A stretch of 64,000 nt of DNA from Pseudoalteromonas sp. R3 (GTDB taxonomy: Bacteria; Pseudomonadota; Gammaproteobacteria; Enterobacterales; Alteromonadaceae), in contig NZ_CP034835.1 in the NCBI RefSeq assembly GCF_004014715.1, positions 1,302,001 through 1,366,000 on the forward strand, read 5' to 3'. Positions 1-64,000 of this stretch are shown one piece after another. The notes under the pieces are model-generated. The model was not told the origin of the DNA, did not search any database, and was given only the letters and a program-made list of their open reading frames with translations. Position 1 is the first letter of the stretch. Each line of letters begins with the position of its first letter. The position numbers were made by a program, and so were the translations under genes.

Positions 1-1
1 T

Positions 2-1057
2 TACAACGCTAAGTACGCGCGCTTATCTGGCTGGAAGCGCTATGTGGCCCAGCCTGGGTTCAGCTCTAACTACACCGGGCCAAAGTCAGCAGATGAAGAG
101 GAAAACACTGAGGTACAAAGTCAGCTCGAATTTGTAGCGGTAGGCACACAATTTCGGGGCCGGATTGTGTTTCATAACCTGCTCCCTGAGGAGTTGGGGG
201 CGCTGTTGTGGACCATTAAGTTTGGCAAGCAAGCGGATGTATACCATCAGTTAGGACATGGTCGGAGCTTGGGAGCGGGCCTTGTTAAAATACAAGATCT
301 GACCCTGAATAATGCTTATGCGGAGCAAAGCGCATCGCCCGAGGCACTAATAGATGGGTTTGAACAGCATATGAATGCACGACATCCACAGCAAGACACG
401 CAAAGCTGGACGCACAGCCCGCAGATACAGCACCTGCTGGCGATGGCAAACCCGACACTGCATACTCAGCGGAACCTGCGTTATATCCCTTATGAACAAA
501 AAGCGAAAGACAGTCAGTACAGACAGATCCAGAACAGTAAGGCGTCACTACCTGGGTTGACAGTGAATGACGAACTGTTAGGGCGGATGGAGTCGACTCA
601 GGTCAGTGACACCGGCTCGGCGAGTTTTGCCAAAGGCCGACTCTGTGAGCTGGTCGATAAAAAGACCCAAGCCAGTACTTGGTTTAAAGATAAGCTCTTA
701 AAGTCAAAGCGTTATGAAAGGGAGCGTGATGAAGCACTTGAAAGTCAGCGAGAGGCCGACAGAATCACCCAGTTGCAGTCTTCAAGCGGAGATCAGCGAG
801 GGTTAGATGATGTACTGGCGCTGAGAGAAACACTCAAAACGGTGGAGAGACATGTACGACCTAGCTTAAATAGCAAGATTTTTGAGCTGCTGGGCCAAGT
901 TGTTGAGGGCGAGATGTCATTGATTGCCGCGCAGGAACTGATAGCGATCGCCAGTGACGAAGATGTCTCTGATTACCTGAATGTAGGGAAAAAAAAGCAA
1001 CGGGACTATCAAAGAAGACTCAAAGCGGCGCAGCAATTTGTGGAGCAAAGTACATGA
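2..1057 (+). CDS. Type III CRISPR RAMP-family protein, 5' end outside window
   Basis: The reading frame is open from base 2 and the visible residues before the first GTG (L-S-G-W-K-R-Y-V) look like the end of a RAMP strand motif, so the gene starts upstream of the window and about 352 residues are visible. The segment H-Q-L-G-H-G-R-S-L-G-A-G near residue 85 is the glycine-rich loop typical of RAMP proteins that form the backbone of type III effectors. The overall character is that of the TIGR03986 RAMP family, often seen in III-D-like operons; that family call is from memory of its character. The C-terminal part is charged and probably helical. Its stop codon overlaps the cas6 start (ATGA), so the two are co-transcribed and translationally coupled. 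The exact type III subtype cannot be fixed because cas10 lies outside the window. Confidence 0.8.
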   Translation, partial: YNAKYARLSGWKRYVAQPGFSSNYTGPKSADEEENTEVQSQLEFVAVGTQFRGRIVFHNLLPEELGALLWTIKFGKQADVYHQLGHGRSLGAGLVKIQDLTLNNAYAEQSASPEALIDGFEQHMNARHPQQDTQSWTHSPQIQHLLAMANPTLHTQRNLRYIPYEQKAKDSQYRQIQNSKASLPGLTVNDELLGRMESTQVSDTGSASFAKGRLCELVDKKTQASTWFKDKLLKSKRYERERDEALESQREADRITQLQSSSGDQRGLDDVLALRETLKTVERHVRPSLNSKIFELLGQVVEGEMSLIAAQELIAIASDEDVSDYLNVGKKKQRDYQRRLKAAQQFVEQST

Positions 1058-1920
1058 ATGCCTCTCTGAACGCGGTAGCCGGGCACTTTACCATTTTACC
1101 TCTGCGCCTGACGTTTAGGCTGGGGGCTGATTGCGAATTGCCGGTATTTAAAGGCAGTATGTGGCACGGCTGGCTGGGCCAGGCATTAAAAAGCCATGAT
1201 GAGCATGCCTTTTTTGTGCTCTTTGGTGAACATGCCGAAGGCCAGCCCAAACCTTACTCGGTGGTGGTTGAAGATGATCAGCGCAGTCACTGGCGTAAAG
1301 GCGAGCTTATCCACTTTACCCTGTATTTGTTCGCAGAGGTATGCCAGCTGGCAGAGCGAATAGTTGATGCCTTACAGGCGGGCTGCCGCCTCGGGCTGGG
1401 CAAGGCCCGTACTCAGGTACAACTACTGAGTGTGGCCAGCCAAACACCCAGCGGGCTTAAACCGGGCATTCAGCCATCCGTCCTCGGCAGCTGGCTCACG
1501 CCAATAGATAGCGGGTTTTCTCAGGAAGTGGCACTGGAATTTGTGACCCCGTTAAGGCTCAAAGTGGCACAACAACAGCTGCGCAAGTCGCCACCGCTGG
1601 CCATTTTGTGCCAGCAAATAAAACGGCGGCTGACCTTGCTGACCCGCTTCTGGTTATGTGACGACAACACTTTGCTGCAAGGGTTACACCAGTCACTCCC
1701 GGTGCTGGGTCAGCATGAACACAGCGATTTTATGTATTTTGAAAACTGGCAGCGTTTTTCAAACAAACAACAGGCGCAGATCCCATTCGGCGGCATGAAA
1801 GGCCAATCCAGCTACTGCGGCGAAATAGCCGACGCCATCCCCTGGCTGCAACTGGGCGAGCTCATCGGCATCGGCGGCAAAACCACCTTCGGCCTCGGCC
1901 GCTATCGGTTAATCGCCTGA
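1054..1920 (+). CDS. cas6: CRISPR pre-crRNA endoribonuclease Cas6
   Basis: This 288-residue protein has the size and C-terminal glycine-rich signature (G-I-G-G-K-T-T-F-G-L-G-R-Y, residues about 271-283) of the type III-associated Cas6 family. That enzyme cuts pre-crRNA in the repeat and leaves an 8-nt 5' tag. The downstream repeats end ATTGAGAC or ATTAAGAC, which fits such a tag. A second glycine-containing stretch, G-C-R-L-G-L-G-K, lies near residues 110-117. The gene overlaps the preceding RAMP gene by 4 nt and is the last cas gene before the repeat arrays. Catalytic residues cannot be assigned by eye because this family is divergent. Confidence 0.88.
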   Translation: MNASLNAVAGHFTILPLRLTFRLGADCELPVFKGSMWHGWLGQALKSHDEHAFFVLFGEHAEGQPKPYSVVVEDDQRSHWRKGELIHFTLYLFAEVCQLAERIVDALQAGCRLGLGKARTQVQLLSVASQTPSGLKPGIQPSVLGSWLTPIDSGFSQEVALEFVTPLRLKVAQQQLRKSPPLAILCQQIKRRLTLLTRFWLCDDNTLLQGLHQSLPVLGQHEHSDFMYFENWQRFSNKQQAQIPFGGMKGQSSYCGEIADAIPWLQLGELIGIGGKTTFGLGRYRLIA

Positions 1921-2097
1921 TAAGCATTTGAATAAGCGCCAAGGCGCAACGCTCTTTAACAATTTGGAAATTGGATTGTCACCCGGCCCAAAGCTGTGAA
2001 AGCAGGGCCTGGTGATCCCTGTTTCTGGGATTAAGATGGATTGAACGCGTCCATACAGATTTTACCATCTTCATTAGGATACTCCCCGTTTGATAGG
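1921..2097 (+). other. Cas6-array junction with a degenerate repeat and a truncated B repeat
   Basis: This segment after cas6 has no gene. It holds a hairpin at about 1979-2015 (a near-perfect 10-bp stem around a 15-nt loop). It then has a sequence at about 2011-2037 that resembles a degenerate CRISPR repeat: GATCCC, a 7-nt loop, then GGGATTAAGAT. A spacer-like stretch of 37-38 nt and a truncated B repeat (about 2075-2097) ending GATAGG follow. The degenerate copy may be the oldest relic of the array. This is read by eye and the match is partial. Confidence 0.45.
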
Positions 2098-2219
2098 CTG
2101 AGAGCCGCCCGGAAAAAGCACTGCGTTTTCAGGCTCGACGGTGAGGCCTTGGATGGTCGATTCTGGCGAACGCACAACTTAGCGCTTCATGGACGAATCA
2201 AAGTGCACATTACTGACCC
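2098..2219 (+). repeat. Array-interspersed hairpin element, copy 1
   Basis: This is the first of about eleven copies of a 110-125 bp sequence beginning CTGAGAGCCGCCCGG directly after a B repeat truncated at GATAGG. It carries a hairpin near its start (GAAAAAGC, short loop, GCTTTTTC in most copies; here the second arm has a mismatch). It ends in the conserved stretch TTCATGGACGAATCAA through GTGCACAT before the next B repeat. No reading frame is conserved between copies. Confidence 0.7.
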
Positions 2220-2278
2220 ATTGGACGCTCCCCGTTTAACTATCCAGCTTCGAGCACCGTAATGACCAACGACTCATC

Positions 2279-2500
2279 GTCATTCCGCACTTGATGCGGA
2301 ATCTACCGTCAGACAACGCCGTTTGCGCTAACCTGTGGTTCTCACTAAAACCCCGGGAGGTTAGCGCTCGTATAAGCTCATGTTTATTGTGAGATTATGG
2401 AAGTTGGCTGCTTAGAGAGCTGCTGCTTGGGTTGGTTTTGAGCGAGGTTAGCGCAAAAGTCGGCTTTAGGCCTTGTAATATTTGGGCTGAGGAGCAGTCC
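2279..2500 (+). promoter_or_regulatory. A-type CRISPR leader, copy 1
   Basis: The region starts with a palindrome (ATTCCGCA, 5-nt loop, TGCGGAAT) and continues with GCGCTAACC and an inverted copy GGTTAGCGC, then a further GGTTAGCGC. It runs directly into the first A repeat. The same sequence precedes A-repeat blocks at 3578, 4997, 6404 and 11707, which is the main evidence that it is the leader and promoter of A arrays. It is preceded by a truncated B repeat ending in GTTTAACTATCCAG. Confidence 0.7.
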
Positions 2501-2728
2501 GCTGCATTCCCCGCGCGAGAGGGGATTGAGACACCTTTCGTTCTGCGTAATAATGCTGGTCGCAATGCTGCATTCCCCGCGCGAGAGGGGATTGAGACCA
2601 GTTCAGTTGCTATAGGTCAAAAAGAATTGCCGCTGCATTCCCCGCGCGAGAGGGGATTGAGACACACCGCTGGAACTAAAACAGGTGGGGTATGTTGCTG
2701 CATTCCCCGCGCGAGAGGGGATTGAGAC
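2501..2728 (+). CRISPR. CRISPR block 1, four A repeats
   Basis: There are four identical 32-nt repeats at 2501, 2567, 2632 and 2697, with spacers of 33-34 nt. The repeat starts GCTGCATTCCCC, has the loop GCGCGAGA, and closes with GGGG and ATTGAGAC. The CCCC/GGGG stem with an ATTGAGAC end indicates transcription in the plus direction. The sequence after the fourth repeat (from 2729) is a conserved module that recurs after repeats ending at 12284 and 14785. Confidence 0.95.
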
Positions 2729-2932
2729 AAGAAGCCAAAGAGGCTACGATTGTTACCTACAGTTTGATATTCTCAGGTGTAAGCGCGAGGCAATGGACGC
2801 CGATTCTGGCGAACGCGCCACTTGGCACTTCATGGACGAATCAATGTGCACATTATTGAACTATTTGGACATTCCCCGCTTGATAGGGGATTAAGACCGA
2901 ATGTTTTTACTGTATACAGCAAAAGCTTTATT
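2729..2932 (+). CRISPR. Array-end module, degenerate B repeat and shared last spacer (copy 1)
   Basis: The stretch from 2729 (starting AAGAAGCCAAAGAGG) is repeated at 12285 and 14786. Its 3' part is shared with the hairpin element (TTCATGGACGAATCAA). A B-like repeat at about 2865-2897 ends GGGGATTAAGAC and is followed by a 35-nt spacer at 2898-2932. The same spacer occurs at 5441, 6763 and 13750, one of these with a base change. A decayed repeat that loses similarity after ACTCCC follows, marking an array end. Confidence 0.7.
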
Positions 2933-2949
2933 GTTTGGATACTCCCTGC

Positions 2950-3225
2950 TTTTGGATCGTGATTACCAACCATTCACAGTCATTCCGCACTCGCTGCGGA
3001 ATCTACCAACAAGCAACTCGGAAATAGCGTTGTGATTAGGCTGGCAGTCGCAACCGAACATCTATTTGCTTGTAAGCAGATACCGGATCAAGTCCGGTAT
3101 GACGGCGGTGTGGGAGTTTGATTCGGTGCAGAGGTTTGGCAATTGGTAAGGACTGACAAACTGAATAATACTAGTGATTTATCCACCGCCCGAGCCCACG
3201 GCAGGCAAGAATTCTGAAAGGAAGG
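2950..3225 (+). promoter_or_regulatory. Short B-type leader module, copy 1
   Basis: This module links a decayed terminal repeat to a new B repeat. It contains two REP-like palindromes (ATTCCGCA/TGCGGAAT and ATACCGGA/TCCGGTAT) and ends with the stretch TTATCCACCGCCCGAGCCCA through AAGGAAGG. That end immediately precedes B repeats here and at 5772, 7091, 8038, 13095 and 14077, which marks it as the proximal leader for B arrays. Confidence 0.65.
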
Positions 3226-3317
3226 GTTTGGATGCTCCCCGTTTTATAGGGGATTAAGACGTTAGTGGTACCATCAACAAAGGCATATAACGCGAGTTTG
3301 GATACTCCCCGTTTGAC
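3226..3317 (+). CRISPR. CRISPR block 2, one B repeat plus truncated repeat
   Basis: A full B-type repeat at 3226-3260 (one loop base changed to GTTTTATA) is followed by one 35-nt spacer. A second B repeat at 3296 then breaks at GTTTGA, where A-type leader sequence takes over. Confidence 0.8.
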
Positions 3318-3319
3318 CA

Positions 3320-3577
3320 TTTTGCTTTGTGCACAATGATTGCCTACTACTCACCGTCATTCCGCACTTGATGCGGAATCTACCTTCAGACAACGCCGTT
3401 TGCGCTAACCTGTGGTTTTCACGAAAACCCCGGGAAGTTAGCGCTCGAGTAAGTTCATGTTTATTATCATATTGTGTAATTTTGATATGCAGAATGCGTC
3501 TGCTTTGGTCAAAACTGACCGAGGTTAGCGCAAAAGTCTGTTTATGGCTTCGTAATATAAGGGCTTTAGAGCAGACT
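3320..3577 (+). promoter_or_regulatory. A-type CRISPR leader, copy 2
   Basis: This is the second copy of the leader at 2279-2500, with the palindrome ATTCCGCA/TGCGGAAT, the GCGCTAACC...GGTTAGCGC inverted pair and the later GGTTAGCGC copy. It runs straight into the A-repeat block at 3578. Confidence 0.7.
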
Positions 3578-4367
3578 GCTGTATTCCCCGCGCGAGAGGG
3601 GATTGAGACATCACGGTCCTCACCATTATTTAGGTTCTTGACCCGCTGCATTCCCCGCGCGAGAGGGGATTGAGACATTTATTGGGTGTGGGCGCCGACA
3701 GCATTGAGATAGCTGCATTCCCCGCGCGAGAGGGGATTGAGACATCTCGTTCAAACCAGTGTGTTGTGTAAATACGGCTGCATTCCCCGCGCGAGAGGGG
3801 ATTGAGACACCGTCCCTAAACCAATCTGATTCGACGTATACGCTGTGCTCCCCGCACGAGAGGGGATTGAGACCTCCCCATGAACGCGATAACCAGCGCC
3901 ATACCGGCTGTACTCCCCGTTTGATAGGGGGTTCAGACTTTTGAGTCGCTTTCCACTCCTCTGCTAATTGAACGTTTGGCTAACGTGTCATCATTGGCTG
4001 TATTCCCCGCACGAGAGGGGATTAAGACGTTTCTGGGTATTCGTGACAGTATGTCGGATAAGAGTTTGGATGCTCCCCGGTTGATAGGGGATTAAGACAT
4101 CAGCGATTCTTGACCAATTTTGATCTATTACGGTTGGACGCTCCCCGGTTGATAGGGGGTTAAGACAACATGGCACATCTGGCATATCTCGATAATTACG
4201 GCTGCGTTTCCCGTACGAGAGGGGATTGAGACTTTTTAGCCAAGAAACGCCTTTGCTACAGAGTTTGCTGCATTCCCCGCACGCGAGGGGATTAAGACGA
4301 CTTTTTCTTAACTGGGGCAACAAGGTGTTTATTGTTTGGATATTCCCGTTTGATAGGGAGTTAAGAC
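3578..4367 (+). CRISPR. CRISPR block 3, twelve mixed A, B and hybrid repeats
   Basis: Repeats start at 3578, 3645, 3712, 3777, 3842, 3907, 3997, 4064, 4132, 4201, 4267 and 4334. The first four are A type and the fifth is an A variant with GCACGAGA in the loop. The repeat at 3907 is a hybrid with an A-like 5' end and a B loop. Those at 4064, 4132 and 4334 are B type, and 4201 and 4267 are A type again. The interval 3939-3996 is 58 nt, longer than any normal spacer here. Both repeat classes within one continuous array show exchange between the two systems. Confidence 0.93.
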
Positions 4368-4431
4368 TCGTCTTGGTCTTCTTCATAGTCTTCGTCTCGA
4401 AGACTTTCAGTTGATATGGTGTATACAGCTT

Positions 4432-4667
4432 AAACAGAACAACACCTCAGCAGTGCATATTGCACTCGAAACTGAGTTTATCTGCATACAATACCTTTTT
4501 GCGCTAACCCTTGGTTCTCACGAAAACCCGGGTGGGTTAGCGTTCTTGTAAGTTAATGTTTATTATTACATTGTATGGTTTAGATACGCAGCATGCGCTT
4601 ATTTGGGTCCTGTTTGAGCTAGGTTAGCGCTTCATGGACGAATCAATGTGCACATTACTGACCTACT
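4432..4667 (+). promoter_or_regulatory. Divergent A-type leader fused to hairpin-element 3' end
   Basis: This is a diverged copy of the A leader (GCGCTAACC, GGGTTAGCG, GGTTAGCGC). Its last part switches into the 3' end of the interspersed element (TTCATGGACGAATCAA) instead of an A repeat. The join falls at the shared GGTTAGCGC motif, which suggests recombination at that site. Confidence 0.5.
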
Positions 4668-4823
4668 TGATATTCCCCGCTTGATAGGGGGTTAAGACAA
4701 ATAAACCTGAATTAAAAAGTACGGAGACATGCTTGGATACTCCCCGTTTGATAGGGGGTTAAGACACTCCGCTATTTAGAACATTACGAAAGACATCGTC
4801 TGGTTGGATACTCCCCGTTTGAC
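4668..4823 (+). CRISPR. CRISPR block 4, two B-like repeats plus truncated copy
   Basis: Repeats lie at about 4668-4698 and 4731-4765, both with the GGGGGTTAAGAC variant. A third at 4802 breaks after GTTTGA into an A leader. Confidence 0.8.
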
Positions 4824-4996
4824 TATCCAGCTTTTTACACAGTGCTTGCCAACCACTCACCGTCATTCCGCACTTGATGCGAAATCTACCTTCAGACAAC
4901 GCCGTTTGCGCTAACCTGTGGTTCTCACGAAAACCCCGGGAGGTTAGCGCAAAAGCAGGTTTCTGGCCTTGTGATATATAGGTTGTGGAGCAGACC
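4824..4996 (+). promoter_or_regulatory. A-type CRISPR leader, copy 3, internally deleted
   Basis: This leader lacks the roughly 100 bp that lie between the two GGTTAGCGC direct repeats in the other copies. One repeat remains, followed directly by AAAAGCAGG. This is the product expected from recombination between those direct repeats. It still abuts an A repeat at 4997. Confidence 0.65.
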
Positions 4997-5063
4997 GCTG
5001 CGTTCCCCGCACGAGAGGGGATTGAGACGTTTTTTCGTACAACCAGCTTTCAACGGTCTTCGC
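4997..5063 (+). CRISPR. CRISPR block 5a, single A repeat and spacer
   Basis: One A repeat (4997-5028, GCACGAGA loop variant) is followed by about 35 nt of spacer-like sequence and then by an IS3-family end fragment. The array is interrupted at this point. Confidence 0.75.
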
Positions 5064-5064
5064 T

Positions 5065-5187
5065 GTGTAGTGGTCAACTAATCCCGGACAGTAAATAAAG
5101 TTTTTCTTCCGCAGCAGCTGGCGCGATCATTTCATTGTTGCTGTGTGGCCTTTGCCAGTTGTAGTAGTCCGTTTAATTGATGTTTAT
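5065..5187 (-). mobile_element. IS3-family remnant (3' end of orfB and terminal sequence)
   Basis: On the minus strand the frame 5172-5074 reads T-D-Y-Y-N-W-Q-R-P-H-S-N-N and ends L-Y-L-L-S-G-I-S followed by a stop. This matches the typical C-terminus of IS3-family OrfB transposases. The outer end TGTAGTGGTCAACTAATC looks like an IS3-type terminus. There is an in-frame stop just upstream, and the rest of the element is absent. It sits between an A repeat block and a B block, so the insertion and deletion broke an array. Confidence 0.65.
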
Positions 5188-5200
5188 CTTACCAATACCA

Positions 5201-5475
5201 GTTTGGATACTCCCCGTTTGATAGGGGATTAAGACTGTCTTAAGAACTGCTTATCCTCTTCAGGTGTATGTTTGGATACTCCCCGTTTGATAGGGGATTA
5301 AGACCTCTTTTTGGCTTAGAGAGTATCGGCGTTTAAGTTTGGATACTCCCCGTTTAATAGGGGATTAAGACGCTACCAGCCAGTCGAATTGCGTTATGTC
5401 TGTTAGTTTGGATACTCCCCGTTTGATAGGGGATTAAGACCGAATGTTTTTACTGTATACCGCAAAAGCTTTATT
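5201..5475 (+). CRISPR. CRISPR block 5b, four B repeats and shared last spacer (copy 2)
   Basis: B repeats with the 5' form GTTTGGATACTCCCC start at 5201, 5270, 5337 and 5406, each 35 nt, with spacers of 32-35 nt. The spacer at 5441-5475 is the shared last spacer (one base differs, TATACCGC against TATACAGC). A decayed repeat then loses similarity after ACTCCC. Confidence 0.93.
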
Positions 5476-5507
5476 GTTTGGATACTCCCTTGCTTTTGTG
5501 CAACGTG

Positions 5508-5771
5508 ATTACCAACCATTCACAGTCATTCCGCACTCGCTGCGGAATCTACCAACAAGCAACTCGGAAATAGCGTTGTGATTAGACTAGCAGTCGCAAC
5601 CGAACATCTATTTGCCCGTAAACAGATACCGGATCAAGTCCGGTATGACGGCGGTGTGGGAGTTTGATTCGATGCAGAGGCTTGGCAATTGGTAAGGACT
5701 GACAAACTGAATAATACTAGCGACTTATCCACTGTCCGAGTCCACGGCTGGCAAGGCCTCAGAAAGTAAGG
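5508..5771 (+). promoter_or_regulatory. Short B-type leader module, copy 2
   Basis: This is a second copy of the module at 2950-3225, with the same two palindromes and the proximal end GCCCGAGCCCA-like (here TGTCCGAGTCCA), ending at a B repeat. Confidence 0.65.
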
Positions 5772-6014
5772 GTTTGGATACTCCCCGTTTGATAGGCTGA
5801 GAGCCGCCCGGGAAAAGCACCGCTTTTTCAGGCTCGAAGGTGAGGCCTTGGATGGCCGATTCTGGCGAATGCACCACTTACTGCTTCATGGATGAATCAA
5901 TGTGCACATTATTGACCTACTGGATACTCCCCGTTTGATAGGGGATTAAGACTTACTAAACTCAGTATTGAAAGTCCCTGAGACAGGTGGTTTGGATGCT
6001 CCCCGTTTGATAGG
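5772..6014 (+). CRISPR. CRISPR block with hairpin element copy 2 inside a repeat
   Basis: A B repeat truncated after GATAGG (5772-5796) is followed by the hairpin element at 5797-5917. A full B-like repeat ends at 5952, then a 37-nt spacer, and another B repeat truncated at GATAGG (5990-6014). Confidence 0.75.
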
Positions 6015-6123
6015 CTGAGAGCCGCCCGGAAAAAGCACCGCTTTTTCAGGCTCGAAGGTGAGGCCTTGGATGGCCGAACAGGTTAGCGCTTCATGGACGA
6101 ATTACCTGCACATTACAGACCTA
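6015..6123 (+). repeat. Array-interspersed hairpin element, copy 3 (short form)
   Basis: This copy has the perfect GAAAAAGC/GCTTTTTC hairpin. It is the short form, with GGCCGAACAGGTTAGCGC in place of the longer GATTCTGGCGAACGCGCC segment. It ends in a decayed repeat (TTGGATACTTCCCTCGTG) that joins A-leader sequence. Confidence 0.65.
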
Positions 6124-6142
6124 TTGGATACTTCCCTCGTGA

Positions 6143-6403
6143 CTATCCAGTTTTGTGCACAGTGATGATCAACCACTCACCGTCATTCCGCACTTGATGC
6201 GGAATCTACCTTCAGACAACGCCGTTTGCGCTAACCTGTGGTTCTCACGAAAACCCCGGGAGGTTAGCGCTCGTGTAAGCTTATGTTTATTATGATATTG
6301 TGTAACTTTGATATGCAGATTGCGTCTGCTTTGGTCAAATTTGACCGAGGTTAGCGCAAAAGCAGGTTTCTGGCCTTGTGATATATGGGCTGAGGAGCAG
6401 GCC
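6143..6403 (+). promoter_or_regulatory. A-type CRISPR leader, copy 4
   Basis: This is a full-length A leader with the palindrome at 6182-6202, the GCGCTAACC...GGTTAGCGC pair and the distal GGTTAGCGC. It runs into the A repeat at 6404. Confidence 0.7.
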
Positions 6404-6797
6404 GCTGCATTCCCCGCGCGAGAGGGGATTGAGACATTTTCCAGGTGATTGGTATAGGCCTGCTCCAGCGCTGCATTCCCCGCGCGAGAGGGGATTGAGA
6501 CATTATCATGTATTGAGAGTAGGAAAGCGTTGGGTGCTGCATTCCCCGCGCGAGAGGGGATTGAGACCATGAGTGGGCGGCGATTATCGAAAAAAAATGG
6601 GCTGCATTCCCCGCGCGAGAGGGGATTGAGACCAGGTGCCAGCGCTGGGTAGCCGAATCTCGCACGCTGCATTCCCCGTGCGAGAGGGGATTGAGACGCC
6701 TGACGATGTAGTCACCGACAACCGGCGCTTGCTGCATTCCCCGCTTGATAGGGGATTAAGACCGAATGTTTTTACTGTATACAGCAAAAGCTTTATT
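6404..6797 (+). CRISPR. CRISPR block 6, five A repeats, one A/B hybrid, shared last spacer (copy 3)
   Basis: Repeats start at 6404, 6470, 6536, 6601, 6666 and 6731, with spacers of 33-34 nt. The last is a hybrid: its 5' end (GCTGCATTCCCC) is A and its 3' end (GCTTGATAGGGGATTAAGAC) is B. It is followed by the same 35-nt spacer found at 2898, 5441 and 13750. An A array has thus acquired a B array end, with the crossover inside the repeat. Confidence 0.95.
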
Positions 6798-6829
6798 GTT
6801 TGGATACTCCATGCTTTTGGATCGTGATT

Positions 6830-7090
6830 ACCAACCATTCACAGTCATTCCGCACTCGCTGCGGAATTTACCAGCAAGCAACTCGGAAATAGCGTTGTGA
6901 TTGGACTGGCTGTCTCAACCGAACATTCTATTTGCCTGTAAGTAGATACCGGATCAGGTCTGGTATGACAGAGGCGGAGTATTTGGTTTTGTGCTGAGGT
7001 TTGGCAATTGATAATGATTGACAAACTGAATAATACTTACTACTTATCCACCGTCCGAGCCCACGGCTGGCAAGAACTCTGAAAGCAAGG
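6830..7090 (+). promoter_or_regulatory. Short B-type leader module, copy 3
   Basis: This is the third copy of the two-palindrome module, ending with ACTTATCCACCGTCCGAGCC and AAGCAAGG directly before a B repeat. Confidence 0.65.
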
Positions 7091-7455
7091 GTTTGGATGC
7101 TCCCCGTTTGATAGGGGATTAAGACTTTAAACAACAGAACTAAAAGAAAAACAAATTCTGGTTGGATGCTCCCTGTTTGATAGGGGATTAAGACACTGAA
7201 TTTTATCACCGCTATCACAAGTTTTTTTGTTGGATGCTCCTCGTTTGATAGGCTGAGAGCCGCCCGGAAAAAGCACTGCTTTTTCCGGCTCGAAGGTGAG
7301 GCCCTGGATGGCCGAACTGGTTAGCGCTTCATGGATAAATCAATGTGCACATTATTGACCTACTGGATGCTCCCCGGTTGATAGGGGATTAAGACCAAAG
7401 ATATACCGTTCAGTTGCCTCTACTGTTTCTGGTTGGATGCTCCCCGTTTGATAGG
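7091..7455 (+). CRISPR. CRISPR block 7, B repeats interrupted by hairpin element copy 4
   Basis: Full B repeats lie at 7091-7125, 7160-7194 and about 7361-7395. A B repeat truncated at GATAGG (7228-7252) and the hairpin element (about 7253-7360) separate the second and third. Another truncated B repeat lies at 7431-7455. Confidence 0.85.
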
Positions 7456-7585
7456 CTGAGAGCCGCCCGGAAAAAGCACCGCTTTTTCAGGCTCGAAGGT
7501 GAGGCTTTGGATGGCCGATCCTGGCGAACGCGCCACTTAGCGCTTCATGGGCGAATCAAAGTGCACATCGCTGACCTATCGGATA
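7456..7585 (+). repeat. Array-interspersed hairpin element, copy 5, fused to long leader
   Basis: This copy has the perfect hairpin and the long internal segment. It ends not in a repeat but in GACCTATCGGATATTTGC, which opens the long B leader. The same fusion occurs at 8278 and 12513. Confidence 0.65.
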
Positions 7586-8037
7586 TTTGCTACCACCGTT
7601 AAGCCATTAACTGAATAACTCAAGCAGGGTAAAAAGTTATCTACAGAATTAATAATCAAATCTGATTACTCGGCATCAGCTCATAAACCTGACAAATGTT
7701 TATGTATCTGAAGTGAGTAAGTCATTACGGCTATCCACAAATCAATCGTTCAAAAGGATAGTGGAAAGAATAAGCTGTAGATTGTCATCATTATTTTTTA
7801 TCAATTTCAATTGGATAGTTAGAAAAGTGGATAAGAATATGACAAACTCATCGGTACTGACAGGGTTGGCTTTTTGGGCAATAATACAACTTATTGAAAG
7901 TTAATTATAAATATATTATTGATGTAAGTAATCTCGCAATTTTTTTGTAAGATATTGACACTTAATGACAAACTGAACAATACTAGTGACTTATCCACCG
8001 CCCGAGCCCACGGCTGGCAAGGCCTCTGGAAGTAAGG
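7586..8037 (+). promoter_or_regulatory. Long B-type CRISPR leader, copy 1
   Basis: About 450 bp of AT-rich sequence precedes a B repeat. It is nearly identical to 12651-13094 and to the first 225 bp of 8406-8630. It includes ACTGAATAACTCAAGCAGGG, several A/T tracts and, proximal to the repeat, the GCCCGAGCCCACGGCTGG segment shared with the short B leaders. Its position before an intact 10-repeat array at 13095 supports a leader role. A 63-codon frame at 7713 is not counted as a gene. Confidence 0.65.
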
Positions 8038-8277
8038 GGTTGGATGCTCCCCGTTTGATAGGCTGAGAGCCGCCCGGAAAAAGCACCGCTTTTTCAGGCT
8101 CGAAGGTGAGGCCCTGGACGGCCGATTCTGGCGAACGCACCACTTACTGTTTCATGGACGAATCAATGTGCACATTATTGAACTATTGAATACTCCCAGT
8201 TTGATAGGGGATTAAGACAATTTTAAAACTGTAGCCTTCAAAGTGTTGAACTGGTTGGATGCTCCCCGTTTGATAGG
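8038..8277 (+). CRISPR. CRISPR block with hairpin element copy 6
   Basis: A B repeat truncated at GATAGG (8038-8062) is followed by the hairpin element (8063-8183) and a complete B-like repeat (8184-8218, CCCAGTTTGATAGGGG variant). A 34-nt spacer and another truncated B repeat (8253-8277) follow. Confidence 0.75.
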
Positions 8278-8630
8278 CTGAGAGCCGCCCGGAAAAAGCA
8301 CTGCTTTTTCCGGCTCGAAGGTGAGGCTTTGGATGGCCGAACCTGGCGAACGCGCCACTTAGCGCTTCATGGGCGAATCAAAGTGCACATCGCTGACCTA
8401 TAGGATATTTGCTACCACCGTTAAGCCATTAACTGAATAACTCAAGCAGGGTAAAAAGTTATCTACAGAATTAATAATCAAATCTGATTACTCGGCATCA
8501 GCTCATAAACCTGACAAATGTTTATGTATCTGAAGTGAATAAGTCATTACGGCTATCCACAAATCAATCGTTCCAAAGGATAGTGGAAAGAATAAGCTGT
8601 AGATTGTCATCGTTATTTGTTATCAACTTC
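8278..8630 (+). repeat. Hairpin element copy 7 fused to a truncated long B leader
   Basis: The element (8278 to about 8405) leads into the first 225 bp of the long B leader. That copy stops at TATCAACTTC and jumps to the last 13 bases of an A repeat. About half of the leader is missing, so the A block that follows probably has no native leader. Confidence 0.65.
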
Positions 8631-8888
8631 AGGGGATTGAGACATCCATAAAGAATTAGGCCAAATAGTGCAGAATGCTGTATTCCCCGCGCGAGAGGGT
8701 ATTGAGACACACTGCGCAACCTGTCAGGATCTCCATGATATAGCTGCATTCCCCGCACGAGAGGGGATTGAGACTCTGGTTATTTTTTTCAGTCATCAAA
8801 TTACTCATGCTGCATTCCCCGCGCGAGAGGGGATTGAGACCCACGCTGAGACAACGTGCTCCCACTCGATACGGCTGCATTCCCCGCG
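8631..8888 (+). CRISPR. CRISPR block 8, A repeats, truncated at both ends
   Basis: The block begins with the last 13 nt of an A repeat (8631-8643), then has full A repeats at 8677, 8743 and 8809. It ends with an A repeat cut after GCTGCATTCCCCGCG at 8888. Spacers are 33-34 nt. It is flanked by a broken B leader on the left and a simple tandem repeat on the right. Confidence 0.93.
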
Positions 8889-8945
8889 GAAAAAACACAA
8901 AAACAAAGAAAAACACAAAAACAAAGAAAAACACAAAAACAAAGA
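8889..8945 (+). repeat. Tandem repeat, three copies of an 18-bp A-rich unit
   Basis: The unit ACACAAAAACAAAGAAAA is repeated about three times directly after a truncated A repeat. It has no T's on the plus strand. No gene lies between here and the IS630 element at about 9095; the 150 bp in between hold nothing recognisable. Confidence 0.85.
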
Positions 8946-9094
8946 CACCCAGCCTTACTTGTTCTAGTTACCGGTCCATTGACTATGAATACGATTGCTT
9001 CTGCGAATAAAAAGCGAAAAGTTTCAGTAGTCAGATTGTACGGATGAGTAACTCCAGCTGAAACAGTAGTTATTTGGTGTTTTTGAGCATGGTT

Positions 9095-10205
9095 ATACCA
9101 TTTTGACTAATTAACTGGTCAGATTTATCCAGTCCCTGAAGCACAATGATTTCACCCTGTCAGCACATGAGATAAACGCATTCCATGCTTCGCTGACCTG
9201 ATCCAGAATGTCATCGTAGTTTGCAAAGGTTCTGTTTGATAACTTATGTTGTCTGAGCCAACTCCACACTTGTTCTATGGGGTTTAACTCTGGAGAATAA
9301 GGTGGCAGCCTAATGATCACTACATTCTCCAGGCCTTTTACCAAACCATCTTTGAAGTGCCAGGCTGCGCGATCCATGACGACCACAGCCATTCTTCCTG
9401 GTTGAGTCCTTTGTGATATTTGCTCCAGGTGAGAATACATGACTTCTTTATTCACTATAGGTGAGATGAGTGCTTCTGTTTCACCAGTTTTTGGACACAC
9501 TGCACCAAATAGATAGGCATATTCGAATTGTTGCTGCTTTACAACTCTTGGACGTGAGCCTTTTTCAGCCCAAACTTTTGTTGTCGAAGTTTGCTGACCA
9601 AATCGTGCTTCGTCCTGAAACCACACATCAATGCGTTCAGGAAGCAGGTGTCCCGGGGTGTGAAGGATCGTTTCCAGCTCGAAGTTTTTTAAAAGCTTCT
9701 TGGTGAGCCTGGTTTCCTTTAGGGTGGATTGACCGGCTGCTGATCCATGAGAAGTTTTGTCTTTTCAACAATCTGTGAACAGCTGATAACTCGTACTCAA
9801 TGTGAAAAGACTCAGATATATACTGCTGAATATCTTCTAATGTTAGCCGACCACCTTCCGTGCGGTCTATAGAGTCGAGTACATATGCTTTAAGCTGCTT
9901 CAGTTGTGCACCATCCAGTTTGCAAGGACGGCCCGAGCGAGGCAGGTCTTCCAGGCCCTCTAATCCATAATCGAGATAGTCTTTGACCCATTTGTTTACG
10001 CTAGTACGACTGACCTTTAAATATTCAGCAATCTGATAGCGAGATTTACCTTCAAAGAAATGAGCCAGTGCGAGTATACGCACTTTCTTTCTTGGGTCTT
10101 TAGTCTGTTTGGAGAGCTTAATAAATTCAGAGGGCTGCAAAATCACTATCACAACGATGAAAATTGGATTTTGATATTAGATCATAAATTTAATCAAATT
10201 GGTAT
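9095..10205 (-). mobile_element. IS630-family insertion sequence
   Basis: The element carries one transposase gene on the minus strand. It is bounded by imperfect terminal inverted repeats: ATACCATTTTGACTAATT on the left and, read inward from the right, ATACCAATTTGATTAAAT. IS630 elements duplicate a TA target. The flanks here are TT/TA-like, so the exact ends may be off by one or two bases. It lies inside the CRISPR cluster between block 8 and the HUH transposase pseudogene. Confidence 0.75.
9111..10152 (-). pseudogene. IS630-family transposase, frameshifted
   Basis: The upstream part (10152-9637) has a helix-turn-helix N-terminus (K-S-R-Y-Q-I-A-E-Y-L-K-V-S-R-T-S-V). The downstream part (9626-9111) is the DDE domain, with D-E-A-R-F-G-Q, V-V-M-D-R-A-A-W-H and L-P-P-Y-S-P-E-L-N-P-I-E-Q-V-W. 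Removing one A from the A6 run (TTTTTT at 9685-9690 on the plus strand) joins both parts into one frame through F-K-N-F-E-L-E-T-I-L-H-T-P-G-H, about 347 residues, the normal family length. The cause may be mutation, sequence error or a slippage site; a +1 frame change at A6 is consistent with any of these. Confidence 0.85.
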
Positions 10206-10259
10206 TAAGCTCTGCCAGAGCGCGGCAGTCATCATATGTAATTCAGATAATGGCTTGTT

Positions 10260-11231
10260 CTACCCCAATAAGCGCTCACAATTAGCCAGATTGGGTCGTC
10301 GCTTTTTTTGCAGGTGCTCACAGTATTCAGTCACGGCTTGCTGTCTGCCGACTGCACCGTGGAACACTTTGGTAAATCGTGTGGTGAGTTTTAGCCAGTT
10401 TTCAGGCTCTATTTGCAATCTGGTGAGGATAGGGTGGGCATCGCAGATATGACCTCGCTTGTCTGCACGAATGCATCGGCCTGTTAGCTCAACCAGCTCA
10501 ATATAGTATTTAAGCTCAAAGGGTAATCCTTTGGGCATATCCTGCCTTGGGTTGCCAGCAAAGCGCAGAAGGCTATTTGGTTGTTTGCCATGCTGTGCGT
10601 GTTCAATGCGTTTTTTGATACTGGTGAACTCAGAAGTTTCCGGTGTGGCGGCCATTTTGGCCCGGATAGGGTTCAGGTCAACGTAGGCCATGCAGGCGGC
10701 AAGGGCAGCTTCATCGAGCAATGCCTGAGACTTAAACCGGCCTTCCCAGAACCGACCTGTACAGCAATCTTCTTTATTCGCACGACGAGCAATGTCTTCG
10801 TTCAGTACGCGCATAAACCAGCTAATACTGGCCAGTCTTTCGCGGTATTTGTCGATAATATCGTCGAGCATAATACGTTCGGATGGAGTGAGTTCGTTAC
10901 CTTCCACGAATTAGTGTGTCAGCCAATTTCCCTTAAACAACTTGTGCCAGCGTATGACGATAGCTTTGTCATGCAATCGATTGGCTTTTTTATCGTCCAC
11001 ATACATAACAATGTGAGTATGGTTGCTCATCACAGCGTAAGCGCAAATATCAATGCAGAAAATACTTGCCAGCAGAAGTAGTTTTTCTTCAACCCATCCT
11101 CGGCGATGTTCATAAGATTGGCCTGTTAATGGGTCTTCGCCGCATAAAAAGGCACGCCTTACGCAGCGAGAGATGCAATGGTAGTATTTTGTGTCAACCA
11201 AACTGACCTGGCTTTTCCGTGCCGCTGGCAT
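10260..11231 (-). pseudogene. HUH (IS200-like, RAYT-type) transposase with in-frame stop
   Basis: The N-terminal part contains Y-Y-H-C-I-S-R-C-V-R-R and the HUH motif N-H-T-H-I-V-M-Y-V. The C-terminal part contains G-R-F-W-E-G-R-F-K-S-Q and A-Y-V-D-L-N-P-I-R-A, which holds the likely catalytic tyrosine. A TAA at 10911-10913 splits an otherwise continuous frame (L-T-H-stop-F-V-E-G-N-E), so this is a point nonsense mutation, not a frameshift. The start is placed at M-P-A-A-R-K-S-Q (11231), because upstream codons run into a CRISPR repeat. Total length without the stop is about 322 residues. Such proteins can mobilise REP palindromes, and several palindrome families lie nearby. Confidence 0.8.
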
Positions 11232-11354
11232 TTGCTTCGTCCTTATCCTTGGATCAGATGAAAAGCATAGGCGAGGGGAGTATGACAGACAAGTTTTTGG
11301 TTGGGTGTCTGTCATTTCGCTTTTGATTGAAACCATTCTTGTTAGCCATGTATG

Positions 11355-11445
11355 GTTTGGATACTCCCCGTTTGATAGGGGATTAAGACGATAAGGCAAT
11401 AAGCGTATCATGTGTTTGGCGAAGGTTTAGATACACCCCGTTTGA
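11355..11445 (+). CRISPR. CRISPR fragment, one B repeat, spacer, truncated repeat
   Basis: A full B repeat (11355-11389) and a 35-nt spacer are followed by a B repeat at 11425. That repeat is truncated after GTTTGA and joins the A leader. Confidence 0.85.
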
Positions 11446-11446
11446 C

Positions 11447-11706
11447 TATCCAGCTTTTTACACAGTGCTTGCTAACCACTCACCGTCATTCCGCACTTGA
11501 TGCGGAATCTACCTTCAGACAACTCCATTTGCGCTAACCTGTGGTTCTCACTAAAACCCCGGGAGGTTAGCGCTCATGTAAGCTCATGGTTATTATCATA
11601 TTGTGTAATTTTGATATGCAGAATGCGTCTGCTTTGGTCAAAATTGACCGAGGTTAGCGCAAAAGCAGGTTTCTGGCCTTGTGACATGTTGGCTGAGGAG
11701 CAGACC
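11447..11706 (+). promoter_or_regulatory. A-type CRISPR leader, copy 5
   Basis: This is a full-length A leader with palindrome, GCGCTAACC, GGTTAGCGC and the distal GGTTAGCGC. It directly precedes the A repeat at 11707. Confidence 0.7.
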
Positions 11707-12070
11707 GCTGCGTTCCCCGCACGAGAGGGGATTGAGACCCACAATATAATCGCCAATATATAACCGATAGTGGCTGCGTTCCCCGCACGAGAGGGGATTG
11801 AGACATGACGTCATCGTTTTTTGTGATAGGTATGCCGGCTGCGTTCCCCGCACGAGAGGGGATTGAGACCCCACTCTTCTGCAGTTAAACTATGCCACTA
11901 CATTGACCACTACACTCCCCGTTTGATAGGGGATTAAGACTTATTAGGTAGCTTGGTGTTGAAGCCTTTTTCGAAGTTTGGATACTCCCCGGTTGATAGG
12001 GGATTAAGACTGATCTTATCCAGCTCTTCTATGTAAGCTATTAATGTTTGGATGCTCCCCGTTTGATAGG
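11707..12070 (+). CRISPR. CRISPR block 9, A repeats passing into B repeats
   Basis: A repeats (GCACGAGA loop variant) lie at 11707, 11773 and 11838. A decayed hybrid (ACTACACTCCCCGTTTGATAG) follows at 11909, then a B repeat at 11976 and a B repeat truncated at GATAGG at 12046-12070. As in block 3, the array begins with A repeats and ends with B repeats. Confidence 0.9.
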
Positions 12071-12183
12071 GTGAACGCCGCTCGGAAAAAGCACCGCTTT
12101 TTCAGGCTCGAAGGTGAAGCACTGGATGGGCGAACTGGTTATAGCTTCATGGATGAATTACCTGCACACTATCAAACTGTTTA
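12071..12183 (+). repeat. Array-interspersed hairpin element, copy 8 (diverged)
   Basis: This copy starts GTGAACGCCGCTCGG instead of CTGAGAGCCGCCCGG but keeps the perfect GAAAAAGC/GCTTTTTC hairpin. It ends ATCAAACTGTTTA before an A-like repeat, so the element also sits next to A repeats. Confidence 0.6.
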
Positions 12184-12512
12184 ACTGCATTCCCCGCCCG
12201 AGAGGGGATTAAGACCTCTTTTCTTGGTTTTACCAATTGACTTTCTTTCGTTTGGACGCTCCCCGGTTGATAGGGGATTAAGACAAGAAGCCAAAGAGAC
12301 TGCGGTTGTTACCTACAGTTTGATATTCCCGGGTGTAAGCGCGAGGCAATGGACGCCGATTCTGGCGAACGAGCCACTTGGCGCTTCATGGACGAATCAA
12401 TGTGCACATTGTTGAACTATTGGACATTCCCCGTTTGATAGGGGATTAAGACGCTATACCTGACGAATGAGAGAGTAGCTCTTCTATGTTTGGATACTCC
12501 CCGTTTGATAGG
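12184..12512 (+). CRISPR. CRISPR repeats around array-end module copy 2
   Basis: Repeats are an A/B hybrid at 12184-12215 (GCCCGAGA loop with an ATTAAGAC end) and B at 12250-12284. The AAGAAGCCAAAGAG module follows (12285 to about 12419), then a B-like repeat ending at 12452, a 35-nt spacer and a B repeat truncated at GATAGG (12488-12512). Confidence 0.8.
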
Positions 12513-13094
12513 CTGAGGGCCGCCCGGAAAAAGTACCGCTTTTTCAGGCTCGAAGGTGAGGCTTTGGATGGCCGATCCTGGCGAACGCGCCACTTAGCGC
12601 TTCATGGGCGAATCAAAGTGCACATCGCTGACCTATCGGATATTTGCTACCACCGTTAAGCCATTAACTGAATAACTCAAGCAGGGTAAAAAGTTATCTA
12701 CAGAATTAATAATCAAATCTGATTACTCGGCATCAGCTCATAAACCTGACAAATGTTTATGTATCTGAAGTGGGTAAGTCATTACGGATATCCACAAATC
12801 AATCGTTCCAAAGGATAGTGGAAAGAATAAGCTGTAGATTGTCATCATTATTTTTTATCAATTTCAATTGGATAGTTAGAAAAGTGGATAAGAATATGAC
12901 GAACTCATCGGTACTGACAGGGTTGGTTTTTTGGGCAATAATGCAACTTATTGAAAGTTAATTATAAATATATTATTGATGTAAGTAATCTCGCAATTTT
13001 TTTGTAAGATATTGACACTTACTGACAAACTGAACAATACTAGTGACTTATCCACCGCCCGAGCCCACGGCTGGCAAGGCCTCTGGAAGTAAGG
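12513..13094 (+). promoter_or_regulatory. Hairpin element copy 9 fused to long B-type leader (copy 3)
   Basis: The element runs to about 12650 and joins the long leader, which is nearly identical to 7586-8037. This leader directly precedes the longest regular array in the window, so it is the best candidate for a functional B leader. Confidence 0.7.
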
Positions 13095-13784
13095 GGTTGG
13101 ATGCTCCCCGTTTGATAGGGGATTAAGACAATGTTCTACTCCACCGAACCAAGCAATAATTATTGGTTGGATGCTCCCCGTTTGATAGGGGATTAAGACA
13201 CGGTACCACGCTTCAAGTCCACATCGAGTCCCGGTTGGATGCTCCCCGTTTGATAGGGGATTAAGACCTTCAGCGGCTCGCCGCATGAATTCCAGTAAGC
13301 CGGTTGGATGCTCCCCGTTTGATAGGGGATTAAGACAGATGCTATTTGTTTTTGAGGCATTTCGTGCACTTGGTTGGATGCTCCCCGTTTGATAGGGGAT
13401 TAAGACTAAGCTTTGTTTAAATGCTTACCAACTGCTCTCTGGTTGGATGCTCCCCGTTTGATAGGGGATTAAGACATTTCCACTAGTGTCTACCCCAAAG
13501 CCATCCTCTGGTTGGGTGCTCCCCGTTTGATAGGGGATTAAGACAAAAAAGGTTAGAGCTATGGTGCTTGAACTTTTCAGGTTGGATGCTCCCCGTTTGA
13601 TAGGGATTAAGACTTCATTATCAGGCTCCCAACACGATAATAACCGGTTGGATGCTCCCCGTTTGATAGGGGGTTAAGACCGATGAATGCACTCCAGGTC
13701 ATACCAAATGCAGTGGTTGGATGCTCCCCGTTTGATAGGGGATTAAGACCGAATGTTTTTACTGTATACAGCAAAAGCTTTATT
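13095..13784 (+). CRISPR. CRISPR block 10, ten B repeats and shared last spacer (copy 4)
   Basis: Repeats start at 13095, 13165, 13233, 13302, 13372, 13441, 13510, 13580, 13646 and 13715. They are 35 nt (34 at 13580, where one G of the GGGG arm is lost) and start GGTTGGATGCTCCCC. Spacers are 32-36 nt. The spacer at 13750-13784 is the shared last spacer, followed by a decayed repeat. This is the most uniform array of the cluster, with a complete leader. Confidence 0.97.
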
Positions 13785-13814
13785 GTTTGGATACTCCCTG
13801 CTTGTGGATCGTGA

Positions 13815-14076
13815 TTACCAACCATTCACAGTCATTCCGCACTCGCTGCGGAGTCTACAAGCAAGCAACTCGGAAATAGTTTTGTGATTAGACTGGCAGT
13901 CTCAACCGAACATCTCTTTGCCTGTAAGCAGATACCGGATCAAGTCCGGCATGACAGAGGAGGGGTATTTGGTTCAGTGCGAAGGTTTGGCAATTGGTAC
14001 TAACTGACAAACTGAACAATACTAGTGACTTACCCACCGCCCGAGCCCACGGCTGGCAAGGCCTCTGAAAGTAAGG
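13815..14076 (+). promoter_or_regulatory. Short B-type leader module, copy 4
   Basis: It has the same order as the other copies: palindrome ATTCCGCA-type (here partly decayed, GCGGAGT), palindrome ATACCGGA-type, then the proximal GCCCGAGCCCACGGCTGG stretch before a B repeat. Confidence 0.65.
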
Positions 14077-15093
14077 GTTTGGATACTCCCCGTTTGATGG
14101 GGGATTAAGACTTATCGGTAGGTTTCTCCGGGGCGGGACTTCTTTGTTTGGATACTCCCCGTTTAATGGGGATTAAGACAATTGGTTTAGCTGCTGAAAC
14201 TTCTGGCTCTGTGTGTGGACGCTCCCCGATAGGCTGAGAGCCGCCCGGAAAAAGCACCGCTTTTTCAGGCTCGAAGGTGAGGCCTTGGATGGTGGAACTG
14301 GATACTGCTTCATGGACGAATCAATGCGCACATTATTGAACTATTGAATACTCCCAGTTTGATAGGGGATTAAGGCAACCAAGCGTGGCCCATTTCATGA
14401 TAAGCTGTTTGTTTGGATACTCTCCGTTTGATAGGGGATTAAGACCACTCCCGCGGCTTCTTGATTAAACTTCCCATCTGTTTGGATACTCCCCGTTTGA
14501 TAGGGGATTAAGACATCAAACCACTGTGCAGATGGGGTCAGGTCAATTTGTTTGGATACTCCCCGTTTGATAGGCTGAGAGTCGCCCGGAAAAAGCACCG
14601 CTTTTTCAGGCTCGAAGGTGAGGCCTTGGATTGCCGAACAGGTTAGCGCTTCATGGACGAGTCAATGTGCACATTATTGACCTACTGGATACTCCCCGTT
14701 TGATAGGGGATTAAGACTTTTGGAAAGTTCCTCCATTTATGGAGTAACTCGGTTGGATGCTTCCCGTTTGATAGGGGATTAAGACAAGAAGCCAAAGAGG
14801 CTACGGTTGTTACCTACAGTTTGATATTCCCAGGTGTAAGCGCGAGGCAATGGACGCCGATTCTCGCGAACGCGCCACTTGGCGCTTCACGGACGAATCA
14901 ATGTGCACATTATTGAACTGTTTAACTGCACCCCCGAGCGAGAGGGGATTAAGACTAAAAGTGCCACTTGGAATGGCATTTGAACAGGCTATTGGATACT
15001 CCCCGTTTGATAGGGGATTAAGACCCTTCCCATCTTCCTTGAATAGCCTGTATTCTCTGGTTGGACACTCCCCATTTGATAGGGGATTAAGAC
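14077..15093 (+). CRISPR. CRISPR block 11, ten B-like repeats with two hairpin elements
   Basis: Repeats lie at 14077, 14146, about 14342, 14411, 14480, about 14683, 14751, about 14925 (A-like, strongly decayed), about 14990 and 15059. Hairpin elements interrupt at about 14234-14341 and 14575-14682, each after a repeat cut at ATAGG. A third copy of the AAGAAGCCAAAGAGG module follows the repeat ending at 14785. The last repeat ends at 15093. The 190 bp between it and the csm6-like gene show nothing recognisable. Confidence 0.9.
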
Positions 15094-15284
15094 TCATTTG
15101 AACGTGAGGCACCGTCAAAAACAGCGATTCGCGCTGGTGATAGCGATGATTTAGCTTTGGGTTAGTGCATTTGTTGAGGGAGCTGCGGTTTGCTGACCAG
15201 GTTTACCGGCGCATGGCCGGTATGTGTGGTTTTGGCAGATATGTAAGCGTGTGGATATTGTCGGTTAATAACGCGCCTTGGTTT

Positions 15285-16529
15285 CTATCCGGATCCGATA
15301 ATGATGAAGGGGATGCGATAGAAGCTACCCTGGGTGCGCTTTTCTGAGGTTTCGCCGCCGCTATCGGTATTTGGGTGTGGCAGAATAATATTAACCAGTG
15401 TCATTGGTAGCTGGCGTTGCAGTATGGTTTTTAAATCATTCCTGCGACTGTCGAACATGGAGAGTGTCATGCCCTTGTTTACTAAATCATTCAGCGTTTT
15501 GTGGGTAAATTTTTTGCAGACAGCGTCATTTTGAGTGAGTGCGTTTACTTTGTTGGCAGGTGACATGCTGTCACGATAGTCGGTGTCGGTGACAAACAAT
15601 GCCAGTGCTTTTAAAAAGTTGTCAGCCAGTTTTTGCGGCAGCTCTGGATCTGCTTTGATATTGACTGCTGAGGGGCGTTTTATCTCGCTTTGTTCTCCCT
15701 GATGTGCACACATCAGTAAGAAGACGTATTCCATCAGGTTGTCACTAAAGTCGACTTTAAAGTCATTGATCATTAAACAGGCATCGTTGAAGTGTGCATA
15801 AAGCGTCAGGTTGATGCTGTCCGGATTGGTGGCCAGTTGTACCTGAGCGACCAGATCGGCATAGTCCATATCATTAAACAGCTGGATCTGCGCAGGCGAG
15901 AACAGGCTGCGCAGGCTGACGAACGGGATTTCCGAGAGGGTGACTTGTGCATCCCGGCAGTCGAACTGCTCGCCATTGCGGTTTTCAATCAGTTTTGATG
16001 CGCTGGTGGGAAAGTAAAAGTCGGGCAGGTATTCGTATTGTTCTGAGACCAGTACATGGCTGAGCCGGTCAAAGGGGCGGCCAAAAATACTCATAGCGTA
16101 GCCCAGGTAAAAGGTCATGGTTTTGCGCCCGCCAGCAATAGAGGTATGCAGCCGGGTGTCTGGGTCGCTGCACAGTTTCGCGACTTCTTTAACAATAAAA
16201 TTGGCCAGTGCCTGCTGATCGGCTTCGCTGCGGGTGTCGTCCATTGCCTGCTTATCCGCATCCGATACGGCCAGTATGTTGTCTTCAGTCAGGTAAACTG
16301 GGGGTTTACCAAGTTCGTCGCATAACTGTTTAAGCTGGCCCGGCGTGCCATCTGGCCGTGGGGTGAGCAGGCCTTTGATAGCGGCCTGTTTTCCCTTTTT
16401 AGTGGTGATGATCACAATCTTGTGTGGCCAGTCGAGCTGGCTCTGCGCTATCCCGTACAGGGTTTCAGTGATCACCTGGGGTGCCAGTCCGGTAACGGCC
16501 AGCAGTGTGGTACTGGTTGGATGCGTCAT
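15285..16529 (-). CDS. CRISPR-associated NE0113/Csm6-like CARF protein 1
   Basis: The 414-residue protein has an N-terminal CARF-type Rossmann domain (L-L-A-V-T-G-L-A-P-Q at residues 7-16). It carries the family signature S-I-A-G-G-R-K-T-M-T-F-Y-L-G-Y-A-M-S at about residues 130-147, followed by D-R-L-S-H-V-L-V. This matches the NE0113 family, annotated as a CRISPR ring nuclease or Csm6-like protein that binds cyclic oligoadenylate. No obvious HEPN R-x4-6-H motif is seen in the C-terminal half, so RNase activity of the Csm6 type is not supported. The start at 16529 is chosen because AAGGA lies about 8 nt upstream; a longer frame extends to 16577. It is the last gene of a minus-strand block that converges on the arrays. 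Confidence 0.85.
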   Translation of the reverse strand: MTHPTSTTLLAVTGLAPQVITETLYGIAQSQLDWPHKIVIITTKKGKQAAIKGLLTPRPDGTPGQLKQLCDELGKPPVYLTEDNILAVSDADKQAMDDTRSEADQQALANFIVKEVAKLCSDPDTRLHTSIAGGRKTMTFYLGYAMSIFGRPFDRLSHVLVSEQYEYLPDFYFPTSASKLIENRNGEQFDCRDAQVTLSEIPFVSLRSLFSPAQIQLFNDMDYADLVAQVQLATNPDSINLTLYAHFNDACLMINDFKVDFSDNLMEYVFLLMCAHQGEQSEIKRPSAVNIKADPELPQKLADNFLKALALFVTDTDYRDSMSPANKVNALTQNDAVCKKFTHKTLNDLVNKGMTLSMFDSRRNDLKTILQRQLPMTLVNIILPHPNTDSGGETSEKRTQGSFYRIPFIIIGSG

Positions 16530-16723
16530 GGTGTTTCCTTCTCTTGTGTTTGCCTGGTGGCATTGCATATCCCTCACTTGGCGTAATACGTCATTACAAT
16601 ATCAGGGGCATTAATCTCCTTTTAACGGAGCTGGCAAAGTATCACCACCCGCCTGCGTTATGGTAACGCTGTGCGGGTGTTAAGCGAGTATCCGCCATCC
16701 AATAGGGGTTTGCAATGGCCCTC
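16530..16723 (-). other. Intergenic gap with a strong hairpin inside the CARF gene block
   Basis: This 194-bp gap contains a nested palindrome at about 16648-16682. The outer arms are CACCCGC/GCGGGTG and the inner arms GCGTTA/TAACGC around TGG. No T run follows on either strand, so it is not a classical terminator. It could be an mRNA processing or stability hairpin, or a REP-like sequence. Confidence 0.5.
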
Positions 16724-17944
16724 CTAGGCGTCGATTTGTTTAAATGTAACCTGGTAGCTCTGGGGGATACCTTGGTTGTTAAAGTACTGGACATGACATT
16801 GGTTGTGTAACGTGGCCAGACAGGCGCCCATACTCGCGGGCACCTGGCCTGCTGTGTTATCAATACAGATTGCGCGCTCCGATATGCCAAGGGCCTGCAG
16901 GCGGTTGATCTGGTGTTCAATCTCAGTGTAATAACTGGCAATGGAGTCTTTATCTAAGCGCCCTCTGGCAACTTCAACCTGACAGTGTTCGCGATCCACA
17001 TAATGCCGCAACAGCGCTGCCAGCAGTTCGGCATGAGGTGTCTTACCATCCTGACTGATGTGCAGTTGTTCTGAGCAGATCAGCACGACATGGCGCAGTG
17101 TCGGGTGGTGTGCCAGTATTGCGCGTAGCGCCTGCTGCCAGTTAAAGGGGGCTCTGATCCCGTGTTGGGTTTTAAACCGGGTGATGGCCTCAATGTCATG
17201 TGCCAGGTTTGAGGTCAGTGTTAAGGATTCTGCACCGTCCGGATGCGACAGCTCGCACTGTCTGTCGTTAAACGTCAGGCGGTAGCCGCCGCCCAGAGGC
17301 GAAGCGGTGAGGATCAACGCCTCGCACCTTGGCAGGGCATGGGTTCTGTTCAGATGGCGCACTTTGATAAAACTGAACCCCAGATAGGCGCTCAGCGCCG
17401 AGCTTATCAGTAAGATGAGCAGGCTCACTATACTGGCCTGGCTGTCGAATGCCGCCGTGGTGGCAGGGGTGGCCAGTTGCTGATACAAAAAGTAGCTCTG
17501 ATCGCCCAGCCAGGCGATGCAGATCAGCGAGATCATAGCAAACATAAAGGCGGTTAAACGTCGCACTGATAGCGATTGCAGGTAAAAGCGCTGCATGCTC
17601 TGGCTCAGCGTTCTCAGCGTCTGCCGGATCCTGAGCAGGTGTTTTTGATACCAGAATGAGTAAGGGTCGCAGACGCGATAAAGCTGCACCCGCACGGCAA
17701 AGCGTTCCAGTTCTTTGGCACTGAGTTCCTGACCACGTAAATGTTCCGGCAGGTCCAGTGTTAAGTGGTAATACTCGCCACCTCTGAGGTTGATTTGAGC
17801 AACCAGGTGCACGGGCAGCGTACCATAGACTTTGTCACCCGCTACCAGCATATCCGGCACCAGGTGGGTCAGAAAATGGTCGATGGACAGGTGCTGCTCT
17901 GCCCAGGCAATCGCTCCGGCATGGCGGCTGACAAAGTAATTCAT
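16724..17944 (-). CDS. csx16: Csx16 - transmembrane - CARF-like fusion protein
   Basis: The first 95 residues match Csx16 (VVA1548 family): N-Y-F-V-S-R-H-A-G-A-I-A-W-A at 2-15, G-D-K-V-Y-G-T-L-P-V-H-L at 36-47 and D-L-P-E-H-L-R-G at 64-71. Two hydrophobic segments follow (about 130-147 and 171-193), with a short loop between. The C-terminal part (about 263-406) has a Rossmann-like strand (H-V-V-L-I-C-S-E-Q at 285-293) and the motif C-I-D-N-T-A-G-Q-V-P-A-S-M-G at 360-373, which resembles the D-x-T-G-G-T-K/x-M-S loop of CARF domains. Csx16 is normally a short single-domain protein, recently reported as a ring nuclease. The fusion suggests a membrane protein that senses and may degrade cyclic oligoadenylate. 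It starts 10 bp after the upstream CARF gene. Confidence 0.8.
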   Translation of the reverse strand: MNYFVSRHAGAIAWAEQHLSIDHFLTHLVPDMLVAGDKVYGTLPVHLVAQINLRGGEYYHLTLDLPEHLRGQELSAKELERFAVRVQLYRVCDPYSFWYQKHLLRIRQTLRTLSQSMQRFYLQSLSVRRLTAFMFAMISLICIAWLGDQSYFLYQQLATPATTAAFDSQASIVSLLILLISSALSAYLGFSFIKVRHLNRTHALPRCEALILTASPLGGGYRLTFNDRQCELSHPDGAESLTLTSNLAHDIEAITRFKTQHGIRAPFNWQQALRAILAHHPTLRHVVLICSEQLHISQDGKTPHAELLAALLRHYVDREHCQVEVARGRLDKDSIASYYTEIEHQINRLQALGISERAICIDNTAGQVPASMGACLATLHNQCHVQYFNNQGIPQSYQVTFKQIDA

Positions 17945-17953
17945 AACAAGCTC

Positions 17954-18973
17954 CTAAGACTGAGTGGTAATGCGTGATAAGGACAGGGGCACTTTGTATC
18001 GCCGGTGATGACCTTGTTTGGCACAGAGTGTGATGGCAATTTGTTCGCTAAGCTGTTTGCCAAAGCCACTTAAAAAACTGCGCTTTATTCGCGATTTTCG
18101 CTCCGAAAAAAAATTGGCGTCCATGCCAAAGCCTGTGTCGTGACAAAACGTCTTGGCCCTCAATTCGGCTTCCACCTCGTCTGCCCTGAGCCAGTCAACC
18201 AGGGTTCGATATTCCTCAATAAAGGTGTTGGCATATTCAGGCTCCGGTTGATTGCGAACGGGTGCCCGCACGCTCCCCTGTTGCTGTATTTGCTGTTTGA
18301 TAAACCAGATATAAAAGGTCAGATCTATGGGTCTTAGCCGGGTAATGAGCTCGCCGAGCTGAACGCTGTGTGTTTGGGGAGCGAGTACCAACAGATGCTC
18401 ATTTTTAACGGTATTCAGACTTTGTACTACATCCTGATAACTGGTGTGTTGATCCAGCAAAGCGGCCGGTAATTCATCGCGCATGCGGACAAAAGGTATG
18501 GTGACCAAAGCCGGGGCAGGATCGCCGGTGTTGCCCGGTAATATATGGCTGAGCGTGTCGCCAAGGCGGGCAAACAGGCTCATGGCATAACCCATAAAAA
18601 AGGTCAGTGTTTTGCGTGCGCCGCTCAGAGAAGCATGCACCTGCTGGCTTGCTATGGTGCATTCGCTTTGAATAGCTCGGGTGATAAAATCGGCCATAGC
18701 ATCGTGCTGAGCTGCGGTGGTGGGTTCACTCATCGCCTGGCCGTGTTCGTCACTGATCACTTGTATGTCGGCCAGGTCAAATTCAACCGGGCCAAGCTGG
18801 AGCTGATCGGCCAGTGCGCCATCGGATGCGGCTTCGTGAAGGGCATGATAGCCTCGCAAGGTGGTGATCACTTTTAACGTGTCTATGTGTTGTCCACGGT
18901 GCCTGAGTGCACTGAGTGTTTGCGCGATAAGCTTAATGTTGGTATCGGCGACAACCAGCAGTAGTTGTTTCAT
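17954..18973 (-). CDS. CRISPR-associated NE0113/Csm6-like CARF protein 2
   Basis: The 339-residue protein is a paralogue of the 15285-16529 product. It has the signature A-S-L-S-G-A-R-K-T-L-T-F-F-M-G-Y-A-M-S at about residues 114-132, followed by D-T-L-S-H-I-L. The C-terminal S-E-R-K-S-R-I-K-R stretch is typical of this family. The start at 18973 is supported by AGGAG 9 nt upstream; the frame extends to 19012 without a better site. It is the first gene of the minus-strand block and lies 10 bp before the Csx16 fusion gene. It differs from its paralogue by about 75 residues in length, so the two may bind different ligands or form a heterodimer; that is inference. Confidence 0.82.
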   Translation of the reverse strand: MKQLLLVVADTNIKLIAQTLSALRHRGQHIDTLKVITTLRGYHALHEAASDGALADQLQLGPVEFDLADIQVISDEHGQAMSEPTTAAQHDAMADFITRAIQSECTIASQQVHASLSGARKTLTFFMGYAMSLFARLGDTLSHILPGNTGDPAPALVTIPFVRMRDELPAALLDQHTSYQDVVQSLNTVKNEHLLVLAPQTHSVQLGELITRLRPIDLTFYIWFIKQQIQQQGSVRAPVRNQPEPEYANTFIEEYRTLVDWLRADEVEAELRAKTFCHDTGFGMDANFFSERKSRIKRSFLSGFGKQLSEQIAITLCAKQGHHRRYKVPLSLSRITTQS

Positions 18974-19105
18974 ATCAAATCTCCTGTTTGATGTTTTTGT
19001 GCTGCAAAACATTGCGGAGCAAAGGTTATTATTGTTGTGAAATAAGCCGCACTACATGGAGTCAGCGTACGGCTTAGGGACATAAACTCTTGGTTTATTT
19101 GGTTA

Positions 19106-19864
19106 TCAGAGTAATCCTGAGATTGAGTTAACCAGCCCTTCAATGAGCTTGGGGCGAGCTTCGGCAAATTCCAGGTTCATTTTGTTCGCGGTAGAGATCA
19201 CGCGGGTTTGATATTTTTTGCGGTCGGTCACCTCATTGGAGGTAACCGCTTTGTAGCCTGAATTCCCCTGTTTGAGCTTGGCCTGGTTGTTTTCCTGTAC
19301 TTCCACGCCTTGTTTGGCGCGCTCTGAGACCTGTAAGTCGGTGACTATGTTGTAATACACGTCTTCCACCATGGCATCGGCGACAAAGCCTGCTGTGGCA
19401 CCTAAAATGCCGGCAGCTGCCTGTCCACGACCACCGCCAAACTGTGCACCCACCATAGCACCGGCTAACGCGCCCCCGTAACCTTGCGCGAGGATCCCGC
19501 GGGATTCATCAGCCGTGGTTCTGCCGGCTTTTAAAATATTGGCCTGGATCCAGAAATGGGCTTTGTCCGGGTCTGAGACAATTTTATATCCCTTGCTGCT
19601 GATTGCGCTGCGTACTTCCTCAGCAATACTGAGCTCCTGCTTATCTGAGGTATTACGCAGTTGTAAAAAGACTGTGCGTTTTTCGCTGCCGACGGGATCG
19701 AGAAAGATTGAGTCGCTCATTTTGGTTTCGACTCGCAGGTCTCGTTTTTTTACCGCTGTTTGCATTGCAGAGCAGGCTACCAGCTGGGACAAAACCAGCA
19801 GTGCAAAAACGAAAGTCAGTACACGTTGTACTTTGAAAGTATGTGATGTGTATAAGGTTTCCAT
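19106..19864 (-). CDS. TraT-like complement resistance / surface exclusion lipoprotein
   Basis: The 252-residue protein has a lipoprotein signal ending L-V-A-C at residue 31. A glycine- and alanine-rich hydrophobic stretch follows (about 128-160, with G-Y-G-G-A-L-A-G-A-M-V-G-A-Q-F), as in TraT outer-membrane lipoproteins. TraT proteins of plasmids block complement and mating-pair formation; chromosomal homologues in marine bacteria have no firm role. It is divergent from the next gene, with a 138-bp shared upstream region, and is not obviously linked to the CRISPR genes. Confidence 0.82.
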   Translation of the reverse strand: METLYTSHTFKVQRVLTFVFALLVLSQLVACSAMQTAVKKRDLRVETKMSDSIFLDPVGSEKRTVFLQLRNTSDKQELSIAEEVRSAISSKGYKIVSDPDKAHFWIQANILKAGRTTADESRGILAQGYGGALAGAMVGAQFGGGRGQAAAGILGATAGFVADAMVEDVYYNIVTDLQVSERAKQGVEVQENNQAKLKQGNSGYKAVTSNEVTDRKKYQTRVISTANKMNLEFAEARPKLIEGLVNSISGLL

Positions 19865-20002
19865 GATTCCCTCTATGTGTTTGTTAGTTTCACAATGGAT
19901 TGTGGATCGCTTAACAGAATCTGAACAGGGTGGAAATTTCTACCCTTGAGCTTGGCAAAATCTGTTTCATCATGATGTTTTAACCAAACAGTGGGGTGAA
20001 AT

Positions 20003-22384
20003 ATGAAACAGGGATTAAGTGCATTGTTATTGTGCATGCTGGTGGGGTGTGGTGGCTCTGGTGAGCAACCCGAGGCTCAGCAGCCGGCAGATAACGAGGC
20101 TCAACAGCCTGTAGATAAAGTGTCTCAACAGGTTGCGCAGATAGCACCTGTGCAACCAGAGATCCAGTTGCATTATGCTGATCAAAGCGCTGTGCTTGAA
20201 TTTAAGGTGTACGATGCGCAAGGCAAACCCATGGAGGAAGTGACACTGAGTTATGAGGTGTCAGATGAGTCGCTGATTGCTGTTGATAGTAGCGGCACTA
20301 TTACCAGTCTTGGCGGCACGGGCACCGCCAGCATTGTTGCTTACTGGGGGCAGGTGCGGTCGCCGTCGGTACAGGTGCATAGCTATGGCTTTAAATCCGA
20401 CGTTCAGCTTATTGACGATAGCGCTGTTACTGAGGTTTTGCATCAAGATGACCTGGGGAAAATCGTCATAAATACAACGGCTGGCATAGAGGCTAAACCG
20501 GGTGAGCTGTGGGTGAACTTGGGAGAAACCCCCTTTTTGGGTCGGGTTGGCGAACAAACGGAACAGTCGGGTGAACAGATAGTACTCGATGCTGTACCGC
20601 TGAGCGATGCCATTGAAAACCTGGACTACCAGGATGAAGTGGCGTTTGAACTGGATAAAGAGATACTGCGCGAGGCTTTTGGCGAAGAAGCCGAAATTAT
20701 TGAAGATGAACAGGGGTTTACCATAACCTTTACGGCAACAGATGGGCAAAGCCGAGCTGCCCAGCAAACCTCGGATGCGCAAAAAACGGCTACACCGGCC
20801 ATCTCTACCCAGTGTGAATCGTCTTATGGTAAGCAATTTTCATGGTCAGGGGAGCAGCGCTTTTCGGTTGAAAAGAAAACGCTCAGGAGCATTATTCGTC
20901 TCAGGCATAGTCATTTCAGGGCCGAACTACTGGGAGAGCTTGGTCTGCGGTTTCATAACCAGTTTAGTCTACATGGCCAGGTAGACGGGGACTTTTCCTG
21001 CCATTTCCTGACGCGCTCTTTTAAAATCCCGTTATTAAATGCGTCTTTGCTTAGGCTGATCAGTCCCAGAGTGCAACTGGCATTTGGCGTGGGCGGGGCA
21101 GCCTCAGCAACGGCTGATATCAATGTAGTTAACCAGCTCGATTTATCTGGCCAGCTCCATCTGGGGGTAGAGTGTGGCAGCCAGTGTAATACTTTGCCGG
21201 TTACCACTACGCTTAGCAGCCGCTTTACCCATAACCTGAACAATCCGGATAGCTTTGCAACTCAGGCCAGTGTTGAGCTTAATGGCTACATTATGCCGAA
21301 ACTGCTATTACGCTCTTTTTCGGTGCTGGACATCGAGTTCTCTGCACAATCACACCTTCAGGCAGCCAATCATAATTATCAGTTAAAACACTATCTGGCA
21401 GGCGGAGAGAGCCCTGATTTTGCAGTGGATGCAGATATGTCGGTGCGACTGGGGGAAGATTTAGCCAGAGCGCTGACTCGCGTGAGCATCGAGCTGGGGG
21501 CGCAAGACTGGCAGGAGGAAATCTACCACAATGCACTGTATCGTGGGCAGAGCCTAAAAGCCCGCGAGCCTGAGTTATTGAACGACAAATCCATTCAGCA
21601 ACTCGCTGTGACGACGACCATAGATCATGACGACAGCTTCAAGCCCTTTATAGACTCTCAGGCGATGGCCGGGGGGAAGTTGAATCTGGCATTCTATACT
21701 GGCCCAGCCGTTTACAATGAAGCGGCGTCACTGACCCCTTTTACGCCAGATAATGTCGCATTTGATGCGTCGTCCTCTATGCTGGAGGTTGGCATCAATA
21801 CCGCTGCGCTGAAAGTCGAGCAGCAACAGTTGTATACGTTTTACCAGCCAAGTTTTATGCCCGGGCTGAGCTTTTTGTTAAGCGTTAGCGAGTTATGTCG
21901 TGACGTGGTGATTGTAGGCGATCATCCCGATAAGGCGTTCAGTCGCAGCCGGATCAAGGCCTATGAGGTGCCAGATTTGTCCTCAGAGTTTTATGTTGAG
22001 CTGGAGGCCGGCACTGAGGCGACCCTTACCCGGGTTATTTCCGAAGATTCTACCGTGCCCGTTCCTGGCTGGTATCAAATTGCTATTGACGAAGAAGGCC
22101 CTGAGCAGACACGGTACTGGGTCTGGTTTGAAGGGCTATATTTACCCGAGCAGCAAAATTGCAGCGTGTCAGATTCCTATCTGGCGAACCCGGCAAGTGG
22201 TGTGAGCTTACTCATGGATAAGGCCGAGTTCACTGCCGAGCCGGTATGCTATGCACTGGCAGGCAGTGAAGTGGAAATACTGAGTTCTGAATCGACCTGG
22301 CAACAGGTACGGGTATTATCGGGTGAGTGTCGTTCAAAAACGGGGTGGGTCGGGCGCGAATCGGTGCACAGCTACAGCCAGTAA
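20003..22384 (+). CDS. Large lipoprotein with Ig-like start and SH3-like C-terminus, function unknown
   Basis: The 793-residue product has a lipobox (L-V-G-C, Cys16) and then a low-complexity linker rich in Glu, Gln, Pro and Ala (to about residue 50). A segment resembling a bacterial Ig-like (Big_2) domain follows (about 60-130, with S-G-T-I-T-S-L-G-G-T-G-T-A-S-I). The central 500 residues are beta-rich and unrecognised. The last 75 residues (with G-S-E-V-E-I-L-S-S-E-S-T-W-Q-Q-V and T-G-W-V-G-R-E-S-V) look like a bacterial SH3 domain with paired cysteines. The start is backed by GGGGTG upstream. It is probably an outer-membrane anchored surface protein. Confidence 0.7.
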   Translation: MKQGLSALLLCMLVGCGGSGEQPEAQQPADNEAQQPVDKVSQQVAQIAPVQPEIQLHYADQSAVLEFKVYDAQGKPMEEVTLSYEVSDESLIAVDSSGTITSLGGTGTASIVAYWGQVRSPSVQVHSYGFKSDVQLIDDSAVTEVLHQDDLGKIVINTTAGIEAKPGELWVNLGETPFLGRVGEQTEQSGEQIVLDAVPLSDAIENLDYQDEVAFELDKEILREAFGEEAEIIEDEQGFTITFTATDGQSRAAQQTSDAQKTATPAISTQCESSYGKQFSWSGEQRFSVEKKTLRSIIRLRHSHFRAELLGELGLRFHNQFSLHGQVDGDFSCHFLTRSFKIPLLNASLLRLISPRVQLAFGVGGAASATADINVVNQLDLSGQLHLGVECGSQCNTLPVTTTLSSRFTHNLNNPDSFATQASVELNGYIMPKLLLRSFSVLDIEFSAQSHLQAANHNYQLKHYLAGGESPDFAVDADMSVRLGEDLARALTRVSIELGAQDWQEEIYHNALYRGQSLKAREPELLNDKSIQQLAVTTTIDHDDSFKPFIDSQAMAGGKLNLAFYTGPAVYNEAASLTPFTPDNVAFDASSSMLEVGINTAALKVEQQQLYTFYQPSFMPGLSFLLSVSELCRDVVIVGDHPDKAFSRSRIKAYEVPDLSSEFYVELEAGTEATLTRVISEDSTVPVPGWYQIAIDEEGPEQTRYWVWFEGLYLPEQQNCSVSDSYLANPASGVSLLMDKAEFTAEPVCYALAGSEVEILSSESTWQQVRVLSGECRSKTGWVGRESVHSYSQ

Positions 22385-22426
22385 TGTTCTGCATACAACA
22401 CAATGCGGGCCTGTGACGTGGCAGGC

Positions 22427-23170
22427 CTAAAAGAAAAAATGGCCGAGGCTGTAGAGCAGTTGGTCTTTACTGATATTACCGTGTTTTTTACGAAACTTAT
22501 CAAGTACCTTAGTGGCATAGCGGTAGCTGATCCCGGTGTGATCCTCGATTTGTTTCATTGGTTTTCCTGAGATCAGGTGGCGAAACACTTGCTGCTCTGT
22601 CGGGTTGATGGAGACTATCCGGTTGAATAACATGGTCATAAATTGATTATCTGAAAACAACTTCGCATGCAGTGCATTGGCCAGCAGAGTCAGTGCATTG
22701 AGGTCTTCGTTAAGGAAAAGCGTAAAGCGGCTGTCGCTAAGGTCGGAGAAAACGGTCACGCAGGCAAAGCCGCGTTGATCTTGCATAACCGGAATAGTCA
22801 GTCCGTTATGTATATCGTAGTCATAACGGGGCACCTCAATAACATTGCGTTCAACAGCGCTGACGTTCCTGCTCTGAGCTTCGTGCCACCAGGGTAAGGG
22901 GTTACGATAACCCGATAAGGCTGCATGGAAAATAAAGTCATTGGCAATCAGGTTTTCGGCACTGTAATGGTGCAAAAAATTGGCTCTGGCGGGATCGGTT
23001 AATTCTATGATGGGTTGATTTTCAGCGTCCGGATGAAGCGCGGAGTTAGGCACAAAACAATAAAAGCCAGACTCAAAGCCAAATAGTCTGATTGCTTCAG
23101 AGAACTTCTTAAGACACGTTTGCGTGTCTGTTGCCATGAGGAGATCTTGTAAAAACGTGCCTTGTTTCAA
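22427..23170 (-). CDS. LuxR-family regulator with autoinducer-binding domain
   Basis: This 247-residue protein has an N-terminal ligand-binding region (about 10-160), with H-H-Y-S-A-E-N-L-I-A-N-D-F near residue 70, L-P-W-W-H-E-A near 93 and G-L-T-I-P-V near 123. These spacings fit the LuxR autoinducer-binding fold, though the proline of the usual D-P pair is replaced. A LuxR-type helix-turn-helix lies at about 190-240 (N-P-T-E-Q-Q-V-F-R-H-L-I-S-G-K). The start codon is TTG with GGAAG 6 nt upstream. No canonical luxI is adjacent, but the gene just upstream encodes an acyltransferase-like/methyltransferase fusion that could supply a ligand. A hairpin terminator separates the two genes. Confidence 0.8.
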   Translation of the reverse strand: MKQGTFLQDLLMATDTQTCLKKFSEAIRLFGFESGFYCFVPNSALHPDAENQPIIELTDPARANFLHHYSAENLIANDFIFHAALSGYRNPLPWWHEAQSRNVSAVERNVIEVPRYDYDIHNGLTIPVMQDQRGFACVTVFSDLSDSRFTLFLNEDLNALTLLANALHAKLFSDNQFMTMLFNRIVSINPTEQQVFRHLISGKPMKQIEDHTGISYRYATKVLDKFRKKHGNISKDQLLYSLGHFFF

Positions 23171-23192
23171 AACTAACTTCCGAACTGAAAAA

Positions 23193-23209
23193 GGGCGGCA
23201 GAGCCGCCC
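23193..23209 (-). terminator. Rho-independent terminator after the methyltransferase fusion gene
   Basis: A perfect 7-bp GC stem (GGGCGGC/GCCGCCC) with a 3-nt loop is followed on the minus strand by TTTTTC. It lies 10 bp after the stop of the 23219-24463 gene and before the luxR start, so luxR probably has its own promoter or depends on readthrough. Confidence 0.8.
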
Positions 23210-23218
23210 GGTTTGGTT

Positions 23219-24463
23219 TTATTGTTTGACTGCCTGGATCAGGTTTACCGCGCCATCAAAATAATCACTGCTTTGGGTTTTAATCTCTAATCCCAATGAC
23301 GTTAACCATTCACACAAGTCTTCCAGCGGGAAAAAGTGCGCGCCGAAGGTCTTAACGAGTTCGATGTTTTTATTGCAAAATTCATCGAACAAGGGGTGCT
23401 GTCCCCAGCGACCTTTTTCATTTGCCAGCAACTGGGCCATTTTTTCCTCTGTCATATTTGGGTTTGGATTTGCCAACCATAAAGTCCCCCCTTTTTTTAG
23501 CTGATTGGCCAAGTGCTTAAGCTGCTCATAGGGATACTGCGCAGCATATAAGCTATTGATAGAGCATAGGGTTTTAACACCAAACCCCGACACATAAAAC
23601 TGCTCAGTCCGTCCTTGCTCTGCACAGGCCTGGGTAAAACCCAGTTCGTTGATCCGGGTTTGCGCTCCCAGCACCATCAACGGGTTTTGATCTATGCCGT
23701 GATACTCTAGCTGCCTGTTTGGTATAAACTTAAGCAAGTTTGCCGGGCCGCAGCCTACATCCAACACAGGGCCGTCGAGTTGCTCTGCAACATCCAGATA
23801 CACCTCTTGTTGCACACTGGTAATAATTTCAGTGAAGGAGCGCTGATAGGGCCCCCAGACAGCATCACTGTTGCATGTTTCTCTCACTAACGTTGCCATG
23901 CTTCCTTCATAGTATTTAAATGTGGCACTTGGGCTTCGGCGGATAAATCTGGCTGCAGCTTTGCCCAGCGTCTGGCAATCCATACTAATTGCTGTCACTG
24001 GTACGTCAGAACCCACGTGTATGTCGCAATTTTGTTTATGAATTGTAGCATCTAAATTATCCGTATAGAAAGGTTCATGCTCAGTTATTATTGCATAAAG
24101 CTTGCTTATCCCCAGTCGTTGTGCAGTATCGAATAAAATACTGTATAGCGTATTTGGTCGGATCTGATTGATAGAAGCCAGTTGGCCAACGGTTGCAACA
24201 TATCTGAGTGCATGCTCATCTTGTCCAAACAGGTGTCCATAACAGCTTTCCCGGATACTGAAATGATGTATCAAGCCAAACACTGCGACCAGTCTTTTGC
24301 CCAGAAAACAGCCAAAGAAGCGGATCTTGTTTTTTCGAATGCTCTTCACTGTGTGTTTCGCATCCTTTAGCCGTTTGTCATACTGCTTGTTTAGCAGTTC
24401 TAAGCCGGCATTAATTTGCTTAGTTGTAATTAATTCCTCAACGTATACTTTTTTGATTTTCAT
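23219..24463 (-). CDS. FeeM/LuxI-like acyltransferase-like domain fused to SAM methyltransferase
   Basis: The 414-residue protein (415 if the preceding GTG is used) has two parts. Residues about 10-165 contain R-Y-V-A-T-V-G-Q-L-A-S-I-N (88-100) and a stretch A-I-I-T-E-H-E-P-F-Y (125-134). This resembles N-acyl amino acid synthases of the FeeM type, which share the GNAT/LuxI fold; the match is by eye only. Residues about 225-400 form a class I methyltransferase (V-L-D-V-G-C-G-P-A-N-L-L, 234-245; Y-H-G-I-D-Q-N-P). ATG at 24463 fits the GAGGA site 8 nt upstream better than GTG at 24466. A perfect hairpin covers this start. The gene lies upstream of a LuxR-type regulator. Confidence 0.7.
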   Translation of the reverse strand: MKIKKVYVEELITTKQINAGLELLNKQYDKRLKDAKHTVKSIRKNKIRFFGCFLGKRLVAVFGLIHHFSIRESCYGHLFGQDEHALRYVATVGQLASINQIRPNTLYSILFDTAQRLGISKLYAIITEHEPFYTDNLDATIHKQNCDIHVGSDVPVTAISMDCQTLGKAAARFIRRSPSATFKYYEGSMATLVRETCNSDAVWGPYQRSFTEIITSVQQEVYLDVAEQLDGPVLDVGCGPANLLKFIPNRQLEYHGIDQNPLMVLGAQTRINELGFTQACAEQGRTEQFYVSGFGVKTLCSINSLYAAQYPYEQLKHLANQLKKGGTLWLANPNPNMTEEKMAQLLANEKGRWGQHPLFDEFCNKNIELVKTFGAHFFPLEDLCEWLTSLGLEIKTQSSDYFDGAVNLIQAVKQ

Positions 24464-24495
24464 CACAATTTCCTCAATTGTGATGAGCGCTCATC
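24461..24495 (-). promoter_or_regulatory. Perfect hairpin over the Shine-Dalgarno and start codon, with an adjacent palindrome
   Basis: In the mRNA the sequence reads CAUCACAAUU, loop GAGGA, AAUUGUGAUG. The 10-bp stem is perfect, the loop is the ribosome binding site, and the last three stem bases are the AUG start. Directly upstream is a 14-bp perfect palindrome GATGAGCGCTCATC (24482-24495). The structure may limit translation initiation, or the DNA dyad may be an operator; the sequence alone does not decide. Confidence 0.75.
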
Positions 24496-24840
24496 AGGTT
24501 TATTAAATGAATTCGAACTCAAGCTCGGGATAAAGAATATCGAAGCGAGCGACTGGCTTCAGAGCAGACAAGCTTGTGACTGTACCCACCAAGGGTTCTT
24601 AATGAGCGAGAGGAAAGTTATAAAAAGCAATTAATAATCAATTTGTTAGCTTTGTTTTTTGCACATGGCGTGTGATGTTTCGTTGAGATACGCTAAAACA
24701 AGCTTGTTAAATGGCCTGATTTTGCAGGTACAAGGGCGAAAATTAATTTAAAGAAAATAGAAAAAAGTGTGTTTTGATTGTTTTTTGTTCACTTTGAACA
24801 AGCTTGTTTGGGTAGAGATAGACATAAAAAGGCAGGCATA
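24496..24840 (-). promoter_or_regulatory. Upstream region with three ACAAGCTTGT palindromes
   Basis: This AT-rich gene-free region upstream of the acyltransferase/methyltransferase gene has three identical 10-bp palindromes at 24568-24577, 24698-24707 and 24798-24807. The last two extend to AACAAGCTTGTT. Repeated dyads upstream of one gene suggest operator sites for a dimeric regulator, possibly the neighbouring LuxR protein. No other feature is seen here. Confidence 0.5.
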
Positions 24841-24864
24841 AAAAAACGCGACACTCAGGTCGCG
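24841..24864 (-). terminator. Rho-independent terminator after lipA
   Basis: Stem CGCGAC, loop CTGAGT and stem GTCGCG are followed by TTTTTT on the minus strand, about 24 bp after the lipA stop. Confidence 0.85.
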
Positions 24865-24887
24865 CTTTTCTTGTTTATGGTGAGACG

Positions 24888-25853
24888 TTACTTAACCTCT
24901 TTACCCGCGGCTTGCTGATCAGCGTGGTAGCTGGAGCGTACGAACGGGCCGCAGGCGGCGTGGCTGAAGCCAATTTCGTCGGCGTACTCTTTCAGCGCAT
25001 CGAACTCTGCAGGTGGCACGTAGCGTTTTACCGGCAGGTGGTGCTTAGACGGTGCCAGGTATTGGCCAACGGTGAGCATGTCGACGTTATGCTCACGCAA
25101 GTCGCGCAGTACTTCTTCGATTTCTGACATCTCTTCACCCAGACCGACCATCAGGCCAGACTTGGTTTTCACCTCAGGGTGCGCTTCTTTAAAGCGGCGC
25201 AACAGCTCCAGTGACCATTTATAGTCGGCACCCGGACGCGCCATTTTGTACAGGCGTGGTGCGGTTTCCAGGTTGTGGTTAAACACATCTGGTGGCGTCT
25301 CGGTTAAGATCTCCAGTGCGCGGTCCATCCGGCCACGGAAATCCGGTACCAGGATCTCAATGGTAATCCCCGGGTTGTGCTTGCGAATTTCACGAATACA
25401 GTCGGCAAAGTGCTGAGCACCACCGTCACGCAGGTCATCACGGTCAACCGACGTGATCACAACGTATTTCAGCTTCATGTCTTTGATGGTCAATGCCAGT
25501 TTCTCTGGCTCTGCTGCATCTGGTTTGAGCGGGCGACCGTGTGCCACGTCACAGAATGGGCAGCGACGGGTACAGATGGCACCCAAAATCATAAAGGTCG
25601 CCGTACCGTGGTTAAAACACTCTGACAGGTTAGGGCATGATGCTTCTTCACAGACTGAGTGCAGACCGTGCTTGCGCATTGCCTGTTTGATGCCATCAAT
25701 ACGCTCGCTGGATTTTGGCAGACGGATCTTCAGCCAGTCCGGCTTGCGGAGCATTTCATCACGCTCGGTTGGCATTACTTTAACCGGGATCAACGCCATT
25801 TTTTCTGCGTCGCGGAGCTTTACCCCTGGCTCAATTTTCACTGGTTTACTCAT
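24888..25853 (-). CDS. lipA: Lipoyl synthase
   Basis: This radical-SAM enzyme inserts two sulfurs into octanoyl chains on lipoyl domains. The 321-residue protein has both iron-sulfur motifs: [12 protein letters not shown] (auxiliary cluster) and C-T-R-R-C-P-F-C (radical SAM cluster). The length is normal for proteobacteria. Its start overlaps the lipB stop by 4 nt, so the pair is an operon that makes lipoate from octanoyl-ACP. Confidence 0.97.
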
Positions 25854-26503
25854 TCGTTTTCAAACCCCTGGGTGTGTATAACCTGCTCGGCCGCGAGGCG
25901 CTTGAGCATATGTTCTACCAGGCCATTGCCCGCATCGTTAAGCGTAGCAGGGCCATTAAGTTGACTGGTTTGCACCATTTCCATGCCGGCATAGCCACAT
26001 GGGTTGATGCGTAAAAATGGACTCATATCCATGTTGACGTTCAGCGCCAGACCATGAAACGAGCAACCCCGACGGACCCGCAGCCCTAAAGAGGCGATTT
26101 TGGCGTCATTGACATAAACACCCGGTGCATCTGGTTTGGCATAAGCTTCAATGTCATGGTCTTTAAGCATGTCGATGATGGTTTCTTCGAGCCAGGTGAC
26201 CAGCTCGCGCACCCCAATCTTTAGTCGGCGTAGGTTAAACAGCACATACATCATCTGCTGGCCCGGGCCATGGTAGGTGACCTGGCCACCTCTATCGACT
26301 TTGACGACAGGAATATCACCAGGGGCTAACAGGTGTTCGGCTTTACCAGCCTGACCCTGAGTAAATACCGGCTCGTGTTCAACCAACCAGATCTCATCCG
26401 GGCTGTTATCATCACGGGTGTCGGTAAACGACTGCATTTTTTGCCAGATTGGCTCGTAAGCCTGGCGGCCCAGTTGACGAACTATGATACTGCGGTTGCT
26501 CAT
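25850..26503 (-). CDS. lipB: Octanoyl-ACP:protein octanoyltransferase
   Basis: The protein transfers octanoyl from acyl carrier protein to lipoyl domains, the step before LipA. In 217 residues it carries the motifs [12 protein letters not shown] (about 72-83) and, in the C-terminal half, the catalytic-site pattern G-L-A-L-N-V-N and P-C-G-Y. It lies between ybeD and lipA in the usual gammaproteobacterial order. Confidence 0.96.
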
Positions 26504-26517
26504 ATCGGTGTTGCGCC

Positions 26518-26796
26518 TTATAGCACGTATCGGACGTCTGGCAGTGAACCTATCTCAGTGTAGATCTGCTCGATGTGCTCTTTAGACGTCACAGTGGCAA
26601 CCAGGGTGACGGATTCATAGTTGCCTTTGCTGCTTGGCTTAGTTTTAGGTGCATAGTCACCAGGTGCCAAAGTTTGCATCTTTGCCACAACCTGATCGGT
26701 CAGGTTGACATTCGCCAGACCCATGATCTTGAAGGTAAACGGGCAAGGGAACTCTAAGTACTCGTCAAACTTAGTATTTTTTACAGGTGTTACCAC
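26518..26796 (-). CDS. ybeD: YbeD/DUF493 family small protein
   Basis: A 92-residue protein of the YbeD family, recognised from [13 protein letters not shown] and K-P-S-S-K-G-N-Y. It has an ACT-like fold and an unclear role, and is conserved next to lipB and dacA. I place the start at GTG 26796, because GAGG lies 8 nt upstream and the protein then has the family length. The open frame extends to an ATG at 26862 but the extra residues are not family-like. Confidence 0.85.
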
Positions 26797-26880
26797 AACG
26801 GTATCCTCACTACTTGGCTGGGTCTGAACAGACCCCGGCACACTACATATCTTGGCGGGCATTCTAGCATTTTTGCGGCA

Positions 26881-26906
26881 AAAAAAAACGCCTCCGGTGA
26901 GAGGCG
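26881..26906 (-). terminator. Rho-independent terminator after dacA
   Basis: Stem CGCCTC/GAGGCG with a 6-nt loop is followed on the minus strand by eight T's, 30 bp beyond the dacA stop. Confidence 0.85.
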
Positions 26907-26936
26907 TCTGTGATTATAAGCCCACTAATAACGGGG

Positions 26937-28100
26937 TTATTGCATGATCTGTAAACGTAAGTAGTCGTAGATCTTGCTGAAGAAGCTGCCTTCTTCTATT
27001 TCTTCAAGCGTTACCAGCGGGTACTGAGCGATGTCTTCGCCTTCCAGTTGCAAGAATAGAGTACCAACCTTGCTGCCCTTTGCCAGTGGCGCTTCGAGGG
27101 TTTTATCCAGCTCAAAATGCGCTTTCAGGTTTTTACGCTGACCACGTGGAATAGTAATAGGCGTATCCTGAGCAATACCCAGCGATACGGTTTCTTTGTT
27201 GCCCATCCAGATACGTTGATCGGCAAAGCTGTCGCCTGCTTTATAAGGGGTAATGGTTTCGAAGAAGCGGAAGCCGTAGTTCAGAAGTTTTTTACTTTCT
27301 ACCTTACGGGCTCGCTCACTGGCTGTGCCCATAACAACAGCAATTAGACGCATATCGCCTTTGGTCGCTGAGGTAACTAAACTATAGCCGGCCTCAGAGG
27401 TGTGACCTGTTTTGATGCCGTCGACATCCAGGCTGGCATCCCACAGCAAGGAGTTACGGTTGTACTGCTTAATGCCATTAAAGGTGAACGACTTCTCTTT
27501 GTAGATGGCGTACTCTTCAGGCACATCACGAATCAGCGCTGCGCCCAGGGTAGCCATGTCTCTGGGGGTGGTGTAATGCTCGTCGGTATCCAGGCCATGA
27601 CTGTTTACAAAATGGGTGTTGGTCATCCCGAGCTTCTCGCCGTGGGCATTCATCAGGTCGGCAAAGGCACTCTCGCTGCCAGCGATATGCTCTGCCAGCG
27701 CAACACAGGCGTCGTTACCTGACTGAATGATTACGCCGCGGTTGAGGTCTTCAACACTGACCTGTTTACCCACTTCGATAAACATCTTGGAAGATTCCGG
27801 AAAGTTTTTCGCCCAGGCTTTTTCACTGATGGTGACCATGTCTTCATTGGCAATATTACCGGCCAGCAGCTCGGTACCAATCACATAGCTGGTCATCATT
27901 TTAGTTAAACTAGCCGGAGCCAGTTTGGTGTCCGGGTTGCCTTCTGCGATGACTTTACCGGTTGTAAAGTCAACCAGAAAGTAGCCCTTAGCACTGACCT
28001 GAGGTGGTGAAGGCAAGATCTGTGCACTGGCCGAAAACAGGGTGAACGAACACACGGCACCCACTAAGTGTTTAATAAATTTAGGTTTGAAAACTGTCAT
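26937..28100 (-). CDS. dacA: D-alanyl-D-alanine carboxypeptidase (PBP5/6 type)
   Basis: The periplasmic enzyme trims the terminal D-Ala of peptidoglycan pentapeptides. It has a signal peptide (cleavage likely after S-A-S-A-Q), the active-site S-L-T-K (in A-P-A-S-L-T-K-M-M), S-G-N (S-G-N-D-A-C) and K-T-G (I-K-T-G-H-T). The C-terminal extension has a final amphipathic stretch (F-F-S-K-I-Y-D-Y-L-R-L-Q) that would anchor it to the inner membrane. The start at 28100 gives the cleaner signal peptide; an ATG ten codons upstream is also possible. Confidence 0.95.
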   Translation of the reverse strand: MTVFKPKFIKHLVGAVCSFTLFSASAQILPSPPQVSAKGYFLVDFTTGKVIAEGNPDTKLAPASLTKMMTSYVIGTELLAGNIANEDMVTISEKAWAKNFPESSKMFIEVGKQVSVEDLNRGVIIQSGNDACVALAEHIAGSESAFADLMNAHGEKLGMTNTHFVNSHGLDTDEHYTTPRDMATLGAALIRDVPEEYAIYKEKSFTFNGIKQYNRNSLLWDASLDVDGIKTGHTSEAGYSLVTSATKGDMRLIAVVMGTASERARKVESKKLLNYGFRFFETITPYKAGDSFADQRIWMGNKETVSLGIAQDTPITIPRGQRKNLKAHFELDKTLEAPLAKGSKVGTLFLQLEGEDIAQYPLVTLEEIEEGSFFSKIYDYLRLQIMQ

Positions 28101-28154
28101 TATGCTCGCTTTTTGGTTGTTGATCGGCATGTTTAAATGTCATTACTGAATATT

Positions 28155-28919
28155 TTAAAGTTCATGTTCTGTGTAAAGCAAGAAGGCGCGATTAAATTCA
28201 CCCTGGCGTAATGTTTCTAAGAGTTTCTGCGCCGTGTTATCGTCGGTGATCGGACCTAGTCTCAGCTTGTATAAATTGTCCTCAAAGGCAATTGGCGCGG
28301 CGAGCTGAAATTGCTGCGACAAAGTACTGGCCAGCGCCTGCACATTTTCAATGTTGCTAGCGGCTGCGACCTGTACGTAGGTTAGCCTGGGCGTATCGCG
28401 TGCTATGGTAAGGGCTTCTATCTTAACCTGTGCTGTACCCTGGCGATGAAAGCCCAGTTTATAGGCGGCGGCATAGGACAGGTCAATCAGGCGGTCATCG
28501 TGAAACGGTCCACGGTCATTCACCCTGACGATGGCGCTTTTGCCATTTTCGACATTGGTAACTCGGACAAAGCTTGGCAGAGGCAGCGTTTTATGGGCTG
28601 CGGTCATATCAAACATATTGAATACTTCACCATTAGAGGTGTAGTAGCCATGGAACTTATGCCCATACCAGGATGCAGTACCTTGTGCCTGATAGCCTTT
28701 TTCATCTGACATCGGCGTGTAACGCTTTCCCAGTACTTCGTACGGACGACCCGCACTGACGCTTTTGGCTTCGCTGGTGATCAGTGCATCTTGCATCTCC
28801 AGCTCAGTGGGCGCGCGCAGCGGTGCTTTATCCTGTTTCACATGATAGCGACTGCTACAGGCGCTTAATACAACAACAAAGCCCAGTAATGCAGCTTGTT
28901 TAAACGTCCTCTTCATCAC
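28155..28919 (-). CDS. rlpA: Septal ring lytic transglycosylase RlpA-type lipoprotein
   Basis: This 254-residue lipoprotein (lipobox L-S-A-C, Cys21) has the double-psi barrel domain with G-T-A-S-W-Y-G-H-K-F-H-G and V-R-V-N-D-R-G-P-F. It ends in a C-terminal SPOR-like region (T-P-R-L-T-Y-V-Q-V-A-A-A-S) that would bind denuded glycan. RlpA cleaves or binds naked glycan strands at the septum. Its start overlaps the rodA stop by 4 nt. Confidence 0.93.
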   Translation of the reverse strand: MMKRTFKQAALLGFVVVLSACSSRYHVKQDKAPLRAPTELEMQDALITSEAKSVSAGRPYEVLGKRYTPMSDEKGYQAQGTASWYGHKFHGYYTSNGEVFNMFDMTAAHKTLPLPSFVRVTNVENGKSAIVRVNDRGPFHDDRLIDLSYAAAYKLGFHRQGTAQVKIEALTIARDTPRLTYVQVAAASNIENVQALASTLSQQFQLAAPIAFEDNLYKLRLGPITDDNTAQKLLETLRQGEFNRAFLLYTEHEL

Positions 28920-30022
28920 TTCAATAACATCCTCTTATCTGTGGCTATCGACATAATAATGCCAAACCCGGCCATCAGGGTCACCATGGAGGTGCCGCCA
29001 TAACTGATCAACGGCAGTGGCACCCCAACGACAGGGAGCAGGCCTGATACCATGCCAATATTTACAAAAATATATACGAAAAAGGTCAGTGTCAGTGCGC
29101 CGGCGAGCAGTTTACTGAAGGCATCCTGTGCGTTTACGGCAACGTAGAGTCCCCGGCCAATAATAAACAAATACAGGCTCAGTAAAATCACCACACCGGT
29201 GAGCCCGAATTCTTCACTTAACACGGAAAAAATGAAGTCAGTATGACGCTCAGGCAAAAACTCCAGTTGCGACTGGGTGCCTTGCAGCCAGCCCTTGCCC
29301 TCAATGCCGCCGGAGCCAATGGCGATTTTTGATTGTATGATGTGATAGCCAGAGCCAAGCGGGTCACTTTCTGGGTCTAAAAAGGTCAGGACCCGTTGTT
29401 TCTGATAAGCGTGCATACCAAAGTGCCACAGCGCAAAGCCGCCTGGCACGGCGAGTAGCATACCTGAGCCAATCAGTTTCCAGCTGAGCCCGCCAAGAAA
29501 TAGCACAAATATCCCTGAGCTGGCGATGAGGATAGAGGTGCCCAGATCGGGTTGCTCCTTGATGAGCAAGGTTGGCACCAGCACAATCGCAAAGCCAACA
29601 ATAATGTGGATAAAGCGCGGTGGCATATGGTGGCGCCCAATATACCAGGCAACCATCATGGGAACAGCGACTTTCATGATTTCGGACGGTTGAAAACGGG
29701 TAATGCCCAGATCCAACCAGCGCTGCGCGCCTTTACTGCTGACCCCGACAAACAATACGGCAATCAGCATCAGCAGGCCAACGGTGTACATGGGGAACAC
29801 TAGCCTTTTTAAAGTATTGGGCGACAGCTGTGCTACCAACAGCATAGCCGCAAAGGCGGCAAACATACGTTTGCTGTGGCGCACCACCATGTCCATATCC
29901 TGACCACTGGCACTGTAGACTATGGTGATACTGCCAACCATCATCGCCAGCATAGCGAGCAGCAGCGGCAGGTCGATATGCAGTCGTTGCCAGATGGTAC
30001 GCTGTTGATTCAACGGACTCAT
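28916..30022 (-). CDS. rodA: Rod shape-determining glycosyltransferase RodA
   Basis: A polytopic SEDS-family protein of 368 residues that polymerises lipid II with PBP2 during elongation. Recognisable motifs are R-W-L-D-L-G-I-T-R-F-Q-P-S-E, K-Q-P-D-L-G-T-S-like (K-E-Q-P-D-L-G-T-S) and P-L-P-L-I-S-Y-G-G-T-S near the C-terminus. The gene overlaps mrdA by 4 nt. Confidence 0.96.
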   Translation of the reverse strand: MSPLNQQRTIWQRLHIDLPLLLAMLAMMVGSITIVYSASGQDMDMVVRHSKRMFAAFAAMLLVAQLSPNTLKRLVFPMYTVGLLMLIAVLFVGVSSKGAQRWLDLGITRFQPSEIMKVAVPMMVAWYIGRHHMPPRFIHIIVGFAIVLVPTLLIKEQPDLGTSILIASSGIFVLFLGGLSWKLIGSGMLLAVPGGFALWHFGMHAYQKQRVLTFLDPESDPLGSGYHIIQSKIAIGSGGIEGKGWLQGTQSQLEFLPERHTDFIFSVLSEEFGLTGVVILLSLYLFIIGRGLYVAVNAQDAFSKLLAGALTLTFFVYIFVNIGMVSGLLPVVGVPLPLISYGGTSMVTLMAGFGIIMSIATDKRMLLK

Positions 30023-31890
30023 TGTCCCTCCGTGTCACTGGGATAAGTGGCAAAATAATAATCCATCAGCTGCCTGGCGATGGGTGCTGCTATGGATGAA
30101 CCCGCCCCCTGGTTCTCTACCACAATGGCGACCACAATACGTGGATCATTATAGGGAGCGAATCCGGTGTAAATGGCGTTATCTCTGTGCCGTTCTTGTA
30201 ATTTTTCTGCGTCGTACTTTTCACCCTGGGCAATACTGACGATTTGTGCTGTACCCGTTTTACCTGCCGGATCATAGGTTGCGCCTTTGAATGCTTTGTG
30301 GGCCGTGCCGGTGGTTTTATAAACCGTGTTGTGCATCGCCTCCAGGGCAATGCGCCAGTGATCCGGATTTTTTAACACTACAGGTGGTTTTTCATCGGTG
30401 TACATTTGCGTGACTTCATTGTCATGGCGGGCAACCTGAGCCAGATGTGGTGGCCGGTGCGCGCCTTTGTTAACCAAAATAGACACCGCATTGGCAATCT
30501 GAATAGGGGTGGCAGTCCAGTAACCCTGCCCAATGCCGACGGAAATAGTGTCGCCAGGCCACCAGTTTTCTCTGAAGCGCTGGCGCTTCCAATCTGTGGT
30601 GGGCATGATAGCACTGGTTTCTTCATAGATGTCTATGCCAGAGAGGTCACCAAAACCAAACTGGCTCATAAAGTTACTGATCTTGGTGATGCCAAGCTGA
30701 TAAGCGGTATGGTAAAAATAGGTGTCGCAGGACTCTTCAATGGCTTTGTATACATCCACGTGGCCATGTCCCCAGCGCTTCCAGTCACGCCAGCGGTGAT
30801 CGACGTTGGGGATCTGGAAAAAACCCGGATCCCAAAGTTTGGTTTGCTCTGTGACCAGCTCTTCTTCCAGTGCCAGGATAGCCAGATGCGGCTTAACTGT
30901 GGATGCTGGCGCATAGCGGCCCTGTGTAACCCGATTGATCAGTGGCCTGTCTGGATTAAGTAGCTCACGATATTCTTTACTGCTGATCCCATGGACAAAC
31001 AGGTTCGGGTCATAGCTTGGGTTGGAGTACATGGCCAGCACACCGCCGTCTTTGGGATCGAGCACAACAATGGCACCCCGCACGTCCTCCAGTGCTTTTT
31101 GGGCTATCTGTTGCAGGCCGATATCCATGGTCAGGACGAGATCTTCACCAGGCTGTGGTGGTTCGACGCCTAAAGTACGAATGATACGGCCACGGTTATT
31201 GACCTCAACGCGTTGTGAACCGACTACGCCATGCAGTCGCGATTCATAAAACTTTTCTATGCCCAGCTTGCCGATATCCCGGGTTGCGCGATAGTTGCTG
31301 GCATGGCCTTCAGACTCGAGCTCGTCGAGCTCCTTTTTATTCAGCTTGGCAACATAACCCAGCGCGTGGGTTAGGGTATCGCCGTAGGGGTAATAACGAG
31401 CCAGCCGCGCCTCAATACTGAAGCCGGGAAATTTATGTTGATTGACCGAGAAAATGGCCACTTCTTGTTCGTCCAAGCGGCCTTTGAGTATCTGGCTTTT
31501 GAAGCGACGATTATGACGTATGTCTTTACGAAACTCTTCTACTTGCTGATCGCTGATGTCGATCAGGGTCCGGACCTGAGTCAATGCCGTGTCGAGATCA
31601 TCGACGTCTTCGGGGATCACTTCCAGATTATAAACTGGGCGATTTTCGGCCAGGATGATGCCATTTCGGTCGTATATTAACCCGCGGTTAGGTGCGACCG
31701 GAATGACTTTAATACGGTTGTCGTTGGAGCGGGTTTGGTAGGTCTCGTGCTCAGTGACCTGTAACTTGTACACATTGTGCAGCAAGATCCCTATCAGAGT
31801 CACCACGAATACGAAGCCAATAAAGGCGCGACGCGCAAACAGGTTTGCTTCTGCGCTATGGTCGCGGATCGTCGGCCTGTGATTGAGCAT
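30019..31890 (-). CDS. mrdA: Penicillin-binding protein 2 (peptidoglycan transpeptidase)
   Basis: The 623-residue class B PBP has an N-terminal membrane anchor (F-I-G-F-V-F-V-V-T-L-I-G-I-L-L), a dimerisation domain with N-R-G-L-I-Y-D-R-N-G, and the transpeptidase domain. That domain has S-T-V-K (in A-P-A-S-T-V-K-P), S-C-D and K-T-G-T-A-Q. It works with RodA in cell elongation and sits in the conserved rlmH-mrdA-rodA order. Confidence 0.96.
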   Translation of the reverse strand: MLNHRPTIRDHSAEANLFARRAFIGFVFVVTLIGILLHNVYKLQVTEHETYQTRSNDNRIKVIPVAPNRGLIYDRNGIILAENRPVYNLEVIPEDVDDLDTALTQVRTLIDISDQQVEEFRKDIRHNRRFKSQILKGRLDEQEVAIFSVNQHKFPGFSIEARLARYYPYGDTLTHALGYVAKLNKKELDELESEGHASNYRATRDIGKLGIEKFYESRLHGVVGSQRVEVNNRGRIIRTLGVEPPQPGEDLVLTMDIGLQQIAQKALEDVRGAIVVLDPKDGGVLAMYSNPSYDPNLFVHGISSKEYRELLNPDRPLINRVTQGRYAPASTVKPHLAILALEEELVTEQTKLWDPGFFQIPNVDHRWRDWKRWGHGHVDVYKAIEESCDTYFYHTAYQLGITKISNFMSQFGFGDLSGIDIYEETSAIMPTTDWKRQRFRENWWPGDTISVGIGQGYWTATPIQIANAVSILVNKGAHRPPHLAQVARHDNEVTQMYTDEKPPVVLKNPDHWRIALEAMHNTVYKTTGTAHKAFKGATYDPAGKTGTAQIVSIAQGEKYDAEKLQERHRDNAIYTGFAPYNDPRIVVAIVVENQGAGSSIAAPIARQLMDYYFATYPSDTEGQ

Positions 31891-31898
31891 AATGGTGA

Positions 31899-32369
31899 CT
31901 ATTCCCTGTGATAAGGATGGTTGTTATTTAAACTCCAGCCCCGATACAGGCTTTCTGCCACCACAATTCGCACCAGCGGGTGGGGGAGTGTCAGATTGGA
32001 CAGCGACCATTTTTGCTCGGAAGCGGCGATACATTCCGGCGCCAGGCCTTCAGGTCCGCCTATCAGCAAGCTAACATCACGGCCATCCAGTTGCCACTTT
32101 TCCATATTACTGGCAAGCTGGTGGGTGTCCCAAGGTTTGCCCGTCACTTCTAAAGTCACTATGCGGTTACCTTTGGGGATCGCGGCCAGGGTCTTTTCAC
32201 CCTCTTGCTGCAAAATGCGTTTGATATCTGCATTTTTACCCCGCTTACCGGCGGAGATCTCAATCAGCTCCAGCGGCATGTCTTTGGGAAAACGCCGTTG
32301 ATATTCCTTAAAGCCGGTTTCTACCCAGCCAGGCATTTTGGTACCGACTGCGATTAGCTGGATCTTCAC
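31899..32369 (-). CDS. rlmH: 23S rRNA pseudouridine-1915 N3-methyltransferase RlmH
   Basis: A SPOUT methyltransferase of 156 residues, as in E. coli. Its motifs L-I-G-G-P-E-G-L and [12 protein letters not shown] form the knotted SAM site. It is immediately downstream of rsfS and upstream of mrdA, as in most gammaproteobacteria. Confidence 0.96.
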
Positions 32370-32370
32370 A

Positions 32371-32688
32371 TTAACCCCAGAGTTTTTCTAGGTCGTAGAA
32401 GTCACGCGTCTGATCTTGCATGACGTGGACAACGACATCGCCCAGATCGACCAATACCCATTCGCCTGTGTCCTGTCCTTCCTGGCCCAGCGGTGTTTCG
32501 CCTGCATGGCGCGCTTCTTTAGCGACATGATCGGCAATGGATTGCACGTGGCGCTTGGAGTTGCCAGAACAGATAACCATATAATCAGTGACGGAAGAGG
32601 TATTTCTTACATCAAGGTGAACAATATCGCGGGCTTTCATATCATCGACTTTGTCTAAGGCAAAATCTAGTAATTGTTTTGAATCCAA
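32371..32688 (-). CDS. rsfS: Ribosomal silencing factor RsfS
   Basis: This 105-residue protein binds ribosomal protein L14 and blocks subunit joining in stationary phase. The motifs [21 protein letters not shown] and [12 protein letters not shown] are characteristic. It is one base from rlmH, so translation is probably coupled. Confidence 0.96.
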
Positions 32689-32787
32689 ATCTCTGTCTCT
32701 TTGCTACAAATAAGCGGCAATTGTAACACGGTTAGCGGGGGGAAACTCAAGTCTGTAACTGGGGTTACACGTCCATCTCTGCCGGGT

Positions 32788-33432
32788 TTATGTGTTGTCG
32801 CGATTGCTTAGGTACAATTGATGTGCCTGAATATACTCTAGGACTGTATTATTCAGCCAAGGTTCAACCACTTGGCGGTGTTTTATCGCGTTTCTGATGG
32901 TACTGGACGCAGCATCAAATGGCTGGCCCGGTAAAAAATAGCACAGGCCGCTTAATTGAGCGCTAAGTTGGGCAGGCTCTGTGCAACGCGCGCCTCTGAG
33001 GTAATCCTGTAATGCCTCTGACGGCGCAAAAGCATCCCCCGGCCTTTGGTATACCACGATATGGCACAGCGAGATGATTTCTTGCCAGCGATACCATTTA
33101 TCAAGGCTATTGAAAGAGTCCATTCCCATTAAGAATACGATCGCGCACTGCGGATATTCGGCTTTTATCTCTTGCAGAGTGAGCAAAGAGTATGAAGGCG
33201 TATCACGTTCCAGTTCACGGCGATCTATGGTAAATCTTGGGTCGCTGGCTGTGGCCAGCTGTAACATGGCCAGTCTGTCGTCTGTGCTGATGGCCGGGCC
33301 TTGTTTATGTACTGGCAGGGCGTTGGGCAGAAAACGCAATTCAGACAAGCCCAATGTGTTGGCACACTCCGTAGCCATATTGATGTGGCCCAGATGAACC
33401 GGATCGAAAGTGCCACCGAACAGCGCTATCAT
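32788..33432 (-). CDS. nadD: Nicotinate-nucleotide adenylyltransferase
   Basis: The enzyme adenylates nicotinate mononucleotide in NAD synthesis. The start at 33432 places the nucleotide-binding motif G-G-T-F-D-P-V-H-L-G-H at residues 5-15, as expected, and it overlaps the holA stop (ATGA). The later S-S-T-I-R-N-A-I motif is also present. Length is 214 residues. Confidence 0.95.
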   Translation of the reverse strand: MIALFGGTFDPVHLGHINMATECANTLGLSELRFLPNALPVHKQGPAISTDDRLAMLQLATASDPRFTIDRRELERDTPSYSLLTLQEIKAEYPQCAIVFLMGMDSFNSLDKWYRWQEIISLCHIVVYQRPGDAFAPSEALQDYLRGARCTEPAQLSAQLSGLCYFLPGQPFDAASSTIRNAIKHRQVVEPWLNNTVLEYIQAHQLYLSNRDNT

Positions 33433-34465
33433 AGTTGCTCCTGATAGGGCAAAGAGAATGGCAACGACTGACAAAAGCTCAGTGCAATGTGTGCCAGTGC
33501 CTGGTAGGGCGCAACCAAAATATTACGCTTGTAGGCAGAGTCGAATTCAGCCAGCAGCACCAGTAGTTGCTCAAGCTGAGCAGTATTGAGTCTGTCTAGT
33601 GCCTGTTGGGTATTTTGTTGCTGATTTTTCCAGACATTATGCTTTTTGAACGCTTCGGGTGTTGGCGTACCTGCCTGGATCAGGTGTTTAAGGTTCAACA
33701 GCAACTGGGCTTGATTGTGTAGTGTCCAGGCAATACTTGCGGGCTCTACGTTATCGTGTGCCAGTTTGTTCAATACCTTGATCAGCGTGCGAGGATTACC
33801 GCGCAACAGTCCATCATTGAGGTCGAAGATGTCAAATTTGGCCTGATTAAGCAGGCCGTTGAGCAGTTTTTCCTGATCTATGGGGCGTTCTTATACAGCA
33901 ACGATAGTTTTTCCAGTTCCTGGTGCGTTGCCAGTAAGTTCCCCTCGGTTGCCTGCAACAGGCTACGTTTGGCGTCATTATGCAAGTTCAGCCTGAGCCG
34001 TTTACACTCATCATCCAGCCAGCGTTGTAAGTGGTAGCCTGTTAGTGCATAGCAGGGGACAAACAAACCTTGCTTATCCAGCGCCTTAAACCAGGCGCTG
34101 CGCTGAATCTCCTGGGCGGCCTTAGCGCCTTTGAGAATCAAGATCACGTCTGGATTCGGATGTGCCGCTAACTCTTTAAGGATGTTGACACCCGGCGTCG
34201 GCGGCTTTTGTTGGTTGAGATCAAATTCGATGAGGGTTTTGGCGCTGAACAGTGACATGCTGTTGTATTGATTCACCAGCTCCTGCCAGTCAAAGCCGGG
34301 TAACAGACTGAATTTGATGACTTCATCGAATCCCTGATTTTTAGCAACCTGACGTACTGAGGTGACGCACTGGGCTTCCTGGAAAGGCTCTTCACCAAAA
34401 ATCAGATAGAACGGATGCAGGCCCTGTTTTAGCTGACCTGCCAATTGGTTTGCATAACACCGCAT
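33429..34465 (-). pseudogene. holA: DNA polymerase III delta subunit, frameshifted as read
   Basis: The 5' part (34465-33878) encodes 195 residues of HolA up to L-L-A-T-H-Q-E-L-E-K-L-S-L-L-Y-K-N-A-P, then hits TAG. The 3' part continues in another frame (I-D-Q-E-K-L-L-N-G-L-L-N-Q) to 33429. Adding one C to the GGGG run at 33882-33885 (plus strand) restores a full frame of normal length, about 345 residues. HolA is the clamp-loader subunit that opens the sliding clamp and is essential in E. coli, so a sequence error is more likely than real loss. The start overlaps the lptE stop (TAATG). Confidence 0.9.
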
Positions 34466-34997
34466 TAGAGTTGAGACAATTCGCGAATAATGCGACGGCT
34501 GGCCAGCTGGCGCAGCTCGCTGAGAATAATCTCCCGCTCCTGAGACTTGCCCAGGGCATTGTCCGGATCATCCTGATAGTTGCGGTATAGCTCGAATTCC
34601 TGCTCGACAGGCTCCAGGCCCGGACGAGTGAGACGGTAGCGAACGCTGTAGGCCAGTTCATATTGTGCCACCTGACCATTTTTGAACAGGCTGAGTGTTT
34701 GACGTTCTAGTGAGTCTCTGTACAGGTGAAGTTCAACTGCATCCTGCCCATTGCCGAGTTTCGGTGACGGCAGTAATTTGACCTGAGCACGTCTGAGTTC
34801 TTGCTTCAGGCTGTTGTACAAAGCCGACTTAGTGTCATTACCACTCAGGTACAGGGTTTTTAGATCTTCAGGTAAATAAGAGGCCTTCTTTAACTGAAAC
34901 CCACAGCCTGACAGCGCCACACAGGCAAACAACGCCAGCATGATAACATGCCAGCGTCTTGTCATACTGAATAAAGGTGTATTCAGCAGGGTAGCCA

Positions 34998-34998
<1 letters not shown>
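34465..34998 (-). CDS. lptE: LPS-assembly lipoprotein LptE
   Basis: The 177-residue lipoprotein (lipobox L-S-G-C, Cys32, followed by G-F-Q-L) plugs and assembles the LptD barrel at the outer membrane. Its position between leuS and holA is the conserved one. The start overlaps the leuS stop by one base (TAATG). Confidence 0.93.
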
Positions 34999-37610
<2,612 letters not shown>

Positions 37611-37795
37611 CTAATTTGAAAATTGCCGATAGCATACCCCAAAAAACGCGCTGATCACAGCGCTTCACAGCGGAATTATTACAGCAAATTGGCGCTATGG
37701 CAGTGATTTGTTTCAGGACTGTGACGTCAGCTGAACTATACTGAAGAAGTAGTAACTTAAAAGTGCTGTGAAATAACGTGAGTCGGGAGGTAAAC

Positions 37796-38254
37796 ATGGC
37801 AGATTACAAACGCTGGCTGGATGACTTTTCAGTGTGGCTGAAAGACGTTAAAGAGCATGAGCTTAAAAAGTTGATCAAAGACTTTATGGAGGTCCAGCAA
37901 GCGGTGAAGCAGCTGTCCAAAGACAAGTTGGCCGATTATCGATACTATCTGAAGCGCGATCTGGCCCATCTGAGTGAACATAAAGATCACTATGATGATG
38001 TGGCCTGGGAAGAGCTTAAAGCCAGTGTGATGTATGAACTGGCTCAGCTGGAGGACCGAACTCAACTGGAGTGGCAGGCATTAGTGCAGGACTTTCAACA
38101 CGATGGCATCTACAAACAGGGGGAATGGATAGCATTGGGGCAATTAGTATGTAAAAATTGCGGCCATAAAATGAATGTCTATTATGCGTTGGAAATTCCG
38201 TCGTGCAGCGAGTGTGGGCACGGTGAGTTTGCTCGTAAGGCACTTACCCCTTAA
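37796..38254 (+). CDS. Zinc-ribbon protein of the YbeL (DUF1451) family
   Basis: A 152-residue protein with a helical, charged N-terminal part and a C-terminal zinc ribbon (C-K-N-C-G and C-S-E-C-G-H). It is divergent from leuS, as ybeL is in E. coli. The start is set at ATG 37796 because GGGAGG lies 6 nt upstream. Function is unknown. Confidence 0.88.
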   Translation: MADYKRWLDDFSVWLKDVKEHELKKLIKDFMEVQQAVKQLSKDKLADYRYYLKRDLAHLSEHKDHYDDVAWEELKASVMYELAQLEDRTQLEWQALVQDFQHDGIYKQGEWIALGQLVCKNCGHKMNVYYALEIPSCSECGHGEFARKALTP

Positions 38255-38307
38255 TCACAGCCCTGCATGAAACAATCGTGCGGCCGGCCAAGAGAAAGAA
38301 GTTAGGA

Positions 38308-40743
38308 ATGACGAAAACCATTAAGCCTTTAAGCAGCGAACAGCTGGCTCCCAGTGTGTCTTTGCCACATATCACCACCTGCATGCAAAACCCGTATCCG
38401 GATCCTTTGCCTTTTATCGGTCAGAATCGGGCCCAAAGCGCACTGGATTTTGCGTTGGGCATGGAACTACCGGGTTATAACGTGTTTGTTATGGGCGAAG
38501 CGGCGACGGGCCGCTTTACCATGGTCAAAGATAAACTCGAAGCACACTGCAAAACCCGCCCGACACCCAAAGAGTGGTTGTACGTCAATAACTACGATGA
38601 CCACAGAGAGCCGATCGCCCTGTTTATGCAAGCTGGCGAGAGCAAAGTATTGGCCGATGACATTGATTCCTTTTTAGATGAGGTAGTGGATACGTTTCCT
38701 GCGGCATTCGATAACCCGGGTTACCAGCGCAAGAAAAAATCGCTCGACAGAGACTTTGACAATAAATACAACGCTGCCCTGAGTGCGGTGGAAGAACTTG
38801 CCGCGAAGAAAAGCGTTGCCATGATGGAAGAAAAAGGGGTAGTGAGTTTTGCCCCTGTGGTGGATGGCAAAGCGCTGGACGATACTGAATTTATGGCACT
38901 TGAAGAAGCCGTTCAGGAACACTTTTTTGATGCCATTGAAAAACTGGAAGATTGCCTGATTGAAGCACTGATCGAGTTGCCACGCTGGAAGCGCGAGTCA
39001 TCAGAGAAGCTGCGCGAGCTGAAGAAAACCACGATAGAGCTGGCGACCAAGCCATTACTCAAAGCTCTGGAGCATAAGTATGCCAGCCACATTGGGGTGA
39101 TACGTTATCTCAAAGACTTGCGGGTGGAAATCGTCGATGCAGTACTGGACTGGCTGGACGATGACAGTGCTGCGGGAGACGAGAATAAAGATGACTTTGA
39201 TGCCAAGGGAATGCTGAGTGATTTCTTTGCGCCTAACATACTGGTGGAGTTCAAAGAAGGGCAGGCCGCGCCTGTGGTGTACGAGCCTAATCCGACCTTT
39301 GGCAACATCTTTGGCAAAATTGAGTATGCCAATGCGCACGGCACCCTGATCACCAGCTACCGCTCCATTCAGCCGGGCGCACTGCATCGCGCCAATGGTG
39401 GCTATCTGATCATGGATGCCGACAAAGTGCTGGCCAATGCGCAGGTCTGGGACGGGCTCAAACTGTCTTTAAAAACGCACCAGATCAAAAATGATTTACC
39501 TTATCAGGATAGCTCGGTAGGTAGTAGTTTTACCCTTAAACCTCAGTTGATCCCCCTGGATGTGAAAATTATTCTGCTGGGTTCTCGTGACTTGTATTAC
39601 ACCATAGGTGAATACGACGAAGAGTTTGGCGAGTTGTTCCGGGTGCTGGCTGACTTTGACTACTATCTGCCCGATAGCGATCGGTTGCAATATCAGTTTG
39701 TCACTAAAGTGCAGGAGTATTGCGAGCAGACACTCAAGTGTACTTTAACCGGCGAAGCGCTGGCGCGGTTGCTGAAGTTCAGTTATCGCCAGGCTGAGCA
39801 CCAGAACAAACTCTCGGCCCGTTTTGCTGATGTGCTGGAGCTGGTGGCTGAGGCGAGTTATTACGCTAAGCAGGACGGCCTTAGCGAAATTGACGCGCCT
39901 CATATCGACGAAGCCATAGTAGGTAAGCAATATCGCACCGGACAACTCAGTGAGAACATGCTTAGTGACATTGAAGAAGGTCATACTTTGATCGCCACAG
40001 AAGGCGAGGCAGTCGGTAAAGTCAACGGTCTGACGGTGTTGCACATTGGCGATACTGCCTTTGGTACGCCGGCGCGGATCACTGCGACTGTGTATGCCGG
40101 TGCCGATGGGGTGATAGACGTGGAACGTGAAGCCGAGTTAGGTAAGTCGATCCACTCTAAAGGCGTTATGCTGCTGACAGGCTACCTGGGTAATAAATAT
40201 GCGCAAAACTTTAGCCTGACGCTGAGCGCCAATATTGCCATTGAACAAAGTTATGGCTTTATTGACGGTGACAGCGCGTCGCTGGCGGAGCTGTGCGGCC
40301 TTATTTCTGCCATTACTCAGCTTCCCATCGATCAGTCACTGGCACTGACGGGCTCCATTAACCAGCACGGTGAGGTGCAGGCCGTCGGTGGCGTGAATGA
40401 AAAAATCGAAGGCTTCTTTAAGCTGTGTAAAATGCGCGGCCTGACCGGGCGTCAGGGTGTGATCATTCCTCGTTCTAACCTGATCAACCTGGTACTGGAT
40501 GACGAAGTGCTGGCGGCGGCTCAGCAAGGTCGCTTCCATATTTTCGCGGTGGCGACAGTCGACGAGGCGCTGTCTTTGCTGATGCAGCGCGAAGCCGGGG
40601 CACTTACCAATGGTGAGTATCCGCAGCAGAGTATCAATGCGCTGGCACTGGCCCGTTTGCAGCAAATTGCCGATGTGGTGAATGGCGACGATAAAGACGC
40701 CGAAGGCGAAGCGCCAAACGAACAAGAAAAAGATCATTCATAA
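38308..40743 (+). CDS. Lon-like ATP-dependent protease (LonB/YcbZ type)
   Basis: An 811-residue AAA+ protease. The P-loop-like motif G-E-A-A-T-G-R-F-T lies at about residues 63-71. A long helical insertion follows (about 110-310), and the C-terminal Lon protease domain has the catalytic serine in G-D-S-A-S-L-A-E-L and the lysine in G-G-V-N-E-K-I-E-G-F. The P-loop lacks the usual G-K-S/T, with R in place of K, as in this Lon subfamily. It is soluble, without membrane segments. The start at ATG 38308 is preferred over GTG 38278. Confidence 0.87.
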   Translation: MTKTIKPLSSEQLAPSVSLPHITTCMQNPYPDPLPFIGQNRAQSALDFALGMELPGYNVFVMGEAATGRFTMVKDKLEAHCKTRPTPKEWLYVNNYDDHREPIALFMQAGESKVLADDIDSFLDEVVDTFPAAFDNPGYQRKKKSLDRDFDNKYNAALSAVEELAAKKSVAMMEEKGVVSFAPVVDGKALDDTEFMALEEAVQEHFFDAIEKLEDCLIEALIELPRWKRESSEKLRELKKTTIELATKPLLKALEHKYASHIGVIRYLKDLRVEIVDAVLDWLDDDSAAGDENKDDFDAKGMLSDFFAPNILVEFKEGQAAPVVYEPNPTFGNIFGKIEYANAHGTLITSYRSIQPGALHRANGGYLIMDADKVLANAQVWDGLKLSLKTHQIKNDLPYQDSSVGSSFTLKPQLIPLDVKIILLGSRDLYYTIGEYDEEFGELFRVLADFDYYLPDSDRLQYQFVTKVQEYCEQTLKCTLTGEALARLLKFSYRQAEHQNKLSARFADVLELVAEASYYAKQDGLSEIDAPHIDEAIVGKQYRTGQLSENMLSDIEEGHTLIATEGEAVGKVNGLTVLHIGDTAFGTPARITATVYAGADGVIDVEREAELGKSIHSKGVMLLTGYLGNKYAQNFSLTLSANIAIEQSYGFIDGDSASLAELCGLISAITQLPIDQSLALTGSINQHGEVQAVGGVNEKIEGFFKLCKMRGLTGRQGVIIPRSNLINLVLDDEVLAAAQQGRFHIFAVATVDEALSLLMQREAGALTNGEYPQQSINALALARLQQIADVVNGDDKDAEGEAPNEQEKDHS

Positions 40744-40757
40744 TTTAGGTAGTCACT

Positions 40758-41243
40758 ATGTCAACAACCAATATTATCCTTGTGCTGGTCATCGTCGTGC
40801 TGGGCTGGCTGATTTTTAAAAACGGTAAACAGCAAAAGCAGGCGGCGGCAGGTAACAGGATAGAGGCGGCTGAGTTTCTGGCGCAAAACGCGCAAAAGAG
40901 CGGAGTCACAACAACCGACTCTGGTTTGCAATATGAAGTCTTAAACAAAGGTGACGGGACTGAGCATCCGAGCGCGACAGACAAAGTCACCGTGCATTAC
41001 CATGGCACCTTGCTGGATGGTTCGGTGTTCGACAGTTCTGTGGTACGCGGTGAGTCTATCAGTTTTGGCCTGAACCAGGTCATACCGGGATGGACCGAGG
41101 GCGTTCAGCTGATGACCGTGGGTGATAAGTTTCGCTTTTTTATCGGTCCGGATCTTGGCTACGGAGACCGTGCAGCCGGGAAAATTGCACCAGGGTCGCT
41201 GTTAATATTTGAAGTTGAGTTACTCGCCATTGCAGGCAAGTAA
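40758..41243 (+). CDS. Membrane-anchored FKBP-type peptidyl-prolyl isomerase
   Basis: The 161-residue protein has one N-terminal membrane segment (I-I-L-V-L-V-I-V-V-L-G-W-L-I-F, about 6-20) and a C-terminal FKBP domain (V-T-V-H-Y-H-G-T-L-L-D-G, V-I-P-G-W-T-E-G, G-Y-G-D-R). It assists proline isomerisation, probably in the periplasm. Its stop codon abuts the MITE at 41243. Confidence 0.93.
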   Translation: MSTTNIILVLVIVVLGWLIFKNGKQQKQAAAGNRIEAAEFLAQNAQKSGVTTTDSGLQYEVLNKGDGTEHPSATDKVTVHYHGTLLDGSVFDSSVVRGESISFGLNQVIPGWTEGVQLMTVGDKFRFFIGPDLGYGDRAAGKIAPGSLLIFEVELLAIAGK

Positions 41244-41404
41244 TACCAATTTCACTTAATGCCTGTTCAATTTGAAGGAGCAAATATGGCGCTAACGGCG
41301 TTGAAAACTTCTCATTTAGAATAACTAAATAGCAAAGTTTTCGCCTGGTTATCGACCCTATTTTCTCGCCTCAAAATAGAACACTTAATTAAGCAAATTG
41401 GTAT
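41243..41404. mobile_element. 162-bp MITE with IS630-like terminal inverted repeats
   Basis: The ends are ATACCAATTTCACTTAAT and, read inward from the right, ATACCAATTTGCTTAATT. The element has no reading frame of note. A TA precedes the left end. The right end closely matches the right terminal repeat of the IS630 element at 9095-10205 (ATACCAATTTGATTAAAT), so that family could mobilise it. It lies flush against the FKBP stop codon and before a terminator. Confidence 0.75.
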
Positions 41405-41430
41405 AAAAAAAGGCCGAAAGGCCTTTTTTT
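41405..41430. terminator. Bidirectional terminator between FKBP and the SH3 gene
   Basis: A7, GGCC, loop GAAA, GGCC, T7. The symmetric A and T runs serve both converging genes. Confidence 0.85.
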
Positions 41431-41453
41431 ATGCGTATATTGTATTGCGACTT

Positions 41454-42077
41454 TTATGCCCAGCCGTCGTAGCGCTTACGCCTTGACAGCACCAGCGTAA
41501 GTATCACGCCAATTAAAATGCCTGCGATGCCAATTCCGCCACCGTAGCTTAGCAACATATGTTGCTCCGTTTGTGCTTTGTTTTTACTTGCTTCAGCCTG
41601 GGTTTCAAGTGCTTGTTCTAATTCTGAAATGGTGTTTTTCAGATCCGCATTGTCCTGTTGTAATTGCTGATTGGCTTGTTCCAGCTGTGGGATCTGACTT
41701 TGTAAAGCATTGAGCTGGCTGCTGTTGCTACTGAGCTCAACATTGACACTTTCGAGGCGCTGGCGTAATCCAGGCTCTGCTGTGACGAATTTACTTTCAA
41801 CCCAACCTTCACGGGCTTTATCATCTCTAATCTGCACAAAGCCTTCTTGGGCGGTGTTCAAGATGGTAATGGGGCTACCCGCTTCGACCGAGCCCAAAAT
41901 ACGATAGTTCTTGCCCGGGCCGGTGTGCATGAACAGGTACAAGTCGTCGACAATATAACCGTTGTTGTCGGTTGCTGACTGGGCCTCGGCAGGCTCATTT
42001 TGCAGGTCGGTTTGCTCCGCCATTGTGCCCAGAGACAGCACAGACAGCAGCAGCGGCAAAGCGATATTTTTCAGCAT
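41454..42077 (-). CDS. TIGR04211-type SH3 domain membrane protein (YgiM-like)
   Basis: The 207-residue protein has a signal peptide (to about residue 20), a bacterial SH3 domain (about 45-100; Y-R-I-L-G-S-V-E-A-G-S-P and G-W-V-E-S-K), a coiled coil (about 105-170, rich in Gln and Leu) and a C-terminal membrane helix (about 178-200) with an R-R-K-R tail. That architecture is typical of YgiM. It is divergent from the CYTH/CHAD gene, as ygiM is near ygiF in E. coli. Confidence 0.9.
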   Translation of the reverse strand: MLKNIALPLLLSVLSLGTMAEQTDLQNEPAEAQSATDNNGYIVDDLYLFMHTGPGKNYRILGSVEAGSPITILNTAQEGFVQIRDDKAREGWVESKFVTAEPGLRQRLESVNVELSSNSSQLNALQSQIPQLEQANQQLQQDNADLKNTISELEQALETQAEASKNKAQTEQHMLLSYGGGIGIAGILIGVILTLVLSRRKRYDGWA

Positions 42078-42364
42078 TCGCAGGCCTTAAATATTGATAT
42101 CTTTATAAAGTTACCAAAATAGTAGGGATTTCCCGGCACAAAGGCAAGGGGCAGGTTTTGTCCTCAATTCTATTGCAGGTTGTTTTTTTGCGAGTAAATG
42201 TGTTGGCGCATGACATTGTGTGTGCTCTTGTTTACACCTGTAATTCATGGAACCGGTTGGTAATGGTGGTGATTATGCGCTAATAATTACTAAAAGGTTT
42301 GCAAAGTGCGGACCCTTTGTATATTTTGTGGGTTCTAAAATTACATAGGTAAATCACACTCCTG

Positions 42365-43882
42365 ATGGACACTGAGATAGAACTGAAATTTTTGGTTTCA
42401 GACAATGAAGTTCCGCTGATCCCAGCCCTAATTACCCAGTTTGCTAAAAAAGTCAGCAATAAACCTGCTAAAAATCTAAAAAATGCGTATTTTGACACAC
42501 CCAGTCGGGAGTTACGTGCATTAGATATAGGCTTGCGTACGCGCTGTAACGATGACGAGTGCGAACAGACGATAAAGCTGGCCGGAGAAGTGGTGGGTGG
42601 ATTACATCAACGTCCTGAATACAATTTACCAATCCAGGGCAGTCGACCTGATATTCATGCCTTTGACAGCAGTATTTGGCCTATGGGTGTACAGCTCGAA
42701 TCGATTGCCAGTAATTTATTCCCGATATTCAGTACTAATTTCATTCGCCGTACCTGGTTGATTGAAACCGAAGCAGGTAGCGAAATTGAAGTCGTCCTTG
42801 ATAAAGGCGAGATCAGTGCACAAGGGTCGGTTGAGCCCATTTCCGAGCTTGAAATAGAGCTTATTGAAGGTGATAAAAATGATCTGTTCCTGCTGGCTGA
42901 TCACTTGTTGCAACACATAGGTTTGCGTCTAGGATTGTACTCCAAAGCGGCCAGAGGTTACCGTCTTGCCGACGATAAGCCACTGAAGGCGAACAAAACA
43001 CTGGGTGTCATCAAATTGCCCAGAGGCTGCTCACAAGAGCAGGCGCTGATAGCTACAGTCAATCATGGTATCCAGTTTGTTCAAAAGCATGAGCAGTGTT
43101 ATCTGGACTCTCCGAGCCTGAAAACACTCAAACGAGTGATAGATGGGGTCAGTTTGATCCGGCACGCGTTCTGGCTCTTTGAAGAGTTTGTTGATAAGTC
43201 TTCGACGGAGTTTTTGCGCAAAGAGCTTAAGTGGCTATTGTCTGAATTAGGTTGGGTGGAGAATGCCATTCATCTGAAAACCTACACGTCGAAACGCCAC
43301 GCCTATTATAAACGGATCTCCAATGCGCCTGAACTGGCTCAGGTGATCACGGATATGAAAGACGTGCAGCCAACGGTGACAGATATTGAAGATTTATTCC
43401 ACTGCTCACGATATAACCGCTTGATTTTGGCGCTTACCCGCTGGTTACTGGACAAGTCCTGGCGTAAAAACTGGGATCAAAATGCGATAACTGCTGCACA
43501 AAGCCCGGTTGGGGCATTGGCAAAACGTGCCTACGATCACGACTGGAACAAACTAACAACGCTGTTCCCGGCAGACAGTGCTATGACAGTTAAAGAGTAT
43601 CTGGAGTGTCGTCAGCCGCTGGAAAACATGCTTCTTAGTGGCCATTGTCTGGGTAAACTATACGATAAAGAAACCCGTCAGGCGTTCAGAGCCCCATGGG
43701 TCGATATTGTTTATGGTATTTATGAACTAGAAACACTCTTCTATTTACGTCAGTTGTGCGAGGGACAGCCCAGTGAAGCGTTGCAGGACATTTTAGTCTG
43801 GTTGCAACAAAAGGCCGACTTTCTCGTTAGTGCAATGGAGCAAAGTCGTCAGGCATCGTTAAACAGTGAACCTTACTGGTGA
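42365..43882 (+). CDS. CYTH and CHAD domain protein (YgiF-like triphosphatase)
   Basis: The 505-residue protein begins with the CYTH signature E-I-E-L-K-F (residues 4-9), a metal- and triphosphate-binding fold. A helical CHAD domain follows (about 220-490), with conserved basic and histidine residues. E. coli YgiF hydrolyses inorganic triphosphate. The 287 bp upstream hold no gene. Confidence 0.92.
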   Translation: MDTEIELKFLVSDNEVPLIPALITQFAKKVSNKPAKNLKNAYFDTPSRELRALDIGLRTRCNDDECEQTIKLAGEVVGGLHQRPEYNLPIQGSRPDIHAFDSSIWPMGVQLESIASNLFPIFSTNFIRRTWLIETEAGSEIEVVLDKGEISAQGSVEPISELEIELIEGDKNDLFLLADHLLQHIGLRLGLYSKAARGYRLADDKPLKANKTLGVIKLPRGCSQEQALIATVNHGIQFVQKHEQCYLDSPSLKTLKRVIDGVSLIRHAFWLFEEFVDKSSTEFLRKELKWLLSELGWVENAIHLKTYTSKRHAYYKRISNAPELAQVITDMKDVQPTVTDIEDLFHCSRYNRLILALTRWLLDKSWRKNWDQNAITAAQSPVGALAKRAYDHDWNKLTTLFPADSAMTVKEYLECRQPLENMLLSGHCLGKLYDKETRQAFRAPWVDIVYGIYELETLFYLRQLCEGQPSEALQDILVWLQQKADFLVSAMEQSRQASLNSEPYW

Positions 43883-44552
43883 TAAGCCAGGTTTAGCCTG
43901 TCTGTGTTTGCTACTGTGGCTTGTCGTTTATGCTATGCCGGGTCACAGTACACAGACGTCAGAGCGATGGCAGCCCTGGCATCAATCGACGTTGCTGTCG
44001 ATCACCTACCATAAGCCATTTGATCAACCCCTGAAAATACGTGTAACCGGCAAATGGCCCGGGATCAGTGCAAAATCTGTGATTAATCTGCTAAATGATA
44101 CCGAGCGCGTTCCTTTGTGGGTGAAACACGTTAGTGAAGTGACGATTTTATCTCGCCCTGCAGCTAATCAGACGCGCGTGCTGACCCAATTTGATTTACC
44201 CTGGCCGCTTCGTAAGCGGGACATGGTGACACATGCCTGTTTGCTGCAATTATCCAAAGAAAGCTATGTATTGAAGATACGCTCCGACACTGAGTACCCG
44301 ACAGAGCAGGATGTGATTCGAATTCAGCCTGTGATGGTACAATGGGGTCTCACGGAGCAAGACAACGCCGTTTATATCGATTATCAAATCTCAGCTGACA
44401 TTCAAGGCGAGGCACCACAATGGTTTACCGATAAAGTTGCACTGCGTAATACCCGGGCTTCGTTTAATGCGTTGTATGCTTTATTACGGGCACGCCCGGA
44501 CAGCATGGAGCCCTGGGCCCTTACGCCCGGAAATACCTGCCCGTTCGAATGA
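43866..44552 (+). CDS. START/SRPBCC domain secreted protein
   Basis: A 228-residue protein with an N-terminal hydrophobic segment (L-A-C-L-C-L-L-L-W-L-V-V-Y-A-M-P) and a START-like lipid-binding domain (V-P-L-W-V-K-H-V, F-D-L-P-W-P-L-R-K-R-D-M-V). It overlaps the CYTH/CHAD gene by 17 nt and starts with GTG, so it is probably translated by coupling. The ligand is unknown. Confidence 0.85.
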   Translation: MNLTGDKPGLACLCLLLWLVVYAMPGHSTQTSERWQPWHQSTLLSITYHKPFDQPLKIRVTGKWPGISAKSVINLLNDTERVPLWVKHVSEVTILSRPAANQTRVLTQFDLPWPLRKRDMVTHACLLQLSKESYVLKIRSDTEYPTEQDVIRIQPVMVQWGLTEQDNAVYIDYQISADIQGEAPQWFTDKVALRNTRASFNALYALLRARPDSMEPWALTPGNTCPFE

Positions 44553-44608
44553 TCATCGCGTATATATCGTCTACACTAAAAGCAAACTAGTCTGACGTAT
44601 TTGCTGTT

Positions 44609-45460
44609 ATGCTCAATATCGATGAAGAAACACTGGCGGAGTTACGTTCCGGATTCAATCTGCCGGCAAAGCCTGAAATTCTGGAGCACATCCAGAATGA
44701 ACTTAATAGTGAAGAACCTGAACTCAATCGCGTTGCGAATATCATTTCTCAGGATGTTGCAACCTCTGCCGCTGTGTTAAAAGTCATTAATTCCCCGGCC
44801 TATGGCATGTCAAGAACGGTGTCGGACATCAAACAGGCCGTGATGTTTTTGGGTCTTAATAGTATCACCCAGATTGTGACGGGCTACTTGTTGAAAGAGG
44901 CGTTTGATCAAAGCCTGTGTTGTATCTCGTTAGAGCGGTTCTGGGACAATGCCATTGATATCTCTCAGATAGCCATGCTGATTGGCAAGCGGGTGCGCGC
45001 CAATGTACCGGTTGAAAACTTACAGTTGCTTGGCTTGTTTCATGATGCAGGTATACCTGCAATGGCCATGCGTTATGACAACTACAAGGAAGTCATGACT
45101 CGTGCCATACAGCGCCCTGAGTATACGCTTGCCTGTTATGAAGAGCAGCTATACCCGACTAATCACGCTGTGGTGGGTTATTACCTTGCCAGCTCATGGA
45201 ATATTCCCAAGGCGATGTGTCAGATCATATTGCGTCATCACGACCCTTTGTACCTGGATGAGGAGCGAGAGGAGAGTGAGCAGCAAGCCTTTGCCATTCT
45301 TAAGTTAGCTGAAAACCTCGCCTTTGAGGGTAAGTATTTTCGTAACTGTGCGGATTGGCATGCTTTTAAAGATAAGGTGATGATTGTATTAAACATTCAT
45401 GACGATGAATACGTGGATATAAAAGAAGATATTGAAGAGTTTTTGATATCCGGGAATTAA
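44609..45460 (+). CDS. HDOD domain protein
   Basis: The 283-residue protein is almost entirely one HDOD domain (V-L-K-V-I-N-S-P-A-Y-G near residue 56; L-L-G-L-F-H-D-A-G near 140). HDOD proteins act in signalling and lack the full metal site of HD hydrolases. The role here is unknown. Confidence 0.9.
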   Translation: MLNIDEETLAELRSGFNLPAKPEILEHIQNELNSEEPELNRVANIISQDVATSAAVLKVINSPAYGMSRTVSDIKQAVMFLGLNSITQIVTGYLLKEAFDQSLCCISLERFWDNAIDISQIAMLIGKRVRANVPVENLQLLGLFHDAGIPAMAMRYDNYKEVMTRAIQRPEYTLACYEEQLYPTNHAVVGYYLASSWNIPKAMCQIILRHHDPLYLDEEREESEQQAFAILKLAENLAFEGKYFRNCADWHAFKDKVMIVLNIHDDEYVDIKEDIEEFLISGN

Positions 45461-45479
45461 CTATTCTAATTTTATAAAC

Positions 45480-45503
45480 AAAAGGCGCCTTAAGGCGCCT
45501 TTT
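45480..45503. terminator. Bidirectional terminator between the HDOD gene and metK
   Basis: AAAAGGCGCC, TTAA loop, GGCGCCTTTT: a perfect stem with symmetric A and T runs between converging genes. Confidence 0.85.
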
Positions 45504-45523
45504 CTGTAAATCATTATTTACAA

Positions 45524-46675
45524 TTATAAACCAGCAGCTGCTTTAAGCGCTTCAGCTTTGTCTGTTGCTTCCCACGGGAACTCGTTACGACCAAAGTGAC
45601 CGTAAGCCGCAGTAGGCTGGTAGATTGGACGCTCAAGGTCTAGCATAGTGATCAGACCGTACGGGCGCAGGTCAAAGTGTTCGCGGATCAAGTCGATCAG
45701 GCGAGCTTCTTCCAGTTTACCTGTGCCGAAGGTTTCAACACTGATAGAGGTAGGCTCTGCAACACCAATTGCATATGACACCTGAATCTCACATTTGTCA
45801 GCAAGGCCAGCTGCAACAATGTTCTTAGCAACATAACGGGCTGCATAAGCGGCTGAACGGTCAACCTTTGATGGATCTTTACCTGAGAACGCACCACCAC
45901 CGTGACGTGCCATACCACCGTAGGTATCTACGATGATTTTACGACCAGTCAGACCACAGTCACCCATAGGGCCACCGATAACGAAACGGCCAGTCGGGTT
46001 GATGAAGAACTTAGTCGCTTCAGTGATAAGTTCAGCTGGCAGTACTGGTTTAATGATGGTTTCCATCACAGCTTCTACCAGATCATCCTGAGACACTGTG
46101 TCACAGTGTTGAGTTGACAAAACAACGGCATCAATACCAACTGCTTTACCATTTTCATAGGCAAAAGTAACCTGAGACTTAGCATCAGGGCGTAACCAAG
46201 GCAAAGTGCCATCTTTACGCACTTGCGCCTGACGTTGAACCAGACGGTGTGAATAAGTGATTGGTGCTGGCATTAAAACATCAGTTTCGTTACAAGCGTA
46301 ACCAAACATCAGACCCTGGTCACCCGCACCTTGTTCTTCAGGGCGAGTACGGTCAACACCCTGATTGATATCAGGAGACTGTTTACCAATGGTATTAAGG
46401 ATTGCACATGAATCAGCATCAAAGCCCATGTCTGAGTGGGTATAGCCGATTTCGCGTACCGTTTTACGCGTTAATTCTTCGATATCAACCCAGGCGCTGG
46501 TAGTGATTTCACCACCAACCATGACCATACCGGTTTTAACGTAAGTTTCACACGCAACACGTGCTTTTGGATCTTGCTCAAGGATAGCATCTAGTACCGC
46601 ATCAGAGATCTGATCGGCGATTTTATCCGGATGACCCTCAGAAACAGATTCAGAAGTAAATAAATGTTTTGCCAT
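45524..46675 (-). CDS. metK: S-adenosylmethionine synthetase
   Basis: The 383-residue enzyme forms SAM from ATP and methionine. It has [13 protein letters not shown] near the N-terminus, [11 protein letters not shown] and [14 protein letters not shown]. The start is set at M-A-K-H-L (46675), which matches the family; a GTG lies five codons upstream. A MetJ-like box lies upstream. Confidence 0.97.
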
Positions 46676-47035
46676 TGTATTTATGCTCACAAATATTGCG
46701 CTTCACAAACTACAGGAATAGCGCGAAAAATCAGAGCGATATATTATCGAAAACACGCACGGCTGCATAGCTTTTTTACGCCTAGACGTCTAATTTTAGA
46801 CCTTTGCAAAAAACGCAGTAAAAAAGTCCGTGAGTAGCTCGATATTTCATTGATTTTTAATTGCAGTGGTTACCCTAATAGGTAAGAATGGGGACCAATT
46901 TTCTAATCGAGTTACCTGCTGCTTTGACGTGTTACACTTTAAGTTGCCTCACATCAGGCACACATGACAACGTCGCTACACGGGTATTATAGGTACAGAT
47001 TTGCCACTCAAAAGACATAAAAGGTAGGAGACTTC
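46676..47035. promoter_or_regulatory. Divergent metK-tkt promoter region with a met-box
   Basis: The region contains AGACGTCT at 46784-46791, identical to the MetJ met-box consensus, about 110 bp upstream of metK. A second partial half-site (TTTTAGAC) lies just beyond. MetJ boxes normally occur in tandem, so binding is plausible but not certain. No other gene is seen. Confidence 0.6.
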
Positions 47036-49030
47036 ATGCCATCTCGCAAAGAACTTGCAAATGCCATACGCGTTCTGTCCATGGACGCAGTTCAAAAGGC
47101 CAAATCCGGTCACCCGGGTGCCCCAATGGGTATGGCCGATATCGCAGAGGTATTGTGGCGCGATTATTTAAAGCATAACCCCAATAATCCTGAGTGGGTT
47201 GATCGTGACCGCTTTGTATTATCAAATGGCCATGGTTCCATGCTCATTTATTCTCTGTTGCATTTGTCTGGCTATGATCTGTCTATTGATGAACTGAAAA
47301 ACTTCCGTCAGATGCATTCAAAAACGCCAGGTCATCCAGAGTATGGCTATGCACCTGGTATTGAAACGACTACAGGTCCGTTGGGGCAGGGCATCACCAA
47401 TGCCGTAGGTATGGCAATTGCGGAAAAAGCGCTGGCAGCTCAGTTTAACCGTGACGAGTACGATATTGTAAATCACTACACGTATGCTTTCCTTGGCGAT
47501 GGCTGTTTGATGGAAGGTATTTCTCACGAAGCCTGTTCACTGGCCGGTACTTTAGGTCTGGGTAAACTGATCGCATTTTGGGATGACAATGGCATTTCAA
47601 TTGACGGTGAAGTTGAAGGCTGGTTCAGCGATGACACGCCGAAGCGTTTTGAAGCATACGGCTGGCACGTCATTGCGGATGTGGATGGCCATGACAGCGA
47701 CGCCATCGCAGCAGCGATTGAAGCGGCACGCGCAGAATCAGACAAGCCAACGCTTATTTGTTGTAAAACAGTGATTGGTTATGGCTCACCAAACAAGTCG
47801 GGCAGCCACGATTGTCACGGCGCCCCTCTAGGTGATGACGAGATCAAAGCGGCACGCGAGTTCCTGGGCTGGGAGCATGAGGCGTTTGAAATCCCTGAGT
47901 CTGTTTACGCAAAATGGGATGCGTCTGCACATGGCCAGCAAATTCAGAGCGAGTGGCTGGTTAAGTTCACAGAATATCAGATGCATTACCCTGAACTGGC
48001 GGCGGAATTTGAGCGTCGTACTAAAGGCGAGTTACCTGCTGATTGGGCACAGAAAAGTGCTGAGTACATTGCCCAGCTACAGGCCAACCCGGCTAACCCG
48101 GCAACCCGTAAAGCATCACAAAATGCACTGAATGCATTTGGCCCTCTGTTACCTGAGTTTATGGGCGGTTCAGCGGACTTAGCGGGTTCTAACCTGACAC
48201 TGTGGGATGGCTCCAAAGGCCTGACAGCAGACGATGCCTCAGGCAACTACATCTTCTACGGTGTACGTGAATTCGGTATGTCGGCCATTATGAATGGTAT
48301 TGCTTTGCACAAAGGCTTTATTCCTTACGGCGCAACCTTCCTGATGTTCATGGAATACGCCCGTAACGCAGTACGTATGGCAGCACTGATGAAGCAGCCT
48401 AGCATCTTTGTTTATACCCACGATTCAATCGGTCTGGGCGAAGATGGCCCAACGCACCAGCCAGTAGAGCAGCTGGCAAGTATGCGCATGACCCCAAATC
48501 TGGTTAACTGGCGCCCGTGCGACCAGGTTGAATCCGCTGTAGCCTGGCAGCAGGCTATCGAGCGTAAAGACGGTCCTACGTCATTGGTATTTACCCGTCA
48601 GGGGCTTGAGCAACAGGCGCGTAGCGACGAACAGGTTGCAGCCATTAAGCAAGGTGGTTATGTACTGAGCTGTGACGGTGAACCAGAGCTTATCCTGATT
48701 GCAACGGGTTCAGAAGTTCAACTGGCAGTAGAAGCTGCGGCACAACTTCGTGACAGTGGCAAGCGCGTACGCGTAGTGTCTATGCCATCTACCGATGCAT
48801 TCGATGCACAGTCTGCTGAGTATAAAGAGTCTGTATTGCCAGCTGCGGTAACACGCCGTGTTGCTATCGAAGCAGGTATTGAAGACTACTGGTATAAGTA
48901 CGTTGGTCTGAATGGCGCGGTTGTTGGCATGAGCACCTTTGGTGAGTCAGCGCCTGCAGCTGAGCTGTTCAAGCACTTCGGCTTTACCGTTGAGAATGTG
49001 GTTGCCAAGGCAACAGCGCTGTTCAACTAA
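47036..49030 (+). CDS. tkt: Transketolase
   Basis: A 664-residue thiamine-diphosphate enzyme of the pentose phosphate pathway. Motifs include [23 protein letters not shown] and [14 protein letters not shown]. The start has the site GGTAGGAG 6-8 nt upstream. Confidence 0.98.
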
Positions 49031-49047
49031 GCTCAAAGTTTGCATTG

Positions 49048-49082
49048 AAAAAGCCGTTTAGGGAAACCTAAGCGGCTTTTTT
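49048..49082 (+). terminator. Rho-independent terminator after tkt
   Basis: AAAAAGCCG and TTTAGG pair with CCTAAG and CGGCTTTTTT around a GAAA loop. Confidence 0.9.
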
Positions 49083-49224
49083 ATGTTCTGAATAGGCTTG
49101 AACTGGTACAAGCTATTGTTCTTTGTTGTAATTAATGTTTTATAGTGAGGGGTTACTGTTTCGGATATGCCCGAAACCTCGTGCTCTTATCATTAAACGA
49201 TAACTGGTCATCAGGAGTCATAGG

Positions 49225-49866
49225 TTGAGGATACTATTTATCACCCTAATATTGGTTTCTCTGAACGTGTCTGCCACCGCGGGCATAAAGAGTGAAAGCG
49301 GCATCTTTGCATTTGTTGGGGAGCAGGTGGACTTTTATCAGTTTGAGTCCAATGTAGGCGACGGTGTGATCCGCATGGATGGCGCATTCAAAGCGAAATA
49401 CAAAGTCCTGGAGAAAGTCCACGGAGAGTTTAATGCCGATGTAATCTCGTTTGAAGTCTACGATCACTACGGCACTCCTGCGTTTGCAAAGTATAAGTAT
49501 GTACTGTTATTTGTCACAGAGCATGACGGGAAAATATACCACGAAAAGTACCAGTACTTTGATGTTTATAAGACACAGTCGGGGGAGTGGGCCTATTGCG
49601 GTGCTCCCTTTGAGTACGAAGAAGCTGTGAATCCTAAGCCATTGGAGAATATCGAATTCAGTCCAGTAATCGAATATAGCACAGTGATGTACAATGAGGC
49701 GTATGCAAAGGAAGTGTTTCCGGAGCCCACTTTTGAACATGCAAATGGCAAAGCTACCTGCCGACAAGGCGTTTATGTGGATGAGCTTTTTAGGATAAAA
49801 CAAGAAGAAATTTTGAAAAATCGTGGTCATTCAGCGAAACCTGGCAGCAAAACCTTATCTCGCTGA
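49225..49866 (+). CDS. Secreted protein of unknown function
   Basis: I do not recognise this 213-residue protein. It has a signal peptide (L-F-I-T-L-I-L-V-S-L-N-V-S-A-T-A) and is rich in Tyr, Phe and Glu, with two cysteines (in W-A-Y-C-G-A and A-T-C-R-Q-G) that could pair in the periplasm. The start is TTG, backed by AGGAG about 10 nt upstream. Confidence 0.65.
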   Translation: MRILFITLILVSLNVSATAGIKSESGIFAFVGEQVDFYQFESNVGDGVIRMDGAFKAKYKVLEKVHGEFNADVISFEVYDHYGTPAFAKYKYVLLFVTEHDGKIYHEKYQYFDVYKTQSGEWAYCGAPFEYEEAVNPKPLENIEFSPVIEYSTVMYNEAYAKEVFPEPTFEHANGKATCRQGVYVDELFRIKQEEILKNRGHSAKPGSKTLSR

Positions 49867-49897
49867 ATGTATCATCTATCTGCACTTTAACATCGGC

Positions 49898-50629
49898 TTA
49901 GAACCGATAGGCGAGGCTCACATTGATACCCATTTCGTTGCTGCTACGGTCAAACCAGTTGGACTGGTGGTAGATTGTCTCTAATGTGCCATACCAACTG
50001 GGCGTAAAGGCATGTTCTATGGCTAAGCTCAGGCCGTAGTTATGTCCATCATAGTCGAGCACTTTATTGGCCACATCCTTATTGCAGCCTTCGCGCTTTT
50101 CACAGTAAATAATTTCAATATCACCTGGTTGATAAAAGACGCTGCCATAGACTAGCAGTTGTGGTGAAATTCTGTACCCGCTAATAAGGGACACGTCCAG
50201 CAGTTGCTTATCAAGCCCCCAATGTCGGTAGGTATTCTGGTTGCCAGTGCTACCGTTGTCATTGTTTTTGACATACCCAAACCGTACAGCATGGCTCCAG
50301 TCACCGCTTTGAGCATGTTCACGATGCTTACCGTAAAATTGGTATTTGATCCCATAATTAGCATCGCTGGCAATGGTGGCGTCAAGTTCAAGTCCGAAAC
50401 CCAGCGAAAGTTTGGCAGAAGTTAGCCCTTTCGACTCACTTTCCGCGTCTATGCTACCTTTATGAGGCATTACGTGTGTGGTTGCCTTGCCGAAAGCAAG
50501 CTCCAGCTTGAGCGCTTCTTCGTTGACCTCTGAGCTGCTTAACCTGACCATGTCATTGTGTGCTTTGGGTGTGGAATTGCACCCAGCCAGAACGGTCAGT
50601 GCCACGGGTATCAAGATTACTTTGTTCAT
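49898..50629 (-). CDS. Lipoprotein with beta-barrel-like sequence
   Basis: The 243-residue protein has a lipobox (L-A-G-C, Cys17) followed by alternating hydrophobic strands. It ends in N-V-S-L-A-Y-R-F, a terminal aromatic as in outer-membrane barrel proteins. A lipobox and a barrel together are unusual but known. No family is recognised. It converges with the gene at 49225. Confidence 0.65.
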   Translation of the reverse strand: MNKVILIPVALTVLAGCNSTPKAHNDMVRLSSSEVNEEALKLELAFGKATTHVMPHKGSIDAESESKGLTSAKLSLGFGLELDATIASDANYGIKYQFYGKHREHAQSGDWSHAVRFGYVKNNDNGSTGNQNTYRHWGLDKQLLDVSLISGYRISPQLLVYGSVFYQPGDIEIIYCEKREGCNKDVANKVLDYDGHNYGLSLAIEHAFTPSWYGTLETIYHQSNWFDRSSNEMGINVSLAYRF

Positions 50630-50899
50630 GTGATTTAATTCTATTCCGTTAAAAATGGCGCAAGTGTGCAGTATCGTCCCTTAAATTGCAACTTTTGGTG
50701 GCAAGACTGGGCACAATGGTGGCTTTTGCAGCGAACAGGAGAAAAGAATTGCTCATCTTAAGCATCAAAATTGATCGTTTGTCTCTGGTCTGATTTTTAC
50801 ATACAAATAGCGTTATACCGGTTGGAAAAACCATCATAAACAGGTGGTCTGTTGCACTATGCTAAAAGCATAAAAGGTCAGGCCACACTAAGGACTAAA

Positions 50900-52353
50900 A
50901 TGTTGTCTACGCTATTTGTTGTTGATCAAAACGCAGATATTTTACCACTGAACGACAATGTGGTGACTTTCGAAACTTATCTTCAGGAGTATCCTAAACT
51001 CGGCGAGTCTAAGCTCAGGGTTATTAACCTTTGTGACAGCCGACGATACCTCAGTCAGGGCTATTATTGCTCCTTGCTGGCTGAAGCACGCAATCATCAG
51101 GCGCTGCCGAATGTAAAAGTGATCAATGAACTGGGTGATGAGGGCTGCACCGTGTATTTGTCTCAGGTCTGGTGCGCGCAGCAGGGCATAGCCGTGTCAC
51201 AGCCCTTGTCTTTGTTGGTCTGTATGGGCGAAACACAGCAGGCTGCATATACCAAGCTGGCAGCGCATTTGTTTGCACAATTCCAGGCTCCGTTACTGAC
51301 TGTGAATGTTCAGCTGCAGGGCGCGGGACTGCAAGTCCAGGTTTTGCGCAGCGACTTTTCATCAATTGATGCTGATGAGCTGGCATATTGTGCACAGGTG
51401 CTTAGTCGAGTCCATGCAATGCAATGCAATGGAAGAAGCGCAAAAGTAGTAAAAAGCACCGCTGGGATCTGGCTATGCTGGTTGATCATCAAGAGCAGTT
51501 GCCGCCGAGTAACAAAAACGCCGTTAGTCGCTTTGTGAAGGCCGGGGCCAAGCTGGGTATTAAAGTTCACCTGGTCGAGGCGGCTGAGCTGTATAACTTA
51601 AGTCAGTTTGATGGGTTGTTCATTCGCGAAACAACAGCTATTGATCATCATACCTATCGTCTTGCCCAGGAGGCGGAGCAAAAAGACTTAGTGGTGATTG
51701 ACGACCCCAGCTCTATTTTACGCTGCTGCAATAAAGTGTTCTTGCACGATGCGTTTAACTATAAAAAAGTGCCGTCACTGGAAACGCGCTTTGTTAGCCA
51801 GTGCTCTGAAAAGGTAATTGAAGAGTTGGTTGAACAGTTGTCATTGCCTATGGTCCTTAAAATGCCGGAAAGTGCATTTTCAAAGGGAGTTTATAAGGTA
51901 AAAACCAAAGAAGAGCTGCAATTTCGGTTGAACCTGTTATTGGGAGAGTCGGCCCTTGTGCTGGCCCAGGCATATCTGTATACCGATTATGACTGGCGTA
52001 TTGGGGTACTCAACGGACGCGCCATTTATGCGTGCCGTTATCATATGGCGCGCAATCATTGGCAGATCTATAACCACAGTTCAAAACGCAACTTCTCAGG
52101 TGGGTTTGACACTTTGCCGACCTTTGAGGTGCCTAAGGCTGTGCTGGGCGCCGCACTGAAAGCTGCGGCTGTGGTTGGCAACGGCTTGTATGGCATTGAC
52201 ATTAAAGAGCATGAGGGTAAGGCCTATGTGCTGGAGGTGAACGATAACCCCAGCATCGATCAGGGTGTAGAAGACAAGTACCTGGGCGATGAGCTGTATA
52301 TGCAGATCATGTCCGAATTCTTACGCCGTCTTGAGGCGAGAGGTAAAAAGTAA
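50900..52353 (+). pseudogene. RimK-like ATP-grasp ligase with RLAN domain, out of frame as read
   Basis: The 5' part (from ATG 50900, AAGGA upstream) encodes an N-terminal domain of the RLAN type. The ATP-grasp part (F-I-R-E-T-T-A-I-D-H-H-T, K-M-P-E-S-A-F-S-K-G, E-V-N-D-N-P-S-I-D-Q-G) reads in another frame. They meet at three copies of ATGCA (51414-51428). With two copies the whole gene is one frame of about 480 residues, the usual length of these fused proteins. The second part could also start alone at ATG 51424. RimK-like ligases add amino acids to peptides or proteins; the substrate here is unknown. It abuts the GNAT/C39 gene. Confidence 0.8.
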
Positions 52354-53460
52354 TGTTGCAGGCCTGTATGGTGGTTGAAAAAGCCCAGCCAGCGGATTTA
52401 GCCGAACTGGTTGAGCTGGAAGGGCGTTGCTTTAGCAGCGACAGGCTCAGTCGTCGCCAGTTTAAGCATCATATCGGGTTCGAGCACAGCCTGCTGTTGA
52501 CTGCCCGACTGGCAGGTGAACTGGTGGGTTATGGATTGCTATGGTTGCATCAGGGAACACGACTGGCACGCTTGTACTCACTAGCTGTATCGCAGGAGCA
52601 CCAGGGCAAGGGTATTGCCCGACAGTTGATGACGGCGCTTGAGTCTCAGGCGGCCCAGCTTGGTTGGTTTTATATGCGGTTGGAAGTTGCAAAGCGCAAC
52701 ACGGCGGCAATCGCTCTATACAAGAAGCTGGGGTATCGAGTATTTGGTGAATATCTTAATTACTACGAGGACCACGATGATGCGCTGAGAATGCAAAAGT
52801 GTATTCGCAAGCGCGCTGAGCAGGCGACCTTGCAGGTTGCCCTGGTATCAACAGACGACAGAGTTTACCTGTGGGCCTGCGTCTTTGATGATGGCGATGG
52901 CCAGCATAGATCCGAATTGTATGGGAGATCAGAGCCTGGAGCTTGAGATCTGGCGCGAAGCAACAACCATTTTTATGACCTCTGGACATGGTGGTTGCCA
53001 TCCATTTGGCCTGGCGCTTGCTGCTGAAAGGCGTGGCTTTGCGACCGAAGTCGTGGTGAATACCGCACAGCCACTATTTATTGATGGGGTGCGAAACGAA
53101 CAGAAAAAACAGGTCATGACACTGGTACATGAGCAATTTAAGCAAGAATGTGAATATCGTGATATTCCCGTTCATTGTGCCAGCCTTCAACTTGAACAAG
53201 TTGAGCTGTGGCTGTCTCAGGGGAGTTCGATATTGGCTTTGATCAGCACTTATCGGTTGAACGGTAAGAAGGCACCACATTGGGTCTTAATCACCGGCAT
53301 CGATACGCTCTGCTTGTATGTCAATGACCCGGATGTGGAAGATGAGCAGGAGGCAATTGACTGTCAGCAGGTGCCCATTGCACGTGAAGACTTTGAGAGA
53401 ATGGCCACTTTTGGTGCTAACAAGCTCAGTGCGCTGGTGGTGTTACATGAATCATTTTGA
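52353..53460 (+). pseudogene. GNAT acetyltransferase - C39-like peptidase fusion, frameshifted as read
   Basis: The first part (52353 to about 52830) is a GNAT domain (L-Y-S-L-A-V-S-Q-E-H-Q-G-K-G-I-A-R-Q near residue 75). The second is a C39-like peptidase (Q-Q-T-T-E-F-T-C-G-P-A-S-L-M-M-A-M, with the likely catalytic Cys, and P-H-W-V-L-I-T-G-I-D with the His) in another frame. Related proteins carry both in one chain of about 370 residues. The frame changes between about 52800 and 52837; an extra G in GG at 52835-52836 would explain it. The gene directly follows the ATP-grasp gene (overlap of one base), so both probably act on one peptide substrate. Confidence 0.8.
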
Positions 53461-53467
53461 GCGCACT

Positions 53468-53502
53468 AGTACAAATTTCACTTAATGCAGCACATAGGTA
53501 TA
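53468..53502. repeat. Short remnant of the IS630-like MITE
   Basis: GTACAAATTTCACTTAATGC followed closely by GGTATAAAA resembles the two ends of the MITE at 41243-41404 with the centre deleted. Confidence 0.5.
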
Positions 53503-53507
53503 AAAAG

Positions 53508-53537
53508 AAAAGGCCCGCTCAAAGAGCGGGCCTTTTT
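53508..53537. terminator. Bidirectional terminator between the C39 gene and the chemotaxis receptor gene
   Basis: AAAAGGCCCGCTC, 3-nt loop, GAGCGGGCCTTTTT lies between two converging genes. Confidence 0.9.
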
Positions 53538-53556
53538 GATTTGGTAAAGTTTGAAA

Positions 53557-55572
53557 TTAGACCCTGAACTGGTCGACAGACTGTCTCAGCTCTTCGGCCA
53601 GCTTAGCTACTTCTGAGCTCGAGATAGATGTCTGGTTTGCACCTTCAGCTGTTTGCTCGGCGATGGTCACGATAGACTCAAGACGTTCGCTGATCTCCTG
53701 CGAAACTTGCTGCTGCTCGTTGGCTGCATTGGCAATTTCTTCACTGACATCGTGTGCGCGTGAGACTGCATCAGTGATAGAGTTAAGCGCTTCGTTGGCC
53801 ACATCACTTTGATGAACACATGACTCAGCCTGTTGCTGGCCTTTCGACATGGCGCTAACGGCTTCTTCCGCACCACTTTGCAGTGACTCAATCATAGCCT
53901 GGATCTCTTGGGTTGACTCTTGGGTCTTGCTGGCAAGAGAGCGTACCTCATCTGCAACAACAGCAAAACCACGACCCTGCTCACCTGCACGTGCGGCTTC
54001 GATGGCAGCATTGAGTGCCAGCAGGTTGGTTTGCTCTGCAATACCGCGGATAACATCCAGGATCCCGCCAATGGCAGAACTGTCCTGATGTAGTTTGTTG
54101 ATGACCTCTGAGACGGCTTCCACCTCATGAGCCAGTTGCTCAATGGTGTGCTTGTTGTCCTGAGAAATACCTTTTACGCGCTCAGCTTCTTTGTCCGCGT
54201 TCTTGATTTCCTGTAACGCCTGATGGGCACTGTTACTCACCCCATGGGCAGTACTACTCATTTCTGTGGTAGCAGTGGCTGCTTGTTCAACCTGAGACTG
54301 CTGGCTCTTAATTGCCTGGCTAGACTCTATGGTAATGGCTGAGGTTTCTTCCGAGGCTGCTGCTAGCTGGGTTGAACGCGACACAATACCTGTGATCAGT
54401 TCACGCAGGCTGGCGATAAGACTATTACAGCTGCGTGCCAGTTCGCCAAACTCATCTTTCGCTGAATCATCCAGTGTCTGGGTCATGTCGCCACGCGCCA
54501 CAATGTTGAGTATTCTGTTTACTTCGGCCAGTGGCTTGGTAATACGGCTGACAGTCAAATAAGCAATAACAATGGCTAACAGGGCTGCCATGATCATGCC
54601 TACCCAGGTCCACATATTTGCAGAAGTCACGTCTGCGCGTACTTCGTCCTGGATATCAAACGCGAGTTGTTTAGATTGCGCAACCAGCTCACCAAGCTGT
54701 TTTAATGCCGCATTGGTTGTCGTCTCTGCAGCATCCAACTCAGAGCGAGTCTTTTGCCTTGCAGCAATCAGCTGACCAACATTGCCGGCAATGCCGCTTG
54801 AGCCTTTTAGCTGAGCAAGGAGGTCACTGTAGTACTGCTGTAAATCGTCAGCCAGGGTGCTATCAAGTTGAGAGACGGTTGATGTCATCAGCGCCATGTT
54901 GCGCTCCAGCTCTTCCAGCACATAGGCTTGTTCTTTTTCGACTATGTCCAGTGTGTTGCGTTCTTTGATAGTCATCATATCTGTACTGGTGGTAACCGCT
55001 GAACTAAACAGGTTTTCCAGTTTGGTTGCGGCCTGATAAGCGCGGTTGTCGCTTTCTTGTAAGCCATCCAGGTCAAGGATATCTAGCACTACTGTAGTGG
55101 CATCTTCCGCTGCCATTTCGGTGTCTTCGAGTTGTTTCTTAAGGGTATTAACCAGCATAAGCTCACGGGCTTTGTTGCTTAGTAAGTCCTGCACTGAGGC
55201 CGAGAATTGTTTAAAGCTTGTTTCGACCTGACGTTTGCTTTGTGCCAGACCCGGGTCTTGGTCAACCACTGCACCTAATTCAGAAAAGGTTTTATTAAAC
55301 GCTTGCTGGCGCTCATTAAACTTTGCCTTAAGTGAATTAAGCTCGTCGGGTGACTGGGTAAAGTAACTGCCCTGAGCAAGTTTACTCATTTGAGTAAATT
55401 CGATCTGTAAGGCTGCACTGCTATCGAGCGCAGGCAATGACAGAGAATTAACCAGTCTTGTGGAATTATCAATATTGGCGATCCTTAGCAGCGAGTTTCC
55501 TCCGATCATCAACAGGAGCAGAGTGATTATTATAAAACCACCCCAAATGCGTTGGCTTACAGTCAAATTCAT
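53557..55572 (-). CDS. Methyl-accepting chemotaxis protein
   Basis: A 671-residue receptor. TM1 lies at about 10-30, with a periplasmic helical sensor to about 320, TM2 at about 322-343 and a HAMP domain following. The cytoplasmic signalling domain has the conserved hairpin tip [16 protein letters not shown]. The ligand is unknown. The gene stands alone. Confidence 0.95.
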
Positions 55573-55685
55573 ACGGGTACCATCAAATTAAAGCTGAATG
55601 AATGCTTATCGGATTTATTGCGCGATAGTTAAGTATTTTATAGCAGATGTGAATTCAAAATTCAGTAAAATCGGCTGAGAAACAG

Positions 55686-56483
55686 TTAATTGCTCGAAAT
55701 TTGCTCATTTTTATCTAAATCAAGCAAGGTCATTGGCCCACCCCATACACATCCTGTATCTAAAGCAGTAACATTGGGCATATATGTGATGCCTTGTAGT
55801 GCTGCCCAGTGGCCAAACACGTAGCGACTAGGGTCGGTCTGAAAGCGTGGGTGAGTGAACCAGGGACGTAAATCACCGGCATCTTCTAACGTCCCTTTGT
55901 TGTCAAAATCGAGATGCCATTGAGACGTCAGAAAGCGCATTCGGGTAAACACATTGACTATGCTATTAAAGCGGCTTTGTTCATCTTCATCCAGTACCAG
56001 GCGTGACTCTTTGCCATACATGGCGCTCAGAAAGCGACTCGCCTCATCACCCATATATTTTTGCTGTGCCCAGTGTCCTAATGACAGGGCTTGTTCAATC
56101 TCCCAATCAGGGTGAATACCGGCATGAGAAATAAAAGTTCGATGGTTATCAAGATACACGCACAATGGCTGACGGCGCAAAAAAGTCAGATAATCTGGTA
56201 ATTGAGAGTGCTGGTATAGGGCGTCGAGCTTGTCTTTAGGGTTGGGTGTTTTGCCAAGCAATACATTACAGATAAGGTGTAAGTCGTGGTTGCCGAGTGT
56301 AATGGTTATGCAATCCTGATGACGAAATACAAAGTCAAGACAGCCAAGAGAATCAGGCCCTCTGGCTACGATATCGCCGACCAGATAAAGGTGGTCACGT
56401 GCAGGGTTGAACGCGACCTCCTGTAATAGCTGCTTTAATGGTGCAAAGCAGCCTTGCAGATCACCGACCACATAATTGGCCAT
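55686..56483 (-). CDS. apaH: Diadenosine tetraphosphatase
   Basis: A 265-residue metallophosphoesterase that cleaves Ap4A symmetrically to ADP. Motifs are G-D-L-Q-G-C (7-12), G-D-I-V-A-R-G-P-D-S-L (36-46) and G-N-H-D. It is the last gene of the lptD-surA-pdxA-rsmA-apaG-apaH operon, and the apaG stop overlaps its start by one base. Confidence 0.97.
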   Translation of the reverse strand: MANYVVGDLQGCFAPLKQLLQEVAFNPARDHLYLVGDIVARGPDSLGCLDFVFRHQDCITITLGNHDLHLICNVLLGKTPNPKDKLDALYQHSQLPDYLTFLRRQPLCVYLDNHRTFISHAGIHPDWEIEQALSLGHWAQQKYMGDEASRFLSAMYGKESRLVLDEDEQSRFNSIVNVFTRMRFLTSQWHLDFDNKGTLEDAGDLRPWFTHPRFQTDPSRYVFGHWAALQGITYMPNVTALDTGCVWGGPMTLLDLDKNEQISSN

Positions 56484-56872
56484 TAGTGCAGGATATCCGG
56501 GCGACTCAGTCTGAATACCTGAATAGGTGCCCGGAACTCGGTGCCAAACTCGTTGCGCATGACATAGTAGCCTTCCATCGTTCCAACTGGCGTGTCCAAC
56601 ACCGCACCGCTGGTATATTGGTAGCTTTCCCCCGGGCGAATGGTCGGTTGCTCGCCGACCACACCATCACCTTCAACCTCAGTTTCTTTGCCATTAGCGT
56701 CAGTGATCAGCCAGTAACGGCTTTCCAGTTTGGCATTGCACAAACTGTGATTTTTAATGGTAATGGTATAGGCAAAAACATATTTGTCTTTTTCTGGCTG
56801 AGATTGGCCTTCAACATAGAAGGTTTCTACAGCGACTTTGATCGGTGAGCCGATCTCACTCTTTGTTGTCAT
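56483..56872 (-). CDS. apaG: ApaG protein
   Basis: A 129-residue single-domain protein with an immunoglobulin-like fold, recognised from [14 protein letters not shown] and [10 protein letters not shown]. Its role is not established. It overlaps rsmA by 17 nt and adjoins apaH. Confidence 0.96.
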
Positions 56873-57662
56873 AGATCCAGTTTGCTATCTCAATAAATTG
56901 CGAAAGGGAAATATTTTCTGCACGTAAACCCGGGTCGATCCCAAGGTCACTGAGTTGCTCAGCTGTCATCAAGTTAGACAAGCTGTTACGCAGCGTCTTA
57001 CGTCTTTGGTTGAAAGCTTCAAGACACACGGTGTTGAGGACTTTGGTGCTCTTTGCACTACGTTGCTGTGCTTCTTTAGGGATCAACCTTACCACTGCGG
57101 AGTCAACCTTTGGAGCGGGCTTAAAGCAAGTGGGTGGTACTTGGATCACCGGAATCGCGTGACAATAATACTGAGTCATCACACTCAAACGACCATAGGC
57201 TTTAGAACCTGGTCCGGCAACCATGCGATTCACGACTTCTTTTTGCAGCATGAAATGCATATGTTCAACCTGATCCGCAAATTCAAATAAATGAAAAAGC
57301 AGCGGGGTAGAGACGTTGTAGGGTAAATTACCAAAAATCTTCAACTTTTCATCGCCTTTGAGGAGCGTAGAAAAATCAAACTTCATGGCATCGCCCTGGT
57401 GCACCGTTAGTTTGGGTCCCATAAAAGGGTGGTGGATCAGCCGCTCTGCCAGATCACGGTCTAGTTCCACAACAGTAAGCTGGTCACTCAGCTCAACAAC
57501 GGGCTCAGTGATGGCACCTAAGCCTGGACCTATTTCAACCAGGTTGTCTGTGGGCTTAGGGTCGATGGCCGTGACAATCTTATCGATGATATTGCTGTCG
57601 TTAAGAAAGTTTTGGCCGAAGCGTTTACGGGCTCGGTGGCCCAAATGTACTTTATCTGTCAT
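56856..57662 (-). CDS. rsmA: 16S rRNA dimethyladenosine transferase
   Basis: The 268-residue enzyme methylates A1518 and A1519 of 16S rRNA. It has K-R-F-G-Q-N-F-L, the SAM motif [11 protein letters not shown] and the catalytic N-L-P-Y-N-V. It lies in the usual operon after pdxA, and the two reading frames overlap by 4 nt. Confidence 0.97.
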
Positions 57663-58650
57663 GAACTCTGTGTTTTCTCGGTGGCGAGCTTAATTGCTTC
57701 GCGGATCGCTAATTCGAAACTACCGACTTCTGCGTTGCCGCTGGCGGCAAGGTCAAGTGCCGTGCCATGGTCAACTGAAGTACGGATAAAAGGCAATCCA
57801 AGGGTAATATTTACCGAATTGCCAAATCCTTTGTATTTTAACACAGGTAAGCCCTGATCGTGATACATTGCCAGTACGGCATCGGTATTTTCGAGATATT
57901 TAGCCTGAAACAGGGTATCTGCGGGCAGCGGGCCGACAAAATGCATGTCTTGTGCATTGAGCTCAGCAAGAACTGGCTCTATGGTATCGATTTCCTCGCT
58001 GCCCAAGTGTCCCCCTTCACCTGCATGCGGGTTTAATCCGCACACCAGTACATTTGGTTGCTCAATGCCAACTTGGTTTGCAAGTCCTGATAAAGAATAT
58101 GGGCAACTTTAGTTAAGCGCTCATGGGTAATGGCCTTAGAAACGTAAGCCAGAGGAATATGAGTCGTAACCAGTGCTACACGTAGCCCCTCGGTAGCCAA
58201 CATCATGACCACATCAGGGGTGTTGGATTGCTGAGCAAAGTACTCGGTATGGCCACTGAACGAAATACCTGCGCGATTAATGATCCCTTTATGAACTGGC
58301 CCGGTGACGACCGCATCGAACGTGCCGTCCATATTTTTTTCAGAAGCAATACGTAAGGTATCTAACACATACTGGCCATTGCGTTCGTCAAGCTCACCGG
58401 GGACGACGTCGCAGCCTTTGTCGACTTGAAGGTAATAAATACTGCCAGGCGGTGCCGCTATTGCTGGGGCATTGGGATCAAATGGAATGAGCTTAATGGT
58501 CGTATCTAGCTCCCTGGCGCGTTCTAGCATGATGTCTTTATCAACAACGGCGACCAGCTGAGCTGGCCAGTCGTGTTGCGCAAGTTTGATGACCAAATCT
58601 GGTCCTATCCCTGCCGGCTCACCGGGGGTGATTGCGATTCTTAAACTCAT
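57659..58650 (-). pseudogene. pdxA: 4-hydroxythreonine-4-phosphate dehydrogenase, frameshifted as read
   Basis: The 5' part (58650-58033) encodes PdxA up to L-Q-T-K-L and then goes out of frame. The 3' part (from about 58065, [15 protein letters not shown]) carries the rest. Adding one G to the run read as CC at 58068-58069 (plus strand) restores [12 protein letters not shown] and a normal length near 330 residues. The enzyme makes the pyridoxal phosphate precursor. As in holA and lptD, the defect is a missing G or C in a short run, so it may be a sequence error. Confidence 0.9.
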
Positions 58651-58663
58651 CTTAGTTCTTCTA

Positions 58664-59950
58664 TTAGTCGATTACTTCTACGTGTGCCTGCTCACGCATT
58701 TCGCGCATCCACTTAAAGCTCTCTTCTTTAAACTTACGACGAAACAGAAGCTGGTGGGCACGATTTGCTTTTGCTTGCTCTGTTTTATCAGCCACACGTT
58801 TGTCAAGTAACTGTACAATGTGCCAGCCAAAACTACTTCTGAATGGGTCACTTATCTCATTTTGTTCCAGAGACAGCAGCGCGTCGCGAAACGCAGGTGC
58901 ATAGGTAGTAGGATCTGTCCAGTCGTACTCACCGCCTTTGAGCGCTGAACCGGGATCTTCCGAGTGCTCTTTTGCAAGAGCCGCAAAATCGGCGTTACCT
59001 TCGCGGAGGTCGGTTGCAAAACCAGCCAGCATGTCTCGTGCTTTTTCTTCACTTAGAATGATGGACGGCTTGATGAGAATGTGACGTGAGCGTACTTCTA
59101 CCCGCTCAACGACTTGGCGACCGCGAATATCCTGAACCTTCAGGATATGGAAACCTGCCCCAGAGCGCAGTGGACCAATGATATCATCTTTCTTCTTGCC
59201 TTTTACTGCCTCAGCAAACAAGGTTGGCATTTCATTGATCCCCATCCAGCCAAGTTGCCCGCCGTCTAAGGCTTTGGCACCACTAGATGACGCAATGGCG
59301 ATGCGTTTGAACTCTTTACCTTCGTCAAGAAATTCCATCACCTTTTCAGCACGTTCACGTGCATCTTCAATGTCTTCGGGGTTTGCTTTACTGTCAACTT
59401 TGATCAGGATGTGGCCAATATCATATTCTTCTGATTGACCCGTTTGCTCCGCTAAAATTTTCTGCAGATTAGCGATTTCCTGCGGGCTGATGTAAATGCG
59501 GCGATCAACGGCGGCACGCTGTACCTGAGAAATCATGATTTCTGTACGGATCTCTTCTCGGTACGCCTGAAAGCTCTCACCAGCAGCTTCAATTGAGTTA
59601 CGCAGATCTGAGATTGTACCACCTTGGTCTTTTGCCATGCTAGCCAGTGTCTGATCCAGCTGGGCGTCGGAGATTTCCATTCCCATTCGGTCTGCTAATT
59701 GTTGCATTAGCACTTGATCTATCAGTTTTTCAACGGCCTGAATTCGCAAAACCTTATCAGAGGGGAGCTCTGTATTTTGTTGTTCGGCTTGCTCTTTCAC
59801 GCGTTTGAGGATTTTGTCTACTTCACTTTTTAACACCACGCCGTCGTTAACCGTCGCGACTACTTTGTCCAACTGGATACGCTCTGCCCACACCGGCTGT
59901 GCCAGCGTCATACTTAATATTGGAACTAATAACAGCTTTTTTAAATTCAT
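58664..59950 (-). CDS. surA: Periplasmic chaperone and peptidyl-prolyl isomerase SurA
   Basis: The 428-residue protein has a signal peptide (ending A-Q-P-V-W-A), an N-terminal chaperone domain and two parvulin domains (around 175-275 and 285-385; G-Q-L-G-W-M and G-G-E-Y-D-W mark each). It escorts outer-membrane proteins, including LptD, encoded just upstream. The length is normal. Confidence 0.97.
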   Translation of the reverse strand: MNLKKLLLVPILSMTLAQPVWAERIQLDKVVATVNDGVVLKSEVDKILKRVKEQAEQQNTELPSDKVLRIQAVEKLIDQVLMQQLADRMGMEISDAQLDQTLASMAKDQGGTISDLRNSIEAAGESFQAYREEIRTEIMISQVQRAAVDRRIYISPQEIANLQKILAEQTGQSEEYDIGHILIKVDSKANPEDIEDARERAEKVMEFLDEGKEFKRIAIASSSGAKALDGGQLGWMGINEMPTLFAEAVKGKKKDDIIGPLRSGAGFHILKVQDIRGRQVVERVEVRSRHILIKPSIILSEEKARDMLAGFATDLREGNADFAALAKEHSEDPGSALKGGEYDWTDPTTYAPAFRDALLSLEQNEISDPFRSSFGWHIVQLLDKRVADKTEQAKANRAHQLLFRRKFKEESFKWMREMREQAHVEVID

Positions 59951-59964
59951 AAGAGTCTTTGTTG

Positions 59965-62246
59965 TTAATTATTTAAAAAGAACGGTCTGCGGTAACCAAA
60001 GATACCCGAACGTAGTAACTGGCTAGCATCATATCTTGATTTGCTACCTAACCCTTTTAACACAAAATTGATACCAAAGCTTGTGTCAAAAATAGCGTCA
60101 TCACGAGATATCGTTTGATTGAGATCCGTTTGTATTTGGCGTTTGCCTGTGATGCGTACAGCCCAGCAGCACGATTCATACTGGAGCCCGGCAAACACTT
60201 CAACGCTTCGGCTTGCCGTCAGATCACGGTGATAGCTGGCAACCAGTTGCCAGTTTTCATCTATGGGTAAACTGCTAAACAAGCCGATTTGATCAATTTC
60301 ATATCCTGAGACATCACTGGCATAGTGATGGTTCAATTGAACTAATTTTTTGTTACTGCCGCGGTAATCCAGTGTCATATGAGACTGGATCAGCTCTTTT
60401 TCATCTGCATCGTACTGCAGGCCTGCTGAAAAGTACCATCGACGGTGCCAGTGCAGCATACTTTCCGCTGCAAACAGGGCATTGTAATTCTTACTGCCAA
60501 ACTCCTGGTTGTCCTGTGTCAGTGCATTCGTTTCCAAAGATTGTTCAGTTGGTTTGGCTGAGTCACTTAGATAGAGGATCTGCCCCATGCTGAAATTGAA
60601 ACGTTCACTGTTATTACTATCGAACAGTCGCGTGGTTGCTCCGAGGGTAAACTGATTTGCCTGAGCGATAAAGTCGACACCCGAAAAACGTTGTTCACGG
60701 AACAGCCCAAAAAAGTCGTCCTGCATTTTGATAGTGTCATACAAAGCGATACCTGACTGATCCTTTTTCGGGGTATACAAATACTGGATTTGTGGTTCCA
60801 GAGTTTGGGTGCCCTGTTCAAGAATGAAGTTGGTTTGTCGCTCCAGATTTAGCTGACCATGCAAACGCAGTTTAGGCACAGTACGGGATACCGATTTTTT
60901 GTACTGTGATTGCGAGAATGCTTCATCACCATCCTGTTCATAATAGGTGTGCATCAGGCTTAAATTAGAGGCAAATGACCAAGCATAGGCATTGTAGTCA
61001 TAGGACACATTGGGTTCCAGATGTATGCGGGTTGCATCTGTGACGGTTAATTCATCATTAGTAAAGTGACTAATTTGACCTGTCAGTCCCCAGTTGAACC
61101 CCGATAATTGTGTGTGACATTATTAATGGTGAGCTGTGGCAGCACAGCATACGATTCGGTGTGATTACCCAACACCTCAAAGTTCTGCACTTTCAGGTCA
61201 ATGGCCCAGTCGTCTCCAAGGTAACTGAGTTGCCCGGTACGATATAGTTGGGTGTCTGTCTCATTGGCGTATTCAGAATCTAAATCTGAAATATAGGCGT
61301 CATCACTGACATTGGTAATGTCGACACTGGCACGCCAATTTTCGTCAAAATAGCTATTTTGCGTCCAGTTAACCAAGTACCTTTCATCTAGCTGCTTTGC
61401 TGAATCATCCTGTTCTAAAAATTCGATGGCAAGCTGGCCCTGATGTTGTCGGGTCAGATAACGAAACTCAGAAATGAGCTGCGTGCCTTTTTTCGACATA
61501 TACCTGGGCGTTATGGTTGCATCGTAGTTTGGAGCCAGGTTTATGTAGTAGGGGATTGCAACACCCAGGCCGCGTTGACTCGAACTGCTAATAGTCGGGG
61601 TTAGTACACCAGACTTTCGGCGATCATCAATAGGGAAAGTGAAATACGGTACATAGACTATTGGCGTGTCCAGTATTTTCAGGATGGTGTTGTGCGTTTC
61701 TCCCCAACCACTGTCGCGATTCATAACGATATTGCTGGCTTCGATTGACCAGAAGGGGGTTTCTCCCGGACAGGTGGTAAAGCTGGAATTAAGTAGATCA
61801 ACCTGGTTGGTGGTGGCATGTAGTTTTTCTGCACTGCCATGGCCGTTTTGCTGAGTCAGCCAGTAATCGGCACCCAGCAGACTGAATTCATATTCTTTTA
61901 AATTGGCAAACATGCCAGTACTGTTGACTAAGGTATACTCATCCTGAAAAACCAAAGGTCCGGTAGCATTGAGTAGTCCCTGTTGTTTGTCTATCAGTGC
62001 CGCCTGAGCGGATAAGCTCATAACATTGGAGCTGATCACAACGTTTCCGCTAAACTCTGCGCTGTCGACGCCTTGTAGCTCAACATTGTCAGACTGAATG
62101 TCGATGGCGCCCCTTGGTAAATCAGCGATGGGTTGCCAGTTTTTAGGCTGAAAGTAGTCTTTACACTGAAGGCCATCAATGTTCGAATTAGCAAAAGTCG
62201 CTGTACTGATTAGGGGAAGCACGAAAAGGCCCCAAGCTTTGCTCAT
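59965..62246 (-). pseudogene. lptD: LPS-assembly protein LptD, frameshifted as read
   Basis: The 5' part (62246-61083) encodes the signal peptide, the N-terminal jellyroll and the start of the barrel. The remainder continues in another frame (N-W-G-L-T-G-Q-I-S-H-F, on to 59965). Adding one G to the run read as CCCC at 61099-61102 joins them (Y-R-G-F-N-W-G-L-T-G) into about 760 residues, the normal size. LptD inserts LPS into the outer membrane with LptE and is essential in E. coli, so sequence error is likely. It is the first gene of its operon and is divergent from amgK. Confidence 0.92.
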
Positions 62247-62343
62247 TTATCAACCTTGTTTGCCGAAATTCATTTTCAAGCCAGACATAATAAATGAAAT
62301 GCGTGTTAATTACAGTAGTTAAGAATAGGAAATAGTAAGAAAA

Positions 62344-63372
62344 ATGACCCAAAACCTGTCACCAGAGGGTGTGTCACGAGCACAAGCCAGATCGGCCTTT
62401 TTACACAACTATTATAATGCTGTCCCGGAGCAGGTTACTGCCCTCGATGGAGATGCCAGCTTTCGCCGCTATTTTCGTATTATCCATGAAGGTAGCCGGT
62501 TAATCTTATTGGATGTGGCTCCTCAGGTGGGAGATGTTCATGCATTTGTTGAATTGAATGAGTGGTTCAGCAAAGGAGCTGTGCGCGTGCCGCAAATCAT
62601 GGCGGCAGATTGTGCACTTGGGTTTGTGCTGTTAGAAGATTTGGGCACTGAGCATTTGGCAGACAGGCTGGACGCACAGGGTGATGTATTGGAGTACTAT
62701 GAGACACTGATAGAGATGCTGCCTGACATTGCTCGTCTTCCCAAAAGCCCCCATATGAAGCCTTATGATGCAGCTTTTATTGATATGGAACTGGATATTT
62801 TTAGTGAGTGGCTACTTACTCATTGGCTACAGTATGAAATCACCGAAAATTGGCAGCGACAGTGGAGTGCTTTGAAAAAGGCGCTGATCTCAACCATGCT
62901 TGAGCAAACTCAGGTCACTATGCATCGAGACTTTCACAGCCGAAACATCATGTGGCATCAGCAACAATGGGTGGTCATAGACTATCAGGATGCTGTGCAG
63001 GGGCCGGTTTGCTATGACGTAGTTTCGTTACTCAAAGATTGTTATCACACCTTGGCGGATGCTCAGTTCGAGCACCTGCAACGTCATAGTTTCGATGTAC
63101 TTAGCAAAGCCGGACTCCTAACCAACAGCAGTTATACAGATTATCAGCAACAGCTGGCGCTGACAGGGTTACAACGACACCTTAAAGCAGCCGGGATATT
63201 TGCGCGTCTGTATTTACGAGATGGAAAACCCGGTTATTTACAGAATATTTTGCCGACACTGCAATATATTTATGACGCAGCAAAATGTGTTGATACATTT
63301 CAGTGGCTTGCAACCTGTTTGCAATCCGAGATAATACCTTTGACAGAAGCAAAGCTGGAACAACAGACATGA
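62344..63372 (+). CDS. amgK: N-acetylmuramate / N-acetylglucosamine kinase AmgK-like
   Basis: A 342-residue aminoglycoside phosphotransferase-like kinase, with the catalytic M-H-R-D-F-H-S-R-N-I-M-W near residue 198 and the metal-binding V-I-D-Y-Q-D-A near 215. The ATG-TGA overlap with the next gene, a MurU-like nucleotidyltransferase, identifies it as AmgK of the cell-wall recycling route. It is divergent from lptD. Confidence 0.92.
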   Translation: MTQNLSPEGVSRAQARSAFLHNYYNAVPEQVTALDGDASFRRYFRIIHEGSRLILLDVAPQVGDVHAFVELNEWFSKGAVRVPQIMAADCALGFVLLEDLGTEHLADRLDAQGDVLEYYETLIEMLPDIARLPKSPHMKPYDAAFIDMELDIFSEWLLTHWLQYEITENWQRQWSALKKALISTMLEQTQVTMHRDFHSRNIMWHQQQWVVIDYQDAVQGPVCYDVVSLLKDCYHTLADAQFEHLQRHSFDVLSKAGLLTNSSYTDYQQQLALTGLQRHLKAAGIFARLYLRDGKPGYLQNILPTLQYIYDAAKCVDTFQWLATCLQSEIIPLTEAKLEQQT

Positions 63373-64000
63373 AAGCAATGATTTTGGCTGCGGGCCGGGG
63401 CAAGCGTATGATGCCGCTGACGGCATCGATACCAAAGCCGATGTTGGAGGTTGCGGGCAAACCCTTACTGGAATATCACGTGATGCGTCTGGCGCAGGCT
63501 GGGATCAGGCGTATTGTGATTAACCTGGCTTGGCAAGGTGACAAGATACGTGAGTATTTTGCTGATGGCAGTGCATATGGTGTATCCATTCAATACTCAC
63601 AAGAGCCCGAAGGTGGATTGGAAACAGCTGGCGGTATAGTTAGGGCTTTACCACTGTTATGTGAAGACGAAGACACGTTTATCGTGATTAACGGTGATAT
63701 TTTTACAGATTACGCTGTACATGATTTGTCTCGACTGCATTTATTACCCGGTGAAGCGCATTTGGTGTTAGTGGAAAACCCGCCTCACAACTTACAGGGA
63801 GATTTCCCTCTTGCCCACCAGAGCACCAATACACAGGCGTACACGTTTGCAGGAATTGGACTGTATCACAAAGACTTTTTCAGCGCGGTCAATGAACAGT
63901 TTTTAGCTCTGGGCCCAATGCTCCGAGAGGGGTTAGCGCAGGGCCAGGTCTCAACAGAGCTCTTCCTGGGGCAGTGGCATGATATAGGTACTCCAGAACG
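63369..64000 (+). CDS. murU: N-acetylmuramate-1-phosphate uridylyltransferase, 3' end outside window
   Basis: The first 210 residues are visible. The nucleotidyltransferase signature L-A-A-G-R-G-K-R-M-M-P-L-T lies at 6-18, the conserved K-P-M-L-E at 23-27, and V-I-N-G-D-I-F near residue 107. With AmgK it converts MurNAc to UDP-MurNAc in peptidoglycan recycling. The frame is still open at the window end. Confidence 0.9.
   Translation, partial: MKAMILAAGRGKRMMPLTASIPKPMLEVAGKPLLEYHVMRLAQAGIRRIVINLAWQGDKIREYFADGSAYGVSIQYSQEPEGGLETAGGIVRALPLLCEDEDTFIVINGDIFTDYAVHDLSRLHLLPGEAHLVLVENPPHNLQGDFPLAHQSTNTQAYTFAGIGLYHKDFFSAVNEQFLALGPMLREGLAQGQVSTELFLGQWHDIGTPE

Follow-up and report, generated by a model that had tools for sequence, protein, structure and literature searches.

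Cluster layout and neighboring genes

The window (the whole stretch of 64,000 nucleotides of the Pseudoalteromonas sp. R3 genome that was analyzed) contains a cluster of CRISPR repeats flanked by cas6 directly upstream (1054-1920, forward strand; PADLOC Cas6, E 1.9e-63) and by CARF/Csx16 genes on the other side (15285-19012). These limits fit those of the original prediction, which was made from the sequence before the present analysis. Together with Cas6, type III-D effector genes adjoin the arrays (Cas7_IIId, Cas5_IIId, Csx19 and pieces of Cas10), and the arrays have the regular repeats and the nearly always unique spacers, 32-38 bp long, of a type III-D system. We extracted 58 spacers from the window and 166 across 14 stretches. 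No adaptation module of its own was found for the system: the search for Cas1 (PF01867) gave no match in the whole genome, with the control positive in 9 of 14 genomes. Type III loci often use Cas1 in trans. Positions 1-16000 of the window had no Rfam matches up to an E value of 0.1. A broken RAYT-like gene with relatives in the genome, recognized by a weak match below the cut-off, lies inside the cluster.

Two repeat families, A and B, alternate in the cluster. Five A leaders and six B leaders were found in the window and, according to the segmentation, most of the resulting arrays are short, which bears out the earlier view that leaders and array ends have multiplied to give many short arrays, each equipped with a leader. 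The longest B array (13095-13798, forward strand, by segmentation) has 10 repeats and ends in an anchor spacer and a truncated terminal repeat. It is headed by a long form of the B leader (12638-13094); the same long form is found at 7581-8037, both on the forward strand and located by segmentation and by exact coordinates.

Array ends, trailers and leaders

The original prediction described three recurring modules, each joined to a truncated B repeat at its own constant point: a hairpin element after GATAGG, the A leader after GTTTGA and an array-end module after ACTCCC. We checked these junctions in four ways (direct reading, repeat search, segmentation and exact coordinates). For the hairpin the constancy is exact, with GATAGG of the B repeat directly preceding all 11 intact copies of the window; for the two remaining modules it holds apart from small base changes. 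In the five A-leader copies the point is fixed, the six preceding bases being GTTTGA in three, GTTTAA in one and TCGTGA in one; it is likewise fixed in the four array-end copies, three with ACTCCC and one with ACTCCA.

Judged by their sequence, the A-leader and array-end modules are themselves array ends, made of a degenerate terminal B repeat, a common trailer and the leader of the next array. The starts of the A-leader and array-end units are homologous trailer (42/49 and 47/57 identical positions in the two pairs compared), with alignment scores of 63 and 64 against a best of 26 in 200 shuffles of one pair, so that both units represent the end of one array followed by the leader of the next. 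The B trailer is joined to an A leader at 2240-2500, 3317-3577, 4823-4996 (a copy shortened internally), 6143-6403 and 11446-11706, and to a B leader at 2947-3225 (preceded by the anchor spacer and the truncated terminal repeat), 5490-5771, 6812-7090 and 13799-14076, always on the forward strand. The same last (anchor) spacer, with at most one change, is present in the four array-end units of the window and in one copy in strain S2471; the array-end unit thus looks as if it was formed once and then copied.

Among the 166 spacers only the anchor spacer and two others are duplicated, these two each confined to its own locus, and this uniqueness of the spacers would argue against a simple duplication of segments. 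Besides the anchor, the sole match between strains is a window spacer that partly overlaps one of S2471 over 22-23 bases, and no empty CRISPR site could be identified between strains by means of shared spacers. The arrangement resembles the rearrangement of CRISPR arrays by recombination between repeats, for which a review (PMC8047081) describes deletions and duplications as well as altered terminal repeats and last spacers that stay stable, but here the leaders and trailers themselves have been multiplied and two repeat families alternate.

A hairpin element inside CRISPR repeats

The third module, the hairpin element, has 11 intact copies in the window, all on the forward strand and with their ends placed by eye from the sequence. 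The first (2098-2222) follows GATAGG; those at 5797-5921 and 8063-8187 lie directly 3' of the first repeat of a B leader, and those at 7456-7580, 8278-8402 and 12513-12637 continue into the long B leader, itself cut off in the case of 8278-8402. The copy at 12071-12184 is a chimera with an A-type start (GTGAACGCC) and a C-type remainder, and the others are located at 6015-6125, 7253-7364, 14234-14345 and 14575-14686. By eye on the segmentation, there is no clear excess of elements beside leaders. A 14-base tail pattern, allowing one mismatch at most, matched 15 times in the window, whereas shuffled sequence gave 0.05 matches on average; these tail motifs correspond to the 11 intact units and four others without the 5' part.

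The element occupies the equivalent point, directly after (A)GG, in three CRISPR repeat types (A, B and C), and does so in four genomes of the Pseudoalteromonas rubra group. Of 40 element rows, 38 are preceded by the 5' part of one of these repeats, which ends in AGG in 36 and in ATG or AGT in the others; of the remaining two rows, one begins at a contig end and one is a native copy. At these sites only the 5' part of the repeat is duplicated, about 19-22 bp by eye, around an insert of about 110-235 bp, and not the whole repeat around a spacer-sized insert as in spacers integrated by Cas1-Cas2. Within arrays the target duplication can be told from the neighboring repeats only at the immediate 3' junction, many of the CRISPR rows catching another repeat.

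On its 3' side the hairpin has junctions that are alike within a repeat type and slightly different between A, B and C repeats, and there are two element subtypes that, by eye, resemble different generic copies. The elements of the B locus have a C-type core in Pseudoalteromonas sp. R3 and an A-type core in S2471, with a B-type tail in both. Tandem units are found in CRISPR (four in locus L012 and two in S2471) and also at tRNA-Met. At the C locus, identified by eye by the same downstream gene, R3 has seven elements and four leaders and the genome G106 two elements and one leader.

The hairpin family in tRNA and 5S rRNA genes

The CRISPR hairpin unit belongs to a genome-wide family of hairpin repeats with GGA loops. 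Twelve chosen members share GG..GA and GGA, and compensatory changes occur at 7 of the 11 predicted pairs of the family hairpin. Outside CRISPR, copies are located directly 3' of GG at the end of a gene and within the genes for tRNA-Met, tRNA-Lys and 5S rRNA, and the target upstream is duplicated over 15-98 bp where a duplication was found. With a pattern that required GG (L117, L153, L164 and L195 yielded no row), a duplication of at least 15 bases ending at GG was present in 16 of 21 non-CRISPR rows, which are not independent of each other; the other five (second copy in L144, L152, L212, L057 and L058) had none. Identity along the duplications was 46/47 at tRNA-Met, 22/24 at tRNA-Lys, 95/98, 23/24 and 15/15 at 5S genes, 82/89 at a hairpin target and 33/36 at the gene end in G042. 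A search independent of GG placed the break within one base of GG only at 5S (L140, L141) and tRNA-Met (L142, L157, L164); elsewhere it picked up tandem units or other repeats, or gave no clear result (L146, L153). At L145 the sequence after the 15-base duplication differs from intact 5S, and the match of 180/183 at L144 is a tandem unit and not a duplicated target.

The number of copies at tRNA-Met varies among genomes (6 of 30 loci were read), with two in R3, three in G093, one in G072 and none in G092 and G032; G071 has two copies plus one different insert. The same point of the D arm is occupied at tRNA-Val and tRNA-Lys in G028. An order-wide scan for the tRNA D-arm pattern, which is narrow, found it in 2 of 394 genomes, R3 and G028, both of this genus, from which few genomes were included (G093 and G071 were absent from the set).

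Origin and spread of the hairpin element

The use of the same point in three repeat types, together with the finding that family members follow GG in tRNA and 5S genes whose target sequence is duplicated, points to insertion. Our preferred reading, to which we give a probability of about 0.6, is that the hairpin is a mobile non-coding GGA-loop repeat that was inserted into CRISPR repeats and then multiplied by recombination and exchange. The family would insert directly 3' of GG and duplicate what lies upstream of this GG, which would leave a complete target gene 3' of the element. For CRISPR repeats of the P. rubra group, the entry point would lie between AGG and GGATTRAGAC, giving the order repeat 5' part, element, repeat 5' part and repeat 3' part, with an intact repeat kept. 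That such an entry took place more than once is suggested by the two element subtypes and by the 3' junctions, which differ slightly among the three repeat types. Once inside arrays, the entries may have multiplied via recombination between repeat 5' parts, and the chimeras point to an exchange of element cores between loci, also on different contigs. In a separate process, the copying of whole array ends, each with the anchor spacer and the leader that follows, would have produced the many leader-equipped short arrays. Both the activity of insertion and this order of events we infer from comparing sequences.

The hairpin might instead have been the natural continuation of an ancestral array beyond its truncated terminal repeat, returned with that repeat into the array as the first part of the trailer by unequal recombination and then multiplied. 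At C-array ends the element can continue into native intergenic sequence, and at four such ends (one in G106, two in S2471 and one in S2676) it passes into a chain of native intergenic hairpins and no other repeat comes after; the repeat 5' part precedes the element in three of them, and the fourth begins at a contig end. The trailer position, with no repeat downstream, is seen in these four array-end copies and not in the internal ones. Terminal repeats altered at their 3' side are also common, as the same review states (PMC8047081). However, the C locus common to R3 and G106 has another sequence at the array end, and members of the family are arranged in the same way in tRNA and 5S genes, which have no array trailer. 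We consider this origin unlikely, although it is the strongest of the alternatives.

According to the original prediction, each junction probably formed once and was then copied, with recombination between repeats multiplying leaders and array ends. For leaders and array ends this model fits, the A-leader unit and the array-end unit with its accompanying anchor spacer being as expected, and the similarity of the hairpin 3' junctions within each repeat type agrees with it as well. For the hairpin it is incomplete: the same 5' junction is found in non-CRISPR genes with a duplicated target and in three repeat types with only short stretches in common, and few spacers are duplicated. The model is thus partly supported, and as a full account including the hairpin, with homologous recombination between repeats as the only means of spread, it seems improbable. 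Much less probable still is an aberrant acquisition, in which the C-locus RT-Cas1 would have inserted a structured RNA and made its second nick 10 nt before the end of the repeat. Such a nick would yield the observed structure, with only the repeat 5' part duplicated, and an RT-Cas1 fusion does lie between C arrays in S2471, but the elements measure about 110-235 nt against 32-38 for the extracted spacers, R3 has no Cas1 match, and the like signature at tRNA and 5S genes disfavors this origin. Finally, a duplication of repeats during assembly can hardly be credited, even in a region rich in repeats and with S2471 contigs that break within the element, given that the copies in the window share 83-100% identity along 58 nt (93% on average), that most spacers are unique and that the structures are present in two genomes of two contigs each and in two draft assemblies; the two-contig assembly and the same structures in three other assemblies make a gross artefact unlikely.

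Relation to known mobile repeats

The hairpin comes close to MITEs and other non-autonomous mobile repeats, which are also short, structured, non-coding and present in many copies with a duplicated target. However, its duplications are long and variable (15-98 bp where found) and not of fixed length as in MITEs, its constant edge is GG on one side only, and it could be linked to no partner transposase here; the variable length also sets it apart from ordinary transposons. REP elements consist of a GTAG/GGAG foot beside a short palindrome. The hairpin is similar to REP/BIME repeats, mobilized by REP-associated tyrosine transposases (RAYT), in being palindromic, intergenic and abundant, with the RAYT-like gene remnant in the cluster, but it lacks the GTAG-type foot (the 12 aligned members start with GG[CG][TC]GA) and has RNA genes and CRISPR repeats as its sites of entry. 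The trailers contain separate hairpins, and these look closer to true REPs than the element does.

Mobile DNA within arrays has precedents. A review (PMC4390879) describes the CRISPR loci of Sulfolobales as relatively intractable to transposition, citing an early study with one IS and one 132-bp MITE in euryarchaeal CRISPR loci, whereas here about 40 copies are found at one point of the repeat. No description of an element of this kind in CRISPR repeats or in tRNA genes came up in our literature search. An exact-pattern scan of genome contigs, from which records of R3 or very near genomes may be missing, found five stretches, all of Pseudoalteromonas rubra, and a search of viral contigs with the element core found none.

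With odds somewhat below even, the family may represent an undescribed class of mobile hairpins that targets genes for structured RNAs (tRNA D arm, 5S rRNA and CRISPR repeat) after GG and copies the upstream target so that the RNA is spared; CRISPR arrays would then act as a reservoir, and the copies as exchange points between arrays on different replicons. If true, this would be a mobile repeat with the CRISPR repeat as a regular target, spared by partial copying, and CRISPR repeats would be joined with tRNA and 5S genes in one target class. It would also be a new way of breaking arrays into units, and the multiplication of leaders, trailers and elements, giving many short arrays and not one long array, becomes testable.

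Modules of the CRISPR cluster

The cluster of alternating A and B repeats (32 and 35 nt, respectively) lies downstream of a III-D effector operon with cas6, in which Cas10 seems to be split into two ORFs (L009:4888-6610), and is followed by CARF/Csx16 genes. Segmentation and exact motifs identified five A and six B leaders. Most of the arrays behind them are short, and two of the B leaders are of a long form. No match to Cas1 was found in the strain's own genome (5.8 Mb in two contigs, including the window), yet most of the 58 spacers extracted from the window are unique.

The original prediction described three recurring modules, each joined to a truncated B repeat at a constant point, and proposed that leaders and array ends had been multiplied. 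The fixed junctions were confirmed (all 11 intact hairpin copies in the window follow GATAGG, for example), and the multiplication is borne out by the number of leaders and by an array-end unit copied together with its last spacer. Two of the three modules, those after ACTCCC and GTTTGA, are array ends. The first, with the same last spacer in the four window copies and in one copy of Pseudoalteromonas rubra S2471, runs from this spacer through the truncated B repeat and a trailer with REP-like hairpins to a B leader. In the second, a homologous trailer (42/49 and 47/57 identical bases in the two pairs compared) precedes an A leader. Comparison of strains showed that S2471 has the same B repeat/A leader joint beside cas6, but the hairpin unit that comes before it in the window is replaced there by a spacer and a repeat of almost normal form, so that module content differs between strains at this place.

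The REP-like hairpins of trailers and leaders (2279-2310, 2980-3008 and similar), with a foot that we take to be of the GTAG type, have short matches elsewhere in the genome. An IS630-like transposase in two ORFs (9111-10152), named by eye from its ends and matches, recurs almost unchanged at other places in the genome, including within a C repeat of a second CRISPR locus. A gene resembling REP-associated tyrosine transposases, broken into two pieces (10260-11411), has several relatives in the genome; its first piece, the one scanned, gave a weak match below the cut-off.

Hairpin units in CRISPR repeats

The second CRISPR locus, on the other contig, has a third repeat type, C, with seven intact hairpin copies after TTTAGAGG, and a third locus carries four tandem hairpin units in A-like repeats, without spacers, behind a sequence that by eye resembles the A leader. 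In a listing of 40 copies from the own genome, S2471, S2676 and genome G106, which leaves out the window copy at 12513 located by exact coordinates and motifs, 38 come after a repeat's 5' part, with AGG at the junction in 36, ATG in one and AGT in one; the other two are a copy beginning at a contig end and a native copy. Downstream of the element the repeat restarts within its first bases, indicating by eye a duplication of about 22 (A), 21 (B) and 19 (C) bases. Some elements in C and A arrays are of a longer form, with roughly 105 additional bases inside.

Elements of the B locus have C-type cores and B-type tails in the own genome and A-type cores with the same tails in S2471; the window copy at 12071 is itself chimeric. 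We read these mixtures as exchange between loci. At the C locus, sharing by eye a downstream gene, the own genome has seven elements and four leaders versus two and one in G106. Arrays of G106 also contain a fourth repeat type, D (GCTGAGCTACCCGCGTATGAGCGGATTGAGAC), in some cases mixed with C repeats (L071:7400-9990, minus strand). Beside its C array is a 1309-aa protein with CorA-like and Cas10 matches (L072:1963-5892), adjoining a DHH family protein and Cas6. Between the C arrays of S2471 there is an RT-Cas1 fusion (L075:834-2885), then, by eye, seemingly two Cas2 genes.

The main rival explanation, capture of an array trailer, is kept alive by four C-array ends at which the element runs on into native intergenic sequence; in one of them the contig begins at the element.

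The hairpin family and its proposed targets

The best explanation for the hairpin element is a mobile repeat, inserted behind a GG together with a copy of the target sequence upstream of it. Relatives were found outside CRISPR in the own and other species. Twelve chosen members share a GG..GA start and GGA, the loops of which presumably resemble CsrA sites, and 7 of the 11 predicted pairs in their alignment show compensatory change; the outer stem, outside this alignment, was judged from single folds, and L144 folds differently. Exact matches to the core pattern in genome contigs, a scan that possibly excludes the own genome, were limited to five stretches of P. rubra S2471 and S2676. The element itself (110 bases), used as query, gave some match in 18 of the 108 genus genomes; with at most eight candidates scored per genome, at least nine matches appeared only in the own genome, S2471, S2676 and G106, and one to four in each of the remaining matching genomes.

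A pattern requiring GG, to which L117, L153, L164 and L195 gave no fit, yielded 21 non-CRISPR rows. In 16 of them (not all independent) a stretch of 15 bases or more before the GG recurs downstream and again ends at that GG. These duplications (15-98 bp; length/identical bases) include tRNA-Met (47/46), tRNA-Lys (24/22), 5S (98/95, 24/23 and 15/15), a hairpin target (89/82) and a gene end in G042 (36/33). The other five rows (the second copy in L144, L152, L212, L057 and L058) had no duplication; a 183/180 match in L144 is a tandem unit. When GG was not required, the break fell within one base of it only for 5S (L140, L141) and tRNA-Met (L142, L157, L164); the remaining sites yielded tandem units, repeats of other kinds or no clear result.

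Six of the 30 tRNA-Met loci fetched were read. Two units were counted in the own genome, three in G093, one in G072, two together with a different insert in G071, and none in G092 or G032. In an array of nine tRNA-Lys genes (L206:436-1873) four are preceded by a tRNA 5' part and the hairpin element, and G028 has the unit at tRNA-Val and tRNA-Lys. The repeat would insert 3' of GG by a putative mobility mechanism, with the target sequence upstream of GG copied, and the CRISPR repeats are best explained as one of its targets among tRNA and 5S genes.
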